From the NCBI GenBank assembly GCA_017515325.1, contig JAFWGA010000057.1, positions 62,001 through 126,000 on the forward strand: a stretch of 64,000 nt of DNA. Direction: 5' to 3'. Every line of letters begins with the position of its first letter. Position 1 is the first letter of the stretch. The stretch is from Blautia sp. (lineage in GTDB: Bacteria; Bacillota; Clostridia; Lachnospirales; Lachnospiraceae). The notes beneath the pieces are model-generated. The model saw only the letters and a list, made by a program, of their open reading frames with translations. It was not told where the DNA came from and ran no database searches. The position numbers and the translations under genes were made by a program. This document shows, in pieces, positions 1 to 64,000 of the stretch.

Positions 1-1259
1 AATGTGCGGGGAATCGGAGTGGCACTCATGACCAGGACATGGGGAAAAGCCTGAGATGAGGAAAGAGCCTGCCTCTGCCTGACCCCGAAGCGGTGTTGCT
101 CATCCGTTATGGCCAGGGCAAGTGCTTTGAAGGATATCTCCTTCCGGATCAGGGCATGTGTCCCTATGATACAGTTGGCTTCCCCCTCGGCGATGGCTCT
201 TAATGCCTCATTTTTTTCCTTTTGTTTCATGGAACCCGTTAAGAGGACAGGGTGCAGAAAGGTAAGCCCCTGGCTTTGGACGAAGGTGGTAAAGGCTTCA
301 AAATGCTGTCTGGCCAGGACCTGGGTCGGAGCCATCAAAGCGGCCTGATATCCGTTTTCCGCCGTCAGCGCCATAGCCAGAAAGGCAAGGATCGTCTTTC
401 CGCTGCCCACATCCCCCTGTACCAGCCTCGCCATCAGTCGGCTTCCGCAAAGGTTTCTCTCTATATCATGCCAGACGTTCTGCTGAGCCTTTGTCAGGGA
501 AAAAGGCAGACGGTTTATGATCCTTTCTGTCGTCCAGGATAGCTTCAGTGGGAAATGGTTTTCAGCTTCTTCCCCCATCCGGCGACAGATTCGGACGGCA
601 AGGATAAAAGAAAAAAACTCATCAAAGACGAGTCTTTGTCTGGCTTTTTGACGGCTGTCGGCATCAGAAGGAAAATGAAGCTGACACAGTGCTGTCCGTA
701 AAGACACAAGGCCAAGGCGGAGTCTGGTATCCTCCGGCAAAGGGTCATCAGGAAAAAAAGCACTGTCCAGCGCCTGTGTGACCATGCGCCGGACAGTCTT
801 GTTCGAGAGTCCTTTTGTCAGATGATAAACCGGGAGAAGCTTCCCCTTCAATGGCTCGTATTCAGCCGGATCATAAACCTGAGCCTGTTCTATGACAAGA
901 CGACCGTTTTTGCGGCTTGCCCTGCCGCGGAAAATATATTCCCTTCCCGGCCTGAGCCGGCTGCGGAGATATCCCATATTAAACCAGACGGCATCAAGCC
1001 TCCCGGAGGAATCCTGAAGCACTGTGGATACCACCGCCTTGGTCTTTCCTGAGGTAAGGGATACTCCGGAGCCCAGCCTGGCCCGGATGACGCATTGTTT
1101 TCCCTCCATCACCTGGCAGACCTGCCCCGGTTCCTCATATTCCTCGTAGGCAGCAGGGTAGAAGTAGAGAAGATCCCTGACGGAATATAAACCCAGCTTA
1201 TGAAAAAGCTGCTCTGTCTTTGCTCCCAGTCCCTTTAGTTCTCTCAGATTATTTTCCAT
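1..1259 (-). CDS. recG: ATP-dependent DNA helicase RecG, N-terminal part (cut by window edge)
   Basis: RecG remodels stalled replication forks and Holliday junctions. I translated the minus strand from an ATG at 1259; the frame stays open for about 419 codons to base 1, so the C-terminal part lies outside the window. The N-terminal wedge/OB region comes first, then the helicase core with Walker A GDVGSGKT (about residue 295), the APTQ motif Ia region, a DEQHRFG box II and the MSATPIPRT motif III near the edge. This order is typical of RecG. It follows fakA with a 9-base gap, and AGGAATGATTC precedes the ATG, so it is probably co-transcribed. The neighbourhood (rpmB, Asp23, FakA, RecG) matches the Bacillus rpmB-yloU-yloV-recG region. 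Confidence 0.96.
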   Translation of the reverse strand, partial: MENNLRELKGLGAKTEQLFHKLGLYSVRDLLYFYPAAYEEYEEPGQVCQVMEGKQCVIRARLGSGVSLTSGKTKAVVSTVLQDSSGRLDAVWFNMGYLRSRLRPGREYIFRGRASRKNGRLVIEQAQVYDPAEYEPLKGKLLPVYHLTKGLSNKTVRRMVTQALDSAFFPDDPLPEDTRLRLGLVSLRTALCQLHFPSDADSRQKARQRLVFDEFFSFILAVRICRRMGEEAENHFPLKLSWTTERIINRLPFSLTKAQQNVWHDIERNLCGSRLMARLVQGDVGSGKTILAFLAMALTAENGYQAALMAPTQVLARQHFEAFTTFVQSQGLTFLHPVLLTGSMKQKEKNEALRAIAEGEANCIIGTHALIRKEISFKALALAITDEQHRFGVRQRQALSSSQAFPHVLVMSATPIPRT

Positions 1260-1268
1260 GAATCATTC

Positions 1269-2951
1269 CTATTCCACTGAAATGATATAATAATATACCG
1301 GCTGGTCTCCCTGGTTAAGCTCCACCTCACATTTCGGATAGGTCTCCTCCAGTCTTTGAAGGAGCTCCTCCGACATCTCCTGCGAGACATCGCAGCCCGC
1401 ATAGACACTGATCACTTCGCTCTGGTCGTCTGCCATAGCCTCTACCGTGTCCATAGCAATCTGGTTAATATCCTTTCCCACCGCAAGGATACCATGGTCA
1501 CCGATGCCCATATAGTCCCCTTCGTGAATCTCCTTCTCATTGAGCCGGGTATCACGGACGGCATAGGTGATCTGTCCTGTCTTTACCGTCTCCATAGCCT
1601 TGGTCATCAACTCAAGGTTTTCCTCGGGGGACCGCTCCGGCACATAGCCTATGATAGCTGTGATACCCTGGGGCACAGTCTTGGAGGGAACCACAAAAAT
1701 CTTCTTGTCTGTGATGAGATCCCGTGCCTGGTTTGCCGCGAGAATGATATTTTTGTTGTTGGGAAAGATGAAAATATTGTCTGCATTGACCTTGTTTATG
1801 GCCTTAAGCATATCATCTGTTGAGGGATTCATCGTCTGTCCGCCTTCGATCAGGTAGTCCACGCCAAGATCCTTGAATATCTCTCCCAGTCCTTCGCCGA
1901 CAGAAACACTGATGAAACCGGTTTCTTTATGAACTGACTGGGCAGCCTTGCGACGTTCATCCTCAATGGCCTGCTCCTTGGCCAGCCGTTCCGAATCCTT
2001 GATCAGCCTTTCCTGATGCTCCTCCCGCATATTATCCACCTTCATGCGGGAAAGGGATCCATAGGTAAGGCCCTTTTCAAATACCTGGCCGGGGTGATTG
2101 GTGTGGACATGGACCTTTACGATCTCCTCATCCGCGACCAGGACAATAGAATCCCCTATCCCGTTCAGGAATTCCTTAAAGCTGTCAATCTCCTCCTCCG
2201 GCATAGGCTCCCTGAGCAGGATGATAAACTCCGTACAATACCCAAAACGAATCTCTTCCTCAGCTTCCGACGAGATCCTGGAAAGCTTTCTGGCGGAACC
2301 GCCTGTACGGAACTGGCTGTAGTCCACATTCTTTCCGAGATAGCCGTCGATGACCCCCCTGAAAACTTCTACCAGTCCCTGGCCGCCGGAATCGACCACA
2401 CCTGCTTCCTTCAGTACCGGCAGCAGATCCGGCGTTGTAGCCAAAGTCTTTTCGGCATGCTCGAGTATGCCTCGGAAAAAGCTCTCCAGGCTCTTGGCCT
2501 CCTGGGCGGTTTCTACCGCCTTCTGGGCGGACTCCCTGGCCACCGTGAGAATCGTACCCTCCTTGGGTTTCATGACTGCCTTGTAGGCGGTCTCCACCGC
2601 TTTTTCCATGGCATTGGCAATATCTACGGCATCCAGCTCGGAATGAGTCTGAATACTCTTGGAAAAGCCCCTGAGCAGCTGGGAGAGAATAACGCCGGAA
2701 TTCCCTCTCGCCCCTCTGAGTGAACCGGAAGAAATGGCCTTTGCCAGTGACTCCATATCCGGTTCTTCCATCGCGCTGACCTCGGAGGCAGCCGAAAGGA
2801 TTGTGAGTGTCATGTTTGTTCCGGTATCCCCGTCCGGAACCGGAAAAACATTCAGTTCATTAATCCATTCTTTCTTTGCCTCGAGATTCTTGGCTCCAGC
2901 CAAAAACATACGGGAAAGCGCGTTCGCGTTTATGGTCTGTCTGTTTTCCAC
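1269..2951 (-). CDS. fakA: Fatty acid kinase FakA / DAK2-domain protein YloV
   Basis: ATP-binding kinase subunit that phosphorylates fatty acids bound to a FakB (DegV-family) partner, feeding acyl-phosphate into phospholipid synthesis. The 560-residue protein begins with a DAK2 (DhaL-like) domain carrying NVFPVPDGDTGTNM at about residues 34-47, which is the nucleotide and Mg binding loop. A GSLRGARGNSGVILSQ segment follows, then the FakA middle and C-terminal domains, ending near the family's usual length of about 550. I place the start at the GTG at 2951, six bases after AGGAGG; the longer frame to 2975 adds residues without support. No FakB gene is in the window. Co-directional with recG. 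Confidence 0.93.
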   Translation of the reverse strand: MENRQTINANALSRMFLAGAKNLEAKKEWINELNVFPVPDGDTGTNMTLTILSAASEVSAMEEPDMESLAKAISSGSLRGARGNSGVILSQLLRGFSKSIQTHSELDAVDIANAMEKAVETAYKAVMKPKEGTILTVARESAQKAVETAQEAKSLESFFRGILEHAEKTLATTPDLLPVLKEAGVVDSGGQGLVEVFRGVIDGYLGKNVDYSQFRTGGSARKLSRISSEAEEEIRFGYCTEFIILLREPMPEEEIDSFKEFLNGIGDSIVLVADEEIVKVHVHTNHPGQVFEKGLTYGSLSRMKVDNMREEHQERLIKDSERLAKEQAIEDERRKAAQSVHKETGFISVSVGEGLGEIFKDLGVDYLIEGGQTMNPSTDDMLKAINKVNADNIFIFPNNKNIILAANQARDLITDKKIFVVPSKTVPQGITAIIGYVPERSPEENLELMTKAMETVKTGQITYAVRDTRLNEKEIHEGDYMGIGDHGILAVGKDINQIAMDTVEAMADDQSEVISVYAGCDVSQEMSEELLQRLEETYPKCEVELNQGDQPVYYYIISVE

Positions 2952-2966
2952 TGAATTCCTCCTCTT

Positions 2967-2980
2967 AGAACGCATGTTCT
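2967..2980. promoter_or_regulatory. LexA/DinR-like SOS box candidate
   Basis: AGAACGCATGTTCT is a perfect inverted repeat with GAAC-N4-GTTC arms, the core of the Gram-positive SOS operator. It sits 16 bases upstream of the fakA GTG and heads the unit that contains recG. No convincing promoter is placed correctly over it: TTGTCA-17-TAAGAG would start transcription inside the ribosome site. The match may therefore be chance. Confidence 0.35.
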
Positions 2981-2991
2981 AGTCTGACAAA

Positions 2992-3043
2992 CTGTCTTCG
3001 GATGGTGATTTTGTGCTTCGGCAGAACCGGCTGCCGAAGACAG
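2992..3043 (-). other. Two mutually exclusive stem-loops upstream of fakA
   Basis: CTTCGGCAG (3016-3024) pairs with CTGCCGAAG (3031-3039) around a 6-base loop. The outer CTGTCTTCGG (2992-3001) can instead pair with CCGAAGACAG (3034-3043), using the same right arm. This gives two competing structures in the Asp23-fakA spacer. There is no T-tract, so neither is a plain terminator. Confidence 0.45.
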
Positions 3044-3127
3044 AATCAGTCTCCTTATGCGGTATTCCTAAAACACCTTCAGCAAAGAGTTTCCAAAGTG
3101 TTTTCTTCAGATACTGTTATCCAATAA

Positions 3128-3487
3128 TCAATCGATCGCACGTACTCCCTCAACGAAGATATTGATCTTTTCGATCTCCATCCCCGTGAAATCTTCTACT
3201 TTATATTTCACATTGCTTACCAGGTTATCCGAGATAGCCGCGATATTTGTTCCATAGGCTACAATGACATGGAAATCCAGCTGAATCTTATTCTCTTTTG
3301 TGATCCGTACCGTGATCCCGTGCTTGAGGGAGTCCCTGCGCAGGATCTTGACCAGACCATCGCGCATACTGACTCCGGCCATTCCTACAATGCCAAAGCA
3401 TTCCACTGCAACAGCTCCGGCATAAGTTGAGATGACTTCCGTATCTATCGTAATCTCTCCGAGCCCGGAATCTATACGTCCATTCAT
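3128..3487 (-). CDS. Asp23/Gls24 family envelope stress protein (YloU-like)
   Basis: A 119-residue Asp23/Gls24 (DUF322) protein. The family is abundant and linked to cell-envelope stress; the Bacillus member YloU is encoded beside yloV. Visible family features are an N-terminal GEITIDTEVISTYAG stretch, a VECFGIVGMAG motif, and the C-terminal IEKINIFVEGVR segment. I start at the ATG at 3487, behind GGAGGTAGGAC, rather than at the far upstream codon at 3568. It is divergent from rpmB and upstream of fakA. Function beyond family membership is not known. Confidence 0.9.
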   Translation of the reverse strand: MNGRIDSGLGEITIDTEVISTYAGAVAVECFGIVGMAGVSMRDGLVKILRRDSLKHGITVRITKENKIQLDFHVIVAYGTNIAAISDNLVSNVKYKVEDFTGMEIEKINIFVEGVRAID

Positions 3488-3569
3488 AGTCCTACCTCCA
3501 TTTCTGTTTTGTCGGACACCGAAAAGACACGAAACCACGAAGCCTCCGTATCTTTTCAGTGATTGCACG

Positions 3570-3575
3570 ATTATA
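3570..3575 (-). promoter_or_regulatory. Probable -10 element of the Asp23-fakA-recG unit
   Basis: On the minus strand a perfect TATAAT (3570-3575) lies about 80 bases upstream of the Asp23 ATG. The -35 region 17 bases further up is poor (TTTCTT), so activity may be weak or need an activator. Confidence 0.45.
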
Positions 3576-3617
3576 CCCTGTTTTACACTAAAAAGAAATA
3601 TATTTTTAAATTTTTGC

Positions 3618-3646
3618 TTGCAAATCCAAACTCACTCTGTTATTAT
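3618..3646 (+). promoter_or_regulatory. Sigma-A-type promoter of rpmB
   Basis: TTGCAA (3618-3623), 17 bases, then TATTAT (3641-3646). It lies about 40 bases upstream of the rpmB start and is divergent from the Asp23 promoter. Confidence 0.6.
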
Positions 3647-3683
3647 GGAACCTGTTGAAAAAAAGCGTTAAGGAGGTGCGAGC

Positions 3684-3869
3684 ATGGCTAAGTGCGCAAT
3701 TTGCGATAAAGGCGCCCATTTTGGAAATAATGTGAGTCATTCCCATAGAAGATCCAACAGAATGTGGAAGTCTAATATCAAGTCTGTCAGAGTGAAGACC
3801 GCCGGCGGTGCAAAAAAGATGTATGTTTGTACAGCATGCCTGAGATCCAACGCTGTGGAGCGTGTCTGA
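3684..3869 (+). CDS. rpmB: 50S ribosomal protein L28
   Basis: A 61-residue large-subunit ribosomal protein. It begins MAKCAICDKGAHFGNNVSHS and ends in VCTACLRSNAVERV. The CxxC pairs at the two ends mark the zinc-binding (C+) form of L28. The start at 3684 follows AAGGAGG with normal spacing. It is a single-gene unit with its own promoter (3618-3646) and terminator (3891-3923), divergent from the Asp23-fakA-recG genes as in Bacillus. Confidence 0.98.
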   Translation: MAKCAICDKGAHFGNNVSHSHRRSNRMWKSNIKSVRVKTAGGAKKMYVCTACLRSNAVERV

Positions 3870-3890
3870 TTGATACAGGCCGAAATGATC

Positions 3891-3923
3891 AGAGCCTTTT
3901 CCTTTGGGGAAAGGCTCTTTTTC
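3891..3923 (+). terminator. Rho-independent terminator of rpmB
   Basis: AGAGCCTTTTCC (3891-3902) pairs with GGGAAAGGCTCT (3907-3918) and is followed by TTTTTC. It separates rpmB from the convergent gerW stop codon at 3922. Confidence 0.88.
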
Positions 3924-4296
3924 ATTCATCTTCTTTCTCTTCCGAGCCGCCCTCGCTGCCTGCCCCCGCCATAAATTTGTTGACAAAATCCGGTACCATG
4001 TCCAAGGCCTTGGCCAGTCCGTCCTGGTGGCGGACGCTGACAACCTTGGTCGTCCCGTTTTGAATCACCAGAACAGCGCAGGGTGACATTTTCCCTCCGG
4101 CTCCTCCCCCATCGGAATTTTTTGCCTGTGCATTCTCGAAGGCTCCGGCTCCCATGCCAAAGCTGACGTCAACCAGGGGAATGATGATGGTGTCCCCCAC
4201 CCGCATAGGCTCCCCCACCACAGTCTTGGCAGCCACCAGGCCATCCATGCCCTCCATCAGGGAATCCAGGGTTTCCTTAAATCTGTTGTTTGCCAT
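3922..4296 (-). CDS. ytfJ: GerW/YtfJ family sporulation protein
   Basis: A 124-residue member of the GerW (YtfJ, sporulation protein) family, which is needed for normal spore germination in Bacillus. The family core is visible: TVVGEPMRVGDTIIIPLVDVSFGMGAG, a Gly-rich GGGAGGKMSPCAVLVI segment, and a VNKFM amphipathic end followed by an acidic tail. The start at 4296 overlaps the end of the DUF2953 gene by 20 bases, so the two are translated from one message. The same ytfI-ytfJ pair is known in Bacillus. It is one of the best hints that the organism forms spores or comes from a spore-forming lineage. Confidence 0.9.
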   Translation of the reverse strand: MANNRFKETLDSLMEGMDGLVAAKTVVGEPMRVGDTIIIPLVDVSFGMGAGAFENAQAKNSDGGGAGGKMSPCAVLVIQNGTTKVVSVRHQDGLAKALDMVPDFVNKFMAGAGSEGGSEEKEDE

Positions 4297-5083
4297 ATCT
4301 TCTCCTTCTGATTATTTTAACCAAGGCCTGAACATTCCTGTCAAACCAGACCCTTGCCAAAACCGTAATTACCAGCAGAGGCAAGATTCTGCCCTTTATC
4401 AGCAGCTCCGCTTCCGCCCGATCCTCATGCGTAAAAGAAGGAAGCAGTCTCACGCTGTTTCTGTGAATCGGAAGGGTGATGCCGGCAAGGGCAAGGATCA
4501 GACCTGTCCTTTCCGGATCGGAAAAGGAGAAGGAAAGCCATCCTCCGGCCGATCTGGGCCGGATATGGACAAAGAGCCGCCAGGCTTCCTCTGCAGCCTT
4601 CTGCAAGGCTGGTCTTGTCTGGGGAAGATGCAGCAGCTCCTCCCATAAGGCAATTTTGCAGCCCTGTCCATTTTGGGGGGCTTTTCCGCCCTTAACCCGT
4701 CTTTTCTGTCGTTTTCCTTCCTTGCCTTTGCCTGGAGGCTTCGCCAAAACCGGCTCCTCATGCAGAAGCTGCTCATCGTAAGAAACGCCCGGCTTTTGGG
4801 GGCACTTAGCCTGGCCAAAACGCTTCAGTCCAATTCCCGCCAGACGAAAATGCCCTTGAACCATGTGGTTCTTTATCTCAAGGGTATAGCCCGCAAGGCC
4901 GAATCCACAACTCACCTTTACCCTGACCTTTATCCGGGAGGGAGCAGCTGTGGAGCCCTCCGCCTTAGCCTGGTAGCGCAGGGGCGCCAGGACAAGCAGC
5001 AGGAAAATGAACAGAACAGCCAACAGGACAATACCGGTTCCCCTCAGCAAAAGCCTTCCTATTATAAAGATCACTGAAACCAT
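4277..5083 (-). CDS. DUF2953 membrane-anchored protein (YtfI-like)
   Basis: A 268-residue protein with one strong N-terminal membrane segment (about residues 8-32, IVLLAVLFIFLLLVLAPLRY) followed by a long basic soluble part rich in Lys/Arg. It matches the DUF2953 family that precedes ytfJ in Bacilli and Clostridia. The ATG at 5083 sits inside the end of the preceding gene; an in-frame TTG at 5101 is an alternative, and neither has a strong ribosome site, so translation is probably coupled. Function is unknown; context suggests a sporulation or envelope role. Confidence 0.75.
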   Translation of the reverse strand: MVSVIFIIGRLLLRGTGIVLLAVLFIFLLLVLAPLRYQAKAEGSTAAPSRIKVRVKVSCGFGLAGYTLEIKNHMVQGHFRLAGIGLKRFGQAKCPQKPGVSYDEQLLHEEPVLAKPPGKGKEGKRQKRRVKGGKAPQNGQGCKIALWEELLHLPQTRPALQKAAEEAWRLFVHIRPRSAGGWLSFSFSDPERTGLILALAGITLPIHRNSVRLLPSFTHEDRAEAELLIKGRILPLLVITVLARVWFDRNVQALVKIIRRRRYGKQQI

Positions 5084-5391
5084 ACCGCATCTACCCGGCA
5101 ATCCCCTGTCTCTGCCAGGGCTTCAGAAAGGATCTGTTCCACCAGCGATATGGCAGCACTTTTCCCCTTTGCCATGCCAACGATTAAGGGACAGCGGTTC
5201 CTTAAATAGCTTTGATTCAGAAAACAGGCGGGAATCAGCTCCAGCATATTTCCCTCCGTGCAGGAAAGCGTAACCAGATAGAGAAAAGGGGAGGCTTTTC
5301 TCCTCATTACCTTTCTTCGCAAAGCTGCCGGATCGGATATGGCAGGATCCAGGTAAAACCTCCCCTTCGCCCAGTCTGGCCCTTTCTTCAT
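5071..5391 (-). CDS. Hypothetical protein, 106 residues
   Basis: Not recognised. It has a basic N-terminus, an internal hydrophobic FLYLVTLSC stretch, and two cysteines (CTEG, ACFLN). No clear signal peptide or transmembrane helix is visible. It is likely real because it is tightly packed: its ATG overlaps the NUDIX stop codon (ATGA), and its own stop lies inside the start of the DUF2953 gene. It therefore forms the middle of a NUDIX-hypothetical-DUF2953-gerW chain. Confidence 0.6.
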   Translation of the reverse strand: MKKGPDWAKGRFYLDPAISDPAALRRKVMRRKASPFLYLVTLSCTEGNMLELIPACFLNQSYLRNRCPLIVGMAKGKSAAISLVEQILSEALAETGDCRVDAVWFQ

Positions 5392-5837
5392 CCTTCCTGT
5401 TTACCCCATTTTCCGGCATAACGCATTTCCAGATACTCCTGATACGCTTTTTCCACTATCTGTTTTTCATTGGAAAAGCGAAGCAGATGATAAATCTCAT
5501 GATACTTATAGTAGCCAGAGTCAATAAAATACTCTTCCCGCTGAGGTCTGCTGTGGTAATTATCCGCTGTCATCAGATACCAATGAACTTCCTTGTTCAC
5601 GATCCCTTCCGGAACAGAGAAGCTGTACTGGCTTTTTCCGAGATATTTGACAATGGAAGCCTTTACATCTGCTTCCTCCTTCACTTCTCGCAGCGCCGTC
5701 TGCTCATGTGTTTCCCCACGTTCTACAGTGCCTTTGGGCAACACCCAGCCTTCGTAACGATTTCTGTAGGATTTATACAAGGCCAGAATTTTCCCCCGAT
5801 GAATTACCACACCGCCGCAGCTTGTTGCCTCTATCAT
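5388..5837 (-). CDS. NUDIX hydrolase
   Basis: A 149-residue NUDIX-fold pyrophosphohydrolase. The Nudix box is G-x5-E-x7-REVKEEADV (about residues 35-58). It matches GX5EX7REUXEEXGU except that the Gly near the end is Asp. The REVKEE metal-binding residues are intact. The N-terminus (SCGGVVIHRGKILALY) and the WVLPKGTVE stretch resemble the Ap4A/ADP-ribose-type enzymes, but the substrate cannot be read from sequence. It starts at ATG 5837 and leads the four-gene unit ending in gerW. Confidence 0.88.
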   Translation of the reverse strand: MIEATSCGGVVIHRGKILALYKSYRNRYEGWVLPKGTVERGETHEQTALREVKEEADVKASIVKYLGKSQYSFSVPEGIVNKEVHWYLMTADNYHSRPQREEYFIDSGYYKYHEIYHLLRFSNEKQIVEKAYQEYLEMRYAGKWGKQEG

Positions 5838-5933
5838 AGCGCAATCCCCCTGTCCGCGTGTGATACAGAACCGTGCCTGGTCTGCTCCGTCTTTGGCAAG
5901 GCGCAGTCGGTTCTGAAAGTCAAACCATCGTTT

Positions 5934-5962
5934 AGTATACTCCTTTTTCAGGCAGACGTAAA
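5934..5962 (-). promoter_or_regulatory. Candidate promoter upstream of the NUDIX gene
   Basis: On the minus strand TTTACG (5957-5962), 17 bases, TATACT (5934-5939), about 95 bases upstream of the NUDIX ATG. The -35 is imperfect. The 187-base spacer between the NUDIX gene and the penicillin-binding protein shows nothing else clear. Confidence 0.45.
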
Positions 5963-6024
5963 CCTATTTCAAAGAGTCTGGAAAAAGCTGATAGCAAAGC
6001 GGAAATTTACGACGATTCGGAAGC

Positions 6025-7512
6025 TTATCCATAGTAATAGGTGTCAAACAGTTGTTTCGCGATAGGTACCGCAGTCTGACTTCCCGCGCCTCCGCCCTCC
6101 ACGATGACGGAAACCACCAGCTTAGGGTCCTCCGTATCGCAGTAGCCGATGAACCAGGAATGACTGGCCCCCTCTTCGTTGTATTCCGCTGAACCGGTCT
6201 TTCCCGCAGCCGTATATCCGTTCCATCCCAGCGAAACCGCTGTACCATAGGAAACCACAGCCTCCATCAGACCTGCCAGGGCATCGGCCTCCTCCTGGGA
6301 CATCAGGACGCCGGCCTGCTCCGGATGGTAGGCTCTCACAGAATCCCCGCTGGCATTTACCACCTCATCAATCAGGCTGGGCTTCATCAGCACCCCTTTA
6401 TTCGCTACCGCGCAGGTAATCAGGGCCAGGTGCATGGGAGATACCAGGGTATCCCCCTGGCCTATGGCAGTCTGCATAATCATCCTGGTATCCGACCTGC
6501 TGCCAAGGGTAAACTGGCTCTGTCTGTAAGAGGCAATGGGAAGATTCCGATTAAATAAAAGATCCTGGGCCGTTTCCCTCAGGCTCCAGGGTCCAAGCAC
6601 TGTCCCGATCATGGCAAAGGCACAGTTACAGGAATTGGCAAAAGCCTGATAAAAATCCTCCTGCCCGTGAACGCTGTATTCATAACAGTGGATGGAATCC
6701 GTTCCCACCGTCACTTCCCCTTCACAATAGTAGGAATAACCCTCAAAGCTCTTGTAGCGGCGGTAATAATCCAGGGCTGTCACCAGCTTAAAGGTTGACC
6801 CGGGAGGATAAGCCCCGTTTGTAGCCCGGTTCAAAAGGCTGGAGTCGTTTTCATCCTTCACCAGGTAGTCCCAGTTCTGCCACATGAAATTCGGATCAAA
6901 ATCCGGTTTGCTGACCATGGCCAGGATCCTTCCCGTTTTTGGCTCCATGGCGATAACTGCCCCCCTGTTTTCTCCCAGGGCATAGTAGGCGGCTGACTGC
7001 AAAGAGGTGTCCAAAGATGTGTGTATTGCGTCTCCCTGATTTTTCCGGCCTTGGAACTCATTTTTCATCTGCGTGACAAAATATTCATGGGAGGAAAGGA
7101 GCAGGAAATTCGCGTCAGCCTCCAGCCCGCTCTTTCCATTGGATTCAAAGCCTACCACATGGGCAAACAGATTGCCATACGGATAGATTCGATCCGAAGA
7201 GCCATCCTCATTCACATGGGTATAGGCCAATAGCTGTGAATCCGAAGAGACGATGTCCCCGCGAATTACCCTGTCGGCAAAGGAATCCTGGCGCGTATTG
7301 TAGGGACTGTTGATAAAGTCCTCACTCAAGGCCGCCTGAAAGTAAATCAGATAGCCGGCCATGAGCAGAAAGATCAGGACAAAAAAGCCGGCTGCCAGTC
7401 TATATTCCCGGTTACGGTCAGTCTCTTTTCCCTTTTCGCCTCCAGGAGAAGCCAAAGGGAAGAGAGGCTTTTTCTGTCTGTCTTCGTAATCTTTCAATTT
7501 CTTCTTCCTCAT
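6025..7512 (-). CDS. Class B penicillin-binding protein (PBP2/PbpA-type transpeptidase)
   Basis: Membrane-anchored D,D-transpeptidase that cross-links peptidoglycan and pairs with the FtsW/RodA polymerase encoded just upstream. After a short basic cytoplasmic tail there is one membrane helix (AAGFFVLIFLLMAGYLIYF), a dimerisation region, and the transpeptidase domain. That domain has the active serine in STFK (about 239-242), SCN (about 294-296) and KTG (about 438-440). All three catalytic motifs are present. The start is uncertain: I use the ATG at 7512 (495 residues), which overlaps the FtsW/RodA gene by 95 bases. A TTG at 7497 with better ribosome-site spacing is possible. Confidence 0.93.
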   Translation of the reverse strand: MRKKKLKDYEDRQKKPLFPLASPGGEKGKETDRNREYRLAAGFFVLIFLLMAGYLIYFQAALSEDFINSPYNTRQDSFADRVIRGDIVSSDSQLLAYTHVNEDGSSDRIYPYGNLFAHVVGFESNGKSGLEADANFLLLSSHEYFVTQMKNEFQGRKNQGDAIHTSLDTSLQSAAYYALGENRGAVIAMEPKTGRILAMVSKPDFDPNFMWQNWDYLVKDENDSSLLNRATNGAYPPGSTFKLVTALDYYRRYKSFEGYSYYCEGEVTVGTDSIHCYEYSVHGQEDFYQAFANSCNCAFAMIGTVLGPWSLRETAQDLLFNRNLPIASYRQSQFTLGSRSDTRMIMQTAIGQGDTLVSPMHLALITCAVANKGVLMKPSLIDEVVNASGDSVRAYHPEQAGVLMSQEEADALAGLMEAVVSYGTAVSLGWNGYTAAGKTGSAEYNEEGASHSWFIGYCDTEDPKLVVSVIVEGGGAGSQTAVPIAKQLFDTYYYG

Positions 7513-8794
7513 CCTCTCTGTAGATAAATAAGCCCTGGATGATTGCCAGCACCAAAAGCGTACTGACCAAAGAGCTTCCACCGTAGCTGATCAATGGCAA
7601 TGTCACTCCCGTCAGGGGAATCATTTTGATGGCTCCCCCGATGGTCAAAAATACCTGGAAAGCATACTCTGTCCCCAGACCGATTGCCACAAGCTTGTAA
7701 AAAGGATTGCGGATCTGCAGGGAAATATTCACAATGATCAGAAAAAACATCATGCAAAGGGCGATCAGGCAAAGAGCAAAAACCGCTCCCAGCTCTTCAC
7801 AGACAGCACTGAATATGAAATCGTTTTTTACCACCGGTATGACCTGGGGCGACCCTTTCCCCAGCCCCATTCCGAACCAGCCGCCTGTCCCAATGGCGAA
7901 AAGAGACTGAACAATCTGATAGCCTTCATTCTCATAGACAAGCAAGGGATGCAAAAAGGCGCTTACTCTCTCCCTGACATGGGCGAAGCTGTGATAGGCA
8001 ACCACACTGGCCACACTTCCCACGCCCAGGCCAAGAGCCAGGTAACCTGCCCTTCGGGTGGAAATATACAGCATGATCAGGAAAGTGACAAAAAAGATCA
8101 AAGCGCTCCCCAGATCCCGGGAAAGGACAAGAATTCCTATCTGAACCGCCTGCAAAAATGCCGTTATCATGATTCTTGCCTTAGTGGGCCGATGCCAGAG
8201 CATGGAAGCGGCAAAAAAGACGAAGGTGATTTTGATTGCCTCCGACGGCTGAATCCCCATCAGAGAAAGCTTAGCGCCATAGCTGCTCTGGGCAAGACCA
8301 AGCACGGCCATCAGAATCAGCACACCGGCGCCCCCGTAAAGCCAGGCCAGCTTTTTTAAAAAGCGCATCTGCCGGATCATGGAAGGCACTGCAAGGAAGA
8401 GGCCAGAGGCGACTGCGGCAATGATCAGCTGCTTGGCTGCGCTTGCCATATCCAGCCTGCACAACATGATAAACCCTAAACTCAGCATCATACAGGTATT
8501 GTTCAAAAGAAGGCCGGATGCTTTAGGATAAAGGGTTCGATAGGCCAATTGCAGCAGGACAAAAAGAGCCATCATAGCCAGGTAATAGAGCAGGATCCAC
8601 AAATCTTTCTGCTGCAGAAAAAGCACCAGAAAGCTGAGAGAATCCAATCCAAACATCAAAAGCAGCTGCATGAACAGATGCCATTCTTTGTTTCCACGGA
8701 CAGGGGAGAATACCATGGATGCGCAATGAAAGGTATACAAAACCATCAAAGTCAGAATGACATATTTTGATAACTCAACAAATATATTCACCAT
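7418..8794 (-). CDS. FtsW/RodA/SpoVE family peptidoglycan glycosyltransferase
   Basis: A 458-residue polytopic SEDS-family membrane protein that polymerises lipid II into glycan strands. About ten hydrophobic helices are visible. Conserved SEDS elements include SRDLGSALIFF, the GxGxGSPQVIPVVKNDFIFSAVCEELG loop and the terminal PLTGVTLPLISYGGSSLV motif. The charged C-terminal tail overlaps the start of the penicillin-binding protein gene, so the two partners are translationally linked. Whether it acts in division, elongation or sporulation cannot be settled from sequence. Confidence 0.93.
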   Translation of the reverse strand: MVNIFVELSKYVILTLMVLYTFHCASMVFSPVRGNKEWHLFMQLLLMFGLDSLSFLVLFLQQKDLWILLYYLAMMALFVLLQLAYRTLYPKASGLLLNNTCMMLSLGFIMLCRLDMASAAKQLIIAAVASGLFLAVPSMIRQMRFLKKLAWLYGGAGVLILMAVLGLAQSSYGAKLSLMGIQPSEAIKITFVFFAASMLWHRPTKARIMITAFLQAVQIGILVLSRDLGSALIFFVTFLIMLYISTRRAGYLALGLGVGSVASVVAYHSFAHVRERVSAFLHPLLVYENEGYQIVQSLFAIGTGGWFGMGLGKGSPQVIPVVKNDFIFSAVCEELGAVFALCLIALCMMFFLIIVNISLQIRNPFYKLVAIGLGTEYAFQVFLTIGGAIKMIPLTGVTLPLISYGGSSLVSTLLVLAIIQGLFIYREDEEEEIERLRRQTEKASLPFGFSWRRKGKRD

Positions 8795-8800
8795 AGGCTT

Positions 8801-11014
8801 TTATGTTCCTCTGTTAAAATGCCCTTTTGTATAGATGCGGGAAGAAGTTTCTTCCTCTCTCCCCCTGATGAAAGCAGAGCAGAATTCATCCAGGATCTTT
8901 TCCACCCTGGCCGGCTCCTCGCGGGTAAAGGCAAGCCGCACTGATGCCAGGCCAAGTCTGCTGATCCGATCCCGTTCCGAGGCAAGCCCCAGAGGAAGAC
9001 TGTTGTAGATCACATTATAGCAGCAGTTTTTCCCGTTCACCTGAGCCTCATTACAACAACACTGAACCGAAAAGGCTTTTCCTTTTCTGTCTGTCATGCT
9101 CATCCATTGATTTCTCCTGTCACAGCCTAGGGTGTCTTTTCTGACACACTGCGCAGAAATCATGACAGGAAGATATCCGTAGACCAGCATTTCCGAGTCA
9201 CGATTGTCTCTGTGGCGAAGCTCTCCCTCATTCAGTTCCAGAGGCAGACTCATACGGACTACCCCCTGTTCCCGGAAAAAGCTTACCGCCCTGTCGTTCC
9301 AGGCGTACATGGTGTGATCCAGAACACATTTTCCGGCCCAGCCCAGGCTTTTCATAAGGGCAAGACTCTCCAGGCTGCGGACCAGAAATCCCCTCAATCC
9401 CCCGGCGAGTCCCTCCGACCAGGCCGTCTTAAGCGCTATCGTATCCTCATCTCTGAGCACGTAGGGTAAAGCCCAGTAGATTTCCTTTTTCTTTTGCTTT
9501 CCCTCTTCCAGAAAAACCTTTACCAGCTTCCCCGGAAGGTAGAGCCCCGTCACATCCGGATGAGCCAGAGCCAGCTTTGCCTGCTCCTCCCGCTCACAAG
9601 AAACATAGATGGGCAGAGGCTTAGGAGAAGGACGGACACTCTTCTGTTCCTGAGAAGGATGGCTTTGCACAGAAAAACCGGCTCCCGCCGATAAAGGAGT
9701 CCGGATAAAAGGAGCGCACATGGCCTTCTCGATCCTTGGCACCATCTCTCTTCTGAATTCGTTCAGAGAACGCAGCGGAAGAAAACAGCCCTGCGGCATA
9801 TCCACCTGTAACTCTTCCCAAGAGAAAGGAGTATCTCCCAGCTTTCCCAGCTGCCTGGTCACATCCTCTTTGGTCAGAGGCTGTTTCTGGGCCGGCAGAA
9901 CCACTGGTCCATCGATCTCAAGACTGCCCTGCTGTCCGCTGCCGGAAGGACCCCGCTGCCAGGAAAGCGCAAGTCTGACAGGTTCCCCCACCTGAAGGCT
10001 GACCTTTCCCTTCAGGCCTTGCTTCATGATATAGCCTGCGGATGAGCTGCTGTCTTCCTCCGCCTTTTTTCCGTCATCCCGAAAAGCAATCATCTCGGGG
10101 CCATTATGTCTGTTGTAGTAGCCGCTGCAGGAGCCTCCTCTGCTGAACAGAGCCAGGAGGCGCTGTCTGTCGGCAGGATCCACCCGGTAGGAGGATTCTC
10201 CCTTCTCATACCAAAGATCCAGGTATTTCCGGTAGATCTGCGTCACGCCCGCCGCATAGGAGGGTCTTTTCATCCTTCCCTCTATCTTCAGAGAGGCTAT
10301 ACCGGCAGAAAGGATCTCCGGCAGAATGTCAATGGTATTCAAATCCTTCATGCTCAAAAGCCCCGAGCCCTTGGCCGGTATTTTTTTTCCTTGGTCATCT
10401 AAGGCTTCGTAGGGCAGCCGACAGGGCTGTGCACAGCGGCCCCGGTTCCCGCTGCGGCCTCCGATCAGACTGGAGAGCAGGCACATGCCGGAGTAACAGT
10501 AGCACATGGCTCCGTGGATGAAGGTTTCTATCTCCAGAGGGGATTCCTGATGCATCCGGGAAAGCTCCGAAAGAGTCAGCTCTCTGGCCGGAACCACACG
10601 GGTAACGCCCCATTTTTCCAGAAAACGCATTCCCTCCGGTCCCGTCACGGTCATCTGTGTGCTGGCGTGAACCGGCAGTGAAGGATAGATTTCACGAAGC
10701 AGCTTCAGAACCCCGAAGTCCTGTACAAGAACTGCGTCCAGTCCTTCTCTGACAAAGGGTTCTAGATAGAAAGGAAGGGTCTCCTCAAGCTCCCTGTTTT
10801 TTAGCAAAGTATTGACTGTCAGGTATAATTTTCTGCCATGGATATGCGCAAGATCAATGGCCCGCAGCAGTTCCTCCTGATTCAGATTTGTCGCAAAAGC
10901 TCTTGCTCCAAATAGATCTCCTCCTGCATAAACCGCGTCTGCCCCTGCCCAAAGCGCTGCCATAAAGCCTTCAAATGAACCGGCAGGCGCGAGTAATTCC
11001 ACTCTTTGCCGCAA
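8801..11014 (-). CDS. Peptidase U32 family protein with DUF3656-like C-terminus (RlhA/YhbU group)
   Basis: A 737-residue U32-family protein. The N-terminal half begins VELLAPAGSFE and carries the U32 signature at about residues 163-182 (ETFIHG-x2-C-x-C-x3-C). A C-terminal half of about 400 residues resembles the DUF3656 region, and CCYNVIYNSLP near the end holds the last cysteines. Family members hydroxylate rRNA or tRNA (RlhA, TrhP), while some are called collagenases; tRNA/rRNA modification is more likely here. I choose the TTG at 11014, nine bases after AGGAGG, because homology begins directly after it. The ATG-type frame up to 11131 would add 39 implausible residues. Confidence 0.88.
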   Translation of the reverse strand: MRQRVELLAPAGSFEGFMAALWAGADAVYAGGDLFGARAFATNLNQEELLRAIDLAHIHGRKLYLTVNTLLKNRELEETLPFYLEPFVREGLDAVLVQDFGVLKLLREIYPSLPVHASTQMTVTGPEGMRFLEKWGVTRVVPARELTLSELSRMHQESPLEIETFIHGAMCYCYSGMCLLSSLIGGRSGNRGRCAQPCRLPYEALDDQGKKIPAKGSGLLSMKDLNTIDILPEILSAGIASLKIEGRMKRPSYAAGVTQIYRKYLDLWYEKGESSYRVDPADRQRLLALFSRGGSCSGYYNRHNGPEMIAFRDDGKKAEEDSSSSAGYIMKQGLKGKVSLQVGEPVRLALSWQRGPSGSGQQGSLEIDGPVVLPAQKQPLTKEDVTRQLGKLGDTPFSWEELQVDMPQGCFLPLRSLNEFRREMVPRIEKAMCAPFIRTPLSAGAGFSVQSHPSQEQKSVRPSPKPLPIYVSCEREEQAKLALAHPDVTGLYLPGKLVKVFLEEGKQKKKEIYWALPYVLRDEDTIALKTAWSEGLAGGLRGFLVRSLESLALMKSLGWAGKCVLDHTMYAWNDRAVSFFREQGVVRMSLPLELNEGELRHRDNRDSEMLVYGYLPVMISAQCVRKDTLGCDRRNQWMSMTDRKGKAFSVQCCCNEAQVNGKNCCYNVIYNSLPLGLASERDRISRLGLASVRLAFTREEPARVEKILDEFCSAFIRGREEETSSRIYTKGHFNRGT

Positions 11015-11024
11015 GAAGATCCGC

Positions 11025-11145
11025 CTCCTCTCAAAACGAAGTTTTGTACGTTGATGCAATGACCTCGGATGACTATTTTGCAGCCACGCCTGCAAAAAAC
11101 GCAGCCGTGGGCAAAATATGTCTCCTCTCAAAACGAAGTTTTGTA
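11025..11145. repeat. 24-base direct repeat pair carrying a hairpin and the U32 ribosome site
   Basis: Two identical 24-base copies lie at 11025-11048 and 11122-11145. Each contains the palindrome CAAAACGAAGTTTTG next to CTCCTCT, which reads AGAGGAG on the minus strand. The gene-proximal copy supplies the Shine-Dalgarno site of the U32 gene. Between the copies is a second imperfect hairpin (CCACGCCTGC with GCAGCCGTGG). Confidence 0.7.
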
Positions 11146-11158
11146 AATAGGGTAAATA

Positions 11159-11186
11159 ACAGGGGACTACTCTCGTAATCCCCTGT
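11159..11186 (-). terminator. Stem-loop after zapA
   Basis: ACAGGGGA (11159-11166) and TCCCCTGT (11179-11186) form an 8-bp stem with a 12-base loop, 22 bases after the zapA stop. The downstream minus strand is only weakly T-rich (TTATTT), so termination may be partial. Confidence 0.55.
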
Positions 11187-11207
11187 CCTGTGTGCTCCCT
11201 GTGAGCT

Positions 11208-11696
11208 TTAAGCCCTTTCCCTCAGCCGGGCGATCTCGGCCAACAGCTTCTGCTTCTCTTCCTCCGCCTCGCGGACAACCTTCTGAACCTGGTCCAGCCG
11301 CTCATCCGCCTCCTTTTCCAGCAGCTCAATCCGGCTCTCCAACGCCTGCCTGGCATCTTCCGCCTCCTGGGATGACCTCTGGGCTTCTTCCAGTTTCATT
11401 CTCACGTCGATCAGCTCATGTTTGAGGTCAAAGACCTCCTGATCCTTACGCTGCATATCCTGTTCATAATCTTCAGCCTGCTTTTTCGCCTTAAAATAAT
11501 CGTCGCTGATATTCAGGCTCAGGAGATTGTGCTTTGTCTCCATAGGCAGACGGCTATAACCGGGCATCTCGGACAGCTCCGAAATCTTCCTGTTCATATA
11601 TGTGGCAACCAGATGCAGATACTCCTCGGATTCATAGCCGCTCAGTGTAATGACTTTTCCTCCGATAATAACCTGTGCTTTGTTCTTTACTGCCAT
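11208..11696 (-). CDS. zapA: Cell division protein ZapA
   Basis: A 162-residue ZapA, which binds and bundles FtsZ at the division ring. The N-terminal fold shows VIIGGKVITLSGYESEEYLHLVATYMNRKI, typical of the family. A long charged coiled coil follows (about residues 75-160, heptads rich in Glu, Lys and Leu), longer than in the E. coli protein (109 residues) but usual in Clostridia. The start is the ATG at 11696 with AGGAG nine bases upstream; the frame to 11738 has no support. Its promoter is at 11826-11854, and it stands between ruvB and the U32 gene, an order common in Clostridia. Confidence 0.9.
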   Translation of the reverse strand: MAVKNKAQVIIGGKVITLSGYESEEYLHLVATYMNRKISELSEMPGYSRLPMETKHNLLSLNISDDYFKAKKQAEDYEQDMQRKDQEVFDLKHELIDVRMKLEEAQRSSQEAEDARQALESRIELLEKEADERLDQVQKVVREAEEEKQKLLAEIARLRERA

Positions 11697-11825
11697 GGCA
11701 ACTGTCTCCTGTTTATTCTTTCTCTTTCTCGCATGCAAGAGTCTGTCGTGCGTGATTCATCAATTAACGTAGCATAAACGGCAAAATAGTCTTTCTTTGT
11801 CGTTACGGGCAGACTTCATAGTATG

Positions 11826-11854
11826 ATTATAAACGAAAAAGCGGAAAATGTATA
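11826..11854 (-). promoter_or_regulatory. Promoter of zapA
   Basis: On the minus strand TATACA (11849-11854), 17 bases, perfect TATAAT (11826-11831). It lies just after the ruvB stop codon and about 130 bases upstream of the zapA ATG. Confidence 0.65.
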
Positions 11855-11866
11855 GCCTTTTTTCTG

Positions 11867-12862
11867 TCAGGGTTCGGAAAGACCCAAATGCCGGTAGGCT
11901 TTAGACGATGCCGTCCGGCCTCGGGGAGTGCGGTTGATGAAGCCGTTCTGGAGAAGATAGGGTTCATATACATCCTCCAGAGTACCGGCATCCTCTCCCA
12001 GGGCTGCGGCCAGGGTTTCCAGACCCACAGGCCCTCCCTGAAAGTTCCGGATCATGATATCCAGAATTTTCCGGTCCAGCTTGTCAAGCCCATAGGAATC
12101 CACCTCCAGAAGATCAAGGGCAAAGCAGGCCACGGAATAGGATATCTTTCCCTCATATTTTACCTGAGCAAAATCCCTGACCCGTTTAAGCAGCCTGTTG
12201 GCCAGACGAGGTGTCCCCCGGGAGCGTTTCGCAATCTCTGCCGCACCATCCGCATCTATTTCCACCTCGAGAACCTTGGCAGAACGCAAAACGATGGTTG
12301 TCAGCTCCTTTTGATTGTAGAATTCCATATGGTTCACCACACCGAATCTGTCCCGCAAGGGTGCCGTCAACAGCCCGGCTCTTGTCGTGGCTCCTACCAG
12401 AGTAAAGCGGGGCAGATCCAGGCGAATGGACCGGGCAGCAGCCCCTTTTCCGATCATGATATCAATGGCAAAGTCCTCCATGGCCGGATACAGAACCTCC
12501 TCCACCTGGCGGTTCAGCCTGTGTATCTCATCCACAAAAAGAATATCGCCCTGCTGAAGATTGTTGAGGATGGCAGCCATCTCTCCCGGTTTTTCAATAG
12601 CCGGGCCCGAAGTCACCTTCATATGGGTCCCCATCTCGTTAGCTATGATACCGGACAAGGTTGTTTTTCCCAGGCCGGGAGGGCCGTAAAAGAGCACATG
12701 ATCCAAAGGATCTCCTCTTTGCCTGGCGGCCTCAATATATACCCGCAAGGTGTTTTTTATTTTTTCCTGTCCGATATAATCGTCCAGTGTCTGCGGCCTG
12801 AGGCTTCCCTCTACCAGCATATCCTCCTGTGCCGCCTCGGTCGTTATGACTCTCTTTTCCAT
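11867..12862 (-). CDS. ruvB: Holliday junction branch migration helicase RuvB
   Basis: A 331-residue AAA+ motor that, as a hexamer with RuvA, drives branch migration of Holliday junctions. Motifs visible: [15 protein letters not shown] at the N-terminus, Walker [11 protein letters not shown], Walker [10 protein letters not shown], sensor 1 LVGATTRAG, an arginine-finger RDRFG, and a C-terminal winged helix ending in PRGR. It is a full-length, typical protein. It follows ruvA by 22 bases. No RuvC is seen next to it, as is usual in Firmicutes, which use RecU instead. Confidence 0.98.
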
Positions 12863-12884
12863 TCTCCTCCTCTAAAAAAAATGG

Positions 12885-13490
12885 TCAGATATGCTTCAGT
12901 GCCGCTTTCAAAACCATCTCCACGTCCTGGGCTTCCGGCTCCGGTACCTGACTTACGGCGCGGGAAGCCTCGGTACTGCTGTAGCCCAGAGCCACAAGAG
13001 CCTCTATGGCTTCCTTCCTGAAGACATTCATATCCTTCGCCACGCCGCCTTCAAAGCCGCCCTCCTGCGCAGGCTGATCCAATCCTTCTGTGAGATCCAC
13101 CTTATCCTTCAGCTCCAGAATCAACTTCTGAGCTGTCTTTTTTCCGATCCCAGGTGCCTGAGAGATGGTCTTTGCATCATCACTGAAAATGGCAAACCTT
13201 AATTCTTCGGCGCTCATTGCTCCTAATAACCCGATTGCACCTCTGGGTCCGATCCCGCTCACTGCGATCAGGAGCCGAAACAGCTGCCGGTCTTCCTGCC
13301 GGAGGAAGCCAAAGAGCTGCATGGCATCCTCACGCACCTGAAAATGCGTGTAGGCTTTGATATGGCTCCCTGTGCTGAGCCTGTCTAAATCCCGTCGTGT
13401 CATAAAAACCTCAAAGCCCATAAAGCCCGTATCCAAAATAGCAGAGTTTTCGGTCAGGCTGTCTACTCTTCCCTGGATAAACGCTATCAT
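12885..13490 (-). CDS. ruvA: Holliday junction branch migration protein RuvA
   Basis: A 201-residue junction-binding tetramer subunit. The N-terminal OB domain (MIAFIQGRVDSLTENSAILD) is followed by helix-hairpin-helix repeats (VSGIGPRGAIGLL; APGIGKKTAQKLI) and a C-terminal domain III (EALVALGYSSTEASRAV) that contacts RuvB. Full length, start ATG 13490. It lies 7 bases after the secreted acidic protein gene and 22 bases before ruvB, so the three probably share a message driven from the promoter at 14196-14224. Confidence 0.97.
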   Translation of the reverse strand: MIAFIQGRVDSLTENSAILDTGFMGFEVFMTRRDLDRLSTGSHIKAYTHFQVREDAMQLFGFLRQEDRQLFRLLIAVSGIGPRGAIGLLGAMSAEELRFAIFSDDAKTISQAPGIGKKTAQKLILELKDKVDLTEGLDQPAQEGGFEGGVAKDMNVFRKEAIEALVALGYSSTEASRAVSQVPEPEAQDVEMVLKAALKHI

Positions 13491-13497
13491 ACTTCAA

Positions 13498-14148
13498 TCA
13501 CCAGCTATACTGGATCGTGGCTGTCATGATGGTGGCGATAAGGGCAAAATCCTTATCCGAACCCGGATAGAAGGAAAACTCCGTTACCCCGCCGTAATCG
13601 TCGATCAAATCTATGGTCAGGGTATCTTCCCCTTCATAGTAGTAGGACAGTCCGTCAATCCCATTGATCCTGACCGAGGTGACATCAGATACCTCTTCCA
13701 TCCGTTTCTTTATGGCTTTCTCCAACTCCGCCAGATCCTTAACCAAATCTTCATGGTAGGTTACAGCAAGGATGGTCTCTTCATCCTCTGATACATAATA
13801 GCCGACATACCCTTCTTCTATGTCTTTCTCACTAAGCCTGCTCTCTTTCAGAAAGTCCGGGAGCCAGATCATCAATCCCATGTCAAAATAGACAAAATCC
13901 CCTGTAATCCCCCGATCCTCCAGCTCATACAAGGTCTCCTCGATATCGGAATAATTCAGCTCATTTTCCTGTAATGATTCAAAATCATCCATTTCCTCAA
14001 AGGGGTACTCCCAGGAATCTTCCCCTTCGTCGTAGTCCTCCTCATAGCCTTCCTCATCATAATATGCTTCGTAATCATCTTCTTCCGCAAACACAGGCAT
14101 GGCCAGCAGCATCACAGCCGAGATCAAAAGTGCTATTGTTCTTTTCAT
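13498..14148 (-). CDS. Secreted acidic protein, function unknown
   Basis: A 216-residue protein that I do not recognise. It has a clear signal peptide (MKRTIALLISAVMLLAMPVFA, cut before EED). Next comes an extremely acidic, Tyr-rich stretch (about residues 22-50), then a structured domain with the pattern GLMIWLPDFLKES and YVGYYVSEDEETILAVTY, which looks like a small beta-rich domain repeated in gut Clostridia secreted proteins. The start at ATG 14148 follows AAGGAG with normal spacing; the frame to 14184 is discarded. Promoter 14196-14224 stands in front. The gene is placed directly upstream of ruvA, an unexpected partner. Confidence 0.75.
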   Translation of the reverse strand: MKRTIALLISAVMLLAMPVFAEEDDYEAYYDEEGYEEDYDEGEDSWEYPFEEMDDFESLQENELNYSDIEETLYELEDRGITGDFVYFDMGLMIWLPDFLKESRLSEKDIEEGYVGYYVSEDEETILAVTYHEDLVKDLAELEKAIKKRMEEVSDVTSVRINGIDGLSYYYEGEDTLTIDLIDDYGGVTEFSFYPGSDKDFALIATIMTATIQYSW

Positions 14149-14177
14149 ATCTGTTTCACTCCTTATCCAACTTCTGT

Positions 14178-14193
14178 CTGACAATCCTGTCAG
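14178..14193. promoter_or_regulatory. Inverted repeat at the promoter start (operator candidate)
   Basis: CTGACA-ATCC-TGTCAG, a perfect 6-bp inverted repeat just downstream of the -10 element of the 14196-14224 promoter, roughly where transcription should begin. The position suits a repressor site; the regulator is unknown. Confidence 0.4.
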
Positions 14194-14195
14194 AT

Positions 14196-14224
14196 ATTAT
14201 ACTCTCCGGGATAAGGGTTAGCAA
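14196..14224 (-). promoter_or_regulatory. Promoter of the secreted protein-ruvA-ruvB unit
   Basis: On the minus strand TTGCTA (14219-14224), 17 bases, perfect TATAAT (14196-14201), about 48 bases upstream of the ATG. Confidence 0.7.
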
Positions 14225-14271
14225 GTCTTTTATCCGGCTCCACCGCCTCTGGGGGGTGAGGCTCTGGGCTA

Positions 14272-14311
14272 TAAAAAAAAACTGCCGGCCACCTTTGGGG
14301 GCAGCCGACAG
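14272..14311 (-). terminator. Rho-independent terminator after rpsA
   Basis: Arms 14281-14293 and 14299-14311 form a 13-bp stem (with three G-U pairs) in the minus-strand RNA, followed by eight U residues (14273-14280). It closes the cmk-ispH-rpsA unit. Confidence 0.9.
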
Positions 14312-14338
14312 TCATTTTTGTCTATATGATGTTAAGCT

Positions 14339-15538
14339 TTATTCCTCTGTGGGAGCCTCTTCTGCATAATCAGCGCCCTCTTCATAGGCACCGTCATCAT
14401 AAGACTCTTCTTCATACGCGCCGTCATCGTAGGCTTCTTCTTCACCCTCGTAGGAATCATACTGCTCTTCCTGCGGAGCCTGATTCTCAATCGCCTTCAT
14501 GCTAAGGCTGATCTTCTTGTCCTCGCCGTTGAAGTCCACGACCTTTGCCTGAATGATCTGGCCAATCTCAAGAACATCTGAGGGCTTAGCCACATGCTCA
14601 CGGGAAATCTGGGAAACATGAAGCAGGGCATCGATGCCGGGAGCCAGCTCCACGAAAGCACCAAAATCAGTCATACGGGCAATGCGTCCGGTAACAATGT
14701 TACCAGCAGCAAAATTCTCTGCAGCGTTAAGCCAGGGATTGGCCTCCGGGAACTTTAAGGAGAGCGCGATCTTCTCGCCCTTGATGTCCTTGATCAGGAC
14801 TGTGAGGGTCTCACCCACGGTAAAGACCTTCTTCGGGTTCTCCACTCTGCCCCAGCTCATCTCTGAAATGTGAAGGAGTCCGTCTGCTCCGCCCAGATCG
14901 ATGAAGGCACCGAAATCTGTGACATTCTTCACGACACCCTCAACACGGTCACCGACATGGATGCGCTCCATAAGCTCTTTCTGCTTCTGGGCTTTCTCCG
15001 CCTGCAGCAGCTTCTTGCGGTTACCGATGATACGGCGGCGACGCGGATTGAATTCTGTGATGACAAACTGGATCTCCTGATCCTTGTACTTGCTGAGATC
15101 TCTCTCAAAAGAATCTGAAACAAGGCTGGCAGGAATAAAGACTCTCGTCTCCTCAACATTGACACAGATGCCGCCTTCCAGGACCTGAGTAACTACGGCA
15201 CTGAGAACCTCCTGATTTTCAAATGCCTCCTCCAGGCGCTTGTTGCCCTTCTCTGCAGCAAGTCTTCTGTAAGTAAGAACTACCTGGCCGTCACCGTCAT
15301 TCACCTTGAGAACCTTGGCTTCCATCGTGTCTCCCTTGTGGACGACATTCGTTAAGACCACTGTGGGATCATTCGAATACTCACTCTTGGAGATGACCCC
15401 ATCAGCCTTAGTACCGATATTCAGGAAAATCTCATCCTCCGTGACCTCGAAAACCTCACCCGTAACAACCTCGCCACTACGAATGGTCTTAACAGAATTC
15501 TCCTCCTTCAGGAGCTCGTCAAAAGATTTTTCTGACAT
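14339..15538 (-). CDS. rpsA: 30S ribosomal protein S1 homolog with acidic Tyr-rich tail
   Basis: A 399-residue RNA-binding protein with four S1 domains (about 25-95, 110-180, 195-265, 280-350), each with the usual G-x-V and DFGAF(I/V) patterns. It has fewer domains than the six of E. coli S1, as is common in Firmicutes. The last 45 residues are acidic and Tyr-rich and contain a ten-residue tandem repeat (AYDDGAYEEE then SYDDGAYEEG). The start is the ATG at 15538, ten bases after GAGGAGGT, both inside the end of ispH. In several Clostridia IspH and S1 are one fused protein; here they are separate but overlapping. Confidence 0.93.
   Translation of the reverse strand: MSEKSFDELLKEENSVKTIRSGEVVTGEVFEVTEDEIFLNIGTKADGVISKSEYSNDPTVVLTNVVHKGDTMEAKVLKVNDGDGQVVLTYRRLAAEKGNKRLEEAFENQEVLSAVVTQVLEGGICVNVEETRVFIPASLVSDSFERDLSKYKDQEIQFVITEFNPRRRRIIGNRKKLLQAEKAQKQKELMERIHVGDRVEGVVKNVTDFGAFIDLGGADGLLHISEMSWGRVENPKKVFTVGETLTVLIKDIKGEKIALSLKFPEANPWLNAAENFAAGNIVTGRIARMTDFGAFVELAPGIDALLHVSQISREHVAKPSDVLEIGQIIQAKVVDFNGEDKKISLSMKAIENQAPQEEQYDSYEGEEEAYDDGAYEEESYDDGAYEEGADYAEEAPTEE
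14375..14434 (-). repeat. 30-base tandem repeat in the rpsA tail
   Basis: Two adjacent imperfect 30-base units encode two ten-residue YDDGAYEE-type repeats near the S1 C-terminus. Confidence 0.75.
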
Positions 15539-16394
15539 GTGTTTGAACCTCCTCAATAATTGTTTTAGGGGTAGACGCCCCTGCTGTAATACCTACATAA
15601 CTACTGCATTGGAACATATCAGAATCCAAGTCTACAGGTGTTTGTATATAGTAAGTATTCTCACACTCACTCTTACAGATTTCGAACAGCTTCTGTGTAT
15701 TTGAACTATGCTTTCCTCCGATCACCAGCATGGTGTCCACGGCAGCGGCAATCTGCCTCGCTTCCGTCTGGCGCTCCTGAGTGGCACTACATATCGTGTT
15801 CAAAATGCTATAACAATTGGGACGATCTAAAACATTTACATCATAACTCTTTTTTTGAAGAATTTCAACTATATCTTTAAATTTATTATAATTAAATGTT
15901 GTCTGAGAAACTACAGTGACATTTTGATTTTCCGGTAAACTAAAGTCTTCCGCTTCCCGGCAGCTGGCGATGACCTGAAAGGGGCCCTGGCACCAGCCGC
16001 AGATTCCCAGCACCTCGGGATGAGTCCGGTCCCCCAGGATAAGAACCATATTTCCCTCTTCTCCGGCTTTCTCCACGATCCGATGGATTTTCTTGACAAA
16101 GGGGCATGTCATGTCCTCATAGGACAGGCCAAGACGATGGATCTTCTCACAGACCTTTCGGCCGACCCCATGAGAGCGGATGATAATCCTCCCCTTTTTC
16201 AATTTAGGAATATCCTCCTCAGAGATGGCGTGAACCCCCCTTTTTTCCAGGTTCGACACCACCTCCTCATTGTGAATGATAGGCCCTAAGGTATAAATCG
16301 GCTCATCCGTTTCCTCGAGAATCTCATAGACCCGATCCACCGCCCTTTGGACACCGAAGCAGAAGCCTGCTGTTTTGGCAGTCAGTATTTCCAT
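15519..16394 (-). CDS. ispH: 4-hydroxy-3-methylbut-2-enyl diphosphate reductase
   Basis: A 291-residue iron-sulfur enzyme of the last MEP-pathway step, making IPP and DMAPP for isoprenoids. The three cluster cysteines are in AGFCFGVQRAV (residue 12), MTCPFVKK (about 96) and PNCYSILNTICSATQERQ. The HG and TxHPE(V) substrate motifs are present (DRTHPEVLGI). The start at 16394 follows GAGGTC with suitable spacing. The gene is 4 bases from cmk and overlaps rpsA by 20 bases in a different frame. Confidence 0.97.
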   Translation of the reverse strand: MEILTAKTAGFCFGVQRAVDRVYEILEETDEPIYTLGPIIHNEEVVSNLEKRGVHAISEEDIPKLKKGRIIIRSHGVGRKVCEKIHRLGLSYEDMTCPFVKKIHRIVEKAGEEGNMVLILGDRTHPEVLGICGWCQGPFQVIASCREAEDFSLPENQNVTVVSQTTFNYNKFKDIVEILQKKSYDVNVLDRPNCYSILNTICSATQERQTEARQIAAAVDTMLVIGGKHSSNTQKLFEICKSECENTYYIQTPVDLDSDMFQCSSYVGITAGASTPKTIIEEVQTHVRKIF

Positions 16395-16398
16395 ATCG

Positions 16399-17073
16399 TT
16401 ATGACCTCTTCATCTTTTCCCGATACAGAGCAATGATCCTTTCCGTGACTTCGTCGATAGACAGATCAGAGGTGTCCACCAGGACAGCATCCTCTGCCTG
16501 GCAGAGGGGTGACGCTTCCCTGCCGCTGTCTCTCTCATCCCGTTCCGTCATCTCTTTGAGGATCTCTTCTTCGCTGCAGCTTACTCCCTTATTGATCAGC
16601 TCCTGATATCGTCTCTTTGCCCGTGTAGCAGGGTTTGCGGTGAGGAAAATTTTAAGCTGAGCGTTTGGCAGGATGGTCGTTCCGATATCCCTTCCGTCCA
16701 TGACGACATTATGATTGGCGGCAAGGCTTTGCTGTAAAGCCAGAAGATGTCTCCTGACCTGAGGAATGGCTGACACCACCGAGGCCATATGGCTTACCTC
16801 CTCGCTGCGCAAAAAAGAAGTCACATTCTCTGAATTAAGGAAAACCATCTGTTCTCCCTCTGCATGTGAAATTGTCACCTGTGCCTCCTGAATCTGCTGT
16901 CCGATTCGATCTCCGTCTGAACCGGAAAGTCCTTTTTGGATACAGTAATAGGCTATTGCGCGGTACATGGCTCCTGTATCCACATACAAGAAGGATAATT
17001 CTTTGGCAACCCGCCTGGCAATCGTGCTCTTTCCTGCTCCTGCAGGTCCGTCAATCGCAATATTGATTCCCAT
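16399..17073 (-). CDS. cmk: Cytidylate kinase
   Basis: A 224-residue kinase that phosphorylates CMP and dCMP. It shows the P-loop GPAGAGKSTIARRVA at the N-terminus, the YVDTGAMYRA substrate loop, the VMDGRDIGTTILPNA motif and a RDSGREASPL lid sequence, all typical of bacterial Cmk. It heads the cmk-ispH-rpsA gene set; this order (cmk, ispH, rpsA) is standard in Clostridia. Confidence 0.97.
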   Translation of the reverse strand: MGINIAIDGPAGAGKSTIARRVAKELSFLYVDTGAMYRAIAYYCIQKGLSGSDGDRIGQQIQEAQVTISHAEGEQMVFLNSENVTSFLRSEEVSHMASVVSAIPQVRRHLLALQQSLAANHNVVMDGRDIGTTILPNAQLKIFLTANPATRAKRRYQELINKGVSCSEEEILKEMTERDERDSGREASPLCQAEDAVLVDTSDLSIDEVTERIIALYREKMKRS

Positions 17074-17184
17074 AAAAGTATTCTGTCCTTTCTAAACCTG
17101 TAACTTCTGCTCACCGGTTCTACAGTCGCAGCCACAGTTCTCGTCGACTGCGAAAGGCTGTCCCGAGCGGTTACAAGCACGGCT

Positions 17185-18438
17185 TCATGTCCCTGACAAT
17201 CCCAGGGCCTTGAGAATCCCCTGTGCAGCCTGATAGCCAGTGGACCAGGCAATCTGCAGGTTATATCCTCCTGTGACCGCATCCAGATCCAAAACCTCTC
17301 CGGCAAAATACAGATTATCCACCAGCCTGGATCTCATTGTCTGAGGATCTACCTCCTTTACACTGACCCCGCCCCTGGTGATAACTGCCTCAGAAAAGTC
17401 TCCCCTGCCGGTTATGGTAAAGGGGAAATTCTTGATCAGAGAAGCAAAGGAAAGCCTTTCCTCCTTTGTCACAGAGTGAACCGGCTTTTCCGGCTGTATT
17501 TCGCCAAGGGATACGATGACGGGAAGCAGAGAGGATGGAAAAAGGCTGGCAATGGCATTTTTGAACTGCTTGTTGGGAACGGCAGTAAATTCTCTGACAA
17601 GCCTTGCATCCAGCATCTGCAGCGAAAGGGCTGGCTTCAGATCCACCAAGGCCGTAAGCTGATCCCCCGCCTTAATCTCATCCAGCTCGGCACTTGCGGA
17701 CAGAACCAGTGGCCCGGTCACGCCGGTATGGGTAAACATCATCTCCCCAAAGTCCTGAAAAATATTTTTCTTTCCCTTGAGAATGCTCAGCCGGACATTC
17801 TTCAGGGACAGCCCAGCCAGCTCGGAAATGTAAGCCTCCTTCGTGAGCAGCGGTACCAGGGAAGGACTGCAGGGAATAATGGTATGGCCTGCTTCTCCGG
17901 CAAAGCGGTAGCCATCCCCGGTTGAGCCGGTGGAGGGGTAGCTCATCCCTCCCGTTGCCACAAGGATACAGTCTCCCTGAAAGCTGCCCCCATGAGACAG
18001 AAGGCATTCTTTCACGGTATGCCCCTCCAGCACAAGATGGGTTACCTCTGTCTTTAGATGGATGAGGACACCCTCTCGCTTCAGTGTCCTTTCCAAAGCC
18101 CTGATAATGTCCGAGGAATGATCCGAGACAGGAAAAACCCGGTTGCCTCTCTCTGTCTTCAGAGGAACACCGGCCTTTTCAAAAAAGGATATGACATCCT
18201 GGTTGCTAAAGGAATAAAAGGAGCTGTACAAAAACTTCGGATTCCGTTTCACTGCCGGGAAAAAATCCTCCAGATCACAGGCGTTGGTCACATTACAGCG
18301 CCCTTTTCCTGTGATGAACAGCTTCTTCCCCAGCTTTTCGTTTTTTTCGAGGATATGCACTTCCTGCCCCATCATGGCCAGCTGAATTGCTGCCATCATT
18401 CCGGCAGGGCCGCCTCCTATAATACCAATCTTTCCCAA
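17185..18438 (-). CDS. HI0933/BaiN-type FAD-dependent oxidoreductase
   Basis: A 417-residue flavoprotein of the HI0933 family (YhiN; BaiN is a relative implicated in bile-acid reduction). It has the N-terminal dinucleotide-binding motif GIIGGGPAGMMAAIQLA, the family signature GKKLFITGKGRCNVTNAC, a VATGGMSYPSTGSTGDGY stretch and the C-terminal second FAD-binding segment FAGEVLDLDAVTGGYNLQIAW. The substrate is unknown; the bile-acid role cannot be inferred from this. It lies between cmk and the biotin operon and is separated from the latter by a terminator-like hairpin. Confidence 0.88.
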   Translation of the reverse strand: MGKIGIIGGGPAGMMAAIQLAMMGQEVHILEKNEKLGKKLFITGKGRCNVTNACDLEDFFPAVKRNPKFLYSSFYSFSNQDVISFFEKAGVPLKTERGNRVFPVSDHSSDIIRALERTLKREGVLIHLKTEVTHLVLEGHTVKECLLSHGGSFQGDCILVATGGMSYPSTGSTGDGYRFAGEAGHTIIPCSPSLVPLLTKEAYISELAGLSLKNVRLSILKGKKNIFQDFGEMMFTHTGVTGPLVLSASAELDEIKAGDQLTALVDLKPALSLQMLDARLVREFTAVPNKQFKNAIASLFPSSLLPVIVSLGEIQPEKPVHSVTKEERLSFASLIKNFPFTITGRGDFSEAVITRGGVSVKEVDPQTMRSRLVDNLYFAGEVLDLDAVTGGYNLQIAWSTGYQAAQGILKALGLSGT

Positions 18439-18529
18439 ACTGTTTCTCCATTATCGGCAACTGTTCCTTCACGGCCTTCTTTACAGTCACCATTTCTGCC
18501 TGCTGTAGGGTAAAGGGAAACGCCATAAT

Positions 18530-18577
18530 AAAGCCTACCCCGATGGACAAGCAGGCTTGCCAGAGAGGGTAGGCTTT
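18530..18577 (-). terminator. Stem-loop after the biotin operon
   Basis: Perfect 11-bp arms AAAGCCTACCC (18530-18540) and GGGTAGGCTTT (18567-18577) enclose a second small hairpin (GCAAGC/GCTTG). The minus-strand RNA continues with TTTATTATGG. It lies about 55 bases after the oadA stop and just before the flavoprotein gene. Confidence 0.65.
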
Positions 18578-18632
18578 ATGATTCCTGTGTTTTATAGCAA
18601 AGAACAAATACAATCGTCGTCGGCGCTGACGA

Positions 18633-20165
18633 TTACACCGGATAAGAGCCGCTTTGCGTATCAGCCTTTGTCTCGTCAATACCGGTTCTCTGTGCCTGGC
18701 GATATTTGAAGAAATCCAGGGCAACCTGAGGGAAGAGCGCATAGGACAGAACATCCTCATCCTGCTCCTTGTAGGCGGCCATTTCAGATTCCAGCTTATC
18801 CAGCTCGTTCTCGATCAGATCTGCCGGCCTGCAGGTGATCGGAGTCATATCTCCGATACACTTCTTCTGCACCTCCGGATTAAAGGGCTTGACTGTAGCA
18901 CCATAATGGCCGCTGAGAATATCCTTTGTCTCCTTGGTAACCATCTTGTAGCGCTCACCCATCAGCACGTTAAAGACTGCCTGCGTTCCCACGATCTGGG
19001 ATGACGGAGTAACCAGAGGCGGCTCGCCCAGATCCTTACGGACACGCGGAACCTCTTCGAGAACCTCGTAGAACTTATCCTCAGCATGCTGTTCTTTGAG
19101 CTGTGAGGTGAGGTTGGAGAGCATGCCACCCGGAACCTGATACAGAAGGGTCTTGATGTTGACTCCCAGGTTCTTCGGATTGAGAAGACCCGAATCCAGA
19201 GCCTGATCTCTGATGGGGCGGAAATAATCTGCGATTTCCGCCAAAAGCTTCTGGTCAAAGCCCGTATCATAGGGCGTTCCCTTGAAGGTCTCGACCATAA
19301 CCTCCGTAGCCGGCTGGGATGTTCCCAGAGCAAAGGGAGACATGGCACAGTCAATAATATCGACACCAGCCTCTACCGCTTTCAGATAGGTCATGGAAGC
19401 AACACCTGAGGTGTAATGGGTATGCAGGTCAATAGGAATGCTGACTGTCTCCTTCAGGGCGCTTACCAGTTTCGTAGCCTCATAGGGAAGCAGAAGGCCT
19501 GCCATATCCTTAATACAGATGGAATTGGCGCCCATATCCTCGATCCTGCGGGCAATTCCTGTCCAGTATTCCAGCGTATAAGCGTCTCCCAGGGTATAGC
19601 TTAGCGCTACCTGGGCGTGAGCGTTTTCCTTGTTGGCCGCCTTAACTGCCGTTTCAAGGTTGCGGATATCGTTCAGGCAGTCAAAGATACGAATAATATC
19701 AATTCCGTTCGCGACAGATTTCTGAACAAAGTATTCCACTACATCGTCTGCGTAGGGTCTGTATCCGAGAATGTTCTGTCCTCTGAACAGCATCTGAAGC
19801 TTGGTGTTTTTGAAGCCGTCACGAAGCTTGCGCAGCCTCTCCCACGGATCTTCCTTGAGGAAACGTAATGAGGCGTCAAAGGTTGCGCCGCCCCAGCACT
19901 CCACGGCATGATAGCCGACCTTGTCCAGCTTATCCACGATGGGCAGCATCTGCTCGGTACTCATTCTGGTGGCGATCAGAGACTGGTGCGCATCACGCAG
20001 GATGGTTTCCATAATCTTAATGGGCTTTTTTTCTACGGCAGCTTTGGGGGCAGCGGCCTTGGGTGCTTTTTCCGCCTGAACCGGTGCCGGCTGAGCCTGT
20101 GGATTCTGACGCTGGCCGTTTCCGCTATTGGAGCCCTTTTTGATCTTATCATTTTTCTGTGCCAT
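18633..20165 (-). CDS. oadA: Oxaloacetate decarboxylase alpha / transcarboxylase 5S-type carboxyltransferase
   Basis: A 510-residue biotin-dependent carboxyltransferase acting on oxaloacetate/pyruvate. The TIM-barrel begins at about residue 51 (METILRDAHQS, with the metal-binding Asp), continues with IRIFDCLND, the carboxylated-Lys motif SICIKDMAGLL and the metal-binding HTHYTSG, and ends in the conserved C-terminal PYC_OADA region. It has no biotin domain of its own. Unusually, it carries about 48 N-terminal residues rich in Gln, Pro, Ala and Lys that look like a biotin-carrier linker. Start ATG 20165. It is the last gene of the operon that also encodes the carrier and the Na+ pump. Confidence 0.9.
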   Translation of the reverse strand: MAQKNDKIKKGSNSGNGQRQNPQAQPAPVQAEKAPKAAAPKAAVEKKPIKIMETILRDAHQSLIATRMSTEQMLPIVDKLDKVGYHAVECWGGATFDASLRFLKEDPWERLRKLRDGFKNTKLQMLFRGQNILGYRPYADDVVEYFVQKSVANGIDIIRIFDCLNDIRNLETAVKAANKENAHAQVALSYTLGDAYTLEYWTGIARRIEDMGANSICIKDMAGLLLPYEATKLVSALKETVSIPIDLHTHYTSGVASMTYLKAVEAGVDIIDCAMSPFALGTSQPATEVMVETFKGTPYDTGFDQKLLAEIADYFRPIRDQALDSGLLNPKNLGVNIKTLLYQVPGGMLSNLTSQLKEQHAEDKFYEVLEEVPRVRKDLGEPPLVTPSSQIVGTQAVFNVLMGERYKMVTKETKDILSGHYGATVKPFNPEVQKKCIGDMTPITCRPADLIENELDKLESEMAAYKEQDEDVLSYALFPQVALDFFKYRQAQRTGIDETKADTQSGSYPV

Positions 20166-20248
20166 TTTCTACTCCTCTTATATTGGAGGCATCAGATATT
20201 CGAAACAAATATCCGCCATGCCTCCGCATATACCTCTTGGCTAAAGAT

Positions 20249-20265
20249 TTCGACCTGTGCGGTCA
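20249..20265. repeat. Single arm of the TTCGACCTGTGCGGT repeat family
   Basis: The motif TTCGACCTGTGCGGTCA occurs between oadB and oadA without its matching second arm. The other copies are at 37395, 38740 and 48424. Confidence 0.6.
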
Positions 20266-20287
20266 TGTATTCCTTCTCAGCTGCAAT

Positions 20288-21436
20288 TTACACTCCATAG
20301 ATAGCCATGAAAGCACCCGCTGCTACAGCGGTACCGATAACGCCTGCGACATTCGGCCCCATGGCATGCATCAGAAGGAAATTCGTCGGATCCGCTTCCG
20401 CGCCAACCTTCTGGGCTACGCGGGCGGCCATAGGAACAGCGGATACACCTGCCGAACCGATCAGAGGATTGATCCTTCCCCCGGAGATCCGGCACATCAG
20501 TTTTCCGAGCATCACACCACCGAAGGTTCCGAAACAGAAGGCGGCGAGCCCCAGAACAACGATCTTCAGCGTATCCGCGTTCAGAAATGCCTCCGCGCTG
20601 GTAGAAGCACCTACAGAGGTTCCCAGCAGAATGACAACAATATACATCATGGCATTGGAGGCTGTCTCCGTCAGCTGCTTTACCACTCCGCATTCACGGA
20701 AGAGATTGCCCAGCATAAGCATACCAACCAATGGAGCGGTCGTCGGAAGAATCATACAGACGACAATCGTGATGACAATGGGGAAAAGGATCTTTTCCAG
20801 CTTTGTGATGGGCCTGAGCTGCTCCATCTTGATCTTTCTTTCTTCCTCAGTGGTAAATGCCTTCATGATCGGAGGCTGGATAATCGGAACCAGGGACATG
20901 TAGGAATAAGCCGCTACAGCGATCGGTCCCATGAGGGCGCTCTGACCCAGCTTTCCTGCCAGGAAAATGGAGGTCGGGCCATCGGCTCCTCCAATGATGG
21001 AGATGGCTGCTGCAGCCTTACCGTTAAAGCCCAGAAAGATGGCAAGGAAATAGGCAACATAGATACCCAGCTGAGCCGCTGCGCCAAGCAAAAAACTGAT
21101 GGGATTGGCAATCAGCGGACCGAAATCCGTCATGGCGCCGACCCCCATAAAGATCAGGGATGGCAGGATACTCCACTCATCCAGAATATAGAAATAGTGG
21201 AAGAGGCCGCCGACGCCCGTGGAGGATTCCGCCGGTTCCATCATAATGCCCGGGTAGATGTTTACCAGGAGCATGCCAAAGGCAATGGGAACCAGAAGGA
21301 GAGGCTCAAAGTCGTGGGCAATGGCCAGGTACAGGAAGATACATGCCACCAGGATCATCAGATAATTGCCCCAGGTCAGATTAAAAAAGGCGGTCTGATG
21401 AACCAGGTTTGACAAGGTATTTGCAATATAAGACAT
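20288..21436 (-). CDS. oadB: Na+-translocating decarboxylase beta subunit
   Basis: A 382-residue polytopic membrane protein of the OadB/MmdB/GcdB family. It couples decarboxylation of carboxybiotin to export of Na+. About nine or more hydrophobic segments are present. Family landmarks include GVGAMTDFGPLIANP, the Na+-site loop ISIIGGADGPTSIF (the conserved Asp), and the C-terminal GNAGVSAVPMAARV-like SAGVSAVPMAARVAQ and HAMGPNVAGVIG motifs. It is complete. It follows the biotin carrier gene by 20 bases. Confidence 0.95.
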   Translation of the reverse strand: MSYIANTLSNLVHQTAFFNLTWGNYLMILVACIFLYLAIAHDFEPLLLVPIAFGMLLVNIYPGIMMEPAESSTGVGGLFHYFYILDEWSILPSLIFMGVGAMTDFGPLIANPISFLLGAAAQLGIYVAYFLAIFLGFNGKAAAAISIIGGADGPTSIFLAGKLGQSALMGPIAVAAYSYMSLVPIIQPPIMKAFTTEEERKIKMEQLRPITKLEKILFPIVITIVVCMILPTTAPLVGMLMLGNLFRECGVVKQLTETASNAMMYIVVILLGTSVGASTSAEAFLNADTLKIVVLGLAAFCFGTFGGVMLGKLMCRISGGRINPLIGSAGVSAVPMAARVAQKVGAEADPTNFLLMHAMGPNVAGVIGTAVAAGAFMAIYGV

Positions 21437-21456
21437 CTGACTACCTCCTGAATCAG

Positions 21457-21828
21457 TTAGTTCATCGTTGCCAGGGTATCTCCGTTTTCTACGGATGCCC
21501 CAACCGCCACGTCAATGCTGGCGATCGTGCCATCCTGGGGAGCAACAACCGGAATCTCCATCTTCATGGACTCAATGATCACGATATTGTCGCCAGCCTT
21601 AACGGCCTGGCCGACAGAAGCGGCAAGAGACAGAACCTTGCCGGGAACGGAGGCGGTTACCTTCACAGAACCTGCCCCGGCAGAGGCCTTGGGGGCTGCT
21701 GCCTTGGGAGCGGCTTTAGGAGCTGCCTTGGGAGCAGCTTTGGGGGCTGCTTGAGGGGCTGCACCGGTATTCTCTTCTACAGTGACGTCATAAGCGGTTC
21801 CGTTTACAGTGATGGTATAGCTTTTCAT
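21457..21828 (-). CDS. Biotin/lipoyl carrier subunit of the Na+-pump decarboxylase
   Basis: A 123-residue biotin carrier (MmdC/GcdC-like). A short N-terminal segment (MKSYTITVNGTAYDVTVEE) is followed by a flexible linker of AAPK repeats (about 23-50). The biotinyl domain comes last, with ESMKMEIP; the biotin is expected on Lys 89. The linker lets the carrier move between the carboxyltransferase sites and the membrane pump. It is the only biotin carrier in the window and presumably serves both carboxyltransferases. Confidence 0.95.
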   Translation of the reverse strand: MKSYTITVNGTAYDVTVEENTGAAPQAAPKAAPKAAPKAAPKAAAPKASAGAGSVKVTASVPGKVLSLAASVGQAVKAGDNIVIIESMKMEIPVVAPQDGTIASIDVAVGASVENGDTLATMN

Positions 21829-21895
21829 GATAATCTATCCTCCCAATGTTTATTGTATTGCCTGCTTAAAACATGTCGCTGGCGCGGCATATAGT

Positions 21896-21920
21896 GATAC
21901 TACTGCAAAAAATGGTTCCC
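21896..21920. repeat. Short dispersed repeat, ATACTGCAAAAATGRTTCCC type, copy 1
   Basis: This 25-base stretch in the spacer between the biotin carrier and OadG genes closely matches 36701-36722 in the rpoZ-gmk spacer. Both lie between co-directional genes. Confidence 0.45.
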
Positions 21921-21936
21921 TTCTGCAGGTCTATCG

Positions 21937-22671
21937 TCACCTTCGTGCCACCTTCCTGATGGAGCGCACATAGAAACCGTCTGCAGAGGTTCCCTCCATG
22001 GCAGCGATTGCCGCTGAGATAACCGCAATCAGTTCGCCATCGTCGACCTCCACTTCTTCCTCCTGAACAGGAGTCGGATGGTGGGGTTCCGGCACTACCC
22101 TGACCTCTTCCCCTTCGTTCCTTGACACGAGGGAAGGGACAAATTTCAGCAATGAGATGACAAAGGACAGAAAAACCAGAACCAGAAAAACGGTACACAA
22201 TCCGATCAGGGTATTCATGGCTGCTCTGGCAAGGGTTACTCCCATCGGCAGCTTGACATCGATCGTTAAGGAAGCGGGCTCCAGTTTCCGGTCAAAAATA
22301 TAGACAAATTTCGCGGCAGCCTTCTCAAAGGTCTGGGGAACCGTTACGGTATATTTCCCGCTTTTATAGGCTACCGTGCTTTCCTCGTTCTCGGCATCTG
22401 CCACATAGGCCCCCAGCTCCTCAGCGGAGCCTTCCCAGGCTTCCACTGCCTGGAGGGTAAAATCATCTGTCGACTTTGAAAGCTCAGCCAGATCCTCCTG
22501 GGTCAGGTTTACAATCGTATTGGTCAGCCCGATCCCGGTTTTCAGTACCTTGTCCATGCTTTCGTCATCTGCTTCTGAGGCAGAAACGCAAAAGGCACCC
22601 AGGAAGGCCATCACGGTGACGCAAAGAAGGACAGCCAGAGTTCTCGAGGCGTTCCTAAAATAATCTTTCAT
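21937..22671 (-). CDS. OadG-family delta/gamma subunit with extracytoplasmic domain
   Basis: A 244-residue protein with a signal-like N-terminal segment (ASRTLAVLLCVTVMAFLGAF), an exported domain of about 110 residues, and a membrane helix (LIGLCTVFLVLVFLSFVISLL). A short cytoplasmic tail with the OadG-like VDDGELIAVISAAIAAMEG motif follows. OadG/MmdE-type subunits join the carboxyltransferase to the membrane pump. This long form with an external domain is seen in Clostridia. I use the ATG at 22671 with GAGGTG six bases upstream rather than the GTG at 22680. It is 14 bases from the carboxyltransferase gene. Confidence 0.85.
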   Translation of the reverse strand: MKDYFRNASRTLAVLLCVTVMAFLGAFCVSASEADDESMDKVLKTGIGLTNTIVNLTQEDLAELSKSTDDFTLQAVEAWEGSAEELGAYVADAENEESTVAYKSGKYTVTVPQTFEKAAAKFVYIFDRKLEPASLTIDVKLPMGVTLARAAMNTLIGLCTVFLVLVFLSFVISLLKFVPSLVSRNEGEEVRVVPEPHHPTPVQEEEVEVDDGELIAVISAAIAAMEGTSADGFYVRSIRKVARR

Positions 22672-22685
22672 ATGCTTCACCTCAC

Positions 22686-24122
22686 TTAAACAGTACCATG
22701 CTTTTTATCAGGTCTCACTTCTTTTTTCGCATAGAGGATATCGAAGGCAGTGATCACATATTTCCTGGTCTCTGCCGCAGCAATGACGGTATCAACATAG
22801 CCTCTTGCCGCCGCGCTCTCAACATTTGACTGCAGCCTGCGATAGGCATCGGCCTTCTCTGCCAGATCTGCCGCGCTGGCACCGGGGCTGAGAATCTTTG
22901 CTGCCAGGGAAGCATCCATCATGCCGATCTCAGCGTCTTCCCAGGCAAATACGAAATCAGCGCCCAGGCTCTTGGAATTCATAGCCGTGTAGGCGGAGCC
23001 GTATGCTTTTCCGGTGATGACATTGACCTTGGGAACACTCGCTTCGGCAAAAGCGGCAACCATGGAGCCCACCGAACGGGCGAGCATCTTCTCATTGCAG
23101 AGGCTGGCAGAAAACCCGGTTACATTGGTAAGGGTCAGTACAGGGATCCCAAAGGCATCGCAGAAGCGGACCAGGGAGGCGGCTTTTCTGGCGCCTCTGG
23201 AGCTGAGAGTCGTTCCCAGCTCTTCCGCCTTGTTTCCGTCTTCGCCATAAATGACGGAACGGTTTGCCACGGCTCCTACAGTAAGGCCATTCAGGCGGAT
23301 GAAGCCTGCCGCAATATCCTTGCCGTATTCCGGTTTGATCTCAAAAAACGCTTCATCATCTGCCAGAGCGCTGAGAAGCATGCCTGCATCCTGGGCATAG
23401 TCCCCGGCTCCTTCGAGGAGGCGGTTCAGGCTGTCGCTGCACTCAACGATGGTATCGTTGTCCCAGTTGCTCGAGGGAAGCAGGGTGACCAGGGTTCTGA
23501 TCTGATCGAGGATCTCTTCTTCGGTTCCGATCCCGTCAACCATGCCGGTCTCCTTGCTCTGGAATTCTGCAGAAGAGCTGTCACATTTTTCTGTCCGGTT
23601 TCCTTCCAGCGCATTGGGCGAATTGACGAAGATGTGACCCCTTTCCTTTTCTACGAAGGTGAAATCAGACAGCGCGGGAACGAGAGCCATTCCACCACCG
23701 CAGGTCCCAAAAACAGCGGTAATCTGAGGAATCACGCCGGATGCAAGGGTCTGCTTAAGATAGATTGCGCCGAAGGCTTCCAATGCATCTGTCGCCTCTT
23801 CCAGTCTCAGACCTGCACAGTCAACGAGCCCGATTACCGGTACGCCTGTCTTTATGGCAATGTCATACAGGGCTGTGATCTTCCTGGCATGCATCTCCCC
23901 CATTGAACCGCCCAGGACGGATGCATCCTGACTATAGACGTATACGGGTCTGTTATCGATAACGCCGTAGCCGGTCACGACTCCATCGGAAGCTGCTTTT
24001 TTCTCTGTTAGGTTGAAATCGGTGGATCTGGCTGTCACCTTTGCTCCGATCTCAACAAAACTATTGGCATCAAGCAGGGCTTCTATCCTGTTTGCTGCTT
24101 TGCTTTGTGTAGTGTTGCTCAT
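22686..24122 (-). CDS. Acyl-CoA carboxyltransferase (MmdA/PCC-beta type)
   Basis: A 478-residue two-lobed crotonase-fold carboxyltransferase, as in methylmalonyl-CoA decarboxylase alpha or the transcarboxylase 12S subunit. Features include GGSMGEMHARKI, the first oxyanion region GTCGGGMALVPAL, the linker, and the second-lobe VTGFSASLCNE and GKAYGSAYTAMNSKSLGADF motifs. The acyl-CoA substrate (methylmalonyl, malonyl or glutaconyl) cannot be fixed from sequence; at 478 residues it is a little short for MmdA. Start ATG 24122, nine bases after GGAGGG. It is the first gene of the operon. Confidence 0.85.
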   Translation of the reverse strand: MSNTTQSKAANRIEALLDANSFVEIGAKVTARSTDFNLTEKKAASDGVVTGYGVIDNRPVYVYSQDASVLGGSMGEMHARKITALYDIAIKTGVPVIGLVDCAGLRLEEATDALEAFGAIYLKQTLASGVIPQITAVFGTCGGGMALVPALSDFTFVEKERGHIFVNSPNALEGNRTEKCDSSSAEFQSKETGMVDGIGTEEEILDQIRTLVTLLPSSNWDNDTIVECSDSLNRLLEGAGDYAQDAGMLLSALADDEAFFEIKPEYGKDIAAGFIRLNGLTVGAVANRSVIYGEDGNKAEELGTTLSSRGARKAASLVRFCDAFGIPVLTLTNVTGFSASLCNEKMLARSVGSMVAAFAEASVPKVNVITGKAYGSAYTAMNSKSLGADFVFAWEDAEIGMMDASLAAKILSPGASAADLAEKADAYRRLQSNVESAAARGYVDTVIAAAETRKYVITAFDILYAKKEVRPDKKHGTV

Positions 24123-24156
24123 GCTGATTAACCCTCCATATTGTTGTAAGACTGCC

Positions 24157-24192
24157 TTTGGCTTCCGTCGCTGGGGGGCGTCGGAAGCCAAA
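24157..24192 (-). promoter_or_regulatory. Hairpin in the leader of the biotin operon
   Basis: TTTGGCTTCCG (24157-24167) and CGGAAGCCAAA (24182-24192) form a perfect 11-bp stem with a 14-base loop. It lies between the promoter and the ribosome site. No T-tract follows, so it may stabilise or regulate the message rather than end it. Confidence 0.6.
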
Positions 24193-24237
24193 AGCTGTCT
24201 CTGAATAATAAAACATAACCAAAACTAAGCCAATGTA

Positions 24238-24266
24238 ATTCTACTTCATAGGCTTCTTTTTTTCAA
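24238..24266 (-). promoter_or_regulatory. Promoter of the biotin carboxyltransferase/Na+-pump operon
   Basis: On the minus strand TTGAAA (24261-24266), 17 bases, TAGAAT (24238-24243). This gives a leader of about 110 bases that contains the 24157-24192 hairpin. Confidence 0.65.
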
Positions 24267-24375
24267 GACTTTTATTACGGATCTTCGGGGAAGACAGCAG
24301 GATATCCTGAATTCTACTATAGGGTTTGAGCCAGGCTGTGCGGGGGACTTGTTCTGTGAAAAGGGAGGATCCGGC

Positions 24376-24939
24376 TTATACGGGAACCTGGACTTCGGCT
24401 TCAGCTTCGGCTTTGAAATCGGCAAGCTTTCCCGGATCTATGTGGGGGAGTTCGGCTATGTCTACAACTCCGAAGGCGCGCAGGAATTCTTCTGTGGTTC
24501 CGAAGAGGATGGGCCGGCCGGGGGCGTCAAGACGACCGAGTTCCTGGACGAGGTCATATTCTACGAGACGGTTGACGGCATGGTCGCTTTTTACCCCACG
24601 GATCTTTTCTATTTCTGCTTTTGTGATGGGCTGTTTGTAGGCGATGATGGAGAGGGTTTCGATCATGACATCGGTCAGAACAGGCTTCTGAGGCCTGGCA
24701 GCTACACGGGCAAGTATTTCATAATATTCTTTTTTGCTACAAAGCTGACAGGCATCGTCCAGGAGTATAAGACGGATTCCTCTGTCTTCTTTTTCATATT
24801 GATCCATCATTTCATGGATCAGCTCTTCGGTTTCCTGAACCGTGATTTCCAGGGCTTGTGACAACAGGGATATTTTTACGGAATTTCCCATGGAAAACAA
24901 GATGGCCTCTATGGCAGCCTTTGCGTTCCCTTCCTCCAA
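24376..24939 (-). CDS. scpB: Segregation and condensation protein ScpB
   Basis: A 187-residue winged-helix kleisin-associated protein of the Smc-ScpA-ScpB condensin. Typical stretches are AAIEAILFSMGNSVKISLLS at the N-terminus and PVLTDVMIETLSIIAYKQPITKAEIEKIRGV in the second winged helix. I choose a TTG start at 24939, eight bases after AGGAGG and giving MEEGNAKAAIE; the ATG at 24978 lacks a ribosome site. It follows scpA by 62 bases. Confidence 0.94.
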   Translation of the reverse strand: MEEGNAKAAIEAILFSMGNSVKISLLSQALEITVQETEELIHEMMDQYEKEDRGIRLILLDDACQLCSKKEYYEILARVAARPQKPVLTDVMIETLSIIAYKQPITKAEIEKIRGVKSDHAVNRLVEYDLVQELGRLDAPGRPILFGTTEEFLRAFGVVDIAELPHIDPGKLADFKAEAEAEVQVPV

Positions 24940-25001
24940 GATGGCTTCCTCCTTCCCATGACGGGTTTTATGCAGCAAGCTTGGGCTGCTGACCTGAACA
25001 A

Positions 25002-25790
25002 TTACCCCTCATCTTTATAATCCGACAGATCTTTCCAGCTTTCAGGATCGTTTAATACCTCAATCCGGATATCGTCAAACAGCCGTTCCTGGATTACTTT
25101 AATATGGCCCATTTTGATCAGCTCGAGAATGGAAAGGAAGGTGACCACCATAGTGAAACGGTCTTTTCCGTCTTCAATCAGATCCTCGAAGGAGAAACAG
25201 GTATGCTCCAAAGCGTAATTCCGGATTTCGGACAGTTTCTGGCTTACATTGACAGGTTCCTTGACAATCCGGCCGAAGGTTGATCGGATAGGATCTACTC
25301 TGTCCTGCTTTCTGCGGACGATGGACTCAAAAATCCGGTTCAGCTCAGACAAGGTCATCCCGCCGAGAAGCTGGACCGGATCTACCGGCTCTTTGCGGTT
25401 GCGGATCTCTGCGGGTATATCGGGTTCGCGAAAGCAGGCTCCGCTGGCTTGCTCCAGCATCTGGCGAAGTTCTCCGGACATATATTTGTAGGTTTTGTAT
25501 TCCAAAAGCTTTTCCACAAGATCTGCCCTGGGGTCTTCGATTTCGCCTTCTTCGTTGACCTGCTTGGGCAGAAGCATTCTGCATTTGATATCCAAAAGAG
25601 TAGCCGCCATCAGCATAAATTCACTCATGGCAGAAAGATCCTCATGCTCCATCTGCCGGATAAATACCATATACTGGTCGGTTATGGATACAATGGGAAT
25701 GTCGTAGATATCCACTTTGTTTTTCTCGATCAGGTGAAGTAGCAGATCCAGGGGGCCTTCGAAGACCTCCAGCTTAACCGGGATCACCAT
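25002..25790 (-). CDS. scpA: Segregation and condensation protein ScpA (kleisin)
   Basis: A 262-residue kleisin that links Smc heads in the chromosome condensin. The N-terminus KLEVFEGPLDLLLHLIEKNKVDIYDIPI is the family hallmark; a middle acidic/charged linker and a C-terminal winged helix (VVTFLSILELIKMGHIKVIQ) follow. Start ATG 25790 directly abuts the stop of the upstream phosphoesterase gene (TAAATG), so translation is coupled. Confidence 0.96.
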   Translation of the reverse strand: MVIPVKLEVFEGPLDLLLHLIEKNKVDIYDIPIVSITDQYMVFIRQMEHEDLSAMSEFMLMAATLLDIKCRMLLPKQVNEEGEIEDPRADLVEKLLEYKTYKYMSGELRQMLEQASGACFREPDIPAEIRNRKEPVDPVQLLGGMTLSELNRIFESIVRRKQDRVDPIRSTFGRIVKEPVNVSQKLSEIRNYALEHTCFSFEDLIEDGKDRFTMVVTFLSILELIKMGHIKVIQERLFDDIRIEVLNDPESWKDLSDYKDEG

Positions 25791-26675
25791 TTAAGCTTCC
25801 TCCGGATTCTTTACTGTGATAAAGACCAGTTCATGGGGATTAAACAGGCGAACCGGCAGGGTATGTTCTCCCAAGCCTGCACTGACCACCAGATGGGAAT
25901 CTCCCCGGTGAAAATCCCCTACACAGTAGGAGGGAAAGGGATGCAGATAGGGACTGACCAGTCCCCTTCTTTTTCCCAGGCGCAGGATACCGCCATGATA
26001 ATGGCCACTGACGGTCAGATCTGCCTGCCAGGTAAAATAGGCCGGTGCAAAATAGGGAGAGTGGGCAATCAGAATCTGAAATGCCTCCTGGTTGGCCGAA
26101 CCGCATAATAGTTCTATATCGCTGGCGTGAAGGCCAAAGGGAAACGGCTTGTGATAACAGGAATAGGGAACCCTCAGACCGCAGATATCCACCATAACGG
26201 AATGAAAGCTTTTTCTCACTCTCTGATTTTTCAGCAGGATCACTCCTGCCTCCTCCAGAGCAGATTCAAATGTCCGGTAATCCTCAATCAAATGATGCTC
26301 CTTGGGCGGAAGCCGCTTCCTGCGGTAGACAGAATGCTGGAGCACAGAGAATGCCTCCGCTTCCCCACCGGGCTGATCGTCATATAAAAAGACTTCCTCA
26401 TGATTTCCCAGGCCATAACAGACTGGGACCTGCTTTGACAGAGGAATCAGAAGATCCTTTGCAGCCGTAAAGCTGTTTTCCCGAATACGCAGGATCATAT
26501 CACCTGCTGCAAGGACCAAATCACAGTCCTCGGCTTCGATGGCCTGCAGCAGCCGATCCTGTCTGTGGCCATAGACAGCCCCATGCAGGTCGGCAAGAAG
26601 CGCGATTTTCAGAGCAGCTTTACCCTGAAGCTTTGGACTTTGGATTTCATAATACCTTTTCACAAAATCGGGCAT
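25791..26675 (-). CDS. Calcineurin-like metallophosphoesterase
   Basis: A 294-residue metallophosphoesterase. The metal-binding set is complete: ADLHG (about 30), AGDM, GNHE, and SGHYHGG near the C-terminus, plus a HSP motif. It resembles the YaeI/YkuE group, which acts on phospholipid-type or phosphodiester substrates, but lacks the twin-arginine signal of YkuE. It lies immediately upstream of scpA and 28 bases after the cardiolipin synthase gene. The lipid neighbour weakly supports a membrane-lipid substrate. Confidence 0.85.
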   Translation of the reverse strand: MPDFVKRYYEIQSPKLQGKAALKIALLADLHGAVYGHRQDRLLQAIEAEDCDLVLAAGDMILRIRENSFTAAKDLLIPLSKQVPVCYGLGNHEEVFLYDDQPGGEAEAFSVLQHSVYRRKRLPPKEHHLIEDYRTFESALEEAGVILLKNQRVRKSFHSVMVDICGLRVPYSCYHKPFPFGLHASDIELLCGSANQEAFQILIAHSPYFAPAYFTWQADLTVSGHYHGGILRLGKRRGLVSPYLHPFPSYCVGDFHRGDSHLVVSAGLGEHTLPVRLFNPHELVFITVKNPEEA

Positions 26676-26703
26676 GGTACTTCCTTTCCCGGGGCATGAT
26701 CAT

Positions 26704-28278
26704 TTATATCGCCGGTGCGCTCAGACGCAGGATAACCTGCAGGGCTTTGATCAGGGGATTTCTCTTTTTCACGAAATCAAGATCGATTGGCCGGCATTGT
26801 TTCAGGGTCTCAAGAAAATCCTGTTTTATCTCCTCAATCACCGGATTATCATAGATCCAGACGCCATCCTCAAAATGCAGGAACAGGCTCCTGTAATCCA
26901 AATTGATGGTACCGCATACTGCTATTTTATCGTCGCAGACAAAGGATTTGGCATGAAGAAAGCCAGGCTGGTATTCGTAAATTTTCACTCCTGCGCGCAA
27001 AAGCCTCTCGTAATAGGACTGCGTTACCAGGAATACCAGTTTTTTGTCCGGTATGCCTGGTGTGATGATCCGGATATCCACACCGCTTTTGGCAGCCAGG
27101 CAAAAAGCAGACATCATCTCATTGTCTACGATGAGATAGGGCGTAAAAATATAGACATAGCTCTGGGCATTGCCCAAAACGGAGATATAGACATTCTGTC
27201 CTACAGGCTCATGGTCCAAAGGGGAATCGCCGAAGGGCTGGAAATATCCCTCTCCTTGTTCTTTGTCCCCTTCCCTGTCGATTCCTGCTGCCAGATAGTC
27301 CTGGTAATGGATCTCCTCCAAGGTCTCGGCCTTTGTAACGGTAGCCCACATGTTCAGGAACATGAAGGTCATATTTCTGACTGCGTCTCCTCTGAGGAGA
27401 ATCGCCGTATCCTTCCAGTAGCCAAAACGGTTCTGGCGGTTGATATACTCGTCAGAGAGGTTGATTCCACCGGTCAGGCCGACGTTTCCGTCTATGATAC
27501 AAAATTTCCTGTGGTCTCGGTTATTGTGGACAACATTTGCCAGGAAACGAAAAGGATTGAAAACCTCACATTTGATTCCCTTGGCACGAAGCTTTTCGTA
27601 ATAGCGGATGGGAAGAATATTCATACAGCCGAAATCATCATAGATCAGGCGGACATCCACCCCCTCTTTGGCCTTTTGCTCCAGGATATCCAGAATCGTA
27701 TTCCACATGAAACCGTTGTTGATAATAAAGTATTCGATAAAAATATAATGCTTCGCCGCTTCAAGTTCTCTGATCAGGGCGGGAAACATTTCATCTCCCA
27801 CCTGAAAATATTCGGCGGTAGTATTGCCCCACAATGGGGTATCGGAAGTATCCCGAATGTAGACAGACTGGCGGTTGGCATTGGGATCTAGTTCTGCCAG
27901 TCTGACACGGATCTGTTCCTCTTCCTTCAGAATATCATGTCCCTGGGCAATCACCCGGTTATACTGCCGATAAACACCGGAAACCTTTCGGGACTGGACG
28001 GCCAGGAGAAAGAGAACCAGGCCAAACAGGTGCAGACCCAGGATCAGACTGACCCAGAAAAGCTTGTAGGAGGAATCCATCTCCTCATTCAGGATCACAA
28101 GAACAACAATGATGACAAGAACCGATACAGCCAAAGACAAATATGGAGAATAGGTAGTCAGCCGGTAAAAGTTCAGAAAGACCCATCCTACCTGAACGGA
28201 AGCCGCCGCGATCACAAACAGAATACGGTTGAAAAGAATCTTGTAGATTTTTTTTAAAACCGGCTTTACTCTTTCCAT
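26704..28278 (-). CDS. cls: Cardiolipin synthase
   Basis: A 524-residue phospholipase-D superfamily enzyme that joins two phosphatidylglycerols. Two to three N-terminal membrane helices (about 10-105) anchor it. The two HKD motifs are DHRKFCIIDG (with GLTGGINL after it) and HAKSFVCDDKIAVCGTINLDYRS near the C-terminus, both complete. Start ATG 28278, nine bases after AGGGAG. PgsA, which makes the precursor, is also in the window. Confidence 0.95.
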   Translation of the reverse strand: MERVKPVLKKIYKILFNRILFVIAAASVQVGWVFLNFYRLTTYSPYLSLAVSVLVIIVVLVILNEEMDSSYKLFWVSLILGLHLFGLVLFLLAVQSRKVSGVYRQYNRVIAQGHDILKEEEQIRVRLAELDPNANRQSVYIRDTSDTPLWGNTTAEYFQVGDEMFPALIRELEAAKHYIFIEYFIINNGFMWNTILDILEQKAKEGVDVRLIYDDFGCMNILPIRYYEKLRAKGIKCEVFNPFRFLANVVHNNRDHRKFCIIDGNVGLTGGINLSDEYINRQNRFGYWKDTAILLRGDAVRNMTFMFLNMWATVTKAETLEEIHYQDYLAAGIDREGDKEQGEGYFQPFGDSPLDHEPVGQNVYISVLGNAQSYVYIFTPYLIVDNEMMSAFCLAAKSGVDIRIITPGIPDKKLVFLVTQSYYERLLRAGVKIYEYQPGFLHAKSFVCDDKIAVCGTINLDYRSLFLHFEDGVWIYDNPVIEEIKQDFLETLKQCRPIDLDFVKKRNPLIKALQVILRLSAPAI

Positions 28279-28316
28279 ATTTGCTGTCTCCCTAAACGGT
28301 TAAAACCCAGTATATC

Positions 28317-28352
28317 AGCAAAAATCCCTGACTGTGTAACCAGCCAGGGATT
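28317..28352 (-). terminator. Rho-independent terminator after rpsU
   Basis: Arms AAAATCCCTG and CAGGGATTTT flank a loop that itself contains a short stem; the minus-strand RNA ends GGGATTTTTG. It lies just after the rpsU stop and before the cls gene. Confidence 0.8.
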
Positions 28353-28364
28353 TTCGCTGCACGA

Positions 28365-28541
28365 TCAATTATATTTACGTTTTCTTGCCGCTTCGGATTT
28401 TTTCTTACGACGAACGCTGGGTTTCTCGTAATGCTCTCTCTTGCGGATTTCCTGCTGAATGCCTGCTTTCGCGCAGCTTCTCTTAAATCTCCGCAGAGCG
28501 CTGTCCAAAGTCTCGTTCTCTTTTACGATAACGTTTGACAT
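28365..28541 (-). CDS. rpsU: 30S ribosomal protein S21
   Basis: A 58-residue S21: [19 protein letters not shown] at the N-terminus and a highly basic C-terminus ending [15 protein letters not shown]. The start is the ATG at 28541, after GGAGGTTAGG; the frame to 28649 adds an unrelated head and is discarded. It has its own promoter (28620-28649) and terminator, so it is likely a single-gene unit between alaS and cls. Confidence 0.98.
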
Positions 28542-28619
28542 ACTACCACACCTAACCTCCCTCCAGTTGTAGATTGTGCGAAAATACAACTGTGTAGGTA
28601 TTTTTCCAGCACGGATGCT

Positions 28620-28649
28620 ATTATATAACACCTTGTAAGGATTCGTCAA
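28620..28649 (-). promoter_or_regulatory. Strong sigma-A promoter of rpsU
   Basis: On the minus strand TTGACG (28644-28649), 18 bases, perfect TATAAT (28620-28625), about 80 bases upstream of the ATG. Confidence 0.85.
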
Positions 28650-28667
28650 TCACTTTTTCAGGTTTTT

Positions 28668-31307
28668 TTATTTCAGCTGTCCCTTCAGAATAGAAGATGC
28701 CGCCTCGATGACATCCGCGACCTTCTCAGGAAGCTTTCCTCCGGCCTGCGCCATGTTGGGACGACCGCCTCCGCCGCCTCCTACGATCTTTGCGGCTTCG
28801 CGGATCATATTGCCGGCATGGGCCCCTGCCCGGATCGCGCCGTCGGTCGCCATAGCCAGAAGATTGACCTTGCCCTCATTGACTGCTGCAAGAAGGATAA
28901 CGCCCTCCCCCAGCTTTTCCTTAAGGGAATCTCCCAGATCTCTCATCCCATTGGCATCCACACCATCCACGCGGGCTGCCAGGAGCTTTACTCCGCCTAT
29001 CTCCGTTACCTTGTCCATGACATCGCCCAGTGAACCCTGAGCCATTTTGCTCTTCAGGGATTCATTTTCACTGAGAGCAGCCTTAAGCTCTCCCTGCAGA
29101 TGGACGATCCGGTCATAAAGCTCAGCAGGACTGGTCTTCAGCGCTTTGGCGCTGGATGCCAGAAGCTCTTCGAGCCTGCCATAATACTCCATGACACCCT
29201 TGCCTGTCAGAGCCTCGATTCGACGCACCCCTGCAGCGATACCGGATTCGGATACAATCTTGAACAGGCGAATACTGGAGGTGTTTGCCACATGGGTTCC
29301 TCCGCAGAGCTCCTTCGAGAAATCTCCCATGGAGACTACGCGGACCTTCTGGGAGTATTTCTCTCCAAACAGAGCCATGGCGCCTGATTTCTTGGCATCC
29401 TCGATATCCATGATCTGGGTATCGACGGGAAGGCCGGCGCTGATCTGCTCATTCACCAGCTTCTCCACGGTACTGATCTCCTCCGGTGTCATGGCCTGGA
29501 AATGGGCAAAGTCAAACCGGAGCCTGTCCGGGGTGACCAGGGAGCCCTTCTGCTCTACGTGAGAACCCAGAACGGTCTTCAGTGCCTTTTGCAGCAGATG
29601 GGTTGCGCTGTGATTCTTGCAGGTATCCGCCCTGCGCTCAGCGTCCACCTTCATGGCAACCGTTTCACCCTTTGAGAGCATACCGGATTCCATATAGCCG
29701 ACATGTCCCACCTTATCGCCGCGCAGCTTGACGGTCTCCTCCACAACAAAGACCCCGTTGGCGCCCTCGATCCGGCCGCTGTCGCCCTCCTGGCCGCCCA
29801 TGGTGGCATAGAAGGGGGTCTTTTCCGTGACGATGGTGCCTCTCTGGCCTTCCATCAGGGCATCCGCCAGCTCTGACTCCGTGGTAAGGGCAGTGATCTG
29901 TGAAGACAGCTCCAGCTTATCGTAGCCCTCAAACTCTGTCGTCAGCTCCACCGGCAGCCGGTCATATACCGTAGCATCCGCTCCCATATAATTGGTGACG
30001 CTGCGGGCCTTTCTCGCCTTGGTTTTCTGTTCCTCCATGGCGCTGGCAAAGCCGGCCTCATCGATGGTGTATCCCTTCTCTTCCAGAATTTCCTTTGTCA
30101 GGTCAAGAGGGAAGCCATAGGTATCATAAAGCCTGAAGGCATTATCCCCGGAAAGAATCGTCTTTCCCTCCGCCTTCATCTCCTCTTCCATATCTGCAAT
30201 GATGCGCAGTCCCTTGTCAATGGTCTGGCTGAACTGCATTTCCTCATTGTTGAGCACCTTGACAATAAAAACCTTTTTCTCCTCCAGCTCCGGATAGCCA
30301 GCCTTTGATCCCTGGATCACCTCATCTGCCAGACTGGCCAGGAAATTTCCCTCTATGCCAAGAAGCCTTCCGTGACGGGCAGCGCGGCGGATCAGACGGC
30401 GCAGGACATAGCCTCTGCCTTCATTGGTCGGCATAATCCCGTCGGAAATCATAAAGGTGGCAGAACGGATGTGGTCTGTGATCAGGCGAATGGAGACATC
30501 ATCCTCGTGCTTTTTGCCATATTCCTTACCGGCGATCCTGCATACCAGATTTCTCAGAGAACAGATGGTATCCACGTCAAAGATGGAATCCACATCCTGA
30601 ACCACCACGGCCAGTCGCTCCAGACCCATACCGGTATCAATGTTTTTCTGGGTCAGCTCTGTATAATGTCCCTTTCCGTCATTCTCGAACTGGGTGAAAA
30701 CATCATTCCAGACCTCGATATAGCGGTCACAGTCACAGCCTACCGTACAGCCCGGCTTACCGCAGCCGTACTTCTCTCCCCTGTCATAGTATATTTCCGA
30801 GCAGGGGCCGCAGGGGCCGGCTCCATGCTCCCAGAAGTTATCCTCCTTGCCGAAACGGAAGATCTTTTCCGCAGGAATCCCGATCTCCTTGTTCCAGATG
30901 TCATAGGCCTCATCATCCTCCAGATAAACAGAGGGGTACAGGCGGTCCGGGTCAAGGCCTACCACCTGGGTCAGGAATTCCCAGGACCAGTTCAGGGCTT
31001 CCCTCTTAAAATAATCGCCAAAGGAAAAATTGCCCAGCATCTCAAAAAAGGTACCATGTCTGGCTGTCTTGCCAACGTTTTCGATGTCACCGGTACGGAT
31101 ACATTTCTGGCAGGTGGCAACCCGTTTCCTGGGCGGAATCTCGGCACCGGTAAAATAGGGTTTCAGGGGAGTCATTCCCGCGTTGATCAGCAGAACGCTT
31201 TTATCGCCCTGGGGCACCAATGAAAAGCTTTTCATCACCAGATGACCTTTGCTTTCCATAAAATCCAGGAACATCTGGCGAAGCTCATTTACTCCGTATT
31301 TATTCAT
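28668..31307 (-). CDS. alaS: Alanyl-tRNA synthetase
   Basis: A 879-residue class II synthetase that charges tRNA-Ala. The catalytic domain is at the N-terminus (class II motifs around FTNAGM-like LINAGMTPLKPYF, HGTFFEMLGNFSFGDYF). The editing domain carries the zinc-site HSATHLLQKAL and a CGGTH motif, and the C-terminal oligomerisation part ends in GGGGGGRPNMAQAGG. All are as in known AlaRS. I start at the ATG at 31307, seven bases after AAGGAG, because the frame to 31313 begins with a TTG overlapping the tyrS stop. Translationally adjacent to tyrS. Confidence 0.98.
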   Translation of the reverse strand: MNKYGVNELRQMFLDFMESKGHLVMKSFSLVPQGDKSVLLINAGMTPLKPYFTGAEIPPRKRVATCQKCIRTGDIENVGKTARHGTFFEMLGNFSFGDYFKREALNWSWEFLTQVVGLDPDRLYPSVYLEDDEAYDIWNKEIGIPAEKIFRFGKEDNFWEHGAGPCGPCSEIYYDRGEKYGCGKPGCTVGCDCDRYIEVWNDVFTQFENDGKGHYTELTQKNIDTGMGLERLAVVVQDVDSIFDVDTICSLRNLVCRIAGKEYGKKHEDDVSIRLITDHIRSATFMISDGIMPTNEGRGYVLRRLIRRAARHGRLLGIEGNFLASLADEVIQGSKAGYPELEEKKVFIVKVLNNEEMQFSQTIDKGLRIIADMEEEMKAEGKTILSGDNAFRLYDTYGFPLDLTKEILEEKGYTIDEAGFASAMEEQKTKARKARSVTNYMGADATVYDRLPVELTTEFEGYDKLELSSQITALTTESELADALMEGQRGTIVTEKTPFYATMGGQEGDSGRIEGANGVFVVEETVKLRGDKVGHVGYMESGMLSKGETVAMKVDAERRADTCKNHSATHLLQKALKTVLGSHVEQKGSLVTPDRLRFDFAHFQAMTPEEISTVEKLVNEQISAGLPVDTQIMDIEDAKKSGAMALFGEKYSQKVRVVSMGDFSKELCGGTHVANTSSIRLFKIVSESGIAAGVRRIEALTGKGVMEYYGRLEELLASSAKALKTSPAELYDRIVHLQGELKAALSENESLKSKMAQGSLGDVMDKVTEIGGVKLLAARVDGVDANGMRDLGDSLKEKLGEGVILLAAVNEGKVNLLAMATDGAIRAGAHAGNMIREAAKIVGGGGGGRPNMAQAGGKLPEKVADVIEAASSILKGQLK

Positions 31308-31309
31308 TC

Positions 31310-32548
31310 TCAATCTCCTTGTGATATGCAGATCTTGTGATATTTTTTCTTGCCGCGCCGGAGAATCATCTCCTCCTTGGCCAAGGCATCCCGGGAAATG
31401 GCAAAGTGGATGTCCGTGATTTTATCTGAACCTACGGTAACACCACCCTGTTCAATGGCGCGTCTTCCTTCGGAACGGGTGGGAACCAGGCCGGTCTTTA
31501 CCAGAAGAGAGATCAGGTCTGCTTTCCCTTCCTCATCAAAGTCTGCCTCTTCCAATACTGTGGTGGGCATGTGCTCCGAGTCAGCTCCGCCTCCGAATAA
31601 CGCCCTTGCTCCGGCCTCTGCTTTTTTCGCTTCTTCCTCTCCATGGACCAGTTCAGTCAGCTGATAGGCCAGAATCTCCTTGGCTTTGTTCAGCTCGCTG
31701 CCTTCCCATTTTTCCATCGCCTGGATCTCCTCCACAGGAAGGAAGGTCAGGAGATAGAGACATTTTATGACATCGGCATCTCCCACGTTTCTCCAATATT
31801 GATAAAAGTCAAAGGGACTGGTCTTTTCCGGATCCAGCCAGACAGCACCGGCTACGGTTTTTCCCATCTTCTTGCCCTCAGAGTTCAGAAGAAGGGTGAT
31901 GGTCATGGCATCAGCATCCCCGGAGAGTTTACGGCGTACCAGCTCCATGCCGGCAATCATATTGCTCCACTGGTCGTCTCCGCCAAACTCCAGGTTGCAG
32001 CCGTATTTCTGGTAGAGCATATAGAAGTCGTAGGCCTGCATGATCATATAATTGAATTCCAGGAAGGTCAGACCCTTCTCCCAGCGCTGCTTATAGCATT
32101 CCGCTGCCAGCATACGGTTGACGGTAAACTCCGTTCCCACTTCTCTGAGCAGGCCGACATAGTTCAGGTCAAGAAGCCAGTCCGCATTGTTTACCATCAG
32201 GGCTTTGCCGTCGGAAAAGTCGATAAAACGGCTCATCTGCTTTTTAAAGCATTCAATATTGTGATCAATGGTTTCCTTCGTCATCATGGTTCTCAGATCG
32301 GATTTTCCGGAAGGATCTCCGATCATGCCTGTGCCGCCGCCCAGAAGGGCGATGGGCTTGTTCCCTGCCATCTGCAGGCGCTTCATCAGACAAAGAGCCA
32401 TGAAGTGACCGACATGCAGACTGTCCGCAGTGGGGTCAAACCCGATATAGAAGGTTGCCTTTCCGCTATTGATCAGTTCTCTTACCCTTTCCTCATCGGT
32501 AACCTGGGCAATCAGCCCTCTTGCCTTCAATTCTTCCCAGATTGTCAT
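31310..32548 (-). CDS. tyrS: Tyrosyl-tRNA synthetase
   Basis: A 412-residue class I synthetase. It has the HIGH-type motif HVGHFMAL, YIGFDPTADSLHVGH at the N-terminus, the tyrosine pocket (QWSN, GGDDQWSNM), the KMSKS-type KKMGKTV, and a C-terminal S4 RNA-binding domain. The start is ATG 32548, after GGGAGATGAGAC; the frame to 32632 is discarded. It is read from a promoter at 32819-32848 through a leader of about 264 bases that contains a strong terminator hairpin. That arrangement suggests control by early termination. alaS follows with a 2-base gap. Confidence 0.97.
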   Translation of the reverse strand: MTIWEELKARGLIAQVTDEERVRELINSGKATFYIGFDPTADSLHVGHFMALCLMKRLQMAGNKPIALLGGGTGMIGDPSGKSDLRTMMTKETIDHNIECFKKQMSRFIDFSDGKALMVNNADWLLDLNYVGLLREVGTEFTVNRMLAAECYKQRWEKGLTFLEFNYMIMQAYDFYMLYQKYGCNLEFGGDDQWSNMIAGMELVRRKLSGDADAMTITLLLNSEGKKMGKTVAGAVWLDPEKTSPFDFYQYWRNVGDADVIKCLYLLTFLPVEEIQAMEKWEGSELNKAKEILAYQLTELVHGEEEAKKAEAGARALFGGGADSEHMPTTVLEEADFDEEGKADLISLLVKTGLVPTRSEGRRAIEQGGVTVGSDKITDIHFAISRDALAKEEMILRRGKKKYHKICISQGD

Positions 32549-32587
32549 TGTCTCATCTCCCTTGTTTTTTACATGGCTTTGACATCT

Positions 32588-32623
32588 CGTAACTGTGTCG
32601 CACAAAAATGCCGGGCAGTTACG
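32588..32623. repeat. GTAACTG-type palindromic repeat in the tyrS leader
   Basis: CGTAACTG (32588-32595) and CAGTTACG (32616-32623) are inverted; the inner part contains TGCCGGGCAGTTAC, also found at 56214-56227. Confidence 0.55.
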
Positions 32624-32639
32624 CCATTTCAAGAAAAAA

Positions 32640-32671
32640 ACCGGTTCCTGTCCAGATAAGGACGAGAACCG
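32640..32671 (-). terminator. Terminator-like hairpin inside the tyrS leader
   Basis: Arms CCGGTTCCTGTCC and GGACGAGAACCGG (near perfect) flank a 6-base loop, followed on the minus strand by seven T. It lies about 90 bases upstream of tyrS and downstream of its promoter, so it can act as an attenuator. The conserved T-box sequence was not found. Confidence 0.75.
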
Positions 32672-32708
32672 GATCCTGTGATCTCACTTATGCTCACAGC
32701 AAAGAATA

Positions 32709-32748
32709 TCGTAAACGAGAAAAAATGCCTGCATTTTGATTCGTTTAC
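32709..32748. repeat. GTAAACGA-type palindromic repeat
   Basis: GTAAACGA (32711-32718) and TCGTTTAC (32741-32748) are inverted around an A/T-rich stem with AATGC/GCATT. The left part recurs at 38658-38681 upstream of yicC. Confidence 0.55.
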
Positions 32749-32818
32749 TGCGTAAGCCATTGCCGCAAGAAACGAAGCGCTTCTTTGCTTTCCCGCCAAA
32801 GCCTTTTGCTAAAGCCAT

Positions 32819-32848
32819 AGTATAATGAAGAAGGCTGGTATTTGTCAA
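32819..32848 (-). promoter_or_regulatory. Strong promoter of tyrS-alaS
   Basis: On the minus strand perfect TTGACA (32843-32848), 18 bases, TATACT (32819-32824). Confidence 0.8.
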
Positions 32849-32904
32849 GGCTTTTTTGCTCTTACCACCCTTGCGCTCTCATGGGTAAAGGGATAGAATA
32901 GCTT

Positions 32905-33294
32905 TCAGGCCACATTGGTGATCTGATCCTGTGCATGGCCAAGATCCATATAGACGTAGCATCTGCCTGTACAGCTGACCTGTATGTCAGCCTGCCGCCG
33001 GCTGATTCTGCTGCGGGAGACAGCTTTTGTGTAGCCGGCATCCTTTAAATAGGCCTGGAAGATCCGGTAAATGTCCTCATCCATGTCCATGGTCTCCCCC
33101 TCCGGAGAATAGAGTGACATTTCTGCCCTGCCCTCGGAAAAGACGGAGCCGACGATCACTCCTGCCATACCCAGGCCGAAATTCTGGGCACACATGGTAC
33201 GAATCATCCTGTCGCTGATATCTGTCTGATTGGCAGAGCGATCATATACCAGATATTCTTCTGTCCCGATCCGATACTTGTAGATGATGTCCAT
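32905..33294 (-). CDS. DapF-like half protein lacking the catalytic cysteine region
   Basis: A 129-residue protein. Its first 90 residues follow the N-terminal half of diaminopimelate epimerase: an EYLVYDRSANQ beta hairpin, then CAQNFGLGMAGVIVG (compare the RNFGIGADGVL of DapF), and YSPEGETMDMDEDIYRIFQAYLKDAG (compare MYNPDGS-x-A-x-CGNGIRCFAKYL). The catalytic Cys-Gly-Asn-Gly stretch is replaced by acidic residues and the second half is absent (DapF is about 270 residues). So it is probably not an epimerase and may have another, perhaps binding, role. Start ATG 33294 after GAGGAGGCC. Single gene, divergent from the AraC regulator. Confidence 0.55.
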   Translation of the reverse strand: MDIIYKYRIGTEEYLVYDRSANQTDISDRMIRTMCAQNFGLGMAGVIVGSVFSEGRAEMSLYSPEGETMDMDEDIYRIFQAYLKDAGYTKAVSRSRISRRQADIQVSCTGRCYVYMDLGHAQDQITNVA

Positions 33295-33342
33295 TGCGGC
33301 CTCCTCATTTCATATGAATGTTCTCGTTTTCGTTACCTCGTT

Positions 33343-33371
33343 TTTACAGACACGATGATACCAGTTATGAT
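33343..33371 (+). promoter_or_regulatory. Candidate promoter of the AraC regulator gene
   Basis: TTTACA (33343-33348), 17 bases, TATGAT (33366-33371); leader of about 135 bases. The spacer also holds CTCGTTTTCGTTAC near 33323, resembling the 56186-56198 sequence. Confidence 0.5.
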
Positions 33372-33513
33372 TTAAAAAGAAATCAAATATGATGCCGCAA
33401 ATCTTTTAAATAGTGCTATGGATTGGGAAGCCGAAAGCCATTTGAGGCCGCACGACGGCGAACAACGGAACGACAACCGACCGAATGGGTCCAAATAGAG
33501 GAGGAATGTAGTT

Positions 33514-34431
33514 ATGCCCGAGTCAAACTCAAAAACCGGTTACCTGAAGGAAGCATGCCGCCTCTTTCATCTGTGCGGCCTGCCCGAGCGGTCGGTAGCC
33601 TATCATTATCATGATTTCCATAAGCTGCTGTACCTGATGGAGGGGGAAATCGGTTACGAGGTGGAGGGAATCAGTTACCGGCTGGAGCCCGGCGATCTGA
33701 TGCTGGTTGGCGCAGGCAGTCTTCACCGGCCGATATTTGACCATACCGAATCCTATGAGAGGCTTATTTTCTATCTTTCCCCTTCACTCATGCTGCGTTC
33801 TCCCTGGACTGTGAGCAGAGGAAAGGGCTTCGAGGAGATAATAAACGCGGGTTCCGGGAAGGACTGGGATCCTTTGTCGTGTTTTTCGCAATGCCGTCGC
33901 CCAGGCAGCAATCTATACCGTCCCTCCGGAACAGCTGCCCGCAAGCTGCAAGGGCTGGTGCAAGAACTCGTCCAGAACCATCAGCGGCAGGATCCCTATG
34001 CTTTGATCCTGCAGGAACTGAAGAAAGCAGAATTATTACTCTGCCTCAGCCGTCTGATGACAGAGCAGGAGTCAGATCCTGACAGCCTGCCCGGCGGAAA
34101 CCCCACGGTACAGGCCTGCATCGAATATATCAATTCCCATCTGTCAGAGGATTCTCTTTCCATCGATATCCTGGCCAGTCATGCCTTTATGAGCCGCTCT
34201 CGTCTGATGCATTTATTTAAGGAAGAAACCGGAAGTACGATTAACAGCTTCATCACAGAAAAAAGGCTGTACCTGGCCAGCTCCCTGCTGGATAAAGGGA
34301 TGGGCGTAACCGATGCCTGTTATCAAAGCGGCTTCGGCAATTATTCTGCCTTTTATTATGCCTACCGCAGGCGGTATCATAGCTCACCGATGGGTAAAGG
34401 CCGAATGCCCGACATAGATAATATAGAATAG
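33514..34431 (+). CDS. AraC-family transcriptional regulator
   Basis: A 305-residue regulator with an N-terminal cupin-like sensor (AYHYHDFHKLLYLMEGEIGYEVEG, LEPGDLMLVGAGSLHRP) and a C-terminal double helix-turn-helix. The latter shows SIDILASHAFMSRSRLMHLFKEETGSTINSFI and VTDACYQSGFGNYSAFYYAYRRRYHSSP. The ligand is unknown; the cupin suggests a sugar or small carboxylate. Start ATG 33514 behind GAGGAATGTAG. The gene is monocistronic and divergent from the DapF-like gene, which it may control. Confidence 0.9.
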   Translation: MPESNSKTGYLKEACRLFHLCGLPERSVAYHYHDFHKLLYLMEGEIGYEVEGISYRLEPGDLMLVGAGSLHRPIFDHTESYERLIFYLSPSLMLRSPWTVSRGKGFEEIINAGSGKDWDPLSCFSQCRRPGSNLYRPSGTAARKLQGLVQELVQNHQRQDPYALILQELKKAELLLCLSRLMTEQESDPDSLPGGNPTVQACIEYINSHLSEDSLSIDILASHAFMSRSRLMHLFKEETGSTINSFITEKRLYLASSLLDKGMGVTDACYQSGFGNYSAFYYAYRRRYHSSPMGKGRMPDIDNIE

Positions 34432-34481
34432 GGGTGTGCCTGCTGCCATCTATATCAGATAGACGACAGCAGGCGCACCCC
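34431..34481. terminator. Stem-loop between the convergent AraC and pgsA genes
   Basis: GGGGTGTGCCTGCTG (34431-34445) pairs with CAGCAGGCGCACCCC (34467-34481) with one mismatch. No T-tract follows on the plus strand. Position between convergent stops suggests a transcription end barrier. Confidence 0.6.
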
Positions 34482-34488
34482 CTGCCAT

Positions 34489-35022
34489 TCAGCTATTGGC
34501 CAGCACCTTCCGGTTCTCAAGAATATAGGTCATCAAAGAAATCACCGTCAAGGCCGCAGACAGCCAGATGAAGATCTCTGTCGCCATGCCAAGAAAAGGC
34601 TCATCCAAGAGCAGCAATATCACCATGATCATCTGGGCAACCGTCTTGAACTTTCCCCAATAATTGGCAGCGATCACATCGCCCTTCTCCGCCGCAATCA
34701 GACGGAACCCGCTGATGATAAACTCCCTGCCGATAATCAGAACAACCACCCATGCGGGAAGCCTTCCCTGGGAGGTCAGGCAGATCAGGGCGGAGCATAC
34801 CAACAGCTTGTCCGCCAGAGGATCCATGAACTTTCCGTAATTTGAAATCAGATGATATTTGCGGGCAATATAGCCATCCAGCCAGTCTGTGATACAGGCA
34901 GCACAGAAAATCACAAGGCAGATCCAGCGGTTTGCCGTGCCGCCCCATCCTGTCAGCAGAAAAAGGACCAGGAAGGGCACCATAACCATTCTTCCGGTTG
35001 TCAGTTTATTCGGCAGATTCAT
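34489..35022 (-). CDS. pgsA: CDP-diacylglycerol-glycerol-3-phosphate 3-phosphatidyltransferase
   Basis: A 177-residue membrane enzyme making phosphatidylglycerol phosphate. The CDP-alcohol phosphotransferase motif D-x2-DG-x2-AR-x8-G-x3-D-x3-D is complete (DWLDGYIARKYHLISNYGKF, then MDPLADK). Four to five membrane helices are visible. Start ATG 35022 overlaps the rimO stop by 17 bases, and the pairing rimO-pgsA is standard in Firmicutes. Confidence 0.97.
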   Translation of the reverse strand: MNLPNKLTTGRMVMVPFLVLFLLTGWGGTANRWICLVIFCAACITDWLDGYIARKYHLISNYGKFMDPLADKLLVCSALICLTSQGRLPAWVVVLIIGREFIISGFRLIAAEKGDVIAANYWGKFKTVAQMIMVILLLLDEPFLGMATEIFIWLSAALTVISLMTYILENRKVLANS

Positions 35023-36343
35023 TTTCCAATTCTCCTATCAGGTCATACTCCAGAGAGCCGGTAATCCGGACTCTGACAAAATCTCCGGTTGTAAGCTCCT
35101 GGGTGGTCTGGATAAAGATATAGCCGTCCACCTTTGGAGCATCGGCATAGCTGCGCCCTACATAGGCAGCTTCCCCTGAGACCTTGCCCTCGATCAGCAC
35201 CATCAGGCTCTGGCCAAGCTTCTCTTTCCCCTTTTCCAGGGAGATTTCCTGGGCCAGCTCCATCAGCTCATCCCGCCTCTGCTCCTTTACCTCCTGGGGG
35301 ATCTGATCCGGCATCACCGCCGCAGGGGTATCCTCCTCTGCCGAGTAGGGAAAAACCCCGACCCGGTCAAACTCCATTTCATCCATAAAGTTGTAGAGCT
35401 CCACGAAATCCTCCTGGCTTTCCCCGGGAAAGCCGGTGATCAGAGTCGTGCGCAGTACAATATCCGGTATTTCCTCCCGCAGCCAATCTATGGTCTTTAC
35501 CAGATTTTCCTTAGTCGTACGCCGCCCCATTCTTTTCAGGACTGCATCACTGGCATGCTGGATGGGAATGTCCAGATAATGGCAGATTTTTTCCTCTCTT
35601 TTCATGACCGCCACCAGTTCCGGATACAATTCCTCCGGGTAGCAGTAAAGAATTCTGATCCAGCGCAGCCCTTCAATCCGGGCCAGGCTTTCCAGCAAAA
35701 CATGGAGGGATTTTTTCTGGTACAGATCCAGGCCGTAGAGGGTCGTTTCCTGGGCTACCAGCACCAGCTCCTTTACCCCGTCAGCCGCCAGCCTCTGAGC
35801 CTGGGAAACCAGGTCCTCCAGGGGGACAGAGCGGTATTCCCCTCTGAGCTTAGGGATAATGCAGTAGGCACAGTGCTTATTACAGCCCTCGGCAATTTTC
35901 AGATAGGCATAATGACCTCCGGTTGTCAGGATCCGCTTTCCGCTGATCAAAGGAACCGGCGCAGATTCGGAATAGTTCTGGTACTTCTCCCTGCCAATGG
36001 CTTTTTCCAGAGCCTGCAGGATCTGAGGGTATGCGGCTGTTCCAACAACCGCATCTACCTCCGGTATCTCATCCAGGATCTCCTGGCGATAACGCTGGGC
36101 AAGACATCCTGTCACAATCAGGGCCTTCAGCTTCCCTGTCTTTTTATATTCCGCCATCTCCAGGATCGTATTGACGCTCTCTTCCTTTGCGTCGCCGATG
36201 AAGCAGCAGGTGTTGACAATGATGGCATCTGCTTCCTCTTCATTGTCCGTCAGAATATGGCCGCCATCGCTCAAAAGGCCGATCATCTCTTCTGAATCAA
36301 CCAGATTTTTGTCACAGCCCAGCGAAATAAACAATATCTTCAT
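35006..36343 (-). CDS. rimO: Ribosomal protein S12 methylthiotransferase RimO
   Basis: A 445-residue radical-SAM methylthiotransferase modifying an Asp of S12. It has an N-terminal UPF0004 domain (SLGCDKNLVDSEEMIGLL), the radical-SAM cluster motif CNKHCAYCIIP, and a C-terminal TRAM-like domain (YVGRSYADAPKVDGYIFI). All are as in RimO. Start ATG 36343 directly abuts the rpoZ stop (TAAATG), giving coupling. Confidence 0.97.
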   Translation of the reverse strand: MKILFISLGCDKNLVDSEEMIGLLSDGGHILTDNEEEADAIIVNTCCFIGDAKEESVNTILEMAEYKKTGKLKALIVTGCLAQRYRQEILDEIPEVDAVVGTAAYPQILQALEKAIGREKYQNYSESAPVPLISGKRILTTGGHYAYLKIAEGCNKHCAYCIIPKLRGEYRSVPLEDLVSQAQRLAADGVKELVLVAQETTLYGLDLYQKKSLHVLLESLARIEGLRWIRILYCYPEELYPELVAVMKREEKICHYLDIPIQHASDAVLKRMGRRTTKENLVKTIDWLREEIPDIVLRTTLITGFPGESQEDFVELYNFMDEMEFDRVGVFPYSAEEDTPAAVMPDQIPQEVKEQRRDELMELAQEISLEKGKEKLGQSLMVLIEGKVSGEAAYVGRSYADAPKVDGYIFIQTTQELTTGDFVRVRITGSLEYDLIGELENESAE

Positions 36344-36652
36344 TTATGAAACCGTTTCCTTTTCCAGTTCAGTACCTGTCCCTGCTCCGAGCGCAGGAGC
36401 TTCTTCCTGGGCAGGTTCCTTCTTGGGCAGTATTTTCACCTTTCCCTGATACAATTCATCAATGGCAACGGACAGTGGTTTTCTGTCCTCCATCCTGGGG
36501 ATAAGAGGAGCAGAGCCTGCAATCAGCTGGCGGGCCCTCCGGCTTGTGGCCAGGACAAGAGAATACCGGCTGTTAAGCACTGCATCCTCCTCCCCTTCGT
36601 CCTTGTTGGCGTTGATCGCTTCAATTAATTCTGTATAAGAAGGATGGATCAT
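36344..36652 (-). CDS. rpoZ: RNA polymerase omega subunit
   Basis: A 102-residue omega subunit. The core MIHPSYTELIEAI, the SRYSLVLATSRRARQLI motif that clamps the beta-prime subunit, and KPLSVAIDELYQGKVKI are present. The last 25 residues form an acidic/Gly-Thr tail beyond the usual end. Start ATG 36652. It follows gmk by 88 bases. Confidence 0.95.
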   Translation of the reverse strand: MIHPSYTELIEAINANKDEGEEDAVLNSRYSLVLATSRRARQLIAGSAPLIPRMEDRKPLSVAIDELYQGKVKILPKKEPAQEEAPALGAGTGTELEKETVS

Positions 36653-36700
36653 ATCAAACTCCTTTTCTTAAAAAACCGGCAATGGTTCAGTTATACAAGA

Positions 36701-36722
36701 TGATACTGCAAAAATGATTCCC
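36701..36722. repeat. Short dispersed repeat, copy 2 (see 21896)
   Basis: TGATACTGCAAAAATGATTCCC in the rpoZ-gmk spacer, similar to 21896-21920. Confidence 0.45.
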
Positions 36723-36740
36723 AGGGATTGTTCCCGTATC

Positions 36741-37370
36741 TCAAGAGGGATTACAAAGAAGTGCCGCCTGCTTCTGGATCTCTGCGATCAGATCCTGTCG
36801 CCGGTTTACCCTGGCCTTTTCTGCCTGAATCACTGCATGCAGACGTTCTGTACAAGCCTCTATCTCGTCATTGACCAGAACATAGTCGTACTCTTCGATC
36901 TCTTCGGCCTCCTTAGCGGCCCGCTGCAGCCTTCTGGCAATGCTCTCGGCGCTGTCTCTGCCTCTTGAGGTCAGCCTTCTCACCAACTCATCAATAGAAG
37001 GCGGCGTAATGAAAATCAAGGGAGTATCCGGATAAATCTTTCTTACCTGCCTGCCGCCCTGAATATCGATCTCCAAAAGGACATCCTTGCCCTGGTTCAG
37101 CTGCTCTTCTACAAAAGAGCGGGGAGTTCCATAGGAATGGTTCACATAGGAGGCATATTCCAGAAATTCATTTTCACTGACCATATGGTCGAATTTATCC
37201 TGGGTCAGAAAAAAATAATGAACTCCGTCCACCTCTCCTTTTCCTGGTGCCCGTGTCGTTGCCGAGACGGAAACCACATAATTCTCGTGCGTTTTCAGGA
37301 TCTGGCTGACAATCGTTCCTTTCCCTGCCCCGGCAAAGCCGGAGATCACTGCCAAAAGGCCTCTTTCCAT
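36741..37370 (-). CDS. gmk: Guanylate kinase
   Basis: A 209-residue kinase converting GMP to GDP. P-loop GFAGAGKGTIV is slightly divergent from the usual GPSGAGK(S/T). SATTRAPGKGEVDGVHYFF and EIDIQGGRQVRK are the GMP-binding and lid segments. Start ATG 37370, after GGAGGTG; the frame to 37442 is discarded. In the order yicC-remA-gmk-rpoZ, standard in Clostridia and Bacilli. Confidence 0.97.
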   Translation of the reverse strand: MERGLLAVISGFAGAGKGTIVSQILKTHENYVVSVSATTRAPGKGEVDGVHYFFLTQDKFDHMVSENEFLEYASYVNHSYGTPRSFVEEQLNQGKDVLLEIDIQGGRQVRKIYPDTPLIFITPPSIDELVRRLTSRGRDSAESIARRLQRAAKEAEEIEEYDYVLVNDEIEACTERLHAVIQAEKARVNRRQDLIAEIQKQAALLCNPS

Positions 37371-37394
37371 GATAAAACACCTCCCACCCAAAAA

Positions 37395-37422
37395 TTCGAC
37401 CTGTGCGGTCACTAATGTGACC
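37395..37422. repeat. TTCGACCTGTGCGGT repeat, copy with GGTCAC/GTGACC stem
   Basis: The motif (37395-37409) runs into a 6-bp inverted repeat GGTCAC-TAAT-GTGACC (37407-37422). It is in the remA-gmk spacer. Confidence 0.6.
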
Positions 37423-37448
37423 GATCTCAAGGACATTCGCAAAATCCT

Positions 37449-37703
37449 TCATGCTTCCGGAGCATAGGCTTCCGAAAAACGTTTGGCTATCGTCTCCGGC
37501 ACAAGGGCCGACAGAATCAGTATCCCATTGGAGGTAAAAATGACTGATTTTGTTTTGCGCCCCTGTGTGGCATCAACCAGAGAGTTGGTCCCCCTGACAC
37601 CCTGAATCATCCTTTTTACCGGAGCAGCGTCCGCATTGACAACCGTTACAATCTTGTCTGTGTTTACCACATTTCCAAATCCGATATTGATCAGTCTGGG
37701 CAT
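37449..37703 (-). CDS. remA: RemA/DUF370 family DNA-binding regulator
   Basis: An 84-residue RemA-like protein. In Bacillus RemA is needed for biofilm-matrix gene activation and osmotic control. Core sequence LINIGFGNVVNTDKIVTVVN and GVRGTNSLVDATQGRKTKSVIF fit. I choose ATG 37703 behind GAGGATACAGGAT; the upstream frame to 37799 adds an unrelated head. It lies between yicC and gmk, the usual position. Confidence 0.92.
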   Translation of the reverse strand: MPRLINIGFGNVVNTDKIVTVVNADAAPVKRMIQGVRGTNSLVDATQGRKTKSVIFTSNGILILSALVPETIAKRFSEAYAPEA

Positions 37704-37761
37704 ATCCTGTATCCTCACCATGCGTAACGAGCCGGCACTTCGCGCTTCGCAGCGACCACCA

Positions 37762-38640
37762 TTATTCAATATTCTGAATCTGCTCACGGATTTTTTCAAT
37801 TTCAGTTTTGATATCGATGGCGAGATTGGAAACCTCTATGTCATTCGATTTGGAAAGGATCGTATTGGCCTCCCGGTTCATCTCCTGAGCCATGAAGTCC
37901 AGTTTCCTCCCGATTCCTTCCTGTTCCGTCAGCATTTTCTCCATTCCCTGGATATGACTGAGCAACCGCACTGTCTCTTCGTCATTACAGATCTTGTCGG
38001 AATAAATAACCACCTCCGCCGCAATCCGTGATTCTTCTATGGAGGAATCCGCCATCAGCTCCTTCACCTTGGCCGTCAGCTTCTCCCGATACGCATCTAC
38101 CACCATGGGAGACCTTTCCTGAACCTGAATCACCTTTTTCTGAAGGTAGGACAGCTTTTCCTGAAGATCCATCTTCAGCTGCTCTCCCTCCCTGGCCCGT
38201 GCCTCTACAAATCTTCGGCAAGCCGTTCTGGCCACGTCTTCTATAAGCGCCCAGTAGGTATCCTCATCAATAGAGGGCTCCTCCACAGTAAAAATATCGG
38301 GCAGCCTCGCCAAGGTCGAGGTTGTAATGTCATTCTCGATGCCAAAACGCTCACTCATCCCGGCCAGATATGTCAGATATTGCCCAGCCAGGGCTTCATT
38401 ATATTTCAGTCCTCCGTTCAGGGCAGAATAGTCCTCAAGGGTGACATAGATATCGACCTTGCCTCTTTGAATATACTCCTTCGCAAGGCTTCGAAACCTC
38501 CCTTCCAGAAAGGCCAGCTTGCGAGGCATCCTGAAGGAAAGATCCAGGTATCGGTGATTCACGGACTTCAGTTCAATGCAGATTCGCTGCGAATCAGTCA
38601 CGGCCTCCGCTCTGCCGAAGCCGGTCATCGATTTCATCAT
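37762..38640 (-). CDS. YicC family endoribonuclease-like protein
   Basis: A 292-residue YicC-family protein. The family start MMKSMTGFGRAE and the C-terminal GRKLDFMAQEMNREANTILSKS block, with conserved Asp/Glu, are clear. E. coli YicC has been described as an endoribonuclease. Start at ATG 38640 with GGAG eight bases upstream; the frame to 38682 is discarded. It leads the yicC-remA-gmk-rpoZ-rimO-pgsA set. Confidence 0.94.
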   Translation of the reverse strand: MMKSMTGFGRAEAVTDSQRICIELKSVNHRYLDLSFRMPRKLAFLEGRFRSLAKEYIQRGKVDIYVTLEDYSALNGGLKYNEALAGQYLTYLAGMSERFGIENDITTSTLARLPDIFTVEEPSIDEDTYWALIEDVARTACRRFVEARAREGEQLKMDLQEKLSYLQKKVIQVQERSPMVVDAYREKLTAKVKELMADSSIEESRIAAEVVIYSDKICNDEETVRLLSHIQGMEKMLTEQEGIGRKLDFMAQEMNREANTILSKSNDIEVSNLAIDIKTEIEKIREQIQNIE

Positions 38641-38657
38641 AGCATCTTCTCCTCTTA

Positions 38658-38681
38658 TCGTAAACGAACAAAATGCCAGCA
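38658..38681. repeat. TCGTAAACGA-type repeat upstream of yicC
   Basis: TCGTAAACGAACAAAATGCC and four further bases resemble the left part of the 32709-32748 palindrome. Confidence 0.45.
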
Positions 38682-38739
38682 TAATAGGTTAGAGTACATG
38701 TTCCGGTCTGACAGGTTTTCTCCGGATCACGAATGCTTT

Positions 38740-38770
38740 TTCGACCTGTGCGGTGACCGCACAGGTCGAA
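38740..38770. repeat. Perfect 15-bp palindrome of the TTCGACCTGTGCGGT family
   Basis: TTCGACCTGTGCGGT (38740-38754), one base, ACCGCACAGGTCGAA (38756-38770). It lies between tRNA-Leu and yicC and is the cleanest copy in the window. Confidence 0.85.
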
Positions 38771-38783
38771 TTCTTTCACTGCG

Positions 38784-38817
38784 AAAAAAGGAGACAGGGA
38801 AGCCTCCCCTGTCTCCT
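38784..38817 (-). terminator. Rho-independent terminator after tRNA-Leu
   Basis: AGGAGACAGGG (38789-38799) and CCCTGTCTCCT (38807-38817) form a perfect 11-bp stem; six T follow on the minus strand. Confidence 0.93.
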
Positions 38818-38823
38818 GAAAAA

Positions 38824-38906
38824 TGCCGGCAGTGGGACTTGAACCCACACGTAGTTGCCTACAACAGATTTTGAGTCTGCCTCGTCTGCCATTCCGACAT
38901 GCCGGC
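38824..38906 (-). tRNA. tRNA-Leu, anticodon CAA
   Basis: The 83-base gene has acceptor arms GCCGGCA and TGCCGGC, a discriminator A, a T-arm GTGGG-TTCAAGT-CCCAC, and an anticodon stem CAGA/TCTG with loop CTCAAAA, so the anticodon is CAA. A long variable arm (GTTGTAGGCAAC) marks a leucine tRNA. CCA is not encoded. Promoter at 38946-38974, terminator at 38784-38817. Confidence 0.95.
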
Positions 38907-38945
38907 AAATGGTATGAATAATCTGTTTCTTCAACAGACATAGCA

Positions 38946-38974
38946 ATATTAACACATCTGCCCTTCAATTGCAA
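38946..38974 (-). promoter_or_regulatory. Promoter of tRNA-Leu
   Basis: On the minus strand TTGCAA (38969-38974), 17 bases, TAATAT (38946-38951), 40 bases upstream of the tRNA. Confidence 0.75.
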
Positions 38975-39060
38975 GCATATATGAATTTTTTTTGTAACCG
39001 GGTTCGGTCAGGCCTTGAAGGGAAGACTTGTAAAAAGGAAGTGACATTTTGGAACTCCCC

Positions 39061-39089
39061 TTGACGAAAATCGGAATAGATAAGATAAT
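39061..39089 (+). promoter_or_regulatory. Promoter of the GGDEF gene
   Basis: TTGACG (39061-39066), 17 bases, GATAAT (39084-39089); about 90 bases of leader to the ATG at 39179. The rest of the 38907-39178 spacer shows no other clear element. Confidence 0.65.
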
Positions 39090-39178
39090 AACAGTAGGGT
39101 ATTTTGGTTTGATGATAGCTATTGAACAGATAGTACCCAGCATACCCAGCATGATCAGCCAAGGAGTAAAACAGATTT

Positions 39179-40255
39179 ATGCCAAGTATTCACAAATTAT
39201 GGGATTTATTTCTTTACGCAGGAGTAGGGAAAGAGGAGTATCATAAGCTGCTCCCCGATATCCGCAAAGAAAACTGCATGCTGCTGAAGGTTTTCTCTCG
39301 GATTGCTGCGACTATGTTTTTTCTGCTGTTCGTTGCGAGCATACATTCCAACGGTTTTGCTGCTAAGAACAGTACGACATATTTGATTTGCGCAATAGCC
39401 ATGCTGATGATCCTGTTTTTTTCTTACTTTATCCTGCTGAAGCACCAGGCACTCGTCACATTGTTCGTCTATCTTTTTGAGATCCTGCTATATCTGTTTG
39501 GTATCCATATTTCGATGCTTCATACAGAAAAACCTGCTGTATCGGCTGTAGCCTTCTTACTGGTAAGCCCCTTGCTGTTTTATGATCGTCCTGTCAGACT
39601 GTCAGCTCTGATCGCGGTCGTTGTTGCGATATTCTGCAGGATCGTTGTCTCTTTCAAGGTGCCTGATGTAGCGGAAACCGATGTCTGGAATATGATCACC
39701 TTCGGCATTGTGGCCGTAGCCACCACCGTATTCATCATGAGCATAAAGATTCGGACACTTTCCCAATCCCTACAGATTGTTTATTTGAGCCAGACCGATC
39801 TGCTGACCGGGGTTAAAAACAGGAACCATTATGAGAATCAGTTAAAGGAATACCCTAAGCTGTGCACATCAAACCTGACCTGTGTTTATGCTGATGTGAA
39901 TGGCCTCCATGAGATGAATAACAGAGACGGACACCATGCAGGAGACAAAATGCTGTGCGAGGTTGCCGATACCATGAAGCAGAGTTTTGGTCCAGAGCAT
40001 ACCTATCGCATTGGTGGTGACGAGTTTGTTGCTTTCCGTGTGGATGGACGGCCGGATAACCTGCCTTACGAGATTGATCAGATGAAGCGGGCTCTGGACA
40101 AAAAAGGCTACCACGTGTCTTTCGGATTCGCCGTGCGTGAAAAGGCGCAGGGCAGCATGAACATAAATGAGCTCGTCAACGAAGCGGAAGGCAGCATGTT
40201 TGCTGATAAACGCGAATTCTACAGCCAGTCTAAGTACGATCGCAGAAACAGATAA
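39179..40255 (+). CDS. Membrane-bound GGDEF-domain protein (diguanylate cyclase)
   Basis: A 358-residue protein with about six N-terminal membrane helices (about 40-190) and a C-terminal GGDEF domain. GGDEF (279-283, in YRIGGDEFVAF) is intact, as is a DLLTGVKNR start. The metal/substrate segment reads YADVNGLHEMNNRDGHHAGD, and no inhibitory RxxD I-site is seen before GGDEF, so product inhibition may be absent. The sensory membrane part has no clear family. Start ATG 39179, AAGGAG 12 bases upstream. It has its own promoter; a two-component pair follows. Confidence 0.85.
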   Translation: MPSIHKLWDLFLYAGVGKEEYHKLLPDIRKENCMLLKVFSRIAATMFFLLFVASIHSNGFAAKNSTTYLICAIAMLMILFFSYFILLKHQALVTLFVYLFEILLYLFGIHISMLHTEKPAVSAVAFLLVSPLLFYDRPVRLSALIAVVVAIFCRIVVSFKVPDVAETDVWNMITFGIVAVATTVFIMSIKIRTLSQSLQIVYLSQTDLLTGVKNRNHYENQLKEYPKLCTSNLTCVYADVNGLHEMNNRDGHHAGDKMLCEVADTMKQSFGPEHTYRIGGDEFVAFRVDGRPDNLPYEIDQMKRALDKKGYHVSFGFAVREKAQGSMNINELVNEAEGSMFADKREFYSQSKYDRRNR

Positions 40256-40279
40256 GATAAAGATATGGTGAAAACCATT

Positions 40280-40313
40280 CCGTCAACACCTCGCACTAAA
40301 GTGCGAGGTGTTT
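40280..40313 (+). terminator. Palindromic hairpin after the GGDEF gene
   Basis: AACACCTCGCACT (40286-40298) and AGTGCGAGGTGTT (40301-40313) form a perfect 13-bp stem with a 2-base gap. The plus-strand tail is weakly T-rich (TTGTTG). The left half, TCCGTCARCACCTCGCACT, recurs at 51540-51558. Confidence 0.6.
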
Positions 40314-40394
40314 GTTGCCAAAGCCAAACAATCATGGCAGCTTTGATGGAACCCGTGACTGAAACTCACCAAGCATGATAAGGAGCCCGACCGC

Positions 40395-40979
40395 ATGAAC
40401 ATGCTATTTGCAAAAACCCTGAAAAAGCTTAGAGCTGAGAGAGGACTTTCACAGAAAGAAATGGCGGAACAGGTATTTGTCACCCGTCCTACCGTTGCCC
40501 GATGGGAAAGCGGCAGCCGACTGCCGGATGCCGCAATGATTTCCCGCCTCTCCAGATGTCTGAACGTGGATGCCGGCACATTGTTTTCCGCCGCGGCAGA
40601 AAGCGATGAATCTCCCAATGTCATCATGGTGGATGACAGGAAAATCATCCTCACCGGTGGTCTTCCCGTTCTGGAAGCGGTAATGCCGAATGCCACTGTC
40701 ACGGGCTTTACCCGGCCATCGGAAGCCATTGATTACGCCAGGGCAAACCGGGTTGCCCTGGCTTTTGTGGATATCGAGTTAGGAAAAATGAGCGGACTGC
40801 AGCTTTGCCAGACGCTGCTTGAGGTCAATCCCCGTACAAACGTCGTGTATCTTACCGCTTACAGCGATTATGCCGTTGATGCCTGGAGTACCGGAGCCAG
40901 CGGATTCATGCTCAAGCCGATCACGCCGAAGGGCGTTCAGGATCAGCTTCAAAAGCTGCGTTACCCGTTCTTTTGGTGA
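40395..40979 (+). CDS. Response regulator with N-terminal XRE-type HTH
   Basis: A 194-residue protein. Residues 1-63 are a Cro/C1-type helix-turn-helix (LRAERGLSQKEMAEQVFVTR, WESGSRLPD). Residues 74-192 are a receiver domain with the acidic pair (VDD, 80-81), the phospho-acceptor Asp in FVDIEL (126), Thr 154 and Lys 174. The DNA-binding domain is in front of the receiver, the reverse of the common order. Start ATG 40395, nine bases after AAGGAG. The kinase gene follows 14 bases later. Confidence 0.88.
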   Translation: MNMLFAKTLKKLRAERGLSQKEMAEQVFVTRPTVARWESGSRLPDAAMISRLSRCLNVDAGTLFSAAAESDESPNVIMVDDRKIILTGGLPVLEAVMPNATVTGFTRPSEAIDYARANRVALAFVDIELGKMSGLQLCQTLLEVNPRTNVVYLTAYSDYAVDAWSTGASGFMLKPITPKGVQDQLQKLRYPFFW

Positions 40980-40993
40980 GGAGGCGCATGAGA

Positions 40994-42262
40994 ATGAGTG
41001 AACTGATGAGCCAAATCGGGTTTTTACTTCTCGGTGCCGCAGAAATGCTGGTTCTGCTGGGTTTTGGATTCGCTGTCATCATGCCCAGCATTGACCGGTG
41101 GAGCAAGCGCTTCTTTATCGCCTTTTTTGCGGTTCTCGTGCTATACGGTGGTTTAGGCATTCTTGAAGAGATCATCAACATCCTTGCAGACCTGCAATCG
41201 GCAAAGGCGATTGTTTACTATTTTGAGACCCTGCTCGTCTCTGTTCTGATGCCCATGATGACAGCTTATCTGCTTCACTGCTGCAGAGAAGACTGGCTGC
41301 ACAGCGCACTTTTTCGCCTTGTGACGGTTCTATGGATTGTCTTCTTCCTTATGCTGGATATCTCTCCATTCGTAACCTGGTTTTACTCTCTCTCGCCGGA
41401 CCATCAGTTTTACAGAGGCCCTCTGTATTCGGTGATAATTACTCCTTTGATTGTCATCCAGGTTATCAACCTGACCAGTGTGATCCGTTGGCGGAGCAAG
41501 CTGTCCAAAAGATACTTCTGCGCCTTCCTCATCGGTCTGCTCCCCATGACTGTCGCCATGTTCATCCTTTTTTACATCTCCGCTTTCACGTTCTTTGCCT
41601 TTAGCTTGGCCCTCTGCGCGCTGTCGATGTTCGCCATCATCCTGTTCAGCCAGATCGAACAGTATGTGCGTCAGCAAAAGGAAATCGCCCATCAGCGCGC
41701 CAGTATCATGATTCTGCAAATGCGGCCTCATTTCATCTACAACACCATGATGACGATCTACTATCTCTGCAAACAAAACCCCGATCTGGCCCAACAGGTT
41801 ACGCTGGACTTCACCACCTATCTGCGAAAAAACTTCACAGCCATAGCCAGCGAGGAACTCATCCCTTTCTCCGTGGAATTGGAACACACCCGTGCTTACC
41901 TTGCCGTGGAGCAGGCCCAGTTTGAGGACAGCCTTCTCGTCGACTTCGACACGCCTCATCTTGATTTTCGCCTGCCGCCATTGACGCTGCAGCCAATCGT
42001 GGAGAACGCCATCAAGCATGGCATGGATCCCGATTCCGAGCCTCTCCACATCTTAATCCGGTCAAGACGGGCAAATTCCGGCAATATCATTATAGTGGAA
42101 AACAATGGTACTGATTTCAAGCCTGCCGATGAAAACGAGCCGCATATCGCCCTGAATAACATTCAGCAGCGCCTTGAAATAATGTGTCGGGGAAAAATGA
42201 CAATTGCCCCCCGCAGGGGAGGTGGGACTCTGGTAAAGCTGACAATCCCTTGGCAATACTGA
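40994..42262 (+). CDS. LytS/YehU-type sensor histidine kinase
   Basis: A 422-residue kinase. The first ~220 residues have about seven membrane helices with no known sensor name. The catalytic part is of the His_kinase (LytS) type, with the phospho-acceptor His in QMRPHFIYN (His 246) and an ATPase domain containing LQPIVENAIKHGM. The final GGGTLVKLTIP is the usual end. I choose ATG 40994 with GAGGAGG nine bases upstream; ATG 40988 is too close. LytS-type kinases usually pair with LytTR regulators, whereas its neighbour carries an XRE domain, so the pair is atypical. Confidence 0.88.
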   Translation: MSELMSQIGFLLLGAAEMLVLLGFGFAVIMPSIDRWSKRFFIAFFAVLVLYGGLGILEEIINILADLQSAKAIVYYFETLLVSVLMPMMTAYLLHCCREDWLHSALFRLVTVLWIVFFLMLDISPFVTWFYSLSPDHQFYRGPLYSVIITPLIVIQVINLTSVIRWRSKLSKRYFCAFLIGLLPMTVAMFILFYISAFTFFAFSLALCALSMFAIILFSQIEQYVRQQKEIAHQRASIMILQMRPHFIYNTMMTIYYLCKQNPDLAQQVTLDFTTYLRKNFTAIASEELIPFSVELEHTRAYLAVEQAQFEDSLLVDFDTPHLDFRLPPLTLQPIVENAIKHGMDPDSEPLHILIRSRRANSGNIIIVENNGTDFKPADENEPHIALNNIQQRLEIMCRGKMTIAPRRGGGTLVKLTIPWQY

Positions 42263-42292
42263 TATGATAATTGACAATCATATTTCCTTTTC

Positions 42293-43585
42293 CTAGAGTG
42301 CCTCCCTCATCGCCTCAAGCGTCTCGTTCAATACTGTCGTCGTATGGGCTGTGCTCAAAAAGATCGCCTCAAACTGCGAAGGCGCCAGATAAAAGCCCTT
42401 TTCCAGCATTTTTCTGTAATAAACCGCAAAGCTTTCGGTATCTGACCGCTTTGCCGTCTCATAATCCTTTACCGGATGCTCGGTAAAGAAGAGACAGCCC
42501 AGCGAGGAAATCGAATTGACCTGATAAGGCAGACCCTTTTCCCTGACAATGGTACGGATCCCTTCAAAGAGCATGCTTCCTCTTTCCTCCAGTTCCTCAT
42601 AGACCCTGGAGTTGTTCTTTAAGATATGCAGCATCGCCAGGCCTGCTGCCATGGCGATGGGATTACCGCTCAGGGTTCCCGCCTGGTAAACCGATCCTAG
42701 CGGTGCGACACACTCCATGATATCGCGTCGGCCACCATAGGCTCCTACCGGCATGCCACCTCCGATGATCTTACCATAGGTCACCAGATCCGGCGTCACC
42801 GAGAAACGCTCGGCAGCCCCGCCAAAAGCCAGACGGAAGCCTGTGATCACCTCATCAAAAATCAGCATGGCCCCATGCTCCGTACAAAGCCTGCGAAGAC
42901 CCTGCAGGAAGCCCGGCTCCGGAAGAACCACACCCATGTTGGCCGCCACCGGCTCCACGATAACGGCAGCGATTTTATCCTCCTCGCCTTTCGCCTGGGC
43001 TTCACTTTCCTCAAAAAGTGCAGTCAGGCCCTGCAGATCATTATAGGCCGCGATCAAGGTATCCGCCACACATCCGGCGGGAACTCCGGCACTGTCGGAG
43101 ATGTGGGCTGTCATCACCCCGCTCCCGGCGCTGATGAGCATGGCATCCGTATGGCCATGATAGCAGCCGGAAAACTTCACCACCTTGTTGCGGCCGGTAA
43201 AGCCCCTCGCTGCCCTTATGGCACTCATAACCGCCTCCGTACCGGAATTGACCATCCGGATCATTTCCACATGGGGAATATTCTGGGTGATCAGCTCTGC
43301 CATCTGTACCTCCCGCTCTGTGGCACAGCCAAAGCTCAGGCCATCCTCGCAGGCGCGCAGGACAGCCTCCCTTACCTCCGGGAAATTATGTCCCAGGATC
43401 ATGGGTCCCCAGGAACCGATATAATCCACATAACGCTTTTTGTCCACATCATACAGGAAACAACCGTCGGCCCGTGAGATCATCCTGGGTGTCAATCTTA
43501 CGCTTCTGAAGGCGCGGACCGGACTGTTAACACCGCCAGGCATAACCCTTTTGGCACGCTCAAACAGCTCTTCAGATCTTCCCAT
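42293..43585 (-). CDS. hemL: Glutamate-1-semialdehyde 2,1-aminomutase
   Basis: A 430-residue PLP enzyme giving 5-aminolevulinate in the C5 pathway. It shows the substrate-binding PGGVNSPVRAF at the N-terminus, FDEVITGFRLAFGGAAE, the PLP lysine in TYGKIIGGGMPVGAYGG, and GSVYQAGTLSGNPIAMAAG. All are intact. The start at 43585 overlaps the hemB stop by one base (TGATG). It ends the cobalamin series; the HemA partner is not in the window. Confidence 0.97.
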   Translation of the reverse strand: MGRSEELFERAKRVMPGGVNSPVRAFRSVRLTPRMISRADGCFLYDVDKKRYVDYIGSWGPMILGHNFPEVREAVLRACEDGLSFGCATEREVQMAELITQNIPHVEMIRMVNSGTEAVMSAIRAARGFTGRNKVVKFSGCYHGHTDAMLISAGSGVMTAHISDSAGVPAGCVADTLIAAYNDLQGLTALFEESEAQAKGEEDKIAAVIVEPVAANMGVVLPEPGFLQGLRRLCTEHGAMLIFDEVITGFRLAFGGAAERFSVTPDLVTYGKIIGGGMPVGAYGGRRDIMECVAPLGSVYQAGTLSGNPIAMAAGLAMLHILKNNSRVYEELEERGSMLFEGIRTIVREKGLPYQVNSISSLGCLFFTEHPVKDYETAKRSDTESFAVYYRKMLEKGFYLAPSQFEAIFLSTAHTTTVLNETLEAMREAL

Positions 43586-44568
43586 CAGCCGATCCTCCCA
43601 TCATCCATCATAGCTGCCAGCTCCTTTGCCGCATAGGTAATATAGATCTGGGCTCCCGCACGGAAGGCCGCGACAGCCATTTCCCCGAAGATCCTTTCCT
43701 CATCGATCCAGCCCTTCATAGCCGCAGCCTTGACCATGGCATATTCCCCACTCACACTGTAGGTCGCAACGGGAATCGACACTGCATCGGTGATCTCTCT
43801 TACCAGATCGAGATAAGACATAGCAGGCTTAACCATCAGGATATCTGCCCCCTCCTCCAGGTCAAGCAATGCTTCCTTCATTCCCTCCCTGCGATTGTGG
43901 AAATCCATCTGATAGGTCTTTCTGTCTCCAAAGGCAGGGGCAGAATCCGCCGCCTCCCGAAAGGGACCGTAGAAAGCAGAGGCATATTTCACGGCATAGG
44001 ACATGATCGGTGTCTCGGTATGGCCGTTTTCATCAAGCAGTTCCCGGATCGCGGCAACCCTGCCGTCCATCATGTCTGAGGGAGCTACCATATCAGCTCC
44101 TGCCTCCACATGGGAAAGGGCTGTCTGGGCCAAAAGCCGGAGGGTCGCGTCATTTTCCACATCATGATCATGGAGAATTCCGCAGTGGCCATGGGAGGTA
44201 TACTCACACATACACACGTCCGTAATATAATACAGGTTCGGGAAACCCTTTTTTGCTTCCCGTAAAGCCTTTTGGACAATACCGTCCCTGGCATAGGCAC
44301 CGCTTCCCACCTCATCCTTTTCGGCGGGGATTCCGAAAAGAAGGACAGAATGAAGACCTGCGCGGCTTACCTCCTCCAGGGCATAAGGAAGCCGGTCCAG
44401 GCTGTATCTGTATTGTCCCGGCATAGAAGGAATCTCCTCCTTGATCCCACTTCCCTCTGCCACAAACATGGGATAAATCAGGGAGGACTTATCCATTCTC
44501 GTCTCCCGCACCATCCGGCGTAACGTTTCACTGCCGCGCAGACGGCGCGGACGATATACCATATCCAT
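43585..44568 (-). CDS. hemB: Delta-aminolevulinic acid dehydratase (porphobilinogen synthase)
   Basis: A 327-residue enzyme joining two 5-aminolevulinates. The zinc cysteines are in CMCEYTSHGHCGIL, the Schiff-base lysines in YAVKYASAFYGPFR and LMVKPAMSYLD. Complete. Start ATG 44568 with AGGAG seven bases upstream. Co-transcribed with hemL and the upstream precorrin-2 dehydrogenase. Confidence 0.97.
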   Translation of the reverse strand: MDMVYRPRRLRGSETLRRMVRETRMDKSSLIYPMFVAEGSGIKEEIPSMPGQYRYSLDRLPYALEEVSRAGLHSVLLFGIPAEKDEVGSGAYARDGIVQKALREAKKGFPNLYYITDVCMCEYTSHGHCGILHDHDVENDATLRLLAQTALSHVEAGADMVAPSDMMDGRVAAIRELLDENGHTETPIMSYAVKYASAFYGPFREAADSAPAFGDRKTYQMDFHNRREGMKEALLDLEEGADILMVKPAMSYLDLVREITDAVSIPVATYSVSGEYAMVKAAAMKGWIDEERIFGEMAVAAFRAGAQIYITYAAKELAAMMDDGRIG

Positions 44569-44621
44569 ATTGCGCTCCTTTACTGATCTGATCTTATCGG
44601 TACCGTACCCATACAGTAAGC

Positions 44622-45104
44622 CTAATCCTCTTCCATAGTCGAAGGAAGCTGTTCCATCATCTTCTGTATCGCTATGCGCAGAAGCTTCGCCCTCTTATGA
44701 TCCTCCCCGCTGGCCGTTACGCCGACCACCATGCTGTCCTGGATACAGATACCCGGAAAGTAGAAATCACATTCGTCCCGGTCGTTCACCACGTTGACAA
44801 AAATGCCCTCCTCCTTACAGATGTTATATATCGCATCGTTCAGTTTCCAGTCATTCGTCGCTGCAAGCACCATAAAGGCATTGGTCAGATCGGAGCGTTT
44901 CACCTGTCTGGGGGTTAACCGGATATGACCGGCCATCGAAAATACCTGCAGTTCATTGGAGATGACCGGGGCAATCACCGTGATATTTCGGGTAAAGGCA
45001 AGAAGGGATTTCACACGACGTGTGGCTATCGTTCCTCCCCCCACCACTACAATGTTCTTGTCTGAAAGATCTATGAACAAGGGAAAAAAACGTTTATCAC
45101 TCAT
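44622..45104 (-). CDS. Precorrin-2 dehydrogenase (SirC/CysG N-terminal type)
   Basis: A 160-residue NAD-dependent dehydrogenase that oxidises precorrin-2 to sirohydrochlorin. It has the signature VVVGGGTIATRRVKSLL, FVNVVNDRDECDFYFPG and a C-terminal VGVTASGEDHKRAKLLR. It lacks the uroporphyrinogen methyltransferase domain of CysG. It is half-way between the cob genes and hemB. Used to feed both siroheme and the cobalt-first corrin route. Confidence 0.92.
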   Translation of the reverse strand: MSDKRFFPLFIDLSDKNIVVVGGGTIATRRVKSLLAFTRNITVIAPVISNELQVFSMAGHIRLTPRQVKRSDLTNAFMVLAATNDWKLNDAIYNICKEEGIFVNVVNDRDECDFYFPGICIQDSMVVGVTASGEDHKRAKLLRIAIQKMMEQLPSTMEED

Positions 45105-45153
45105 ATGTTATTCTCACATCTCTACATCGACAGACGGCAGCGGCATTCATCCG

Positions 45154-45804
45154 TTAATCACCATAACCCCTGTCCTCGGAAAGCATATACAAGAGGGCAT
45201 TGACGATGCATGCCGCGATATTGCTACCGCCTTTTCTTCCTTTTGCGACAATATAGGGTGCCTGTGCCTGCATGATCAGTTCTTTGGACTGGACAACATT
45301 GACAAAGCCCACCGGAACCCCAATGATCAGCTCCGGCCTGATCCTGTTTTCCTTCATCAGGTCGTAAAGCCGGACCAAGGCGGTAGGGGCATTCCCAATG
45401 GCGAAGATCACAGGCCGGGACAATGCTGCCGCTTTGTCCATACAGGCAGCTGCCCTGGTACTTCCATTCTTTCTTGCCTGCTCGGCAACATCAGCATCTG
45501 ACATAAAGCAGGCAGCCTCCCCGCCATAGCGGGAAAGGATGGTCTTATTGATTCCTGCTCTGGCCATCTGGGTATCCGTCACAATGACCGCTCCCTTTTG
45601 GATGGCATCAAGGCCCTTTTCCACAGCATGATCCGAAAAACAAAGGTTCCTGGCATAGTCAAAGTCAGCGCTGGTATGGATACAGCGCTTCACAATCGCC
45701 TCAGTCCCTGGAATCAGGGGAAAATCCCCCAGTTCCTTCGTAATGATCTCAAAACTCCTGGCTTCTATCTCAAGAGGTTTTACCTTTTCCAATTCTATCG
45801 TCAT
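45154..45804 (-). CDS. cbiC: Precorrin-8X/cobalt-precorrin-8 methylmutase
   Basis: A 216-residue enzyme moving the C11 methyl to C12 to give cobyrinic acid. It shows the catalytic His in [14 protein letters not shown], a [17 protein letters not shown] segment and a C-terminal [18 protein letters not shown]. Start ATG 45804 overlaps cobQ stop (ATGA). Confidence 0.97.
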
Positions 45805-47321
45805 ATCCCCTCCTCCAGTATCCGGTAGATTGCCTTCAAGTCCAGGTTTTCCCGCAGGCCTGCCGCCAGGATGTCATACTGGGATTCCTTGAAGGCAGCA
45901 AAATCCACACCGGAAAAGCTGCCGATATCGATCCCCTTTTTTTCCGCAACCAGACGGATGAATCCCTCTGCTGCCTCCTGACGTTCAAACAGGCCGTGGA
46001 CATAGGTTCCCAGTACCTGGCCGGCACTGATCCCATCCTGCCTATTTTGCCCGCTTACCATATCCGTAAGTGAAAAAACAGGAGCCTGAGCCGCTGTGTT
46101 TCCTTCGGTCATGATACTCTCACCCATATGGATTTCGTAACCCTCTACAGGAATACCGGCAAGAGGGGCAAAAAATCCACCCATGGGACAGATCCTTCCC
46201 TCCACCCTGGTTCTGGTCTTAGACCGGGAAAATACCGTTTTCATCGGCAGAAGGCCAATCCCGTGCATGCTGCCGCCTTCCTCCACCCCATAGGGATCAG
46301 ACAGGCTCTCTCCCAGCATCTGAAACCCGCCGCAGACGCCTAAGATCATTGTCCCTTTATTCGCTTCCTTGCAGATCGCTGTCTCTAACCCACTCTGTCT
46401 GAGCCATTTCAGGTCTCCCATGGTGTTCTTTGTTCCCGGCAAAGCAATCAGATCCGGGTGCCCCAGCTCTCTGACGCTTCCCACATACCTTACCGTGACT
46501 CCGGGAATGCTTTCCAGGGGATTAAAATCAGTGAAATTTGAGATCCGCGGCGTGCGGATCACAGCCACATCGATCAGTCCTGTTTCCCCATGTGCCTCAA
46601 AACGGGTAGTCAGGCTATCTTCATCCTCCACCTGGATATCCAGGTAGGGCGCCACTCCCACGACAGGAATCCCACAAAGCTGTTCCAGCATCTTTACGCC
46701 CGGATCCAGGATAGTCTTATCTCCACGGAATTTGTTGACGATCAATCCTTTTACGATTTCCTTCTCCTCAGGCGGCAAGAGGGCAACAGTTCCGTAGAGC
46801 TGGGCAAAAACGCCTCCCCGGTCGATATCTCCTACCAGGAGAACCGGGGCATGAGCCATTTTCGCCATCCCCATATTCACAATATCCTCCGTCTTCAGAT
46901 TGATCTCGGCCGGGGAACCGGCTCCTTCCAGAACAATAATATCATATTCCTGGTCCAGTCTGTTATAGGCTTCCATGACAGCAGGAATCAGATTTTTTTT
47001 ATAGGCAAAGTATTCCCTTGCCGACATTGTCCCCAGAACCTCCCCATTGACAATGACCTGGGAACCGGTATCATTGGTGGGTTTTAGCAGGATCGGATTC
47101 ATCAGGACCGACGGCTGAATCCCGGCAGCCTCGGCCTGCATAACCTGGGCTCTGCCCATCTCCAGCCCTTCCTTCGTGATAAAGGAATTCAGCGCCATAT
47201 TCTGGGATTTAAACGGAGCCACCCGATAACCGTCCTGGGCAAAGATCCGGCAAAGACCAGCTGTCAAAAGACTCTTGCCGGCATTGGACATGGTTCCCTG
47301 GATCATGATCGACCTTGCCAT
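45801..47321 (-). CDS. cobQ: Cobyric acid synthase
   Basis: A 506-residue glutamine amidotransferase that amidates four side chains of adenosylcobyrinate a,c-diamide. The ATP-binding domain is at the N-terminus ([31 protein letters not shown]), and the C-terminal class I glutaminase has the nucleophile in [13 protein letters not shown] and a late HGLFE. Complete. Start ATG 47321 inside cobD's end (overlap 19 bases). Confidence 0.97.
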
Positions 47322-48400
47322 GCCTTATCCTCCTCCCCAAATACTGTTCGATGCATTGAAACAGCCATCACTTCGTCCAGAGCCTTCAGCAGGGAACTGT
47401 TCTCCTCGTGGGTTCTGACCGCAATACGGAAAAATCCTGATCCGAGTCCTTCATAATTCCCGCAGTCCCGGATCAGGAATCCCTTTTGCACCATGTCCTG
47501 AAACAGGGAAGCAGGTCCTTTAAAGAGGATATAATTCGCATCCGTAGGATAGACGACAAAGCCAAGCCTGGATAGTCCTTCCATCAGGAAGGGCTTCTCC
47601 TCAAACACCAGCTTCCGTCCCTTTTCCAGAAACTCCCTTTCCCTTAAGGCTGCCCTCCCGGCCTCCTGGGCAATCACAGAGACATTCCAGGGTTGAGTAA
47701 CCCGGCTCATGGCTGCAAGCAGCTCCTGATCTGAACTCAGGCCGTAGCCGAGCCTCAGCCCGGCCATGCCATAGCCCTTGGTAAAAGCCTTGAATAGGAA
47801 AAGTCTTTTTTGATCCGCCAGCAGCTTTTTCAGAGTATGGGAGGCCGGATCCTCGACAAAATCCAGGAAGCACTCATCCACCGCCAAAAAAATACCCTTT
47901 TCCCCACAGATTGAGGCAATCCTTGCCAAAAGACCGCCCTCGATCAGCCTGCCATCCGGATTATTGGGATTACAAAGAAAAACAATGTCCGGCTTTGGCT
48001 CCAGCCTTTCCAGAAAGCCTTCATCCAGCCTGAATTCCTTCTCCTCCTTCAGGAAATAGTAAGCCAGTTCACAGCCGACACTCTCGAGTGCCGCCCCATA
48101 CTCCGCAAAGCTAGGAGCAGTCAGAAGGGCCTTCTTAGGCTTCAGGGCCAATACCAGAGAGAAGATCAGCTCAGCAGCCCCATTCCCGCAGATCACCCAG
48201 GAATCCGGCACTTCCTCTGCCCTGGCGATATCACGCCTTAACCTGGAGCAGTTAACCTCAGGATAATTCTTTACGGAAGGAATGCTGTCTATGATGGCAT
48301 CCTTAACCCCCTTAGGCGTACCCAGAGGATTACAGCTGGCGGAAAAGTCAATGCATGTATCGTAGCGGTAGATATCTCCTCCATGAACATGTCCAGCCAT
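47303..48400 (-). CDS. cobD: Threonine-phosphate decarboxylase CobD
   Basis: A 365-residue PLP enzyme giving aminopropanol phosphate for the nucleotide loop. It starts with [12 protein letters not shown] and shows [25 protein letters not shown], the PLP lysine in [18 protein letters not shown], and a C-terminal [12 protein letters not shown]. Histidinol-phosphate aminotransferases are similar, but the N-terminus and position in a cob operon support CobD. Start ATG 48400 after GGAGGAGAAAAT; the frame to 48415 starts at a TTG. Confidence 0.92.
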
Positions 48401-48423
48401 ATTTTCTCCTCCCAAATATCGTT

Positions 48424-48450
48424 TTCGACCTGTGCGGTGCGCAGGTCGAA
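48424..48450. repeat. Palindromic TTCGACCTGTGCGGT-family copy
   Basis: TTCGACCTGTGC and GCGCAGGTCGAA (one mismatch, G-U in RNA) with a GGT loop, between the cbiB stop and cobD start. Confidence 0.7.
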
Positions 48451-48454
48451 CGTT

Positions 48455-50077
48455 TTAATGGATCAGCACATACAATAAAGTAAACACCAGCAAGGCAAGG
48501 AAGGCTGTGACAAAAAGCAAACGGTTTGCCAGCGGTATATCGTTTTTGCTGATATTGCGCAAAGGATCCCCAATGGTCGGCTTCTCGTACAGCTCACCGA
48601 AGTAATAGGCGTTTCCTGCCAGCTGAATGCCCAGAGCACCGGCCATAGCTGCCTCAGACTGGGCAGAATTTGGGCTGGCGTGTTTATATCTGTCCCGACG
48701 GAAAATCTTCCATGCATTCTTCCCGTCAAAGCCGGATATCAAAGCTGCCAGTACCATGAGAAGGCCGGTAAGACGGGAGGGCAGGAAATTGGCCGCATCA
48801 TCCACTTTGGCGGCACAGCGTCCATAATACAGATATTTCTCGTTCTTGTAGCCCAGCATGGAATCCATGGTATTGATTCCTTTATATAGGAACATCAGCG
48901 GAATGCCACCGATCGCCATGAAAAACATGGGCGCAACCACTCCGTCCGCCGCATTTTCCGCGATTGTTTCCACGGTGGCCTTGATCACACCCTCCTCATC
49001 CAGGCGCTCCGTATCCCTGCCGACTATCATGGAAACGGCCTTCCGGGCATGCCGCAGGGAACCGCTCTTTAAGAAGCGGTAAACTCTCATGCTTTCCGAG
49101 GAAAGAGACTTTGTCGCAATCAGCTGATAGCACCAGAAAACCTCAAGCGCCAATCCGGCCCATACATTAAGCTGATACAAAAACCTGAGAAGGAAAAAGG
49201 GCAGACATAAGCATACCGCACAGACAAGAATCACCTCAAGGATTCCTCCTGCCAACTCGCGGCGGTGGAAGCTTTCCAGGAATCTCTCGTCCTCCGGTTT
49301 CTTCTCCTTTCGCTTCGGCCGGACAGGGTCAGGCTTGTTTTCCTCTTCCTCCGACTGAGATCCGGCAGAAGACTGATTCTTCCGGCCATTCCTCTCCGCC
49401 TTGCTCCGAGGCTGGCGTCCGAGGCTGAAAGAGCCTTTTCCCGGCAAGGAAGGTATTTTCGATGCTTCCTCCATGGACAGATCCGGCTCTTCCTCCCCTT
49501 CCTCGTCCTCCACGGGCGAGACAAGAAAAGCGCCCGCCCAGCGGGAGGATTTTTTTCCGCTCTTTTTACTGTCCTTTACCTCACCCAGGACGTCATCGAT
49601 CTCGATTCTTCCGATCTCGATGGGTTCATCATCCTCATCATCCCAGAACAAGGCCTGCCGGGGATCAGAAGCTGCCTTTGCCTTCTTCATCCCCGCTTCT
49701 GCTGCCCCCTCCTGGGCAGCCTCCTTTGCCGGGGCAGCCTTTGAACTGTCAAAGACCCTGTCGGCCATCACCGCTTCTTGCTCTGCCGGCGGGTCTGACT
49801 GCCATCGCATCCCCAAGAGCTCTTCTGTGGCAGGGCTTTTTTCCTCAACGTCATTTTCCCTGTCCTTTGTTGCTTCAGCCTCCGAAACCTGCTTTTTTGA
49901 AGCAGAACCCGCTTTATCTTTATCGGGTATCAGAACCCAAAACAGGCGGCGGAGAATGCTCTCAAGGACCTGGATCAGCTTTCCGATCAAAACGACAGGA
50001 TGAGGCAGCCACTTGGGATCTCCTAACAGCATATCAAGAGCAAAGCCCACAGGCAAAACCAGAAATCGCCAAATCAT
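48455..50077 (-). CDS. cbiB: Adenosylcobinamide-phosphate synthase CbiB with large charged insert
   Basis: A 540-residue CbiB, about 220 longer than usual. The enzyme joins aminopropanol phosphate to adenosylcobyric acid in the membrane. The first 50 residues (FALDMLLGDPKWLPHPVVLIGKLI) and the part from about 270 on (ELAGGILEVIL..., KATVETIAENAADGVVAPMF, MLGYKNEKYLYYGRCAAKVDDAANFLP, PNSAQSEAAMAGALGIQLAG) are normal CbiB with several membrane helices. Residues about 51-268 are inserted: low-complexity, highly charged, with DE-, SK- and EE-rich runs and no recognisable domain. The frame is uninterrupted. Start ATG 50077, nine bases after GGAGGG. Confidence 0.92.
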   Translation of the reverse strand: MIWRFLVLPVGFALDMLLGDPKWLPHPVVLIGKLIQVLESILRRLFWVLIPDKDKAGSASKKQVSEAEATKDRENDVEEKSPATEELLGMRWQSDPPAEQEAVMADRVFDSSKAAPAKEAAQEGAAEAGMKKAKAASDPRQALFWDDEDDEPIEIGRIEIDDVLGEVKDSKKSGKKSSRWAGAFLVSPVEDEEGEEEPDLSMEEASKIPSLPGKGSFSLGRQPRSKAERNGRKNQSSAGSQSEEEENKPDPVRPKRKEKKPEDERFLESFHRRELAGGILEVILVCAVCLCLPFFLLRFLYQLNVWAGLALEVFWCYQLIATKSLSSESMRVYRFLKSGSLRHARKAVSMIVGRDTERLDEEGVIKATVETIAENAADGVVAPMFFMAIGGIPLMFLYKGINTMDSMLGYKNEKYLYYGRCAAKVDDAANFLPSRLTGLLMVLAALISGFDGKNAWKIFRRDRYKHASPNSAQSEAAMAGALGIQLAGNAYYFGELYEKPTIGDPLRNISKNDIPLANRLLFVTAFLALLVFTLLYVLIH

Positions 50078-50080
50078 GAT

Positions 50081-51499
50081 CTATTTCCCTCCTTTCGCAT
50101 ATTCTCCACATGCACGCAAAAATGCCCGGGGTACCTGCGGATTCGCGTAATAATACAGGTGTGGAAAACCTGCCAGCATCGTTTCCGAGGCATGCATGCA
50201 ATCCCAGCTTCTCTCTGACAGTGGTTTGCAGGCAGTAAAACTACTCCCACAATTGGTGGAATCAAAATAATGGAATTCATGGGCTCGTATCTCTCCCCAT
50301 GCATTCTCCGAAAAGGCAGGCACTTTTTGCTGCAAGGTAATATACCCGAACCGGGACAAACGAGGTGTCCGAAATACCTTTCCTTCGATCACCCCGGCCA
50401 TGGGATAGAATATGCCGTCCATCCCCTCCATCTCCTGGTGCAGGTACATAAAGCCTCCACACTCTGCCAGACAAGGCATTCCCCCTCTCAGAGCCTGTCT
50501 GATGGCAGAACGCATCCCTTCATTTTCCGCCAGACTCGCTGCATGCAGCTCCGGATATCCCCCGTATAACAAGAGACCGTCCAGGTTTTCCGGCAGGCTG
50601 TTGTCGTGGATGGGACTGAAGGAGACAAGCTCCGCCCCCATCTGTCGAAGGAGAGACAGATTATCCTCGTAAAAAAAGCAGAAGGCCTCATCCTCTGCCA
50701 GACCGATCCGCAAGGGACCATCCTGGGAAAAAGGCTTTTGAGAAAACTCTGCCCTATCTGGGGTTACCCTAAGCGGAGGGGTATCGGAGGCCATCCTGAG
50801 GATACCGTCCAGATCCAAGGTCTTTTCCAGGATCCGGGCAAAATCCTCCAGTCTCTTCTGCAGCCGGGGAATCTCACCCGGTAGCACCAGGCCCAGATGC
50901 CGGCTTTCCAGGACCGCGTCATCTGTCTGAGGCACGTAGCCTAAGACCTTTACCTGCGTCTCCTCTTCGATTGTTGTCCTGAAGCGGTCATAAAGGGAGG
51001 GCGAAAGGCGATTGAGGATCACGCCCCTGATCCGGCTGTCTGGCCTGAAGGTGGAAAAACCCTTGATCAGGGCAGCCAGGGAAAGGCTCATTCCTCTGGC
51101 ATTCACGATCAGAATCGACGGGGTATCCGTCACTCTGGCAAGATCATAGGCACTTGCCTTCGGTGAGATGCCCCCCAGACCGTCATAATACCCCATAACA
51201 CCTTCCATCACAGCAATGTCACAGCCGGAAAGGTTCTTTGCCAACAGATAGCGGGTCGTGTCAGGATCTGTAAAAAAGGTATCCAGATTTCTGGATTTCG
51301 TCCCCAGCACCTGGCTGTGAAACATAGGATCAATGTAATCCGGCCCGCATTTAAAGGAGGCCGGTGAAAGCCCTCTAAAGAGCAAGGCCTGCAGAAGCCC
51401 GCTTGTGATAAGGGTCTTGCCTGTTCCGCTGGATCCTGCCGTTATCAGAATCCGAGGGAGCTCGATCGTTTTTTCTTCTTCGGTCCTTGATGTTTGCAT
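50081..51499 (-). CDS. cbiA: Cobyrinate a,c-diamide synthase
   Basis: A 472-residue ATP-dependent amidotransferase that makes the a,c-diamide, with glutamine as donor. Walker A is ITAGSSGTGKTLITSGLL, CGPDYIDPMFH is the substrate segment, EGVMGYYDGLGG follows, and the class I glutaminase nucleophile is in PCLAECGGFMYLH. Complete. Start ATG 51499. It abuts cbiB by 3 bases. Confidence 0.96.
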   Translation of the reverse strand: MQTSRTEEEKTIELPRILITAGSSGTGKTLITSGLLQALLFRGLSPASFKCGPDYIDPMFHSQVLGTKSRNLDTFFTDPDTTRYLLAKNLSGCDIAVMEGVMGYYDGLGGISPKASAYDLARVTDTPSILIVNARGMSLSLAALIKGFSTFRPDSRIRGVILNRLSPSLYDRFRTTIEEETQVKVLGYVPQTDDAVLESRHLGLVLPGEIPRLQKRLEDFARILEKTLDLDGILRMASDTPPLRVTPDRAEFSQKPFSQDGPLRIGLAEDEAFCFFYEDNLSLLRQMGAELVSFSPIHDNSLPENLDGLLLYGGYPELHAASLAENEGMRSAIRQALRGGMPCLAECGGFMYLHQEMEGMDGIFYPMAGVIEGKVFRTPRLSRFGYITLQQKVPAFSENAWGEIRAHEFHYFDSTNCGSSFTACKPLSERSWDCMHASETMLAGFPHLYYYANPQVPRAFLRACGEYAKGGK

Positions 51500-51539
51500 T
51501 CCTTATTCTCCAGACAACAGATGACATGTCAGTAACTGC

Positions 51540-51558
51540 TCCGTCAGCACCTCGCACT
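51540..51558. repeat. TCCGTCARCACCTCGCACT repeat, copy 2 (see 40280)
   Basis: Shared 19-base segment with the 40280-40298 sequence, in the cbiA-cbiJET spacer; GTAACTG flanks it on both sides. Confidence 0.55.
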
Positions 51559-51620
51559 CCGCTACATGCTGCGTCTTTCCCGTAACTGTGAAGGAATACA
51601 GGACTGAACCGTTACACAGG

Positions 51621-53603
51621 TCATTGACAGGTGACAATGTAGATGGGGTTTTCTCCCATCATCATGTGATAGCTTCCTACCGATTTCGAACGGGCGGTGG
51701 TAACGCTCACGATCTCTTCCTTCTCAAAACCAAGGCTTTTCAGCACTGCCAGGGTTTCTGTAAGGGTCTCCAAAGTAATGCAGTTGATCACAAGCCTGAC
51801 CTCAGGATTTTTTTCCCTGAGAAGCGCCACGATCCGACCCAGATTTCCGGAGGAGCCTCCGATAAAGGCGTGGGTGGGAGCCGGCAGATTCTCGAGAACC
51901 TCAGGAGCCTGGCCTGGAATGATCTCGAGATTGTCCACCGCGAACTTTCTCTTATTCTTTTCGATCAGCTCCAGCGCTTCCGGCTTTTTTTCGATGGCAT
52001 AGACACAGCCCTGGTCACAGCGCAGTGCCATCTCGACGGACACTGAGCCGGTACCTGCCCCCACGTCATAACAGATACTGTCCTGATACAAACGCAGCTT
52101 GGACAAGGACACCGCACGGATCTCCTCCTTGGTCATGGGTGCCTTTCCTCTTTCAAAGACTCCGTCCGGCAAACCATGCGTAGCACGAAGAGGAATATAG
52201 TATTGGTTCAGGGAACAAACCACGCTCAGGGGATCTGACTGATACTCCGTCAGCTCAAAAGCAGGTGCGTGGAAAATCTTTTCATCCTCATAGCTAAGCT
52301 TTTCCCCTACATACAGGACGATATTCCCCCAACCATACTCCGTCAGCCTCCTGGCCAGGCTGCTGACCCCATCCTGCGTTCCGAGAATGGCAAATACCTT
52401 TTCATGGTGTACCATCAGAGAAACCAGATTGCTGTTTCTGCCGTGAACGCTGGTAATGACAGCATCATCCCAGGACAAGCCCGCTTTCGCCATAAAATAA
52501 TTCACCGAAGATACGCCGCACAGGACCTCCAAGGTGCAGGGAAACCCACATAAGGCTTCCCGCAGCTTCCTTGCCCCGCTGTAAAAGCCGATATCCCCGG
52601 AGAGAACAACGGCAATCCTTTCGCATTCCGGATGAGCCTTAATCTGTTTCATGATTTCCTCGGAACGGTACTCATAGACCAGAGCCTGGCCGACAGTGGC
52701 CACTGCGTCTGCCATCCTTCTGGCACCGATCACAAGCTCCGCCCTTTTCAGTTCCTCCCTGGCCGCTTCGGTTAGCGTACCGCCGCTTCCCATACCGATT
52801 CCTATCAGGGCAATCCTGGGGATAACCTTCAGGGAAAAACGTCGGATCAATTCCTTTTTGCACTCGGCCAGACTGATCCCTTCCACCTGGAAAGGTCTGC
52901 CAATCACTACTGCCGTCACCTGACAGGCTATGGCAGCCTCTATTTTTTCCTCAAAGCCGCCTTCTCTGCCGGTATCCTTTGTAACCAGATAACGGCAATC
53001 GTACTGGCGAAGCATGGCCTCGTTCAGCTCCCGGGAAAAAGGCCCCTGCATTCCGATCAGATGCTTTCCCTCGATTCCCAGTTCCCGGCAGGTTTCCAGA
53101 ACCTGGGGCAGAGAAAGAACCCTGGCATACACCCTCTCCTTAAACCCGGTAAGCTGGGTATAGCTGGCCAGCTCCTTACTTCCGGTGGTAAGAAAAATAT
53201 TCCCTTGGGTATGCTCCAGGAAGGAGATCGCCTCCTGCGTATCCGCGACACAGACCACACCCTGCCTATGGGAATCCATAGTCTCCTCGTCCAGGCCTTC
53301 TCTCAGGACCCGCAGATAATCCACCTTCTGGTGCAGACAGGCAGACTTCAGATTCCCGGTAACCAATGGAGCATAGGGATGGGTGGCGTCCAGCACAAGC
53401 TCTGGTTTTTCCCTGTCAAGAAGCTTTTCCATGGCTTCCTGGTCCAGCCTCCCGTAGCTGATCTTCAGATATTCGTTTTCGGAAAGGGATTTGGCACCGT
53501 ACTCTGTAGCGACACAGCACAGAACCGCTGTCTCATGATCCGCCAGATAACGACTCAGCTCATACCCTTCTGTCGTTCCTGCAAAGACGATCACCTTAAA
53601 CAT
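51621..53603 (-). CDS. cbiET: Fused CbiJ-CbiE-CbiT (precorrin-6A reductase + C5,C15-methyltransferase/decarboxylase)
   Basis: A 660-residue three-part enzyme. Residues 1-255 are CbiJ/CobK (VIVFAGTTEGYELSRYL, LDATHPYAPLVT, a TGREGGFEEKI end). About 263-465 is CbiE (IALIGIGMGSGGTLTEAA, SGDIGFYSGARKL). About 475-655 is CbiT (DVGAGTGSVSVEM at 513-520). So reduction at C18-C19, methylation at C5 and C15, and decarboxylation are on one chain. CbiE-CbiT fusions are well known (CobL); a CbiJ head is less common. Start ATG 53603 overlaps the cbiH stop by 8 bases. The gap to cbiA (121 bases) contains repeats. Confidence 0.94.
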   Translation of the reverse strand: MFKVIVFAGTTEGYELSRYLADHETAVLCCVATEYGAKSLSENEYLKISYGRLDQEAMEKLLDREKPELVLDATHPYAPLVTGNLKSACLHQKVDYLRVLREGLDEETMDSHRQGVVCVADTQEAISFLEHTQGNIFLTTGSKELASYTQLTGFKERVYARVLSLPQVLETCRELGIEGKHLIGMQGPFSRELNEAMLRQYDCRYLVTKDTGREGGFEEKIEAAIACQVTAVVIGRPFQVEGISLAECKKELIRRFSLKVIPRIALIGIGMGSGGTLTEAAREELKRAELVIGARRMADAVATVGQALVYEYRSEEIMKQIKAHPECERIAVVLSGDIGFYSGARKLREALCGFPCTLEVLCGVSSVNYFMAKAGLSWDDAVITSVHGRNSNLVSLMVHHEKVFAILGTQDGVSSLARRLTEYGWGNIVLYVGEKLSYEDEKIFHAPAFELTEYQSDPLSVVCSLNQYYIPLRATHGLPDGVFERGKAPMTKEEIRAVSLSKLRLYQDSICYDVGAGTGSVSVEMALRCDQGCVYAIEKKPEALELIEKNKRKFAVDNLEIIPGQAPEVLENLPAPTHAFIGGSSGNLGRIVALLREKNPEVRLVINCITLETLTETLAVLKSLGFEKEEIVSVTTARSKSVGSYHMMMGENPIYIVTCQ

Positions 53604-54333
53604 CTTTATACCCTCTGGGAGTTACCATTTTTCCATGAAGGTTCACAGTCTGGGAATTCCCGATAAAAACAGTGGTAAACATATCCACACTGGTCGTTCT
53701 GAGCTGATCTAAGGTCAAGACCCTGGCACTTTCCCCTTCCCGATGGATATTGGATACGATCCCACAGACGGTTTCAGGGGACTTATGCCTGAGCATGAGA
53801 TCGCAGGCCTTCTGAAGGTAATCCTTCCTCTTATGGCTGGAGGGATTGTACAAAACAATGGCAAAATCTGCCTCCGAAGCGAGAAGCAGTCGTTTCTCAA
53901 TTTTGTCCCATGGGGTGAGAAGGTCACTCAGGCTGATCAGACAAAAATCATGGATCAGAGGCGCTCCCAGAACAGCTGCCCCGCCCAGGGCTGCCGTCAC
54001 GCCCGGATATACCGTAATCTCAATATCCGGATAATCCTCCCCCACCTGGTAGATCAGACCTGCCATCCCATAAACGCCGGCATCTCCGCTGCAGATCATG
54101 GCGACGAGCTTTCCCTGGCGAGCCTGGGAAAAGGCCAGGACACAGCGATCTACCTCCCTTGTCATGGGAGTCGTCAGGAATTCCTTCCCCGGAAAGGTCT
54201 CCTTCACCAGATCCACATATACCGTGTAGCCTACGATAACATCACATTCACTCAATGCCTGGTAGGCCTCCCGGGTCATACCGTCTGCTGTGCCCGGTCC
54301 GATTCCCACCACAAGAATTCCCTTACGGTCCAA
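53596..54333 (-). CDS. cbiH: Cobalt-precorrin-3B C17-methyltransferase
   Basis: A 245-residue SAM-dependent methyltransferase catalysing C17 methylation with ring contraction. It shows LVVGIGPGTADGMT at the N-terminus, CSGDAGVYGMAGL, TVYPGVTAALGGAAVLGAPL and IVLYNPSSHKRKDY. I choose a TTG start at 54333, seven bases after GGAGG, with homology beginning there; the frame to 54366 would add 11 residues from within cbiG. It overlaps cbiG by 11 bases. Confidence 0.94.
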   Translation of the reverse strand: MDRKGILVVGIGPGTADGMTREAYQALSECDVIVGYTVYVDLVKETFPGKEFLTTPMTREVDRCVLAFSQARQGKLVAMICSGDAGVYGMAGLIYQVGEDYPDIEITVYPGVTAALGGAAVLGAPLIHDFCLISLSDLLTPWDKIEKRLLLASEADFAIVLYNPSSHKRKDYLQKACDLMLRHKSPETVCGIVSNIHREGESARVLTLDQLRTTSVDMFTTVFIGNSQTVNLHGKMVTPRGYKDV

Positions 54334-55387
54334 ATCTCCCCCTCCATTCTCTGACAGCCAGGGCAAAGGTCATTCCTGCCCCCGCGCTCTTTCCCATGAG
54401 CAGCCTGCCGCCCTGACAGGCCAGGACAGCGCTTCTCTCACATACATTATCTACACCCACCTTGCCGGCGACAAAGGAAGAAGCGGAAAAAGCTCCCTCT
54501 GCCCGACTCAGCTGATCGGCAGAATACGTGTAAAGAGGAAGGCTCCATTCCCGTGACAGGTTAAGAAAAGCCGGCTCCTCCTTTTTTATATCGATACTTG
54601 CCAGACCGAACAGGGCTTCTCTACAGATATTGTCAAGAAAGTCTTCTGCCCCCCTTAGAACAGCCTGGCTTTCTTTTCCCTTCCGGCATCCCATTCCCAG
54701 AGCTGCGACCCGAGGAATCACCACTACCGTCTCCTCAAAAGGACGGCAATCCCTGTGTATGGTGACAGCTATGCCTATACGGAGGCGATGCTCTTTTGAT
54801 GCTTCCTCAAGGCTCATTCCCTTTTCGTCACATAAGAAAAGCCCCTCCGGTAAGTCCCCATCCATGGGAAACTCACTGAAAAAGCCGACTCTTTCTCCGG
54901 CCAGCAGAGCAGCCGATGCTTCCTTGGCCGCTTTCATATTACGGATCCCACAGCCATTGGCCTTGGCAAACACATCCACCGCAAAACGATGATGCAGATC
55001 CGTGGCGGTCGTGATCACGGGCATGGCTTTCAGGATATCCGCTGCCAGAAGCGCCAGCTCATTGGCCCCTCCCAGATGGCCGGAAAGCAGGGATATCACA
55101 AACCTTCCCTCTTCGTCGATCACCAGGACGGCGGGATCGGTCTTTTTGCCTGCCACCATAGGCGCTATGCTCCGCACCGCTATCCCACAAGCTCCCAGAA
55201 AAATAAGGGCTTCGCAGACCGGGAACTGCTCCCGGGTCCATTCGCTCGCAGAGCACAAAACAGAGTCCGCCAGATACCTGCTCTTCTTATAGAGAACAGC
55301 CTCCTTTCCCGCCTCCTTCAGTCCCTGAAGCAGTTTTTCCCCGGTTCTTTGTCCTGTCATGCTGAAACAGATCATGGAAATGCCCAT
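54323..55387 (-). CDS. cbiG: Cobalt-precorrin-5A hydrolase
   Basis: A 354-residue CbiG, which opens the ring lactone and releases acetaldehyde. FLGACGIAVRSIAPMV, a LSGHLGGANELA segment and a C-terminal LGMGCRKGKESQ plus CERSAVLACQGGRLL are typical. The first Cys-rich motif and the later Gly-rich motif are both present. Start ATG 55387, six bases after GAGGAA and 3 bases from cbiF. Confidence 0.94.
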   Translation of the reverse strand: MGISMICFSMTGQRTGEKLLQGLKEAGKEAVLYKKSRYLADSVLCSASEWTREQFPVCEALIFLGACGIAVRSIAPMVAGKKTDPAVLVIDEEGRFVISLLSGHLGGANELALLAADILKAMPVITTATDLHHRFAVDVFAKANGCGIRNMKAAKEASAALLAGERVGFFSEFPMDGDLPEGLFLCDEKGMSLEEASKEHRLRIGIAVTIHRDCRPFEETVVVIPRVAALGMGCRKGKESQAVLRGAEDFLDNICREALFGLASIDIKKEEPAFLNLSREWSLPLYTYSADQLSRAEGAFSASSFVAGKVGVDNVCERSAVLACQGGRLLMGKSAGAGMTFALAVREWRGRFGP

Positions 55388-55390
55388 ATG

Positions 55391-56155
55391 CTATTCCTCG
55401 TTCACAGCCTTCCGGTAACCTGTCGTAAAGCCGGGATCATACAGCTTTGACCTGTCGTAATCTGAGGTGCTTACGACATCCCCCACAATGATCAGGGCAG
55501 TGCGTGAAATCCGGTTTTCCCTGGCGGTTTCCGCCAGGGTGGATACTGTGCAGATAAATTTCTTTTCATCCTCCCAGGTCGCCTTATAGACAATGGCCGC
55601 CGGGGTATCCGGCTCATATCCTCCCTCGATCAGTCTCCTGCTCAGCTCCTCAAGCATCCCGGAACTCAGAAAAAGAACCATGGTCGCGTGATGAGCGGCA
55701 AAGGACTGAATGCTCTCCCTTTCCGGAACCGGGGTTCTTCCCTCCATCCGGGTGATAATGACGCTCTGGGAAATATTCGGCAGGGTATACTCAAGATTGA
55801 GGGCGCTGGCTGCCCCGCAGAAGGCGCTTACTCCCGGACAATAGTCATAGCGGATCTCCTTCTCATCCAGGATATCCATCTGCTCCCGGATGGCACCGTA
55901 TATACAGGGATCACCCGTATGAAGGCGTACCGTTGTCAGAGACCTTCTCTCGGCCTCCTCCATCACGCCTATGACATCCTCCAGCGTCATATTGGCACTG
56001 TCATGGATCTGAGCCCCTGCCTTCGCATAGGACAAAAGCTGCGGATTTACGAGTGATCCGGCATAGATGATCACATCCGCCGTCTCCAAAAGCTCTTTTC
56101 CTCTCACCGTAATGAGATCCGGTGCACCGGATCCGGCTCCAACAAAATGTACCAT
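55391..56155 (-). CDS. cbiF: Cobalt-precorrin-4 C11-methyltransferase
   Basis: A 254-residue SAM-dependent methyltransferase of the C11 position. VHFVGAGSGAPDLITVRGKE starts the family fold, HTGDPCIYGAIREQMD and YDYCPGVSAFCGAASALNLEYTLP form the SAM site, and AIVYKATWEDEKK appears later. The start is ATG 56155, ten bases after GGGGGG; the TTG-started frame to 56179 is discarded. Confidence 0.95.
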   Translation of the reverse strand: MVHFVGAGSGAPDLITVRGKELLETADVIIYAGSLVNPQLLSYAKAGAQIHDSANMTLEDVIGVMEEAERRSLTTVRLHTGDPCIYGAIREQMDILDEKEIRYDYCPGVSAFCGAASALNLEYTLPNISQSVIITRMEGRTPVPERESIQSFAAHHATMVLFLSSGMLEELSRRLIEGGYEPDTPAAIVYKATWEDEKKFICTVSTLAETARENRISRTALIIVGDVVSTSDYDRSKLYDPGFTTGYRKAVNEE

Positions 56156-56185
56156 ATGCGGTTTGCCCCCCTTTTCCAATAGAGT

Positions 56186-56227
56186 CTCGTTTTCGTAACT
56201 ACCGGACGCAAAGTGCCGGGCAGTTAC
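56186..56227. repeat. GTAACTG-type palindromic repeat between cbiD and cbiF
   Basis: GTAACT (56195-56200) and AGTTAC (56222-56227) with an inner CCGG stem; CTCGTTTTC flanks on both sides. It includes the cbiD stop codon. Confidence 0.5.
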
Positions 56228-57417
56228 TCGTTTTCACCAGAAAGAATGCGGATCAGACGGGCTGCATCCTGCGTTTGGCCCAGATATCCATAGACCTGCG
56301 AAAAAATAACCGCTCCCAGTGTAATCTGGGAATAAGAATGGTGATCCAGATAAAACTGTATCCGTTCGCATACCAGCGTCATCGTCTTTTCCAGAAGCCC
56401 CGACTGTCTGAGTAAGTCCAGTGCTTCATCCGTTGTCATACAGGCAAGGATCCTTCTGGCCAGGTCAAGCTCTGCCCCCGCCCGAATGGCATTGGCGCAT
56501 AAAAGCTCCATCCTGGAATCCGCCTGATGGGAATGCGTATTCATGATTCCGCCTGCGACCTTGATAAATTTGCCGATATGGGCGATAAAAAGAATCCCCT
56601 TTACGCCAAGATCGATGGCCTGATCTATGGTTTCTCCCACATAATTACTGCATTTGATATTATTTTCAAACGGAAGCTTCATATGCTCCCGTAAATAGTC
56701 TTCTCCATAATTGCCGGGAGTGACGATCAGGTATTGCTCTCCCTGAGCAACATGCTGCTTCATCTCAACCCCAATGCTCTCTATGAGCGCCTTTTCACTC
56801 ATAGGCTCCACAATCCCTGTCGTGCCCAGGATCGAGATCCCCCCTACGATTCCCAGCCTGGGATTGAAGGTTTTCCGGGCGATCCTTTCCCCATCGGGAA
56901 CAAAGATGATAACCCGGAATCCTCCTTCATAGGAAAAGGCGGAGGCAGCCTCCCGGACGGCGGTCCGGATCATTTGGGCCGGAACCGGGTTGATTGCCGC
57001 CTCTCCAACCTTCTGAGAAAGACCGGGCAGAGTAACACGTCCCACTCCCTCTCCCCCATCCACTACTATTTCACTGCCCGGGATCTTCTCGACCCGGGCA
57101 TAGATCAGAAGCTGATCCGTCGTGTCAGGATCATCGCCTGCGTCCTTACGGACCGCACAGACAACGCTGCACAGCCGGCCGTCCTGTCTTTCCGGCCGGA
57201 TATCCTCCAGATACAGATGCAGACAGATCCCCTTGGGGGTCATCAGCTCTACGGTTTCCATTGCCCTTCCGGATAAAAGGATCCAGGCTGCCCCCTTTGC
57301 CGCAGCGGCGGCACAGGTTCCCGTCGTATAGCCGAAACGAAGCCTTTTGTTTCCTTTATAGACGTAATAGTCTTCTATCCCTGTTTTTCTGGACATATTA
57401 TACTCGATTTCTTTCAT
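56224..57417 (-). CDS. cbiD: Cobalt-precorrin-5B C1-methyltransferase
   Basis: A 397-residue CbiD, the C1-methyltransferase of the anaerobic route. LRFGYTTGTCAAAAAKGAAW, GVGRVTLPGLSQKVGEAAINPVP, ILGTTGIVEPMSEKAL and the C-terminal GKFIKVAGGIMNTHSHQAD are clear. Two starts are possible, ATG 57417 (overlapping coaX by 20 bases) and ATG 57396; neither ribosome site is strong. It is the first cob gene and is coupled to coaX. Confidence 0.95.
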   Translation of the reverse strand: MKEIEYNMSRKTGIEDYYVYKGNKRLRFGYTTGTCAAAAAKGAAWILLSGRAMETVELMTPKGICLHLYLEDIRPERQDGRLCSVVCAVRKDAGDDPDTTDQLLIYARVEKIPGSEIVVDGGEGVGRVTLPGLSQKVGEAAINPVPAQMIRTAVREAASAFSYEGGFRVIIFVPDGERIARKTFNPRLGIVGGISILGTTGIVEPMSEKALIESIGVEMKQHVAQGEQYLIVTPGNYGEDYLREHMKLPFENNIKCSNYVGETIDQAIDLGVKGILFIAHIGKFIKVAGGIMNTHSHQADSRMELLCANAIRAGAELDLARRILACMTTDEALDLLRQSGLLEKTMTLVCERIQFYLDHHSYSQITLGAVIFSQVYGYLGQTQDAARLIRILSGENE

Positions 57418-58165
57418 AGATGATAAACAAACCCTTCAGGATCAGTTCCTCATCCAGTATGATTTCCTTCCGGCAAAGGGAAACCACCTTCTTTGCCAAT
57501 CCTCCGGTAGCCACCCGACAGGCTTCGACGCCCAGTTCGCCTTCGATCCGGTCTATGATCCCGTCTAAGGCGGCGGCATTGCTGTAAAGAATTCCGTTTC
57601 TCATACTGTCGGCTGTATTTTTGCCGATCACTCTCCGGGGAGCTTCCAGGCTGATACCCGCCAGCTGAGCCGCGTGAGAGGTCAGGGCATCCAGGGAGAT
57701 CCCGATGCCCGGATAAATCAGGCCTCCAATATAGCGCTTCTTCTCATCCACCACTGTCACTGTGGTAGCTGTCCCCATATCAATCAGGATCAGCGGCACC
57801 GTGTACAGAGCTATCCCTGCCACTGCGGCAGCGACCAGGTCTGCTCCGACAGTGGCAGGATTATCCATGAGGATATTCAGTCCTGTTTTCAGCCCTGGTC
57901 CAAGTACCAAAGGCATTTTTTTCAGCACCTTTTCCACCGCCAGCTTCAGGCTTCCTGTAATCTGGGGTACAACCGAGGAAATGATGCTTCCCTCTATTCC
58001 GTCCAGATCCACGCTGTACAGATCCAATACCGTCTTGATATCCACAGCGTATTCCAGCTCCGTCTTCGTCCGGACGGTGGACAGCCTCTCCACGAACCAG
58101 GCTTTGTTCTGATCTATACAGCCTATGACAATATTTGTATTTCCTACATCAATAGCAAGTATCAT
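57398..58165 (-). CDS. coaX: Type III pantothenate kinase
   Basis: A 255-residue ASKHA-fold kinase, the first step of coenzyme A synthesis. MILAIDVGNTNIVIGCID is the first phosphate-binding motif, NPATVGADLVAAAVA and LILIDMGTATTVTVVD are also typical, and GGLIYPGIGISLDAL closes the set. Start ATG 58165. With panT and coaBC it makes a coenzyme A unit. Its stop overlaps the cbiD start region. Confidence 0.97.
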   Translation of the reverse strand: MILAIDVGNTNIVIGCIDQNKAWFVERLSTVRTKTELEYAVDIKTVLDLYSVDLDGIEGSIISSVVPQITGSLKLAVEKVLKKMPLVLGPGLKTGLNILMDNPATVGADLVAAAVAGIALYTVPLILIDMGTATTVTVVDEKKRYIGGLIYPGIGISLDALTSHAAQLAGISLEAPRRVIGKNTADSMRNGILYSNAAALDGIIDRIEGELGVEACRVATGGLAKKVVSLCRKEIILDEELILKGLFIIYERNRV

Positions 58166-58194
58166 AACAGCTTATTCTCTCGGTTTAATCGGCT

Positions 58195-58824
58195 TCATTG
58201 CTGCTCGACTTTTATCGCAGGCAGCACCTTGGCCTTTGCCAGGGCACTTACGATGGCGGCAGTGAGTACAGTGGATGAAAGCATCTCGCAGACTGCGTTC
58301 ACCCCTACAAAGGTGCAGATAAAGACAAGAACATTTCTACCGCCTATCAATCCCTTTACATACTCTGTATTTCCAAATAGAAGGATCAGAAGTCCCATAA
58401 AGAAAACCGTGTTCAGAAAAGCGGAAAAGAAACCTGTGACAGCGCTGGAAAGCGAAAGCCTGCCTGTTCTTTTGTGCAGGAACCTGAAAATATATCCTAA
58501 GAGGATACCGTCTGCCAGACGGGGAATAAATCTCTGGATAAAAGCAAGCAAAGGATGAATGGCAAACAGAGTGGCTCCCATGGCGCTGGTTCCGCCGATC
58601 CCGATGCACTGTCCAAAGCTGGTCAGCCCGAAAACAGCGCCGGCCACCGCCCCTCCTACAGGACCAAGTATGATGGCACAGACTGCAACAGGTATGACAT
58701 TGAAGGTTATGGCCAGGGGGCCGATGTTCAGATACCCCAGCGGCGTGTAGGCCATCAAAAGCAGAATACCGGTCATCAGTCCCAGGATAGTGAGCTGGGC
58801 AGTCGTAAATGTTCCTTTTTTCAT
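58195..58824 (-). CDS. panT: ECF transporter S component, probably pantothenate (PanT)
   Basis: A 209-residue polytopic protein with about six hydrophobic helices. The N-terminus has TTAQLTILGLMTGILLLMAYTPLGYLNIGPLAITFNVIPVAVCAIILGPVGGAVAGAVFGLTSF in outline, split by short turns, as in ECF substrate-binding components. No T/A components are here, as shared modules are usual. Specificity is inferred from position between coaBC and coaX; a cobalamin or cobalt role is the main alternative because of the next operon. Confidence 0.75.
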   Translation of the reverse strand: MKKGTFTTAQLTILGLMTGILLLMAYTPLGYLNIGPLAITFNVIPVAVCAIILGPVGGAVAGAVFGLTSFGQCIGIGGTSAMGATLFAIHPLLAFIQRFIPRLADGILLGYIFRFLHKRTGRLSLSSAVTGFFSAFLNTVFFMGLLILLFGNTEYVKGLIGGRNVLVFICTFVGVNAVCEMLSSTVLTAAIVSALAKAKVLPAIKVEQQ

Positions 58825-58896
58825 TTTTGATTCTCCTTGTTATTATTCTGCGTATGCAGATACAATACGGTGTGATGAATGCGTGGCCTTGAAATA

Positions 58897-60087
58897 CTAC
58901 AAAAGCTCCCGGAGCGCGTCAAGCAGACGCCAGGCCGCTTCCTCCTTGCTCATGAGCGGAAGACTTTGATCTCTGTCCTTCGTGATCAGAGTCAAAACAT
59001 TGGTGTCCCCCGCAAAACCCGCCCCTTCTACTTTCAGGTTATTGGCGGCTATCATATCCAGGTTTTTGGATTCAAGCTTCTTCCGGGAATTGACCAGCAG
59101 ATCCTTTGTCTCCATGGAAAAGCCGCACAGAATCTGTCCCGGCTTTTTGTGTTCTCCCAGATACTTCAGGATATCGTCTGTCGCCTCCAAAGTCAGGGTA
59201 AGGCCGGCCCCCTTCTTTTTGATCTTGTCTGTCGCCTGGCTCTCGGGACGAAAATCCGCCACAGCCGCTGCCTTGATGATGATGTCAGCTTCCTCCTGCC
59301 TTTGCGTAACCGCGTCGAACATCTCGCGGGCTGTCGTCACCCGAACCACATTGACAAAGGCAGGGGGAACGATACTGACCGGCCCGCTCACCAAGGTCAC
59401 GTCTGCCCCCCTTAGCATGGCAGCATGAGCAATGGCATATCCCATTTTCCCGGAGGAATGATTGGTGATGTAGCGAACCGGATCGATGCTTTCCTGCGTC
59501 GGACCGGCAGTGACCAAAAGACGTTTCCCCTTCAGATCCTTGGGTCCTGCCAGCTCACGTTCCAGCCACCGGAACAGTTCTTCGGGCTCCGGCATTTTCC
59601 CGGGTCCGATGTCCCTGCAGGCCAGATATCCCACACGGGGAGCGATAATCCGGTAACCCCTGGCTTCAAGCCTTTTCAGATTGTCCTGAACTACCGGGTT
59701 CTCATACATTCGGGTATTCATGGCAGGTGAGACCAGAATGGGACAAGTGCAGGCCAAGGCCGTTGTCGTCAGCATATCGTCGGCAATCCCATAGGAGAGC
59801 TTTCCGATCACATTGGCTGTCGCCGGCGCAATCATGAGCACAGACGCCTTTTTCGCCAGCGAGATGTGGCCGACCTCAAATTCAAAATTCCTGTCAAAGG
59901 TATCCGATATACACTTATTGCCCGTCAAGGTCTCAAAGGTGATGGGATGGATGAAGTTCATGGCATTTTTTGTCATGAGAACATGGACTTCCGCGCCCTG
60001 CTTTACCAGCATACTGGCAAGTGATGCCGTCTTATAGGCTGCTATGCTGCCGGTTACTCCAAGGATAATTGTTTTTCCCTTAAACAT
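58897..60087 (-). CDS. coaBC: Phosphopantothenoylcysteine decarboxylase/synthetase CoaBC
   Basis: A 396-residue bifunctional enzyme. The N-terminal flavoprotein CoaC (LGVTGSIAAYKTASLA, the PAMNTRMYENP motif, the Cys in LACRDIGPGKMPEPEEL) is followed by the CoaB synthetase (LVTAGPTQESIDPVRYITNHSSGKMGYAIA, DKIKKKG). Both parts are complete. Start ATG 60087; the frame to 60150 is discarded. Followed by panT and coaX. Confidence 0.96.
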   Translation of the reverse strand: MFKGKTIILGVTGSIAAYKTASLASMLVKQGAEVHVLMTKNAMNFIHPITFETLTGNKCISDTFDRNFEFEVGHISLAKKASVLMIAPATANVIGKLSYGIADDMLTTTALACTCPILVSPAMNTRMYENPVVQDNLKRLEARGYRIIAPRVGYLACRDIGPGKMPEPEELFRWLERELAGPKDLKGKRLLVTAGPTQESIDPVRYITNHSSGKMGYAIAHAAMLRGADVTLVSGPVSIVPPAFVNVVRVTTAREMFDAVTQRQEEADIIIKAAAVADFRPESQATDKIKKKGAGLTLTLEATDDILKYLGEHKKPGQILCGFSMETKDLLVNSRKKLESKNLDMIAANNLKVEGAGFAGDTNVLTLITKDRDQSLPLMSKEEAAWRLLDALRELL

Positions 60088-60100
60088 CTGTTTGGCTTTC

Positions 60101-60850
60101 TTAATCCAGGATAAGGATACTGTCGATGATGGGCTGCTTCTCGCGCTCAATTGTCCCGTTCTGGTCTATGGGTGCAGCATCGGCAGCAATCTTGTCAACG
60201 ACATCCATACCTGCCGTTACATGGCCAAAGGCAGCATATTCCCCGTCCAGATAGGAAGCATCCGCATGCATGATAAAGAACTGGCTGCTGGCGCTGTCAG
60301 GATCTTTGCTTCTTGCCATAGAGATCACGCCTCTTTCATGGGAAATATTGTTCTCATGCCCATTGCTGGCAAATTCGCCCGTAATATTCTCCTCGGCGCC
60401 TCCGGTACCGTTTCCGTTGGGGTCTCCCCCCTGAATCATGAAACCGGAGATGATCCGGTGGAAGGTCAGGCCGTCATAAAAATGATCCTGGGCAAGCTTG
60501 ACAAAGTTCGTCACCGTGATCGGAGCGGTGTCGGCATCCAGCTCCAGGTCGATGGTACCGTAGTCCGCCACATTGATCTGGGCATGATGGATACCGGTAA
60601 GCTCACCGGACGACAGATCAAGGCTTTGTGCGGCAGCCTCTTCATCCCCAGCCACAAAAATGTCTGTCTGGTCAGAGGCTTCCGTCTCATTGTCTCCACC
60701 GGTAAAGAGATCGGCATTTTCCTCTGCCGTTTCCGTCTGAGTCTCCTCCTTGACCGGCTCCCGATCCGGCTTGGAATCGGCGCAGCCTGCCAGCACAAAG
60801 GTCAATACCAAAACACAGGACAAAACAGCGATCAGTTTTCTCAACTTCAA
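60101..60850 (-). CDS. Lipoprotein cyclophilin-type peptidyl-prolyl isomerase
   Basis: A 249-residue exported cyclophilin that helps fold secreted proteins. It has a lipoprotein signal (LAVLSCVLVLTFVLAGC-like, lipobox LAGC), an acidic Thr/Glu-rich linker of about 75 residues and the catalytic domain with FHRIISGFMIQGGDPNGNGTGG, SMARSKDPDSASSQFFIM and FGHVTAGMDVVDKI. I choose the TTG at 60850, eight bases after GGAGG, giving MKLRKLIAVLSC; the frame to 60949 has no signal logic. It lies 13 bases from coaBC. Confidence 0.9.
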   Translation of the reverse strand: MKLRKLIAVLSCVLVLTFVLAGCADSKPDREPVKEETQTETAEENADLFTGGDNETEASDQTDIFVAGDEEAAAQSLDLSSGELTGIHHAQINVADYGTIDLELDADTAPITVTNFVKLAQDHFYDGLTFHRIISGFMIQGGDPNGNGTGGAEENITGEFASNGHENNISHERGVISMARSKDPDSASSQFFIMHADASYLDGEYAAFGHVTAGMDVVDKIAADAAPIDQNGTIEREKQPIIDSILILD

Positions 60851-60985
60851 GTGATTTTCCTCCTTTAACATAATAAAAAAGCACGATAAAATACAATAAC
60901 TCAGCGCCATGCGCCTCGTAATCAGAACAGAAAGCACAGCCCCTGTCATCCGGCAGGAGCACGCCTCACAGTTACAGGCCGACAG

Positions 60986-61567
60986 TTACAGAAAGCTCTC
61001 GATCAGTTTCCATATTTCATCCCTTCCCTGCTTTGTCTGGGCAGAAAAAGAGATCAAAATATCCTCCGGCTGCATCCCCAGCCCGGTGCGCAGAAGGGAA
61101 AGAGCCTTCGAGACCTGGCTGCGTTTGAGCTTGTCCAGCTTCGTTGCAATGATGACCGGGCGGAACCCCTTCTGAATAATCCAGTCGTACATCAGTCTGT
61201 CATTTTCTCCCGGCTCATGCCGGATATCGACAAGCAGAAATACGACCTTCAACTGTTGGGATGAAAGCAGATACCTCTCGATCATCTTTCCCCATTTTTC
61301 CTTTTCGGACTGAGGAACCTTGGCATAGCCATATCCTGGCAAATCCACCAGATACAGCTCTTCATTGATATGGTAGTAATTAATGGTCTGAGTCTTGCCG
61401 GGCTGGGAACTGGTCCTGGCGAGAGACTTCCGGTTCATCAGAGCATTGATCAAAGAAGATTTCCCCACGTTGGACTTTCCGGCAAAAGCAATCTCCGGCT
61501 GTGCCGTCTGCGGCAGCCGGCTGGTAACCCCGCACACAATGTCAAGACTGGCCTGTCTGATGACCAT
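60986..61567 (-). CDS. ysxC: Ribosome biogenesis GTPase YsxC/EngB
   Basis: A 193-residue GTPase for assembly of the large ribosomal subunit. G1 [16 protein letters not shown], a switch [12 protein letters not shown]3 [12 protein letters not shown]4 IATKLDKL and G5 ISFSAQTK are in order. Start ATG 61567. Directly after lon, with 15 bases between, the usual Firmicute pairing. Confidence 0.97.
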
Positions 61568-61582
61568 CCGTTCTTCCTCCTC

Positions 61583-63898
61583 TTATGAAACCAAAGCCCT
61601 GGCCAGAACCTCCTCCATCGAAGAGACAAAACGGATATCCAGGTCTGCGATAATCTCCTGCTCCATTTCATCGATATCCGGCTTATTCTCCTTGGGGATG
61701 AGAACCTCCTTCAGCTTTGCGTACCTGGCCGCCAGAAGTTTTTCCTTTAACCCTCCGATCGGAAGCACCCTTCCCCGGAGAGTGATCTCTCCTGTCATAG
61801 CCAGGTCCGCCCGTACCGGTTTTTTAATGATGGCCGAAAGCATAGCCGTAGCCATGGTAATCCCTGCAGAAGGGCCGTCTTTTGGAACTGCTCCCTCCGG
61901 AATATGGATATGAATATCATTCTCCCGGAAAAAATCCTGATTCACACCGTACCTGTCAGATACAGAACGAATATAGGATATCCCCGTCTTGGCCGATTCC
62001 TTCATGACATCCCCCAGGCGCCCTGTCATCTGGATCTCGCCCTTGCCTGGCATAACGTTGACCTCGATCTCCAGTGTGTCACCTCCGACCTGGGTCCAGG
62101 CCAACCCTCTGGCAATGCCTATCTCGTCCTTTTTGTTTGCCATCAGATAATTATAACGCATTTTTCCCAGATAATCGGTAATATTCCTTGACGTTACCTT
62201 TACCTTTTCCTCCCCGTCCTCCAGAACCAGACGAGCTGTCTTTCGGCAGAGTCTGCCGATCATCCGCTCCAGGTTTCTCACCCCTGCTTCCTTGGTATAA
62301 TTGTTGATAATCTTTCTCACAGCAGAGTCGTGGATGGTGAGCATGGAAGCCTCAATTCCGTTTTCCTTCATCTGTTTTGGAATCAGATGCTCCCTGGCGA
62401 TGTGCAGCTTTTCATTCTCTGAATATCCGGGGATCTCCAATACCTCCATGCGGTCCAGGAGGGGTCTTGGTATTCCCTGGATGTCATTTGCTGTGGCGAT
62501 AAATAGAACGTCAGACAGATCCTGAGGAATCTCCACGTAGTGGTCACTGAAATGACTGTTCTGCTCCGGGTCAAGAACCTCAAGGAGTGCCGAAGAAACA
62601 TCACCCTTATAGTCGCTGCCTGTCTTATCGATCTCATCGAGGAGCATCAGAGGATTGGAAACGCCCGCCTGTCTGAGTGCTGTAGTCAGATCCCCCGGCA
62701 GTGCGCCTACATAGGTCCTCCTGTGTCCGCGGATCTGTGCTTCATCCCTTACTCCTCCCAGGCATATCCTGACATATTTTTTATCCAGGGCTTCTGCGAC
62801 AGATTTCGCGATAGAAGTTTTTCCTGTTCCCGGCGGCCCAACAAGACACAGGATAGGGCTTTTCCCATGTTGAGTCAGATGTCGTACGGCAAGGAACTCC
62901 ATAATCCGCTCCTTGACATCCTTTAATCCGTAATGCCCCTTTTGCAGGATAGTCCATGCACGCTTCAGGTCCTGGGAATCCTCGGATTTTTTGTCCCAGG
63001 GCAGTTCAAATATCGTCTCCAGGTAGGCTCTCTGGATCGTGCTTTCCGCGGAACTGACATTCATTCTCTTGAAACGGTCGATTTCTCTGGAGATTTTTTC
63101 CTTGACAGAAAGGGAGGCATTAAGAGAGGCAAGCTTCTCTCGGAAATCCTCGGCGTCGTCACCGATATTGTCCTCCCCAAGCTCCTCCCGTATCACCTTA
63201 AGCTGCTCTCTCAGAATATATTCTCTCTGATTTTTGTCAACCTTTATTTTGACCTTGGCCTGCAGTTCCCGGTGAACCTTCAGGACAGCAATCTCATTGG
63301 AGAGAATGGCACCGAGAACCTCATATTGTTCCTCTAAAGAGATTGCCTCCAGAAGTCTCTGACGGCGCTGCCAGGGCATAGGCATATGGACACCGATCTG
63401 CTCGATCAAACGATCGGCCTTTGTCTCTGAAGCGATCTGGCGGGCCAATTCCCTCCCTATCTTTCCGCCGCAGGCAACATACTCGCCGAAAAGCTCACTG
63501 ATTCCACGGAACATTGCCTCCTCCATTGTCGGGTCTGTCGCTGTCTCTTCAGAATCCAGCAGCTCTATGCGGGCACTAAGATAAGGGGTTTCCATAACAA
63601 GATCCATCAGCTCAGCTCTTTGCCTTCCTTCCGCCAGAACACGCTCCATATCCTGGGAAAGCTTTGCCACCTGACGTATCACCACAAGGGTTCCAACCTG
63701 ATACAGATCCGAAAAGCCGGGATCCTCCGTGTCCATATTTCTCTGCGTGATGACAAACAAAGTGTGATCCTTCAGCAAAGCATTTTCCACCGCCTGTTTT
63801 GATTTTGCCCTGCTGATATCAAAATGGACAACCATCCCAGGAAGAATGGTTGTCCCTCTGAGGGCGACAGTCGGCATTATCATGATCTGATTATCCAT
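61583..63898 (-). CDS. lon: ATP-dependent protease Lon
   Basis: A 771-residue AAA+ serine protease removing misfolded and regulatory proteins. The N-terminal substrate domain ([18 protein letters not shown]) is followed by a helical linker, Walker [16 protein letters not shown], Walker [10 protein letters not shown], and the protease domain with the Ser in [12 protein letters not shown] and the Lys in [10 protein letters not shown]. Complete. Start ATG 63898 with AGGAG five bases upstream. The last 102 bases of the window (63899-64000) hold no recognised gene. Confidence 0.98.
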
Positions 63899-64000
63899 GC
63901 AAACTCCTGTCCTTTATTCGGAACAACGTATGGAAACAACTATCTGTCCCGGCCAGCCACTGTTCAGGCTGTCTCTGTATTCCCTTTTTTGCGAACCCTG

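Follow-up and report, generated by a model that had tools for sequence, protein, structure and literature searches.

A conserved Lachnospiraceae operon with two carboxyltransferases, one biotin carrier and a Na+ pump

The stretch of Blautia sp. DNA analyzed here (the window, 64,000 nucleotides) raises the question of what two different carboxyltransferases do beside a single biotin carrier and a Na+ pump. The original prediction placed five genes in one operon, and Pfam and NCBIfam matches confirm their place, with CT12S, OadG, BCCP, OadB and OadA following one another on the minus strand from 24122 to 18633 (Table 1). The predicted start of the first gene at 24266 was not borne out. The ATG at 24122, preceded by GGAGGG at a distance of about 10 bases, is the most likely start codon, and a TTG at 24191 was set aside in its favor. 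Terminator-like hairpin matches were no commoner than in shuffled sequence (4 versus 6.2), and an Rfam search of the whole window at the gathering threshold returned nothing besides one tRNA.

Table 1. Features of the five-gene operon, in positions of the window
Feature	Position	Strand	Description
CT12S	22686..24122	-	478 aa, ATG start; diverged carboxyltransferase of acyl-CoA type (12S/MmdA/PccB family)
OadG	21937..22671	-	membrane subunit with additional N-terminal part, 244 aa
BCCP	21457..21828	-	123 aa; biotin carrier with ESMKM and an Ala/Pro linker
Putative biotin-bearing lysine codon (ESMKM of BCCP)	21562..21564	-	motif
OadB	20288..21436	-	carboxybiotin decarboxylase / Na+ pump, 382 aa
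OadA/5S	18633..20165	-	oxaloacetate/pyruvate carboxyltransferase, no biotin domain, 510 aa
Sigma-70-like promoter match 5' of CT12S	24238..24266	-	TTGAAA-17-TAGAAT, 10/12; consensus match only
Terminator-like hairpin 3' of OadA	18533..18552	-	consensus match only

Conservation of the operon and its pump subunits

The survey of gene order called for by the original prediction upheld it. In 72 of 80 relatives (the 80 retained of 246), all five genes run in this order along a single strand. The operon of the other eight stops at a contig edge, to within 0-173 bases, and L084, which belongs to these eight, is also without an OadG match. This order is far above chance expectation, and the combination is not confined to the source genome. 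Across Lachnospiraceae, the carboxyltransferase, OadB and OadA genes are linked in 70/90 genera, with identical order in 70/70 linked cases, and 82/90 have at least part of an operon of the OadA or CT12S type. A HI0933-type flavoprotein gene adjoins OadA in only 35/64 eligible loci and scpB lies upstream in only 9/68, so neither is a sixth member. The five genes are one conserved unit that combines a pair of carboxyltransferases with one carrier and a Na+ pump.

OadA matched PF02436 (1.4e-56) and PRK12331 (751 bits, above the cut-off of 718). It keeps LRDxHQS and (I/V)KDMAG in 69/69 proteins and HxH, by a strict pattern, in 61/69; we take these to be the metal and lysine motifs of the OadA carboxyltransferase. 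OadB matched PF03977 (6.3e-151) and TIGR01109 (above cut-off), and the equivalents of E40, D203, Y229, N311, N373, G377, S382 and N412 are kept in 74/74 proteins, among them the Na+-binding Asp203, Ser382 and Asn412 (D152, S332 and N362 here). BCCP matched PF00364 (4.2e-16) and carries ESMKM, the lysine of which is presumably the biotin attachment site. OadG matched PF04277 (64.8 bits, cut-off 27) and fell below the TIGR01195 cut-off (30.7 versus 36.05 bits); its extra N-terminal part was read by eye as a signal sequence and an outside domain of ~120 residues. The operon thus holds the OadA motifs, the carrier and the OadG-type subunit of a Na+-pumping oxaloacetate decarboxylase.

The set resembles the separate-carrier enzyme of Enterococcus faecalis (OadA-OadB-OadD-OadH) and the OadA-OadB-OadG enzymes of Klebsiella, Salmonella and Vibrio in having OadA, OadB, a carrier, a small membrane subunit and the Na+-site residues of OadB (PMC6193673, PMC7274780). 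It departs from the Na+-pumping oxaloacetate decarboxylases in the added 12S-type carboxyltransferase, in the N-terminal part of OadG, and in OadB, where Gln replaces Arg304 and Thr replaces Ser419 (Salmonella numbering; 74/74 each). A loss of pumping through the Arg304 exchange is unsupported, since the Na+ residues are kept and alanine at Arg304 of Salmonella OadB has a moderate effect, raising the Na+ need 3-fold (PMC7274780). Because the lone OadB class departs there too, we did not treat Arg304 as a defining residue.

In the OadA tree (computed without L110 and L111, which are PYC), OadA of the five-gene operons forms one 100/100 clade within a 100/100 group that also holds 16 OadA proteins of canonical operons, apart from the line of L085, L086 and L143. 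By this phylogeny, OadA belongs with the two-carboxyltransferase operons of other Clostridia, some of which have OadB. The C. bescii operon B5X54_RS07175-07190 has the same order of 12S-type carboxyltransferase (annotated as methylmalonyl-CoA carboxyltransferase), small protein, BCCP and OadA (PMC7071700), and Clo1313_1523-1526 of C. thermocellum is likened to the operon by its locus range (PMC5414155). These operons have four genes and no OadB, whereas the Lachnospiraceae operon shares their gene order and OadA line with OadB inserted. Elsewhere, canonical MmdA operons occur with OadB (L124, L127, L129, L130, L133, L136) and without it. The accessible parts of the open-licence literature searched held no description of a five-gene operon with OadB.

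Divergence of CT12S and natural gene losses

The label 12S/MmdA type, given to the first gene product by the original prediction, proved too strong. CT12S matched PF01039 (1.5e-102) and scored 386.4 bits against TIGR01117 (mmdA), below the cut-off of 998.8. The QEHGGIIRHGAKL motif is lost, the glycine of KAYGGAY is replaced by S, T or N in 79/79 proteins, and D stands in place of G after the AEIxxM motif in 78/79; the first oxyanion motif keeps its GG, and the clade-specific state GEMHA(K/R)KI is found, in 79/79 each. A separate column count of canonical against CT12S proteins, made without L135, L140 and L141, also bears on the lost motifs. Its low score and lost motifs set CT12S apart from the canonical 12S subunit of the Propionibacterium type, and its sequence marks it as a divergent subfamily restricted to Lachnospiraceae. 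A carboxyltransferase tree that took in 17/90 CT12S rows did not place its origin within canonical MmdA; descent from there is carried by OadA alone.

CT12S is under purifying selection (median dN/dS 0.085, 429 pairs), which rules out a decaying pseudogene and, together with the retained GG, points to a protein that is being maintained and has an N-domain resembling that of acyl-CoA carboxyltransferases. The lost QEHGGIIRHGAKL and the replaced KAYGGAY glycine mean that it may nevertheless not perform carboxyl transfer. It also evolves faster than its neighbors, with a median dN of 0.115 compared to 0.048 for OadB and 0.057 for OadA.

Gene losses in nature bear on its role. CT12S is lost in one genus (G082), where the remaining set survives, and OadB is gone from the operon in two (G092 and G065), where OadA, the carrier and CT12S are kept; the CT12S copy of the pump-less G092 operon belongs to the more strongly diverged ones (branch 0.54). 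Two further cases were not counted as losses, namely G090, in which the contig begins at OadB and the genome has no CT12S match, and G120, in which the carrier is cut at the contig end and the only MmdA-type match is a separate one. The separate losses fit one biotin serving alternative partners.

A less likely alternative is that CT12S is no longer an enzyme and acts as a scaffold, holding BCCP and OadA beside OadB of an ordinary Na+-pumping oxaloacetate decarboxylase. The loss of canonical C-domain motifs, the faster evolution and the survival of the G082 operon all agree with it, and so does the presence of AccC in 42 of 50 hand-picked Lachnospiraceae genomes (36 pass the curated cut-off and 6 score 509-606 bits). 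A mere scaffold in G092 and G065 would, however, leave biotin without a second partner, and motifs that we presume to line the pocket in relatives stand, in clade-specific states, among the best-conserved columns of CT12S.

The acyl-CoA partner of CT12S

The original prediction had proposed carboxyl transfer between methylmalonyl-CoA and pyruvate coupled to a Na+ gradient. This reading draws on the 12S-, 5S- and 1.3S-like parts within one operon; the Propionibacterium transcarboxylase likewise has two carboxyltransferases on one carrier, uses methylmalonyl-CoA and contains no pump subunit. We now regard it as highly improbable. Methylmalonyl-CoA mutase (PF01642), the source tested, was found in 0/90 Lachnospiraceae genomes, including the source genome (87.7% complete), whereas the control matched in 8/14. 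In the class sample, the mutase occurred in 24/196 genomes and lay less than 5 kb from a same-strand MmdA-type gene in 23 of these 24. OadA was not seen at the two mutase-MmdA loci inspected (L142, and L139, which ends at a contig edge). It is the absence from 90 genomes and this adjacency that disfavor methylmalonyl-CoA, not the comparison of mutase with OadA-linked loci, in which Fisher's test was not significant (0/18 versus 24/178, p 0.14). Mutase-linked MmdA genes thus belong to another arrangement, and CT12S, lacking several MmdA/12S motifs, is not MmdA.

The operon differs from a methylmalonyl-CoA decarboxylase, with its MmdA above the cut-off, neighboring mutase and no OadA, and from a Propionibacterium-type transcarboxylase in having OadB and no mutase-based supply of methylmalonyl-CoA; a role in propionate (methylmalonyl) metabolism is improbable. 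The MmdABCD and glutaconyl-CoA decarboxylase Na+ pumps share homologues of the carboxyltransferase, OadG-like protein, BCCP and OadB, but they carry canonical MmdA or GcdA in place of CT12S, and the loci inspected (L142, L092, L099, L100) have no OadA. Geobacter bemidjiensis and strain BL-4 are predicted to have similar 12S/5S/1.3S operons, and in BL-4 the mutase was likewise not found by its authors (PMC2996986, PMC7764203).

Pump-less two-carboxyltransferase operons have already been proposed to serve malonyl-CoA (PMC5414155, PMC7071700). C. thermocellum is reported to be without a standard acetyl-CoA carboxylase, unlike most Lachnospiraceae tested for AccC, and a model assigns its putative transcarboxylase (Clo1313_1523-1526) to malonyl-CoA (PMC5414155). 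When FapR is deleted in C. bescii, the fab genes and the MmdA-hypothetical-BCCP-OadA operon rise together (PMC7071700). FapR-like boxes gave best P values of 0.015 (L132), 0.045 (L137) and 0.075 (L134) upstream of 26 MmdA loci, none significant after correction, and 76 CT12S upstream regions were at chance. Outside the family, AccC is missing from 17/18 OadA-linked genomes, and 15/18 have no biotin carboxylase at all, with PYC among those sought. In the source genome (87.7% complete), AccC and an AccDA-like match were not found, but most Lachnospiraceae tested have AccC (42/50), so that malonyl-CoA is no obvious need. The most likely reading of these sequences is a Na+-coupled oxaloacetate/pyruvate enzyme with an extra acyl-CoA-type port, for malonyl-/acetyl-CoA rather than methylmalonyl-CoA.

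Carrier sharing and direction of the proposed complex

In the proposed mechanism, OadA would shuttle the carboxyl group between oxaloacetate/pyruvate and the biotin of the single BCCP, OadB would exchange the biotin-borne carboxyl with CO2, coupled to Na+ movement, and OadG would anchor parts of the complex at the membrane. CT12S, a divergent relative of the 12S protein of clostridial two-carboxyltransferase operons, would add a third port to this BCCP, most likely for acetyl-/malonyl-CoA. The enzyme may decarboxylate and export Na+ after PEP carboxykinase, or run in reverse to make oxaloacetate. We put at about even the chances that a single membrane complex of this kind operates at the PEP-pyruvate-oxaloacetate node. 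As predicted originally, two carboxyltransferases, carrier and pump do share one conserved operon, and the losses fit a shared carrier; their joint working, with an active CT12S, is what we infer.

The single carrier holds for the operon and not for the genome. The original prediction had named a second biotin carrier elsewhere that serves OadA as grounds for refutation; a second carrier does exist, on C6, which takes that refutation halfway. On this basis, the five genes could be neighbors only, with CT12S using another carrier and OadA, OadB, BCCP and OadG forming an ordinary pump. We find this quite unlikely, as the C6 carrier sits in its own pump-less MmdA-BCCP-OadA operon, and full-length canonical MmdA (618 bits) is present in 1/41 genus genomes, the source genome itself (a split match in G022 was not counted), so that relatives keep CT12S without it.

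Reverse running would have the Na+ gradient load CO2 on biotin, and both carboxyltransferases feed pyruvate and acyl-CoA without ATP. Outside the family, the genomes with canonical MmdA plus OadB operons (G246, G157, G186, G243, G160, G198; G186 and G160 belong to one genus) gave no match to AccC or PYC in 6/6 cases. PYC or PEPC occurs mostly where the module is missing (5/8 versus 3/82, post hoc and with kinship ignored), and the contrast weakens when genomes are grouped more plainly, with p 0.041 for the linked triad and 0.0024 for OadA, again ignoring kinship. The title of a 1984 paper by Dimroth and Hilpert, cited in PMC7274780, reportedly refers to reversal of both pumps. Reversal appears within reach at low oxaloacetate, given a reported -34.4 kJ/mol (PMC8100219) and ~29 kJ for two Na+ at 150 mV by our own arithmetic, but the same source terms decarboxylation by such enzymes irreversible. 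Characterized oxaloacetate decarboxylase pumps also operate as decarboxylases, and PEP carboxykinase, matched in 84/90 Lachnospiraceae genomes, can supply oxaloacetate; it is reported as the 11th most expressed Blautia protein in vivo (PMC11204068), which suits decarboxylation downstream. We consider reverse running unlikely. Somewhat more doubtful is its extension to a Na+-powered, ATP-free double carboxylase, in which reversed OadB loads biotin and two unrelated folds make oxaloacetate and malonyl-CoA, so that one system would cover both anaplerosis and acetyl-CoA carboxylation in Clostridia that have no biotin carboxylase, with the acyl-CoA arm of Lachnospiraceae diverging to a new task once acetyl-CoA carboxylase was present.

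The canonical versions outside the family make one question testable, namely whether malonyl-CoA and oxaloacetate can be made without an ATP-dependent biotin carboxylase, with the Na+ gradient paying. CT12S, matching the MmdA model below its cut-off, might be misread as a marker of the propionate pathway in genomes where the mutase is not found. Lachnospiraceae are major gut bacteria, and the operon looks near-universal in their central metabolism. PEP carboxykinase is among the most expressed Blautia proteins, yet it has been called an orphan (PMC11204068), and the operon offers a partner for it.

Operon layout and the divergent carboxyltransferase

Family scans bore out each part of the operon as originally predicted, in which five minus-strand genes of the window follow one another head to tail. 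The carboxyltransferase CT12S had been started at 24266, a position that falls on a promoter-like match; the ATG at 24122, with a GGAGGG about 10 bases ahead of it, is favoured and is most likely the start. Among the relatives, median gaps between the four successive neighbour pairs, computed with gene starts chosen by script, are 13.5, 21, 33, and 48 bases (78, 76, 77, and 72 relatives). The closest solved chain to OadB is 6iva; those to OadA are a pyruvate carboxylase subunit (5ks8), an oxaloacetate decarboxylase (2nx9), and the 5S subunit (1rqb). OadG evolves fast and carries an additional N-terminal part of ~140 residues (by eye, a signal sequence and an outside domain); this part is missing from the short OadG of L086, L087, and L090.

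Features of the window operon and of the second operon of the same genome, on C6
Feature	Position	Strand	Support
CT12S	24122-22686	minus	PF01039 1.5e-102
OadG	22671-21937	minus	family scan
BCCP (biotin carrier)	21828-21457	minus	family scan
OadB	21436-20288	minus	family scan
OadA	20165-18633	minus	family scan
C6 MmdA-BCCP-OadA set, pump-less	L085:12099-15645, C6 ~24.3-27.8 kb		MmdA 618 bits, BCCP EAMKM

CT12S scores 386.4 bits against TIGR01117 (mmdA), whose cut-off is 998.8; among solved structures it comes nearest to beta subunits of propionyl-CoA carboxylase (1vrg, 336.6 bits). The 170 columns in which at least 95% of 25 canonical MmdA share one residue were checked in 90 CT12S: 82 were unchanged, 14 fixed to another residue (including the start methionine), 68 free, and 6 gaps. 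The first oxyanion motif keeps its GG in 79/79 CT12S, and the second glycine of KAYGGAY is replaced in 79 (S in 45, T in 23, N in 11). From what is described for Gly421 of methylcrotonyl-CoA carboxylase (PMC5991677), we infer that the KAYGGAY glycine would form the second, biotin-side oxyanion hole. AEIxxMG has become xxIGMMD, with D in 78/79, and QEHGGIIRHGAKL is absent from CT12S, which has its own E and A at 79/79. Median dN/dS is 0.085 for CT12S (429 pairs), 0.051 for both OadB and OadA, 0.091 for BCCP, and 0.213 for OadG. By sequence, CT12S is a subfamily apart; the dN/dS values and motif changes indicate a maintained protein that evolves more quickly than OadA and OadB and is altered in its C-terminal half.

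The equivalents of Salmonella OadB residues E40, D203, Y229, N311, N373, G377, S382, and N412 are retained in 74/74 CT12S-linked OadB, and Arg304 is replaced by Gln (residue 254 of the window OadB) and Ser419 by Thr, each in 74/74. Arg stands at 304 in the pumps of L124, L127, L129, L130, L133, L136, L142, L086, L092, L099, and L100; those of L129 and L133 share the Ser419 replacement by Thr. G120 has His at 304. According to a study of the Salmonella decarboxylase, R304A lowered activity moderately and tripled the Na+ needed for the half-maximal rate (PMC7274780). A lone OadB class (L101, L102, L103, L106, L148; 45-48% identical) occurs in several Lachnospiraceae, with Thr or Ser at 304 in L101-L103 and L106; no CT, BCCP, or OadA match was found within the stretches taken.

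Conservation and natural deletions

CT12S relatives numbered 246 in public genome contigs, from Blautia and other Lachnospiraceae. Among the best 80, 72 have all five genes on one strand in identical order; each of the remaining 8 breaks off with 0-173 bases left to a contig edge, and L084, which is among these 8, gave no OadG match either. We also sampled 90 family genomes, one per genus, at least 90% complete except the genome of the window. OadB was found in 82 (81 above cut-off), PF01039 in 88, and PF02436 in 84. In 70/90, a single strand carries CT, OadB, and OadA no more than 6 kb apart, always in the order CT-OadB-OadA. We read the other 20 as follows: the module was not found in 8 (G055, G069, G080, G097, G109, G112, G115, G126), contig ends cut it or leave it unclear in 8 (G062, G067, G071, G073, G078, G084, G090, G120), and 4 depart truly from the linked triad (G065, G070, G082, G092). 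The system is widespread, and in a class-wide sample of 196 genomes at least 55% identity to CT12S is restricted to family members; outside, full-length matches reach ~45%.

The departures are natural deletions. G082 (L087) retains OadG-BCCP-OadB-OadA and the adjoining flavoprotein, with no CT12S and no PF01039 match anywhere in the genome. G092 (L090) and G065 (L144) have CT12S-OadG-BCCP-OadA on unbroken contigs, with OadB missing; their other OadB genes (46% identical in G092, 57% and 45% in G065) belong to different lines. G070 carries a set of different lineage without CT. OadA and BCCP are thus the core, CT12S and OadB each being dispensable in some genera. Since each was lost separately while the core was retained, the losses fit CT12S and OadB as alternative partners of one biotin, which leaves the predicted sharing of one carrier plausible.

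Out-of-family relatives and the acyl-CoA substrate

Of 20 opened out-of-family loci, 17 group with canonical MmdA (exceptions L135, L140, L141). Six have MmdA(-OadG)-BCCP-OadB-OadA with canonical MmdA (L124, L127, L129, L130, L133, L136; no OadG was detected for L127 or L136), eleven are OadB-less sets (L125, L126, L128, L131, L132, L134, L137, L138, L140, L141, L143; some of these gave no match to the carrier or to OadG, and CT is diverged in L140 and L141), and L142 is MmdA-BCCP-OadB without OadA. L135 (G214) is a CT12S-like five-gene set. Its OadB (76%, Gln) and OadA are of the same line, its CT is long-branched and C-terminally short, and the set has the look of a copy in decay or acquired by transfer. 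OadA proteins from CT12S operons form a single clade (100/100), nested in a 100/100 group with 16/18 other-operon OadA; the remaining two, of L143 and C6 (L085), join L086. The CT tree showed no descent of CT12S from inside canonical MmdA.

The original prediction proposed methylmalonyl-CoA as the acyl-CoA partner, which is unsupported. Methylmalonyl-CoA mutase (PF01642) was found in 0/90 family genomes (control positive in 8/14) and in 24/196 class-sample genomes; in 23 of these 24 an MmdA-type gene lies on the same strand as the mutase at a distance of 5 kb or less. None of the mutase-bearing genomes holds any of the 18 out-of-family OadA-linked CT loci (L124-L138, L140, L141, L143), a contrast that for these loci alone gives Fisher p 0.14. 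By eye, a gene run at 42293-57417 of the window, whose genome has no mutase match, resembles heme/cobalamin biosynthesis; it includes an apparent fusion of two such enzymes (51621-53603) and a CbiB/CobD-like protein with a long charged low-complexity insert of ~200 residues near its start (48455-50077).

AccC is present in 1/18 OadA-linked out-of-family genomes (G282) and pyruvate carboxylase (PYC) in 2 more (G283; G214, where AccC was not found); in the remaining 15 the biotin carboxylase model match is weak (E 1e-20 or worse), at the level of carbamoyl-phosphate synthase-like proteins. By comparison, AccC occurs in 42/50 author-chosen family genomes (36 exceed the curated cut-off and 6 score 509-606 bits; Fisher 3.7e-9, genomes non-random) and in 15/18 genomes of the genus, the window's genome not being among them. 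C. thermocellum is reported to have no standard acetyl-CoA carboxylase; a putative transcarboxylase was modelled for malonyl-CoA, and the wild type had no detected oxaloacetate decarboxylase activity (PMC5414155). In C. bescii, loss of the repressor FapR raised both fab genes and an operon of the form MmdA-hypothetical-BCCP-OadA (PMC7071700), and strain BL-4 has 12S/5S/1.3S-like genes, with mutase not identified (PMC7764203). Because of these reports and the scarce AccC and PYC, the acyl-CoA arm probably had malonyl-CoA as its ancestral task, a reading of the pump-less operon already in the literature. A loose palindrome, TTATnACCnGGTnATAA, lies 60-140 bases upstream of MmdA in L125, L132, L134, and L137; it is not significant and might be a FapR-type box.

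PF01039 and PF00364 each match twice in the window's genome, once in the window operon and once in the C6 set. This genome is the only one of 41 genus genomes with canonical full-length MmdA (a split match in G022 was left unclassified). MmdA and OadA of C6 are 82% identical to those of G179, which lacks AccC, and BCCP 50%. AccC and AccDA-like matches were not found in the window's genome (87.7% complete), and the C6 operon is possibly its malonyl-CoA source. Glycosyltransferase-like (glycan), ACP-like, and thiolase-like genes, named by eye, surround the C6 set.

Metabolic setting

Within the family sample, PEP carboxylase occurs in 1/90 genomes, PYC in 7/90 (frame of ~1150 aa, or split in G055), and a PEPCK (PF01293) match in 84/90, 22 of them weak and perhaps of another PEPCK type. 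PYC is present in 3/70 linked-triad genomes versus 4/20 others (p 0.041), and OadA absence associates with PYC presence (p 0.0024). With PEP carboxylase added and G062 and G073 scored as bearing a module cut by contig ends, either enzyme occurs in 5/8 module-less versus 3/82 module-bearing genomes (p 6.5e-5; post hoc, kinship ignored). A study of the chicken caecum ranks PEPCK, termed orphan, as the 11th most expressed Blautia protein (PMC11204068). PEPCK followed by the Na+ pump would yield ATP and Na+ export; the reverse direction would form oxaloacetate. A review terms the decarboxylation irreversible (PMC8100219). The operon's reaction may run as decarboxylation or in reverse. Judged from its genes, the system is a variant of the Na+-pumping oxaloacetate decarboxylase with an added, divergent acyl-CoA-type carboxyltransferase.
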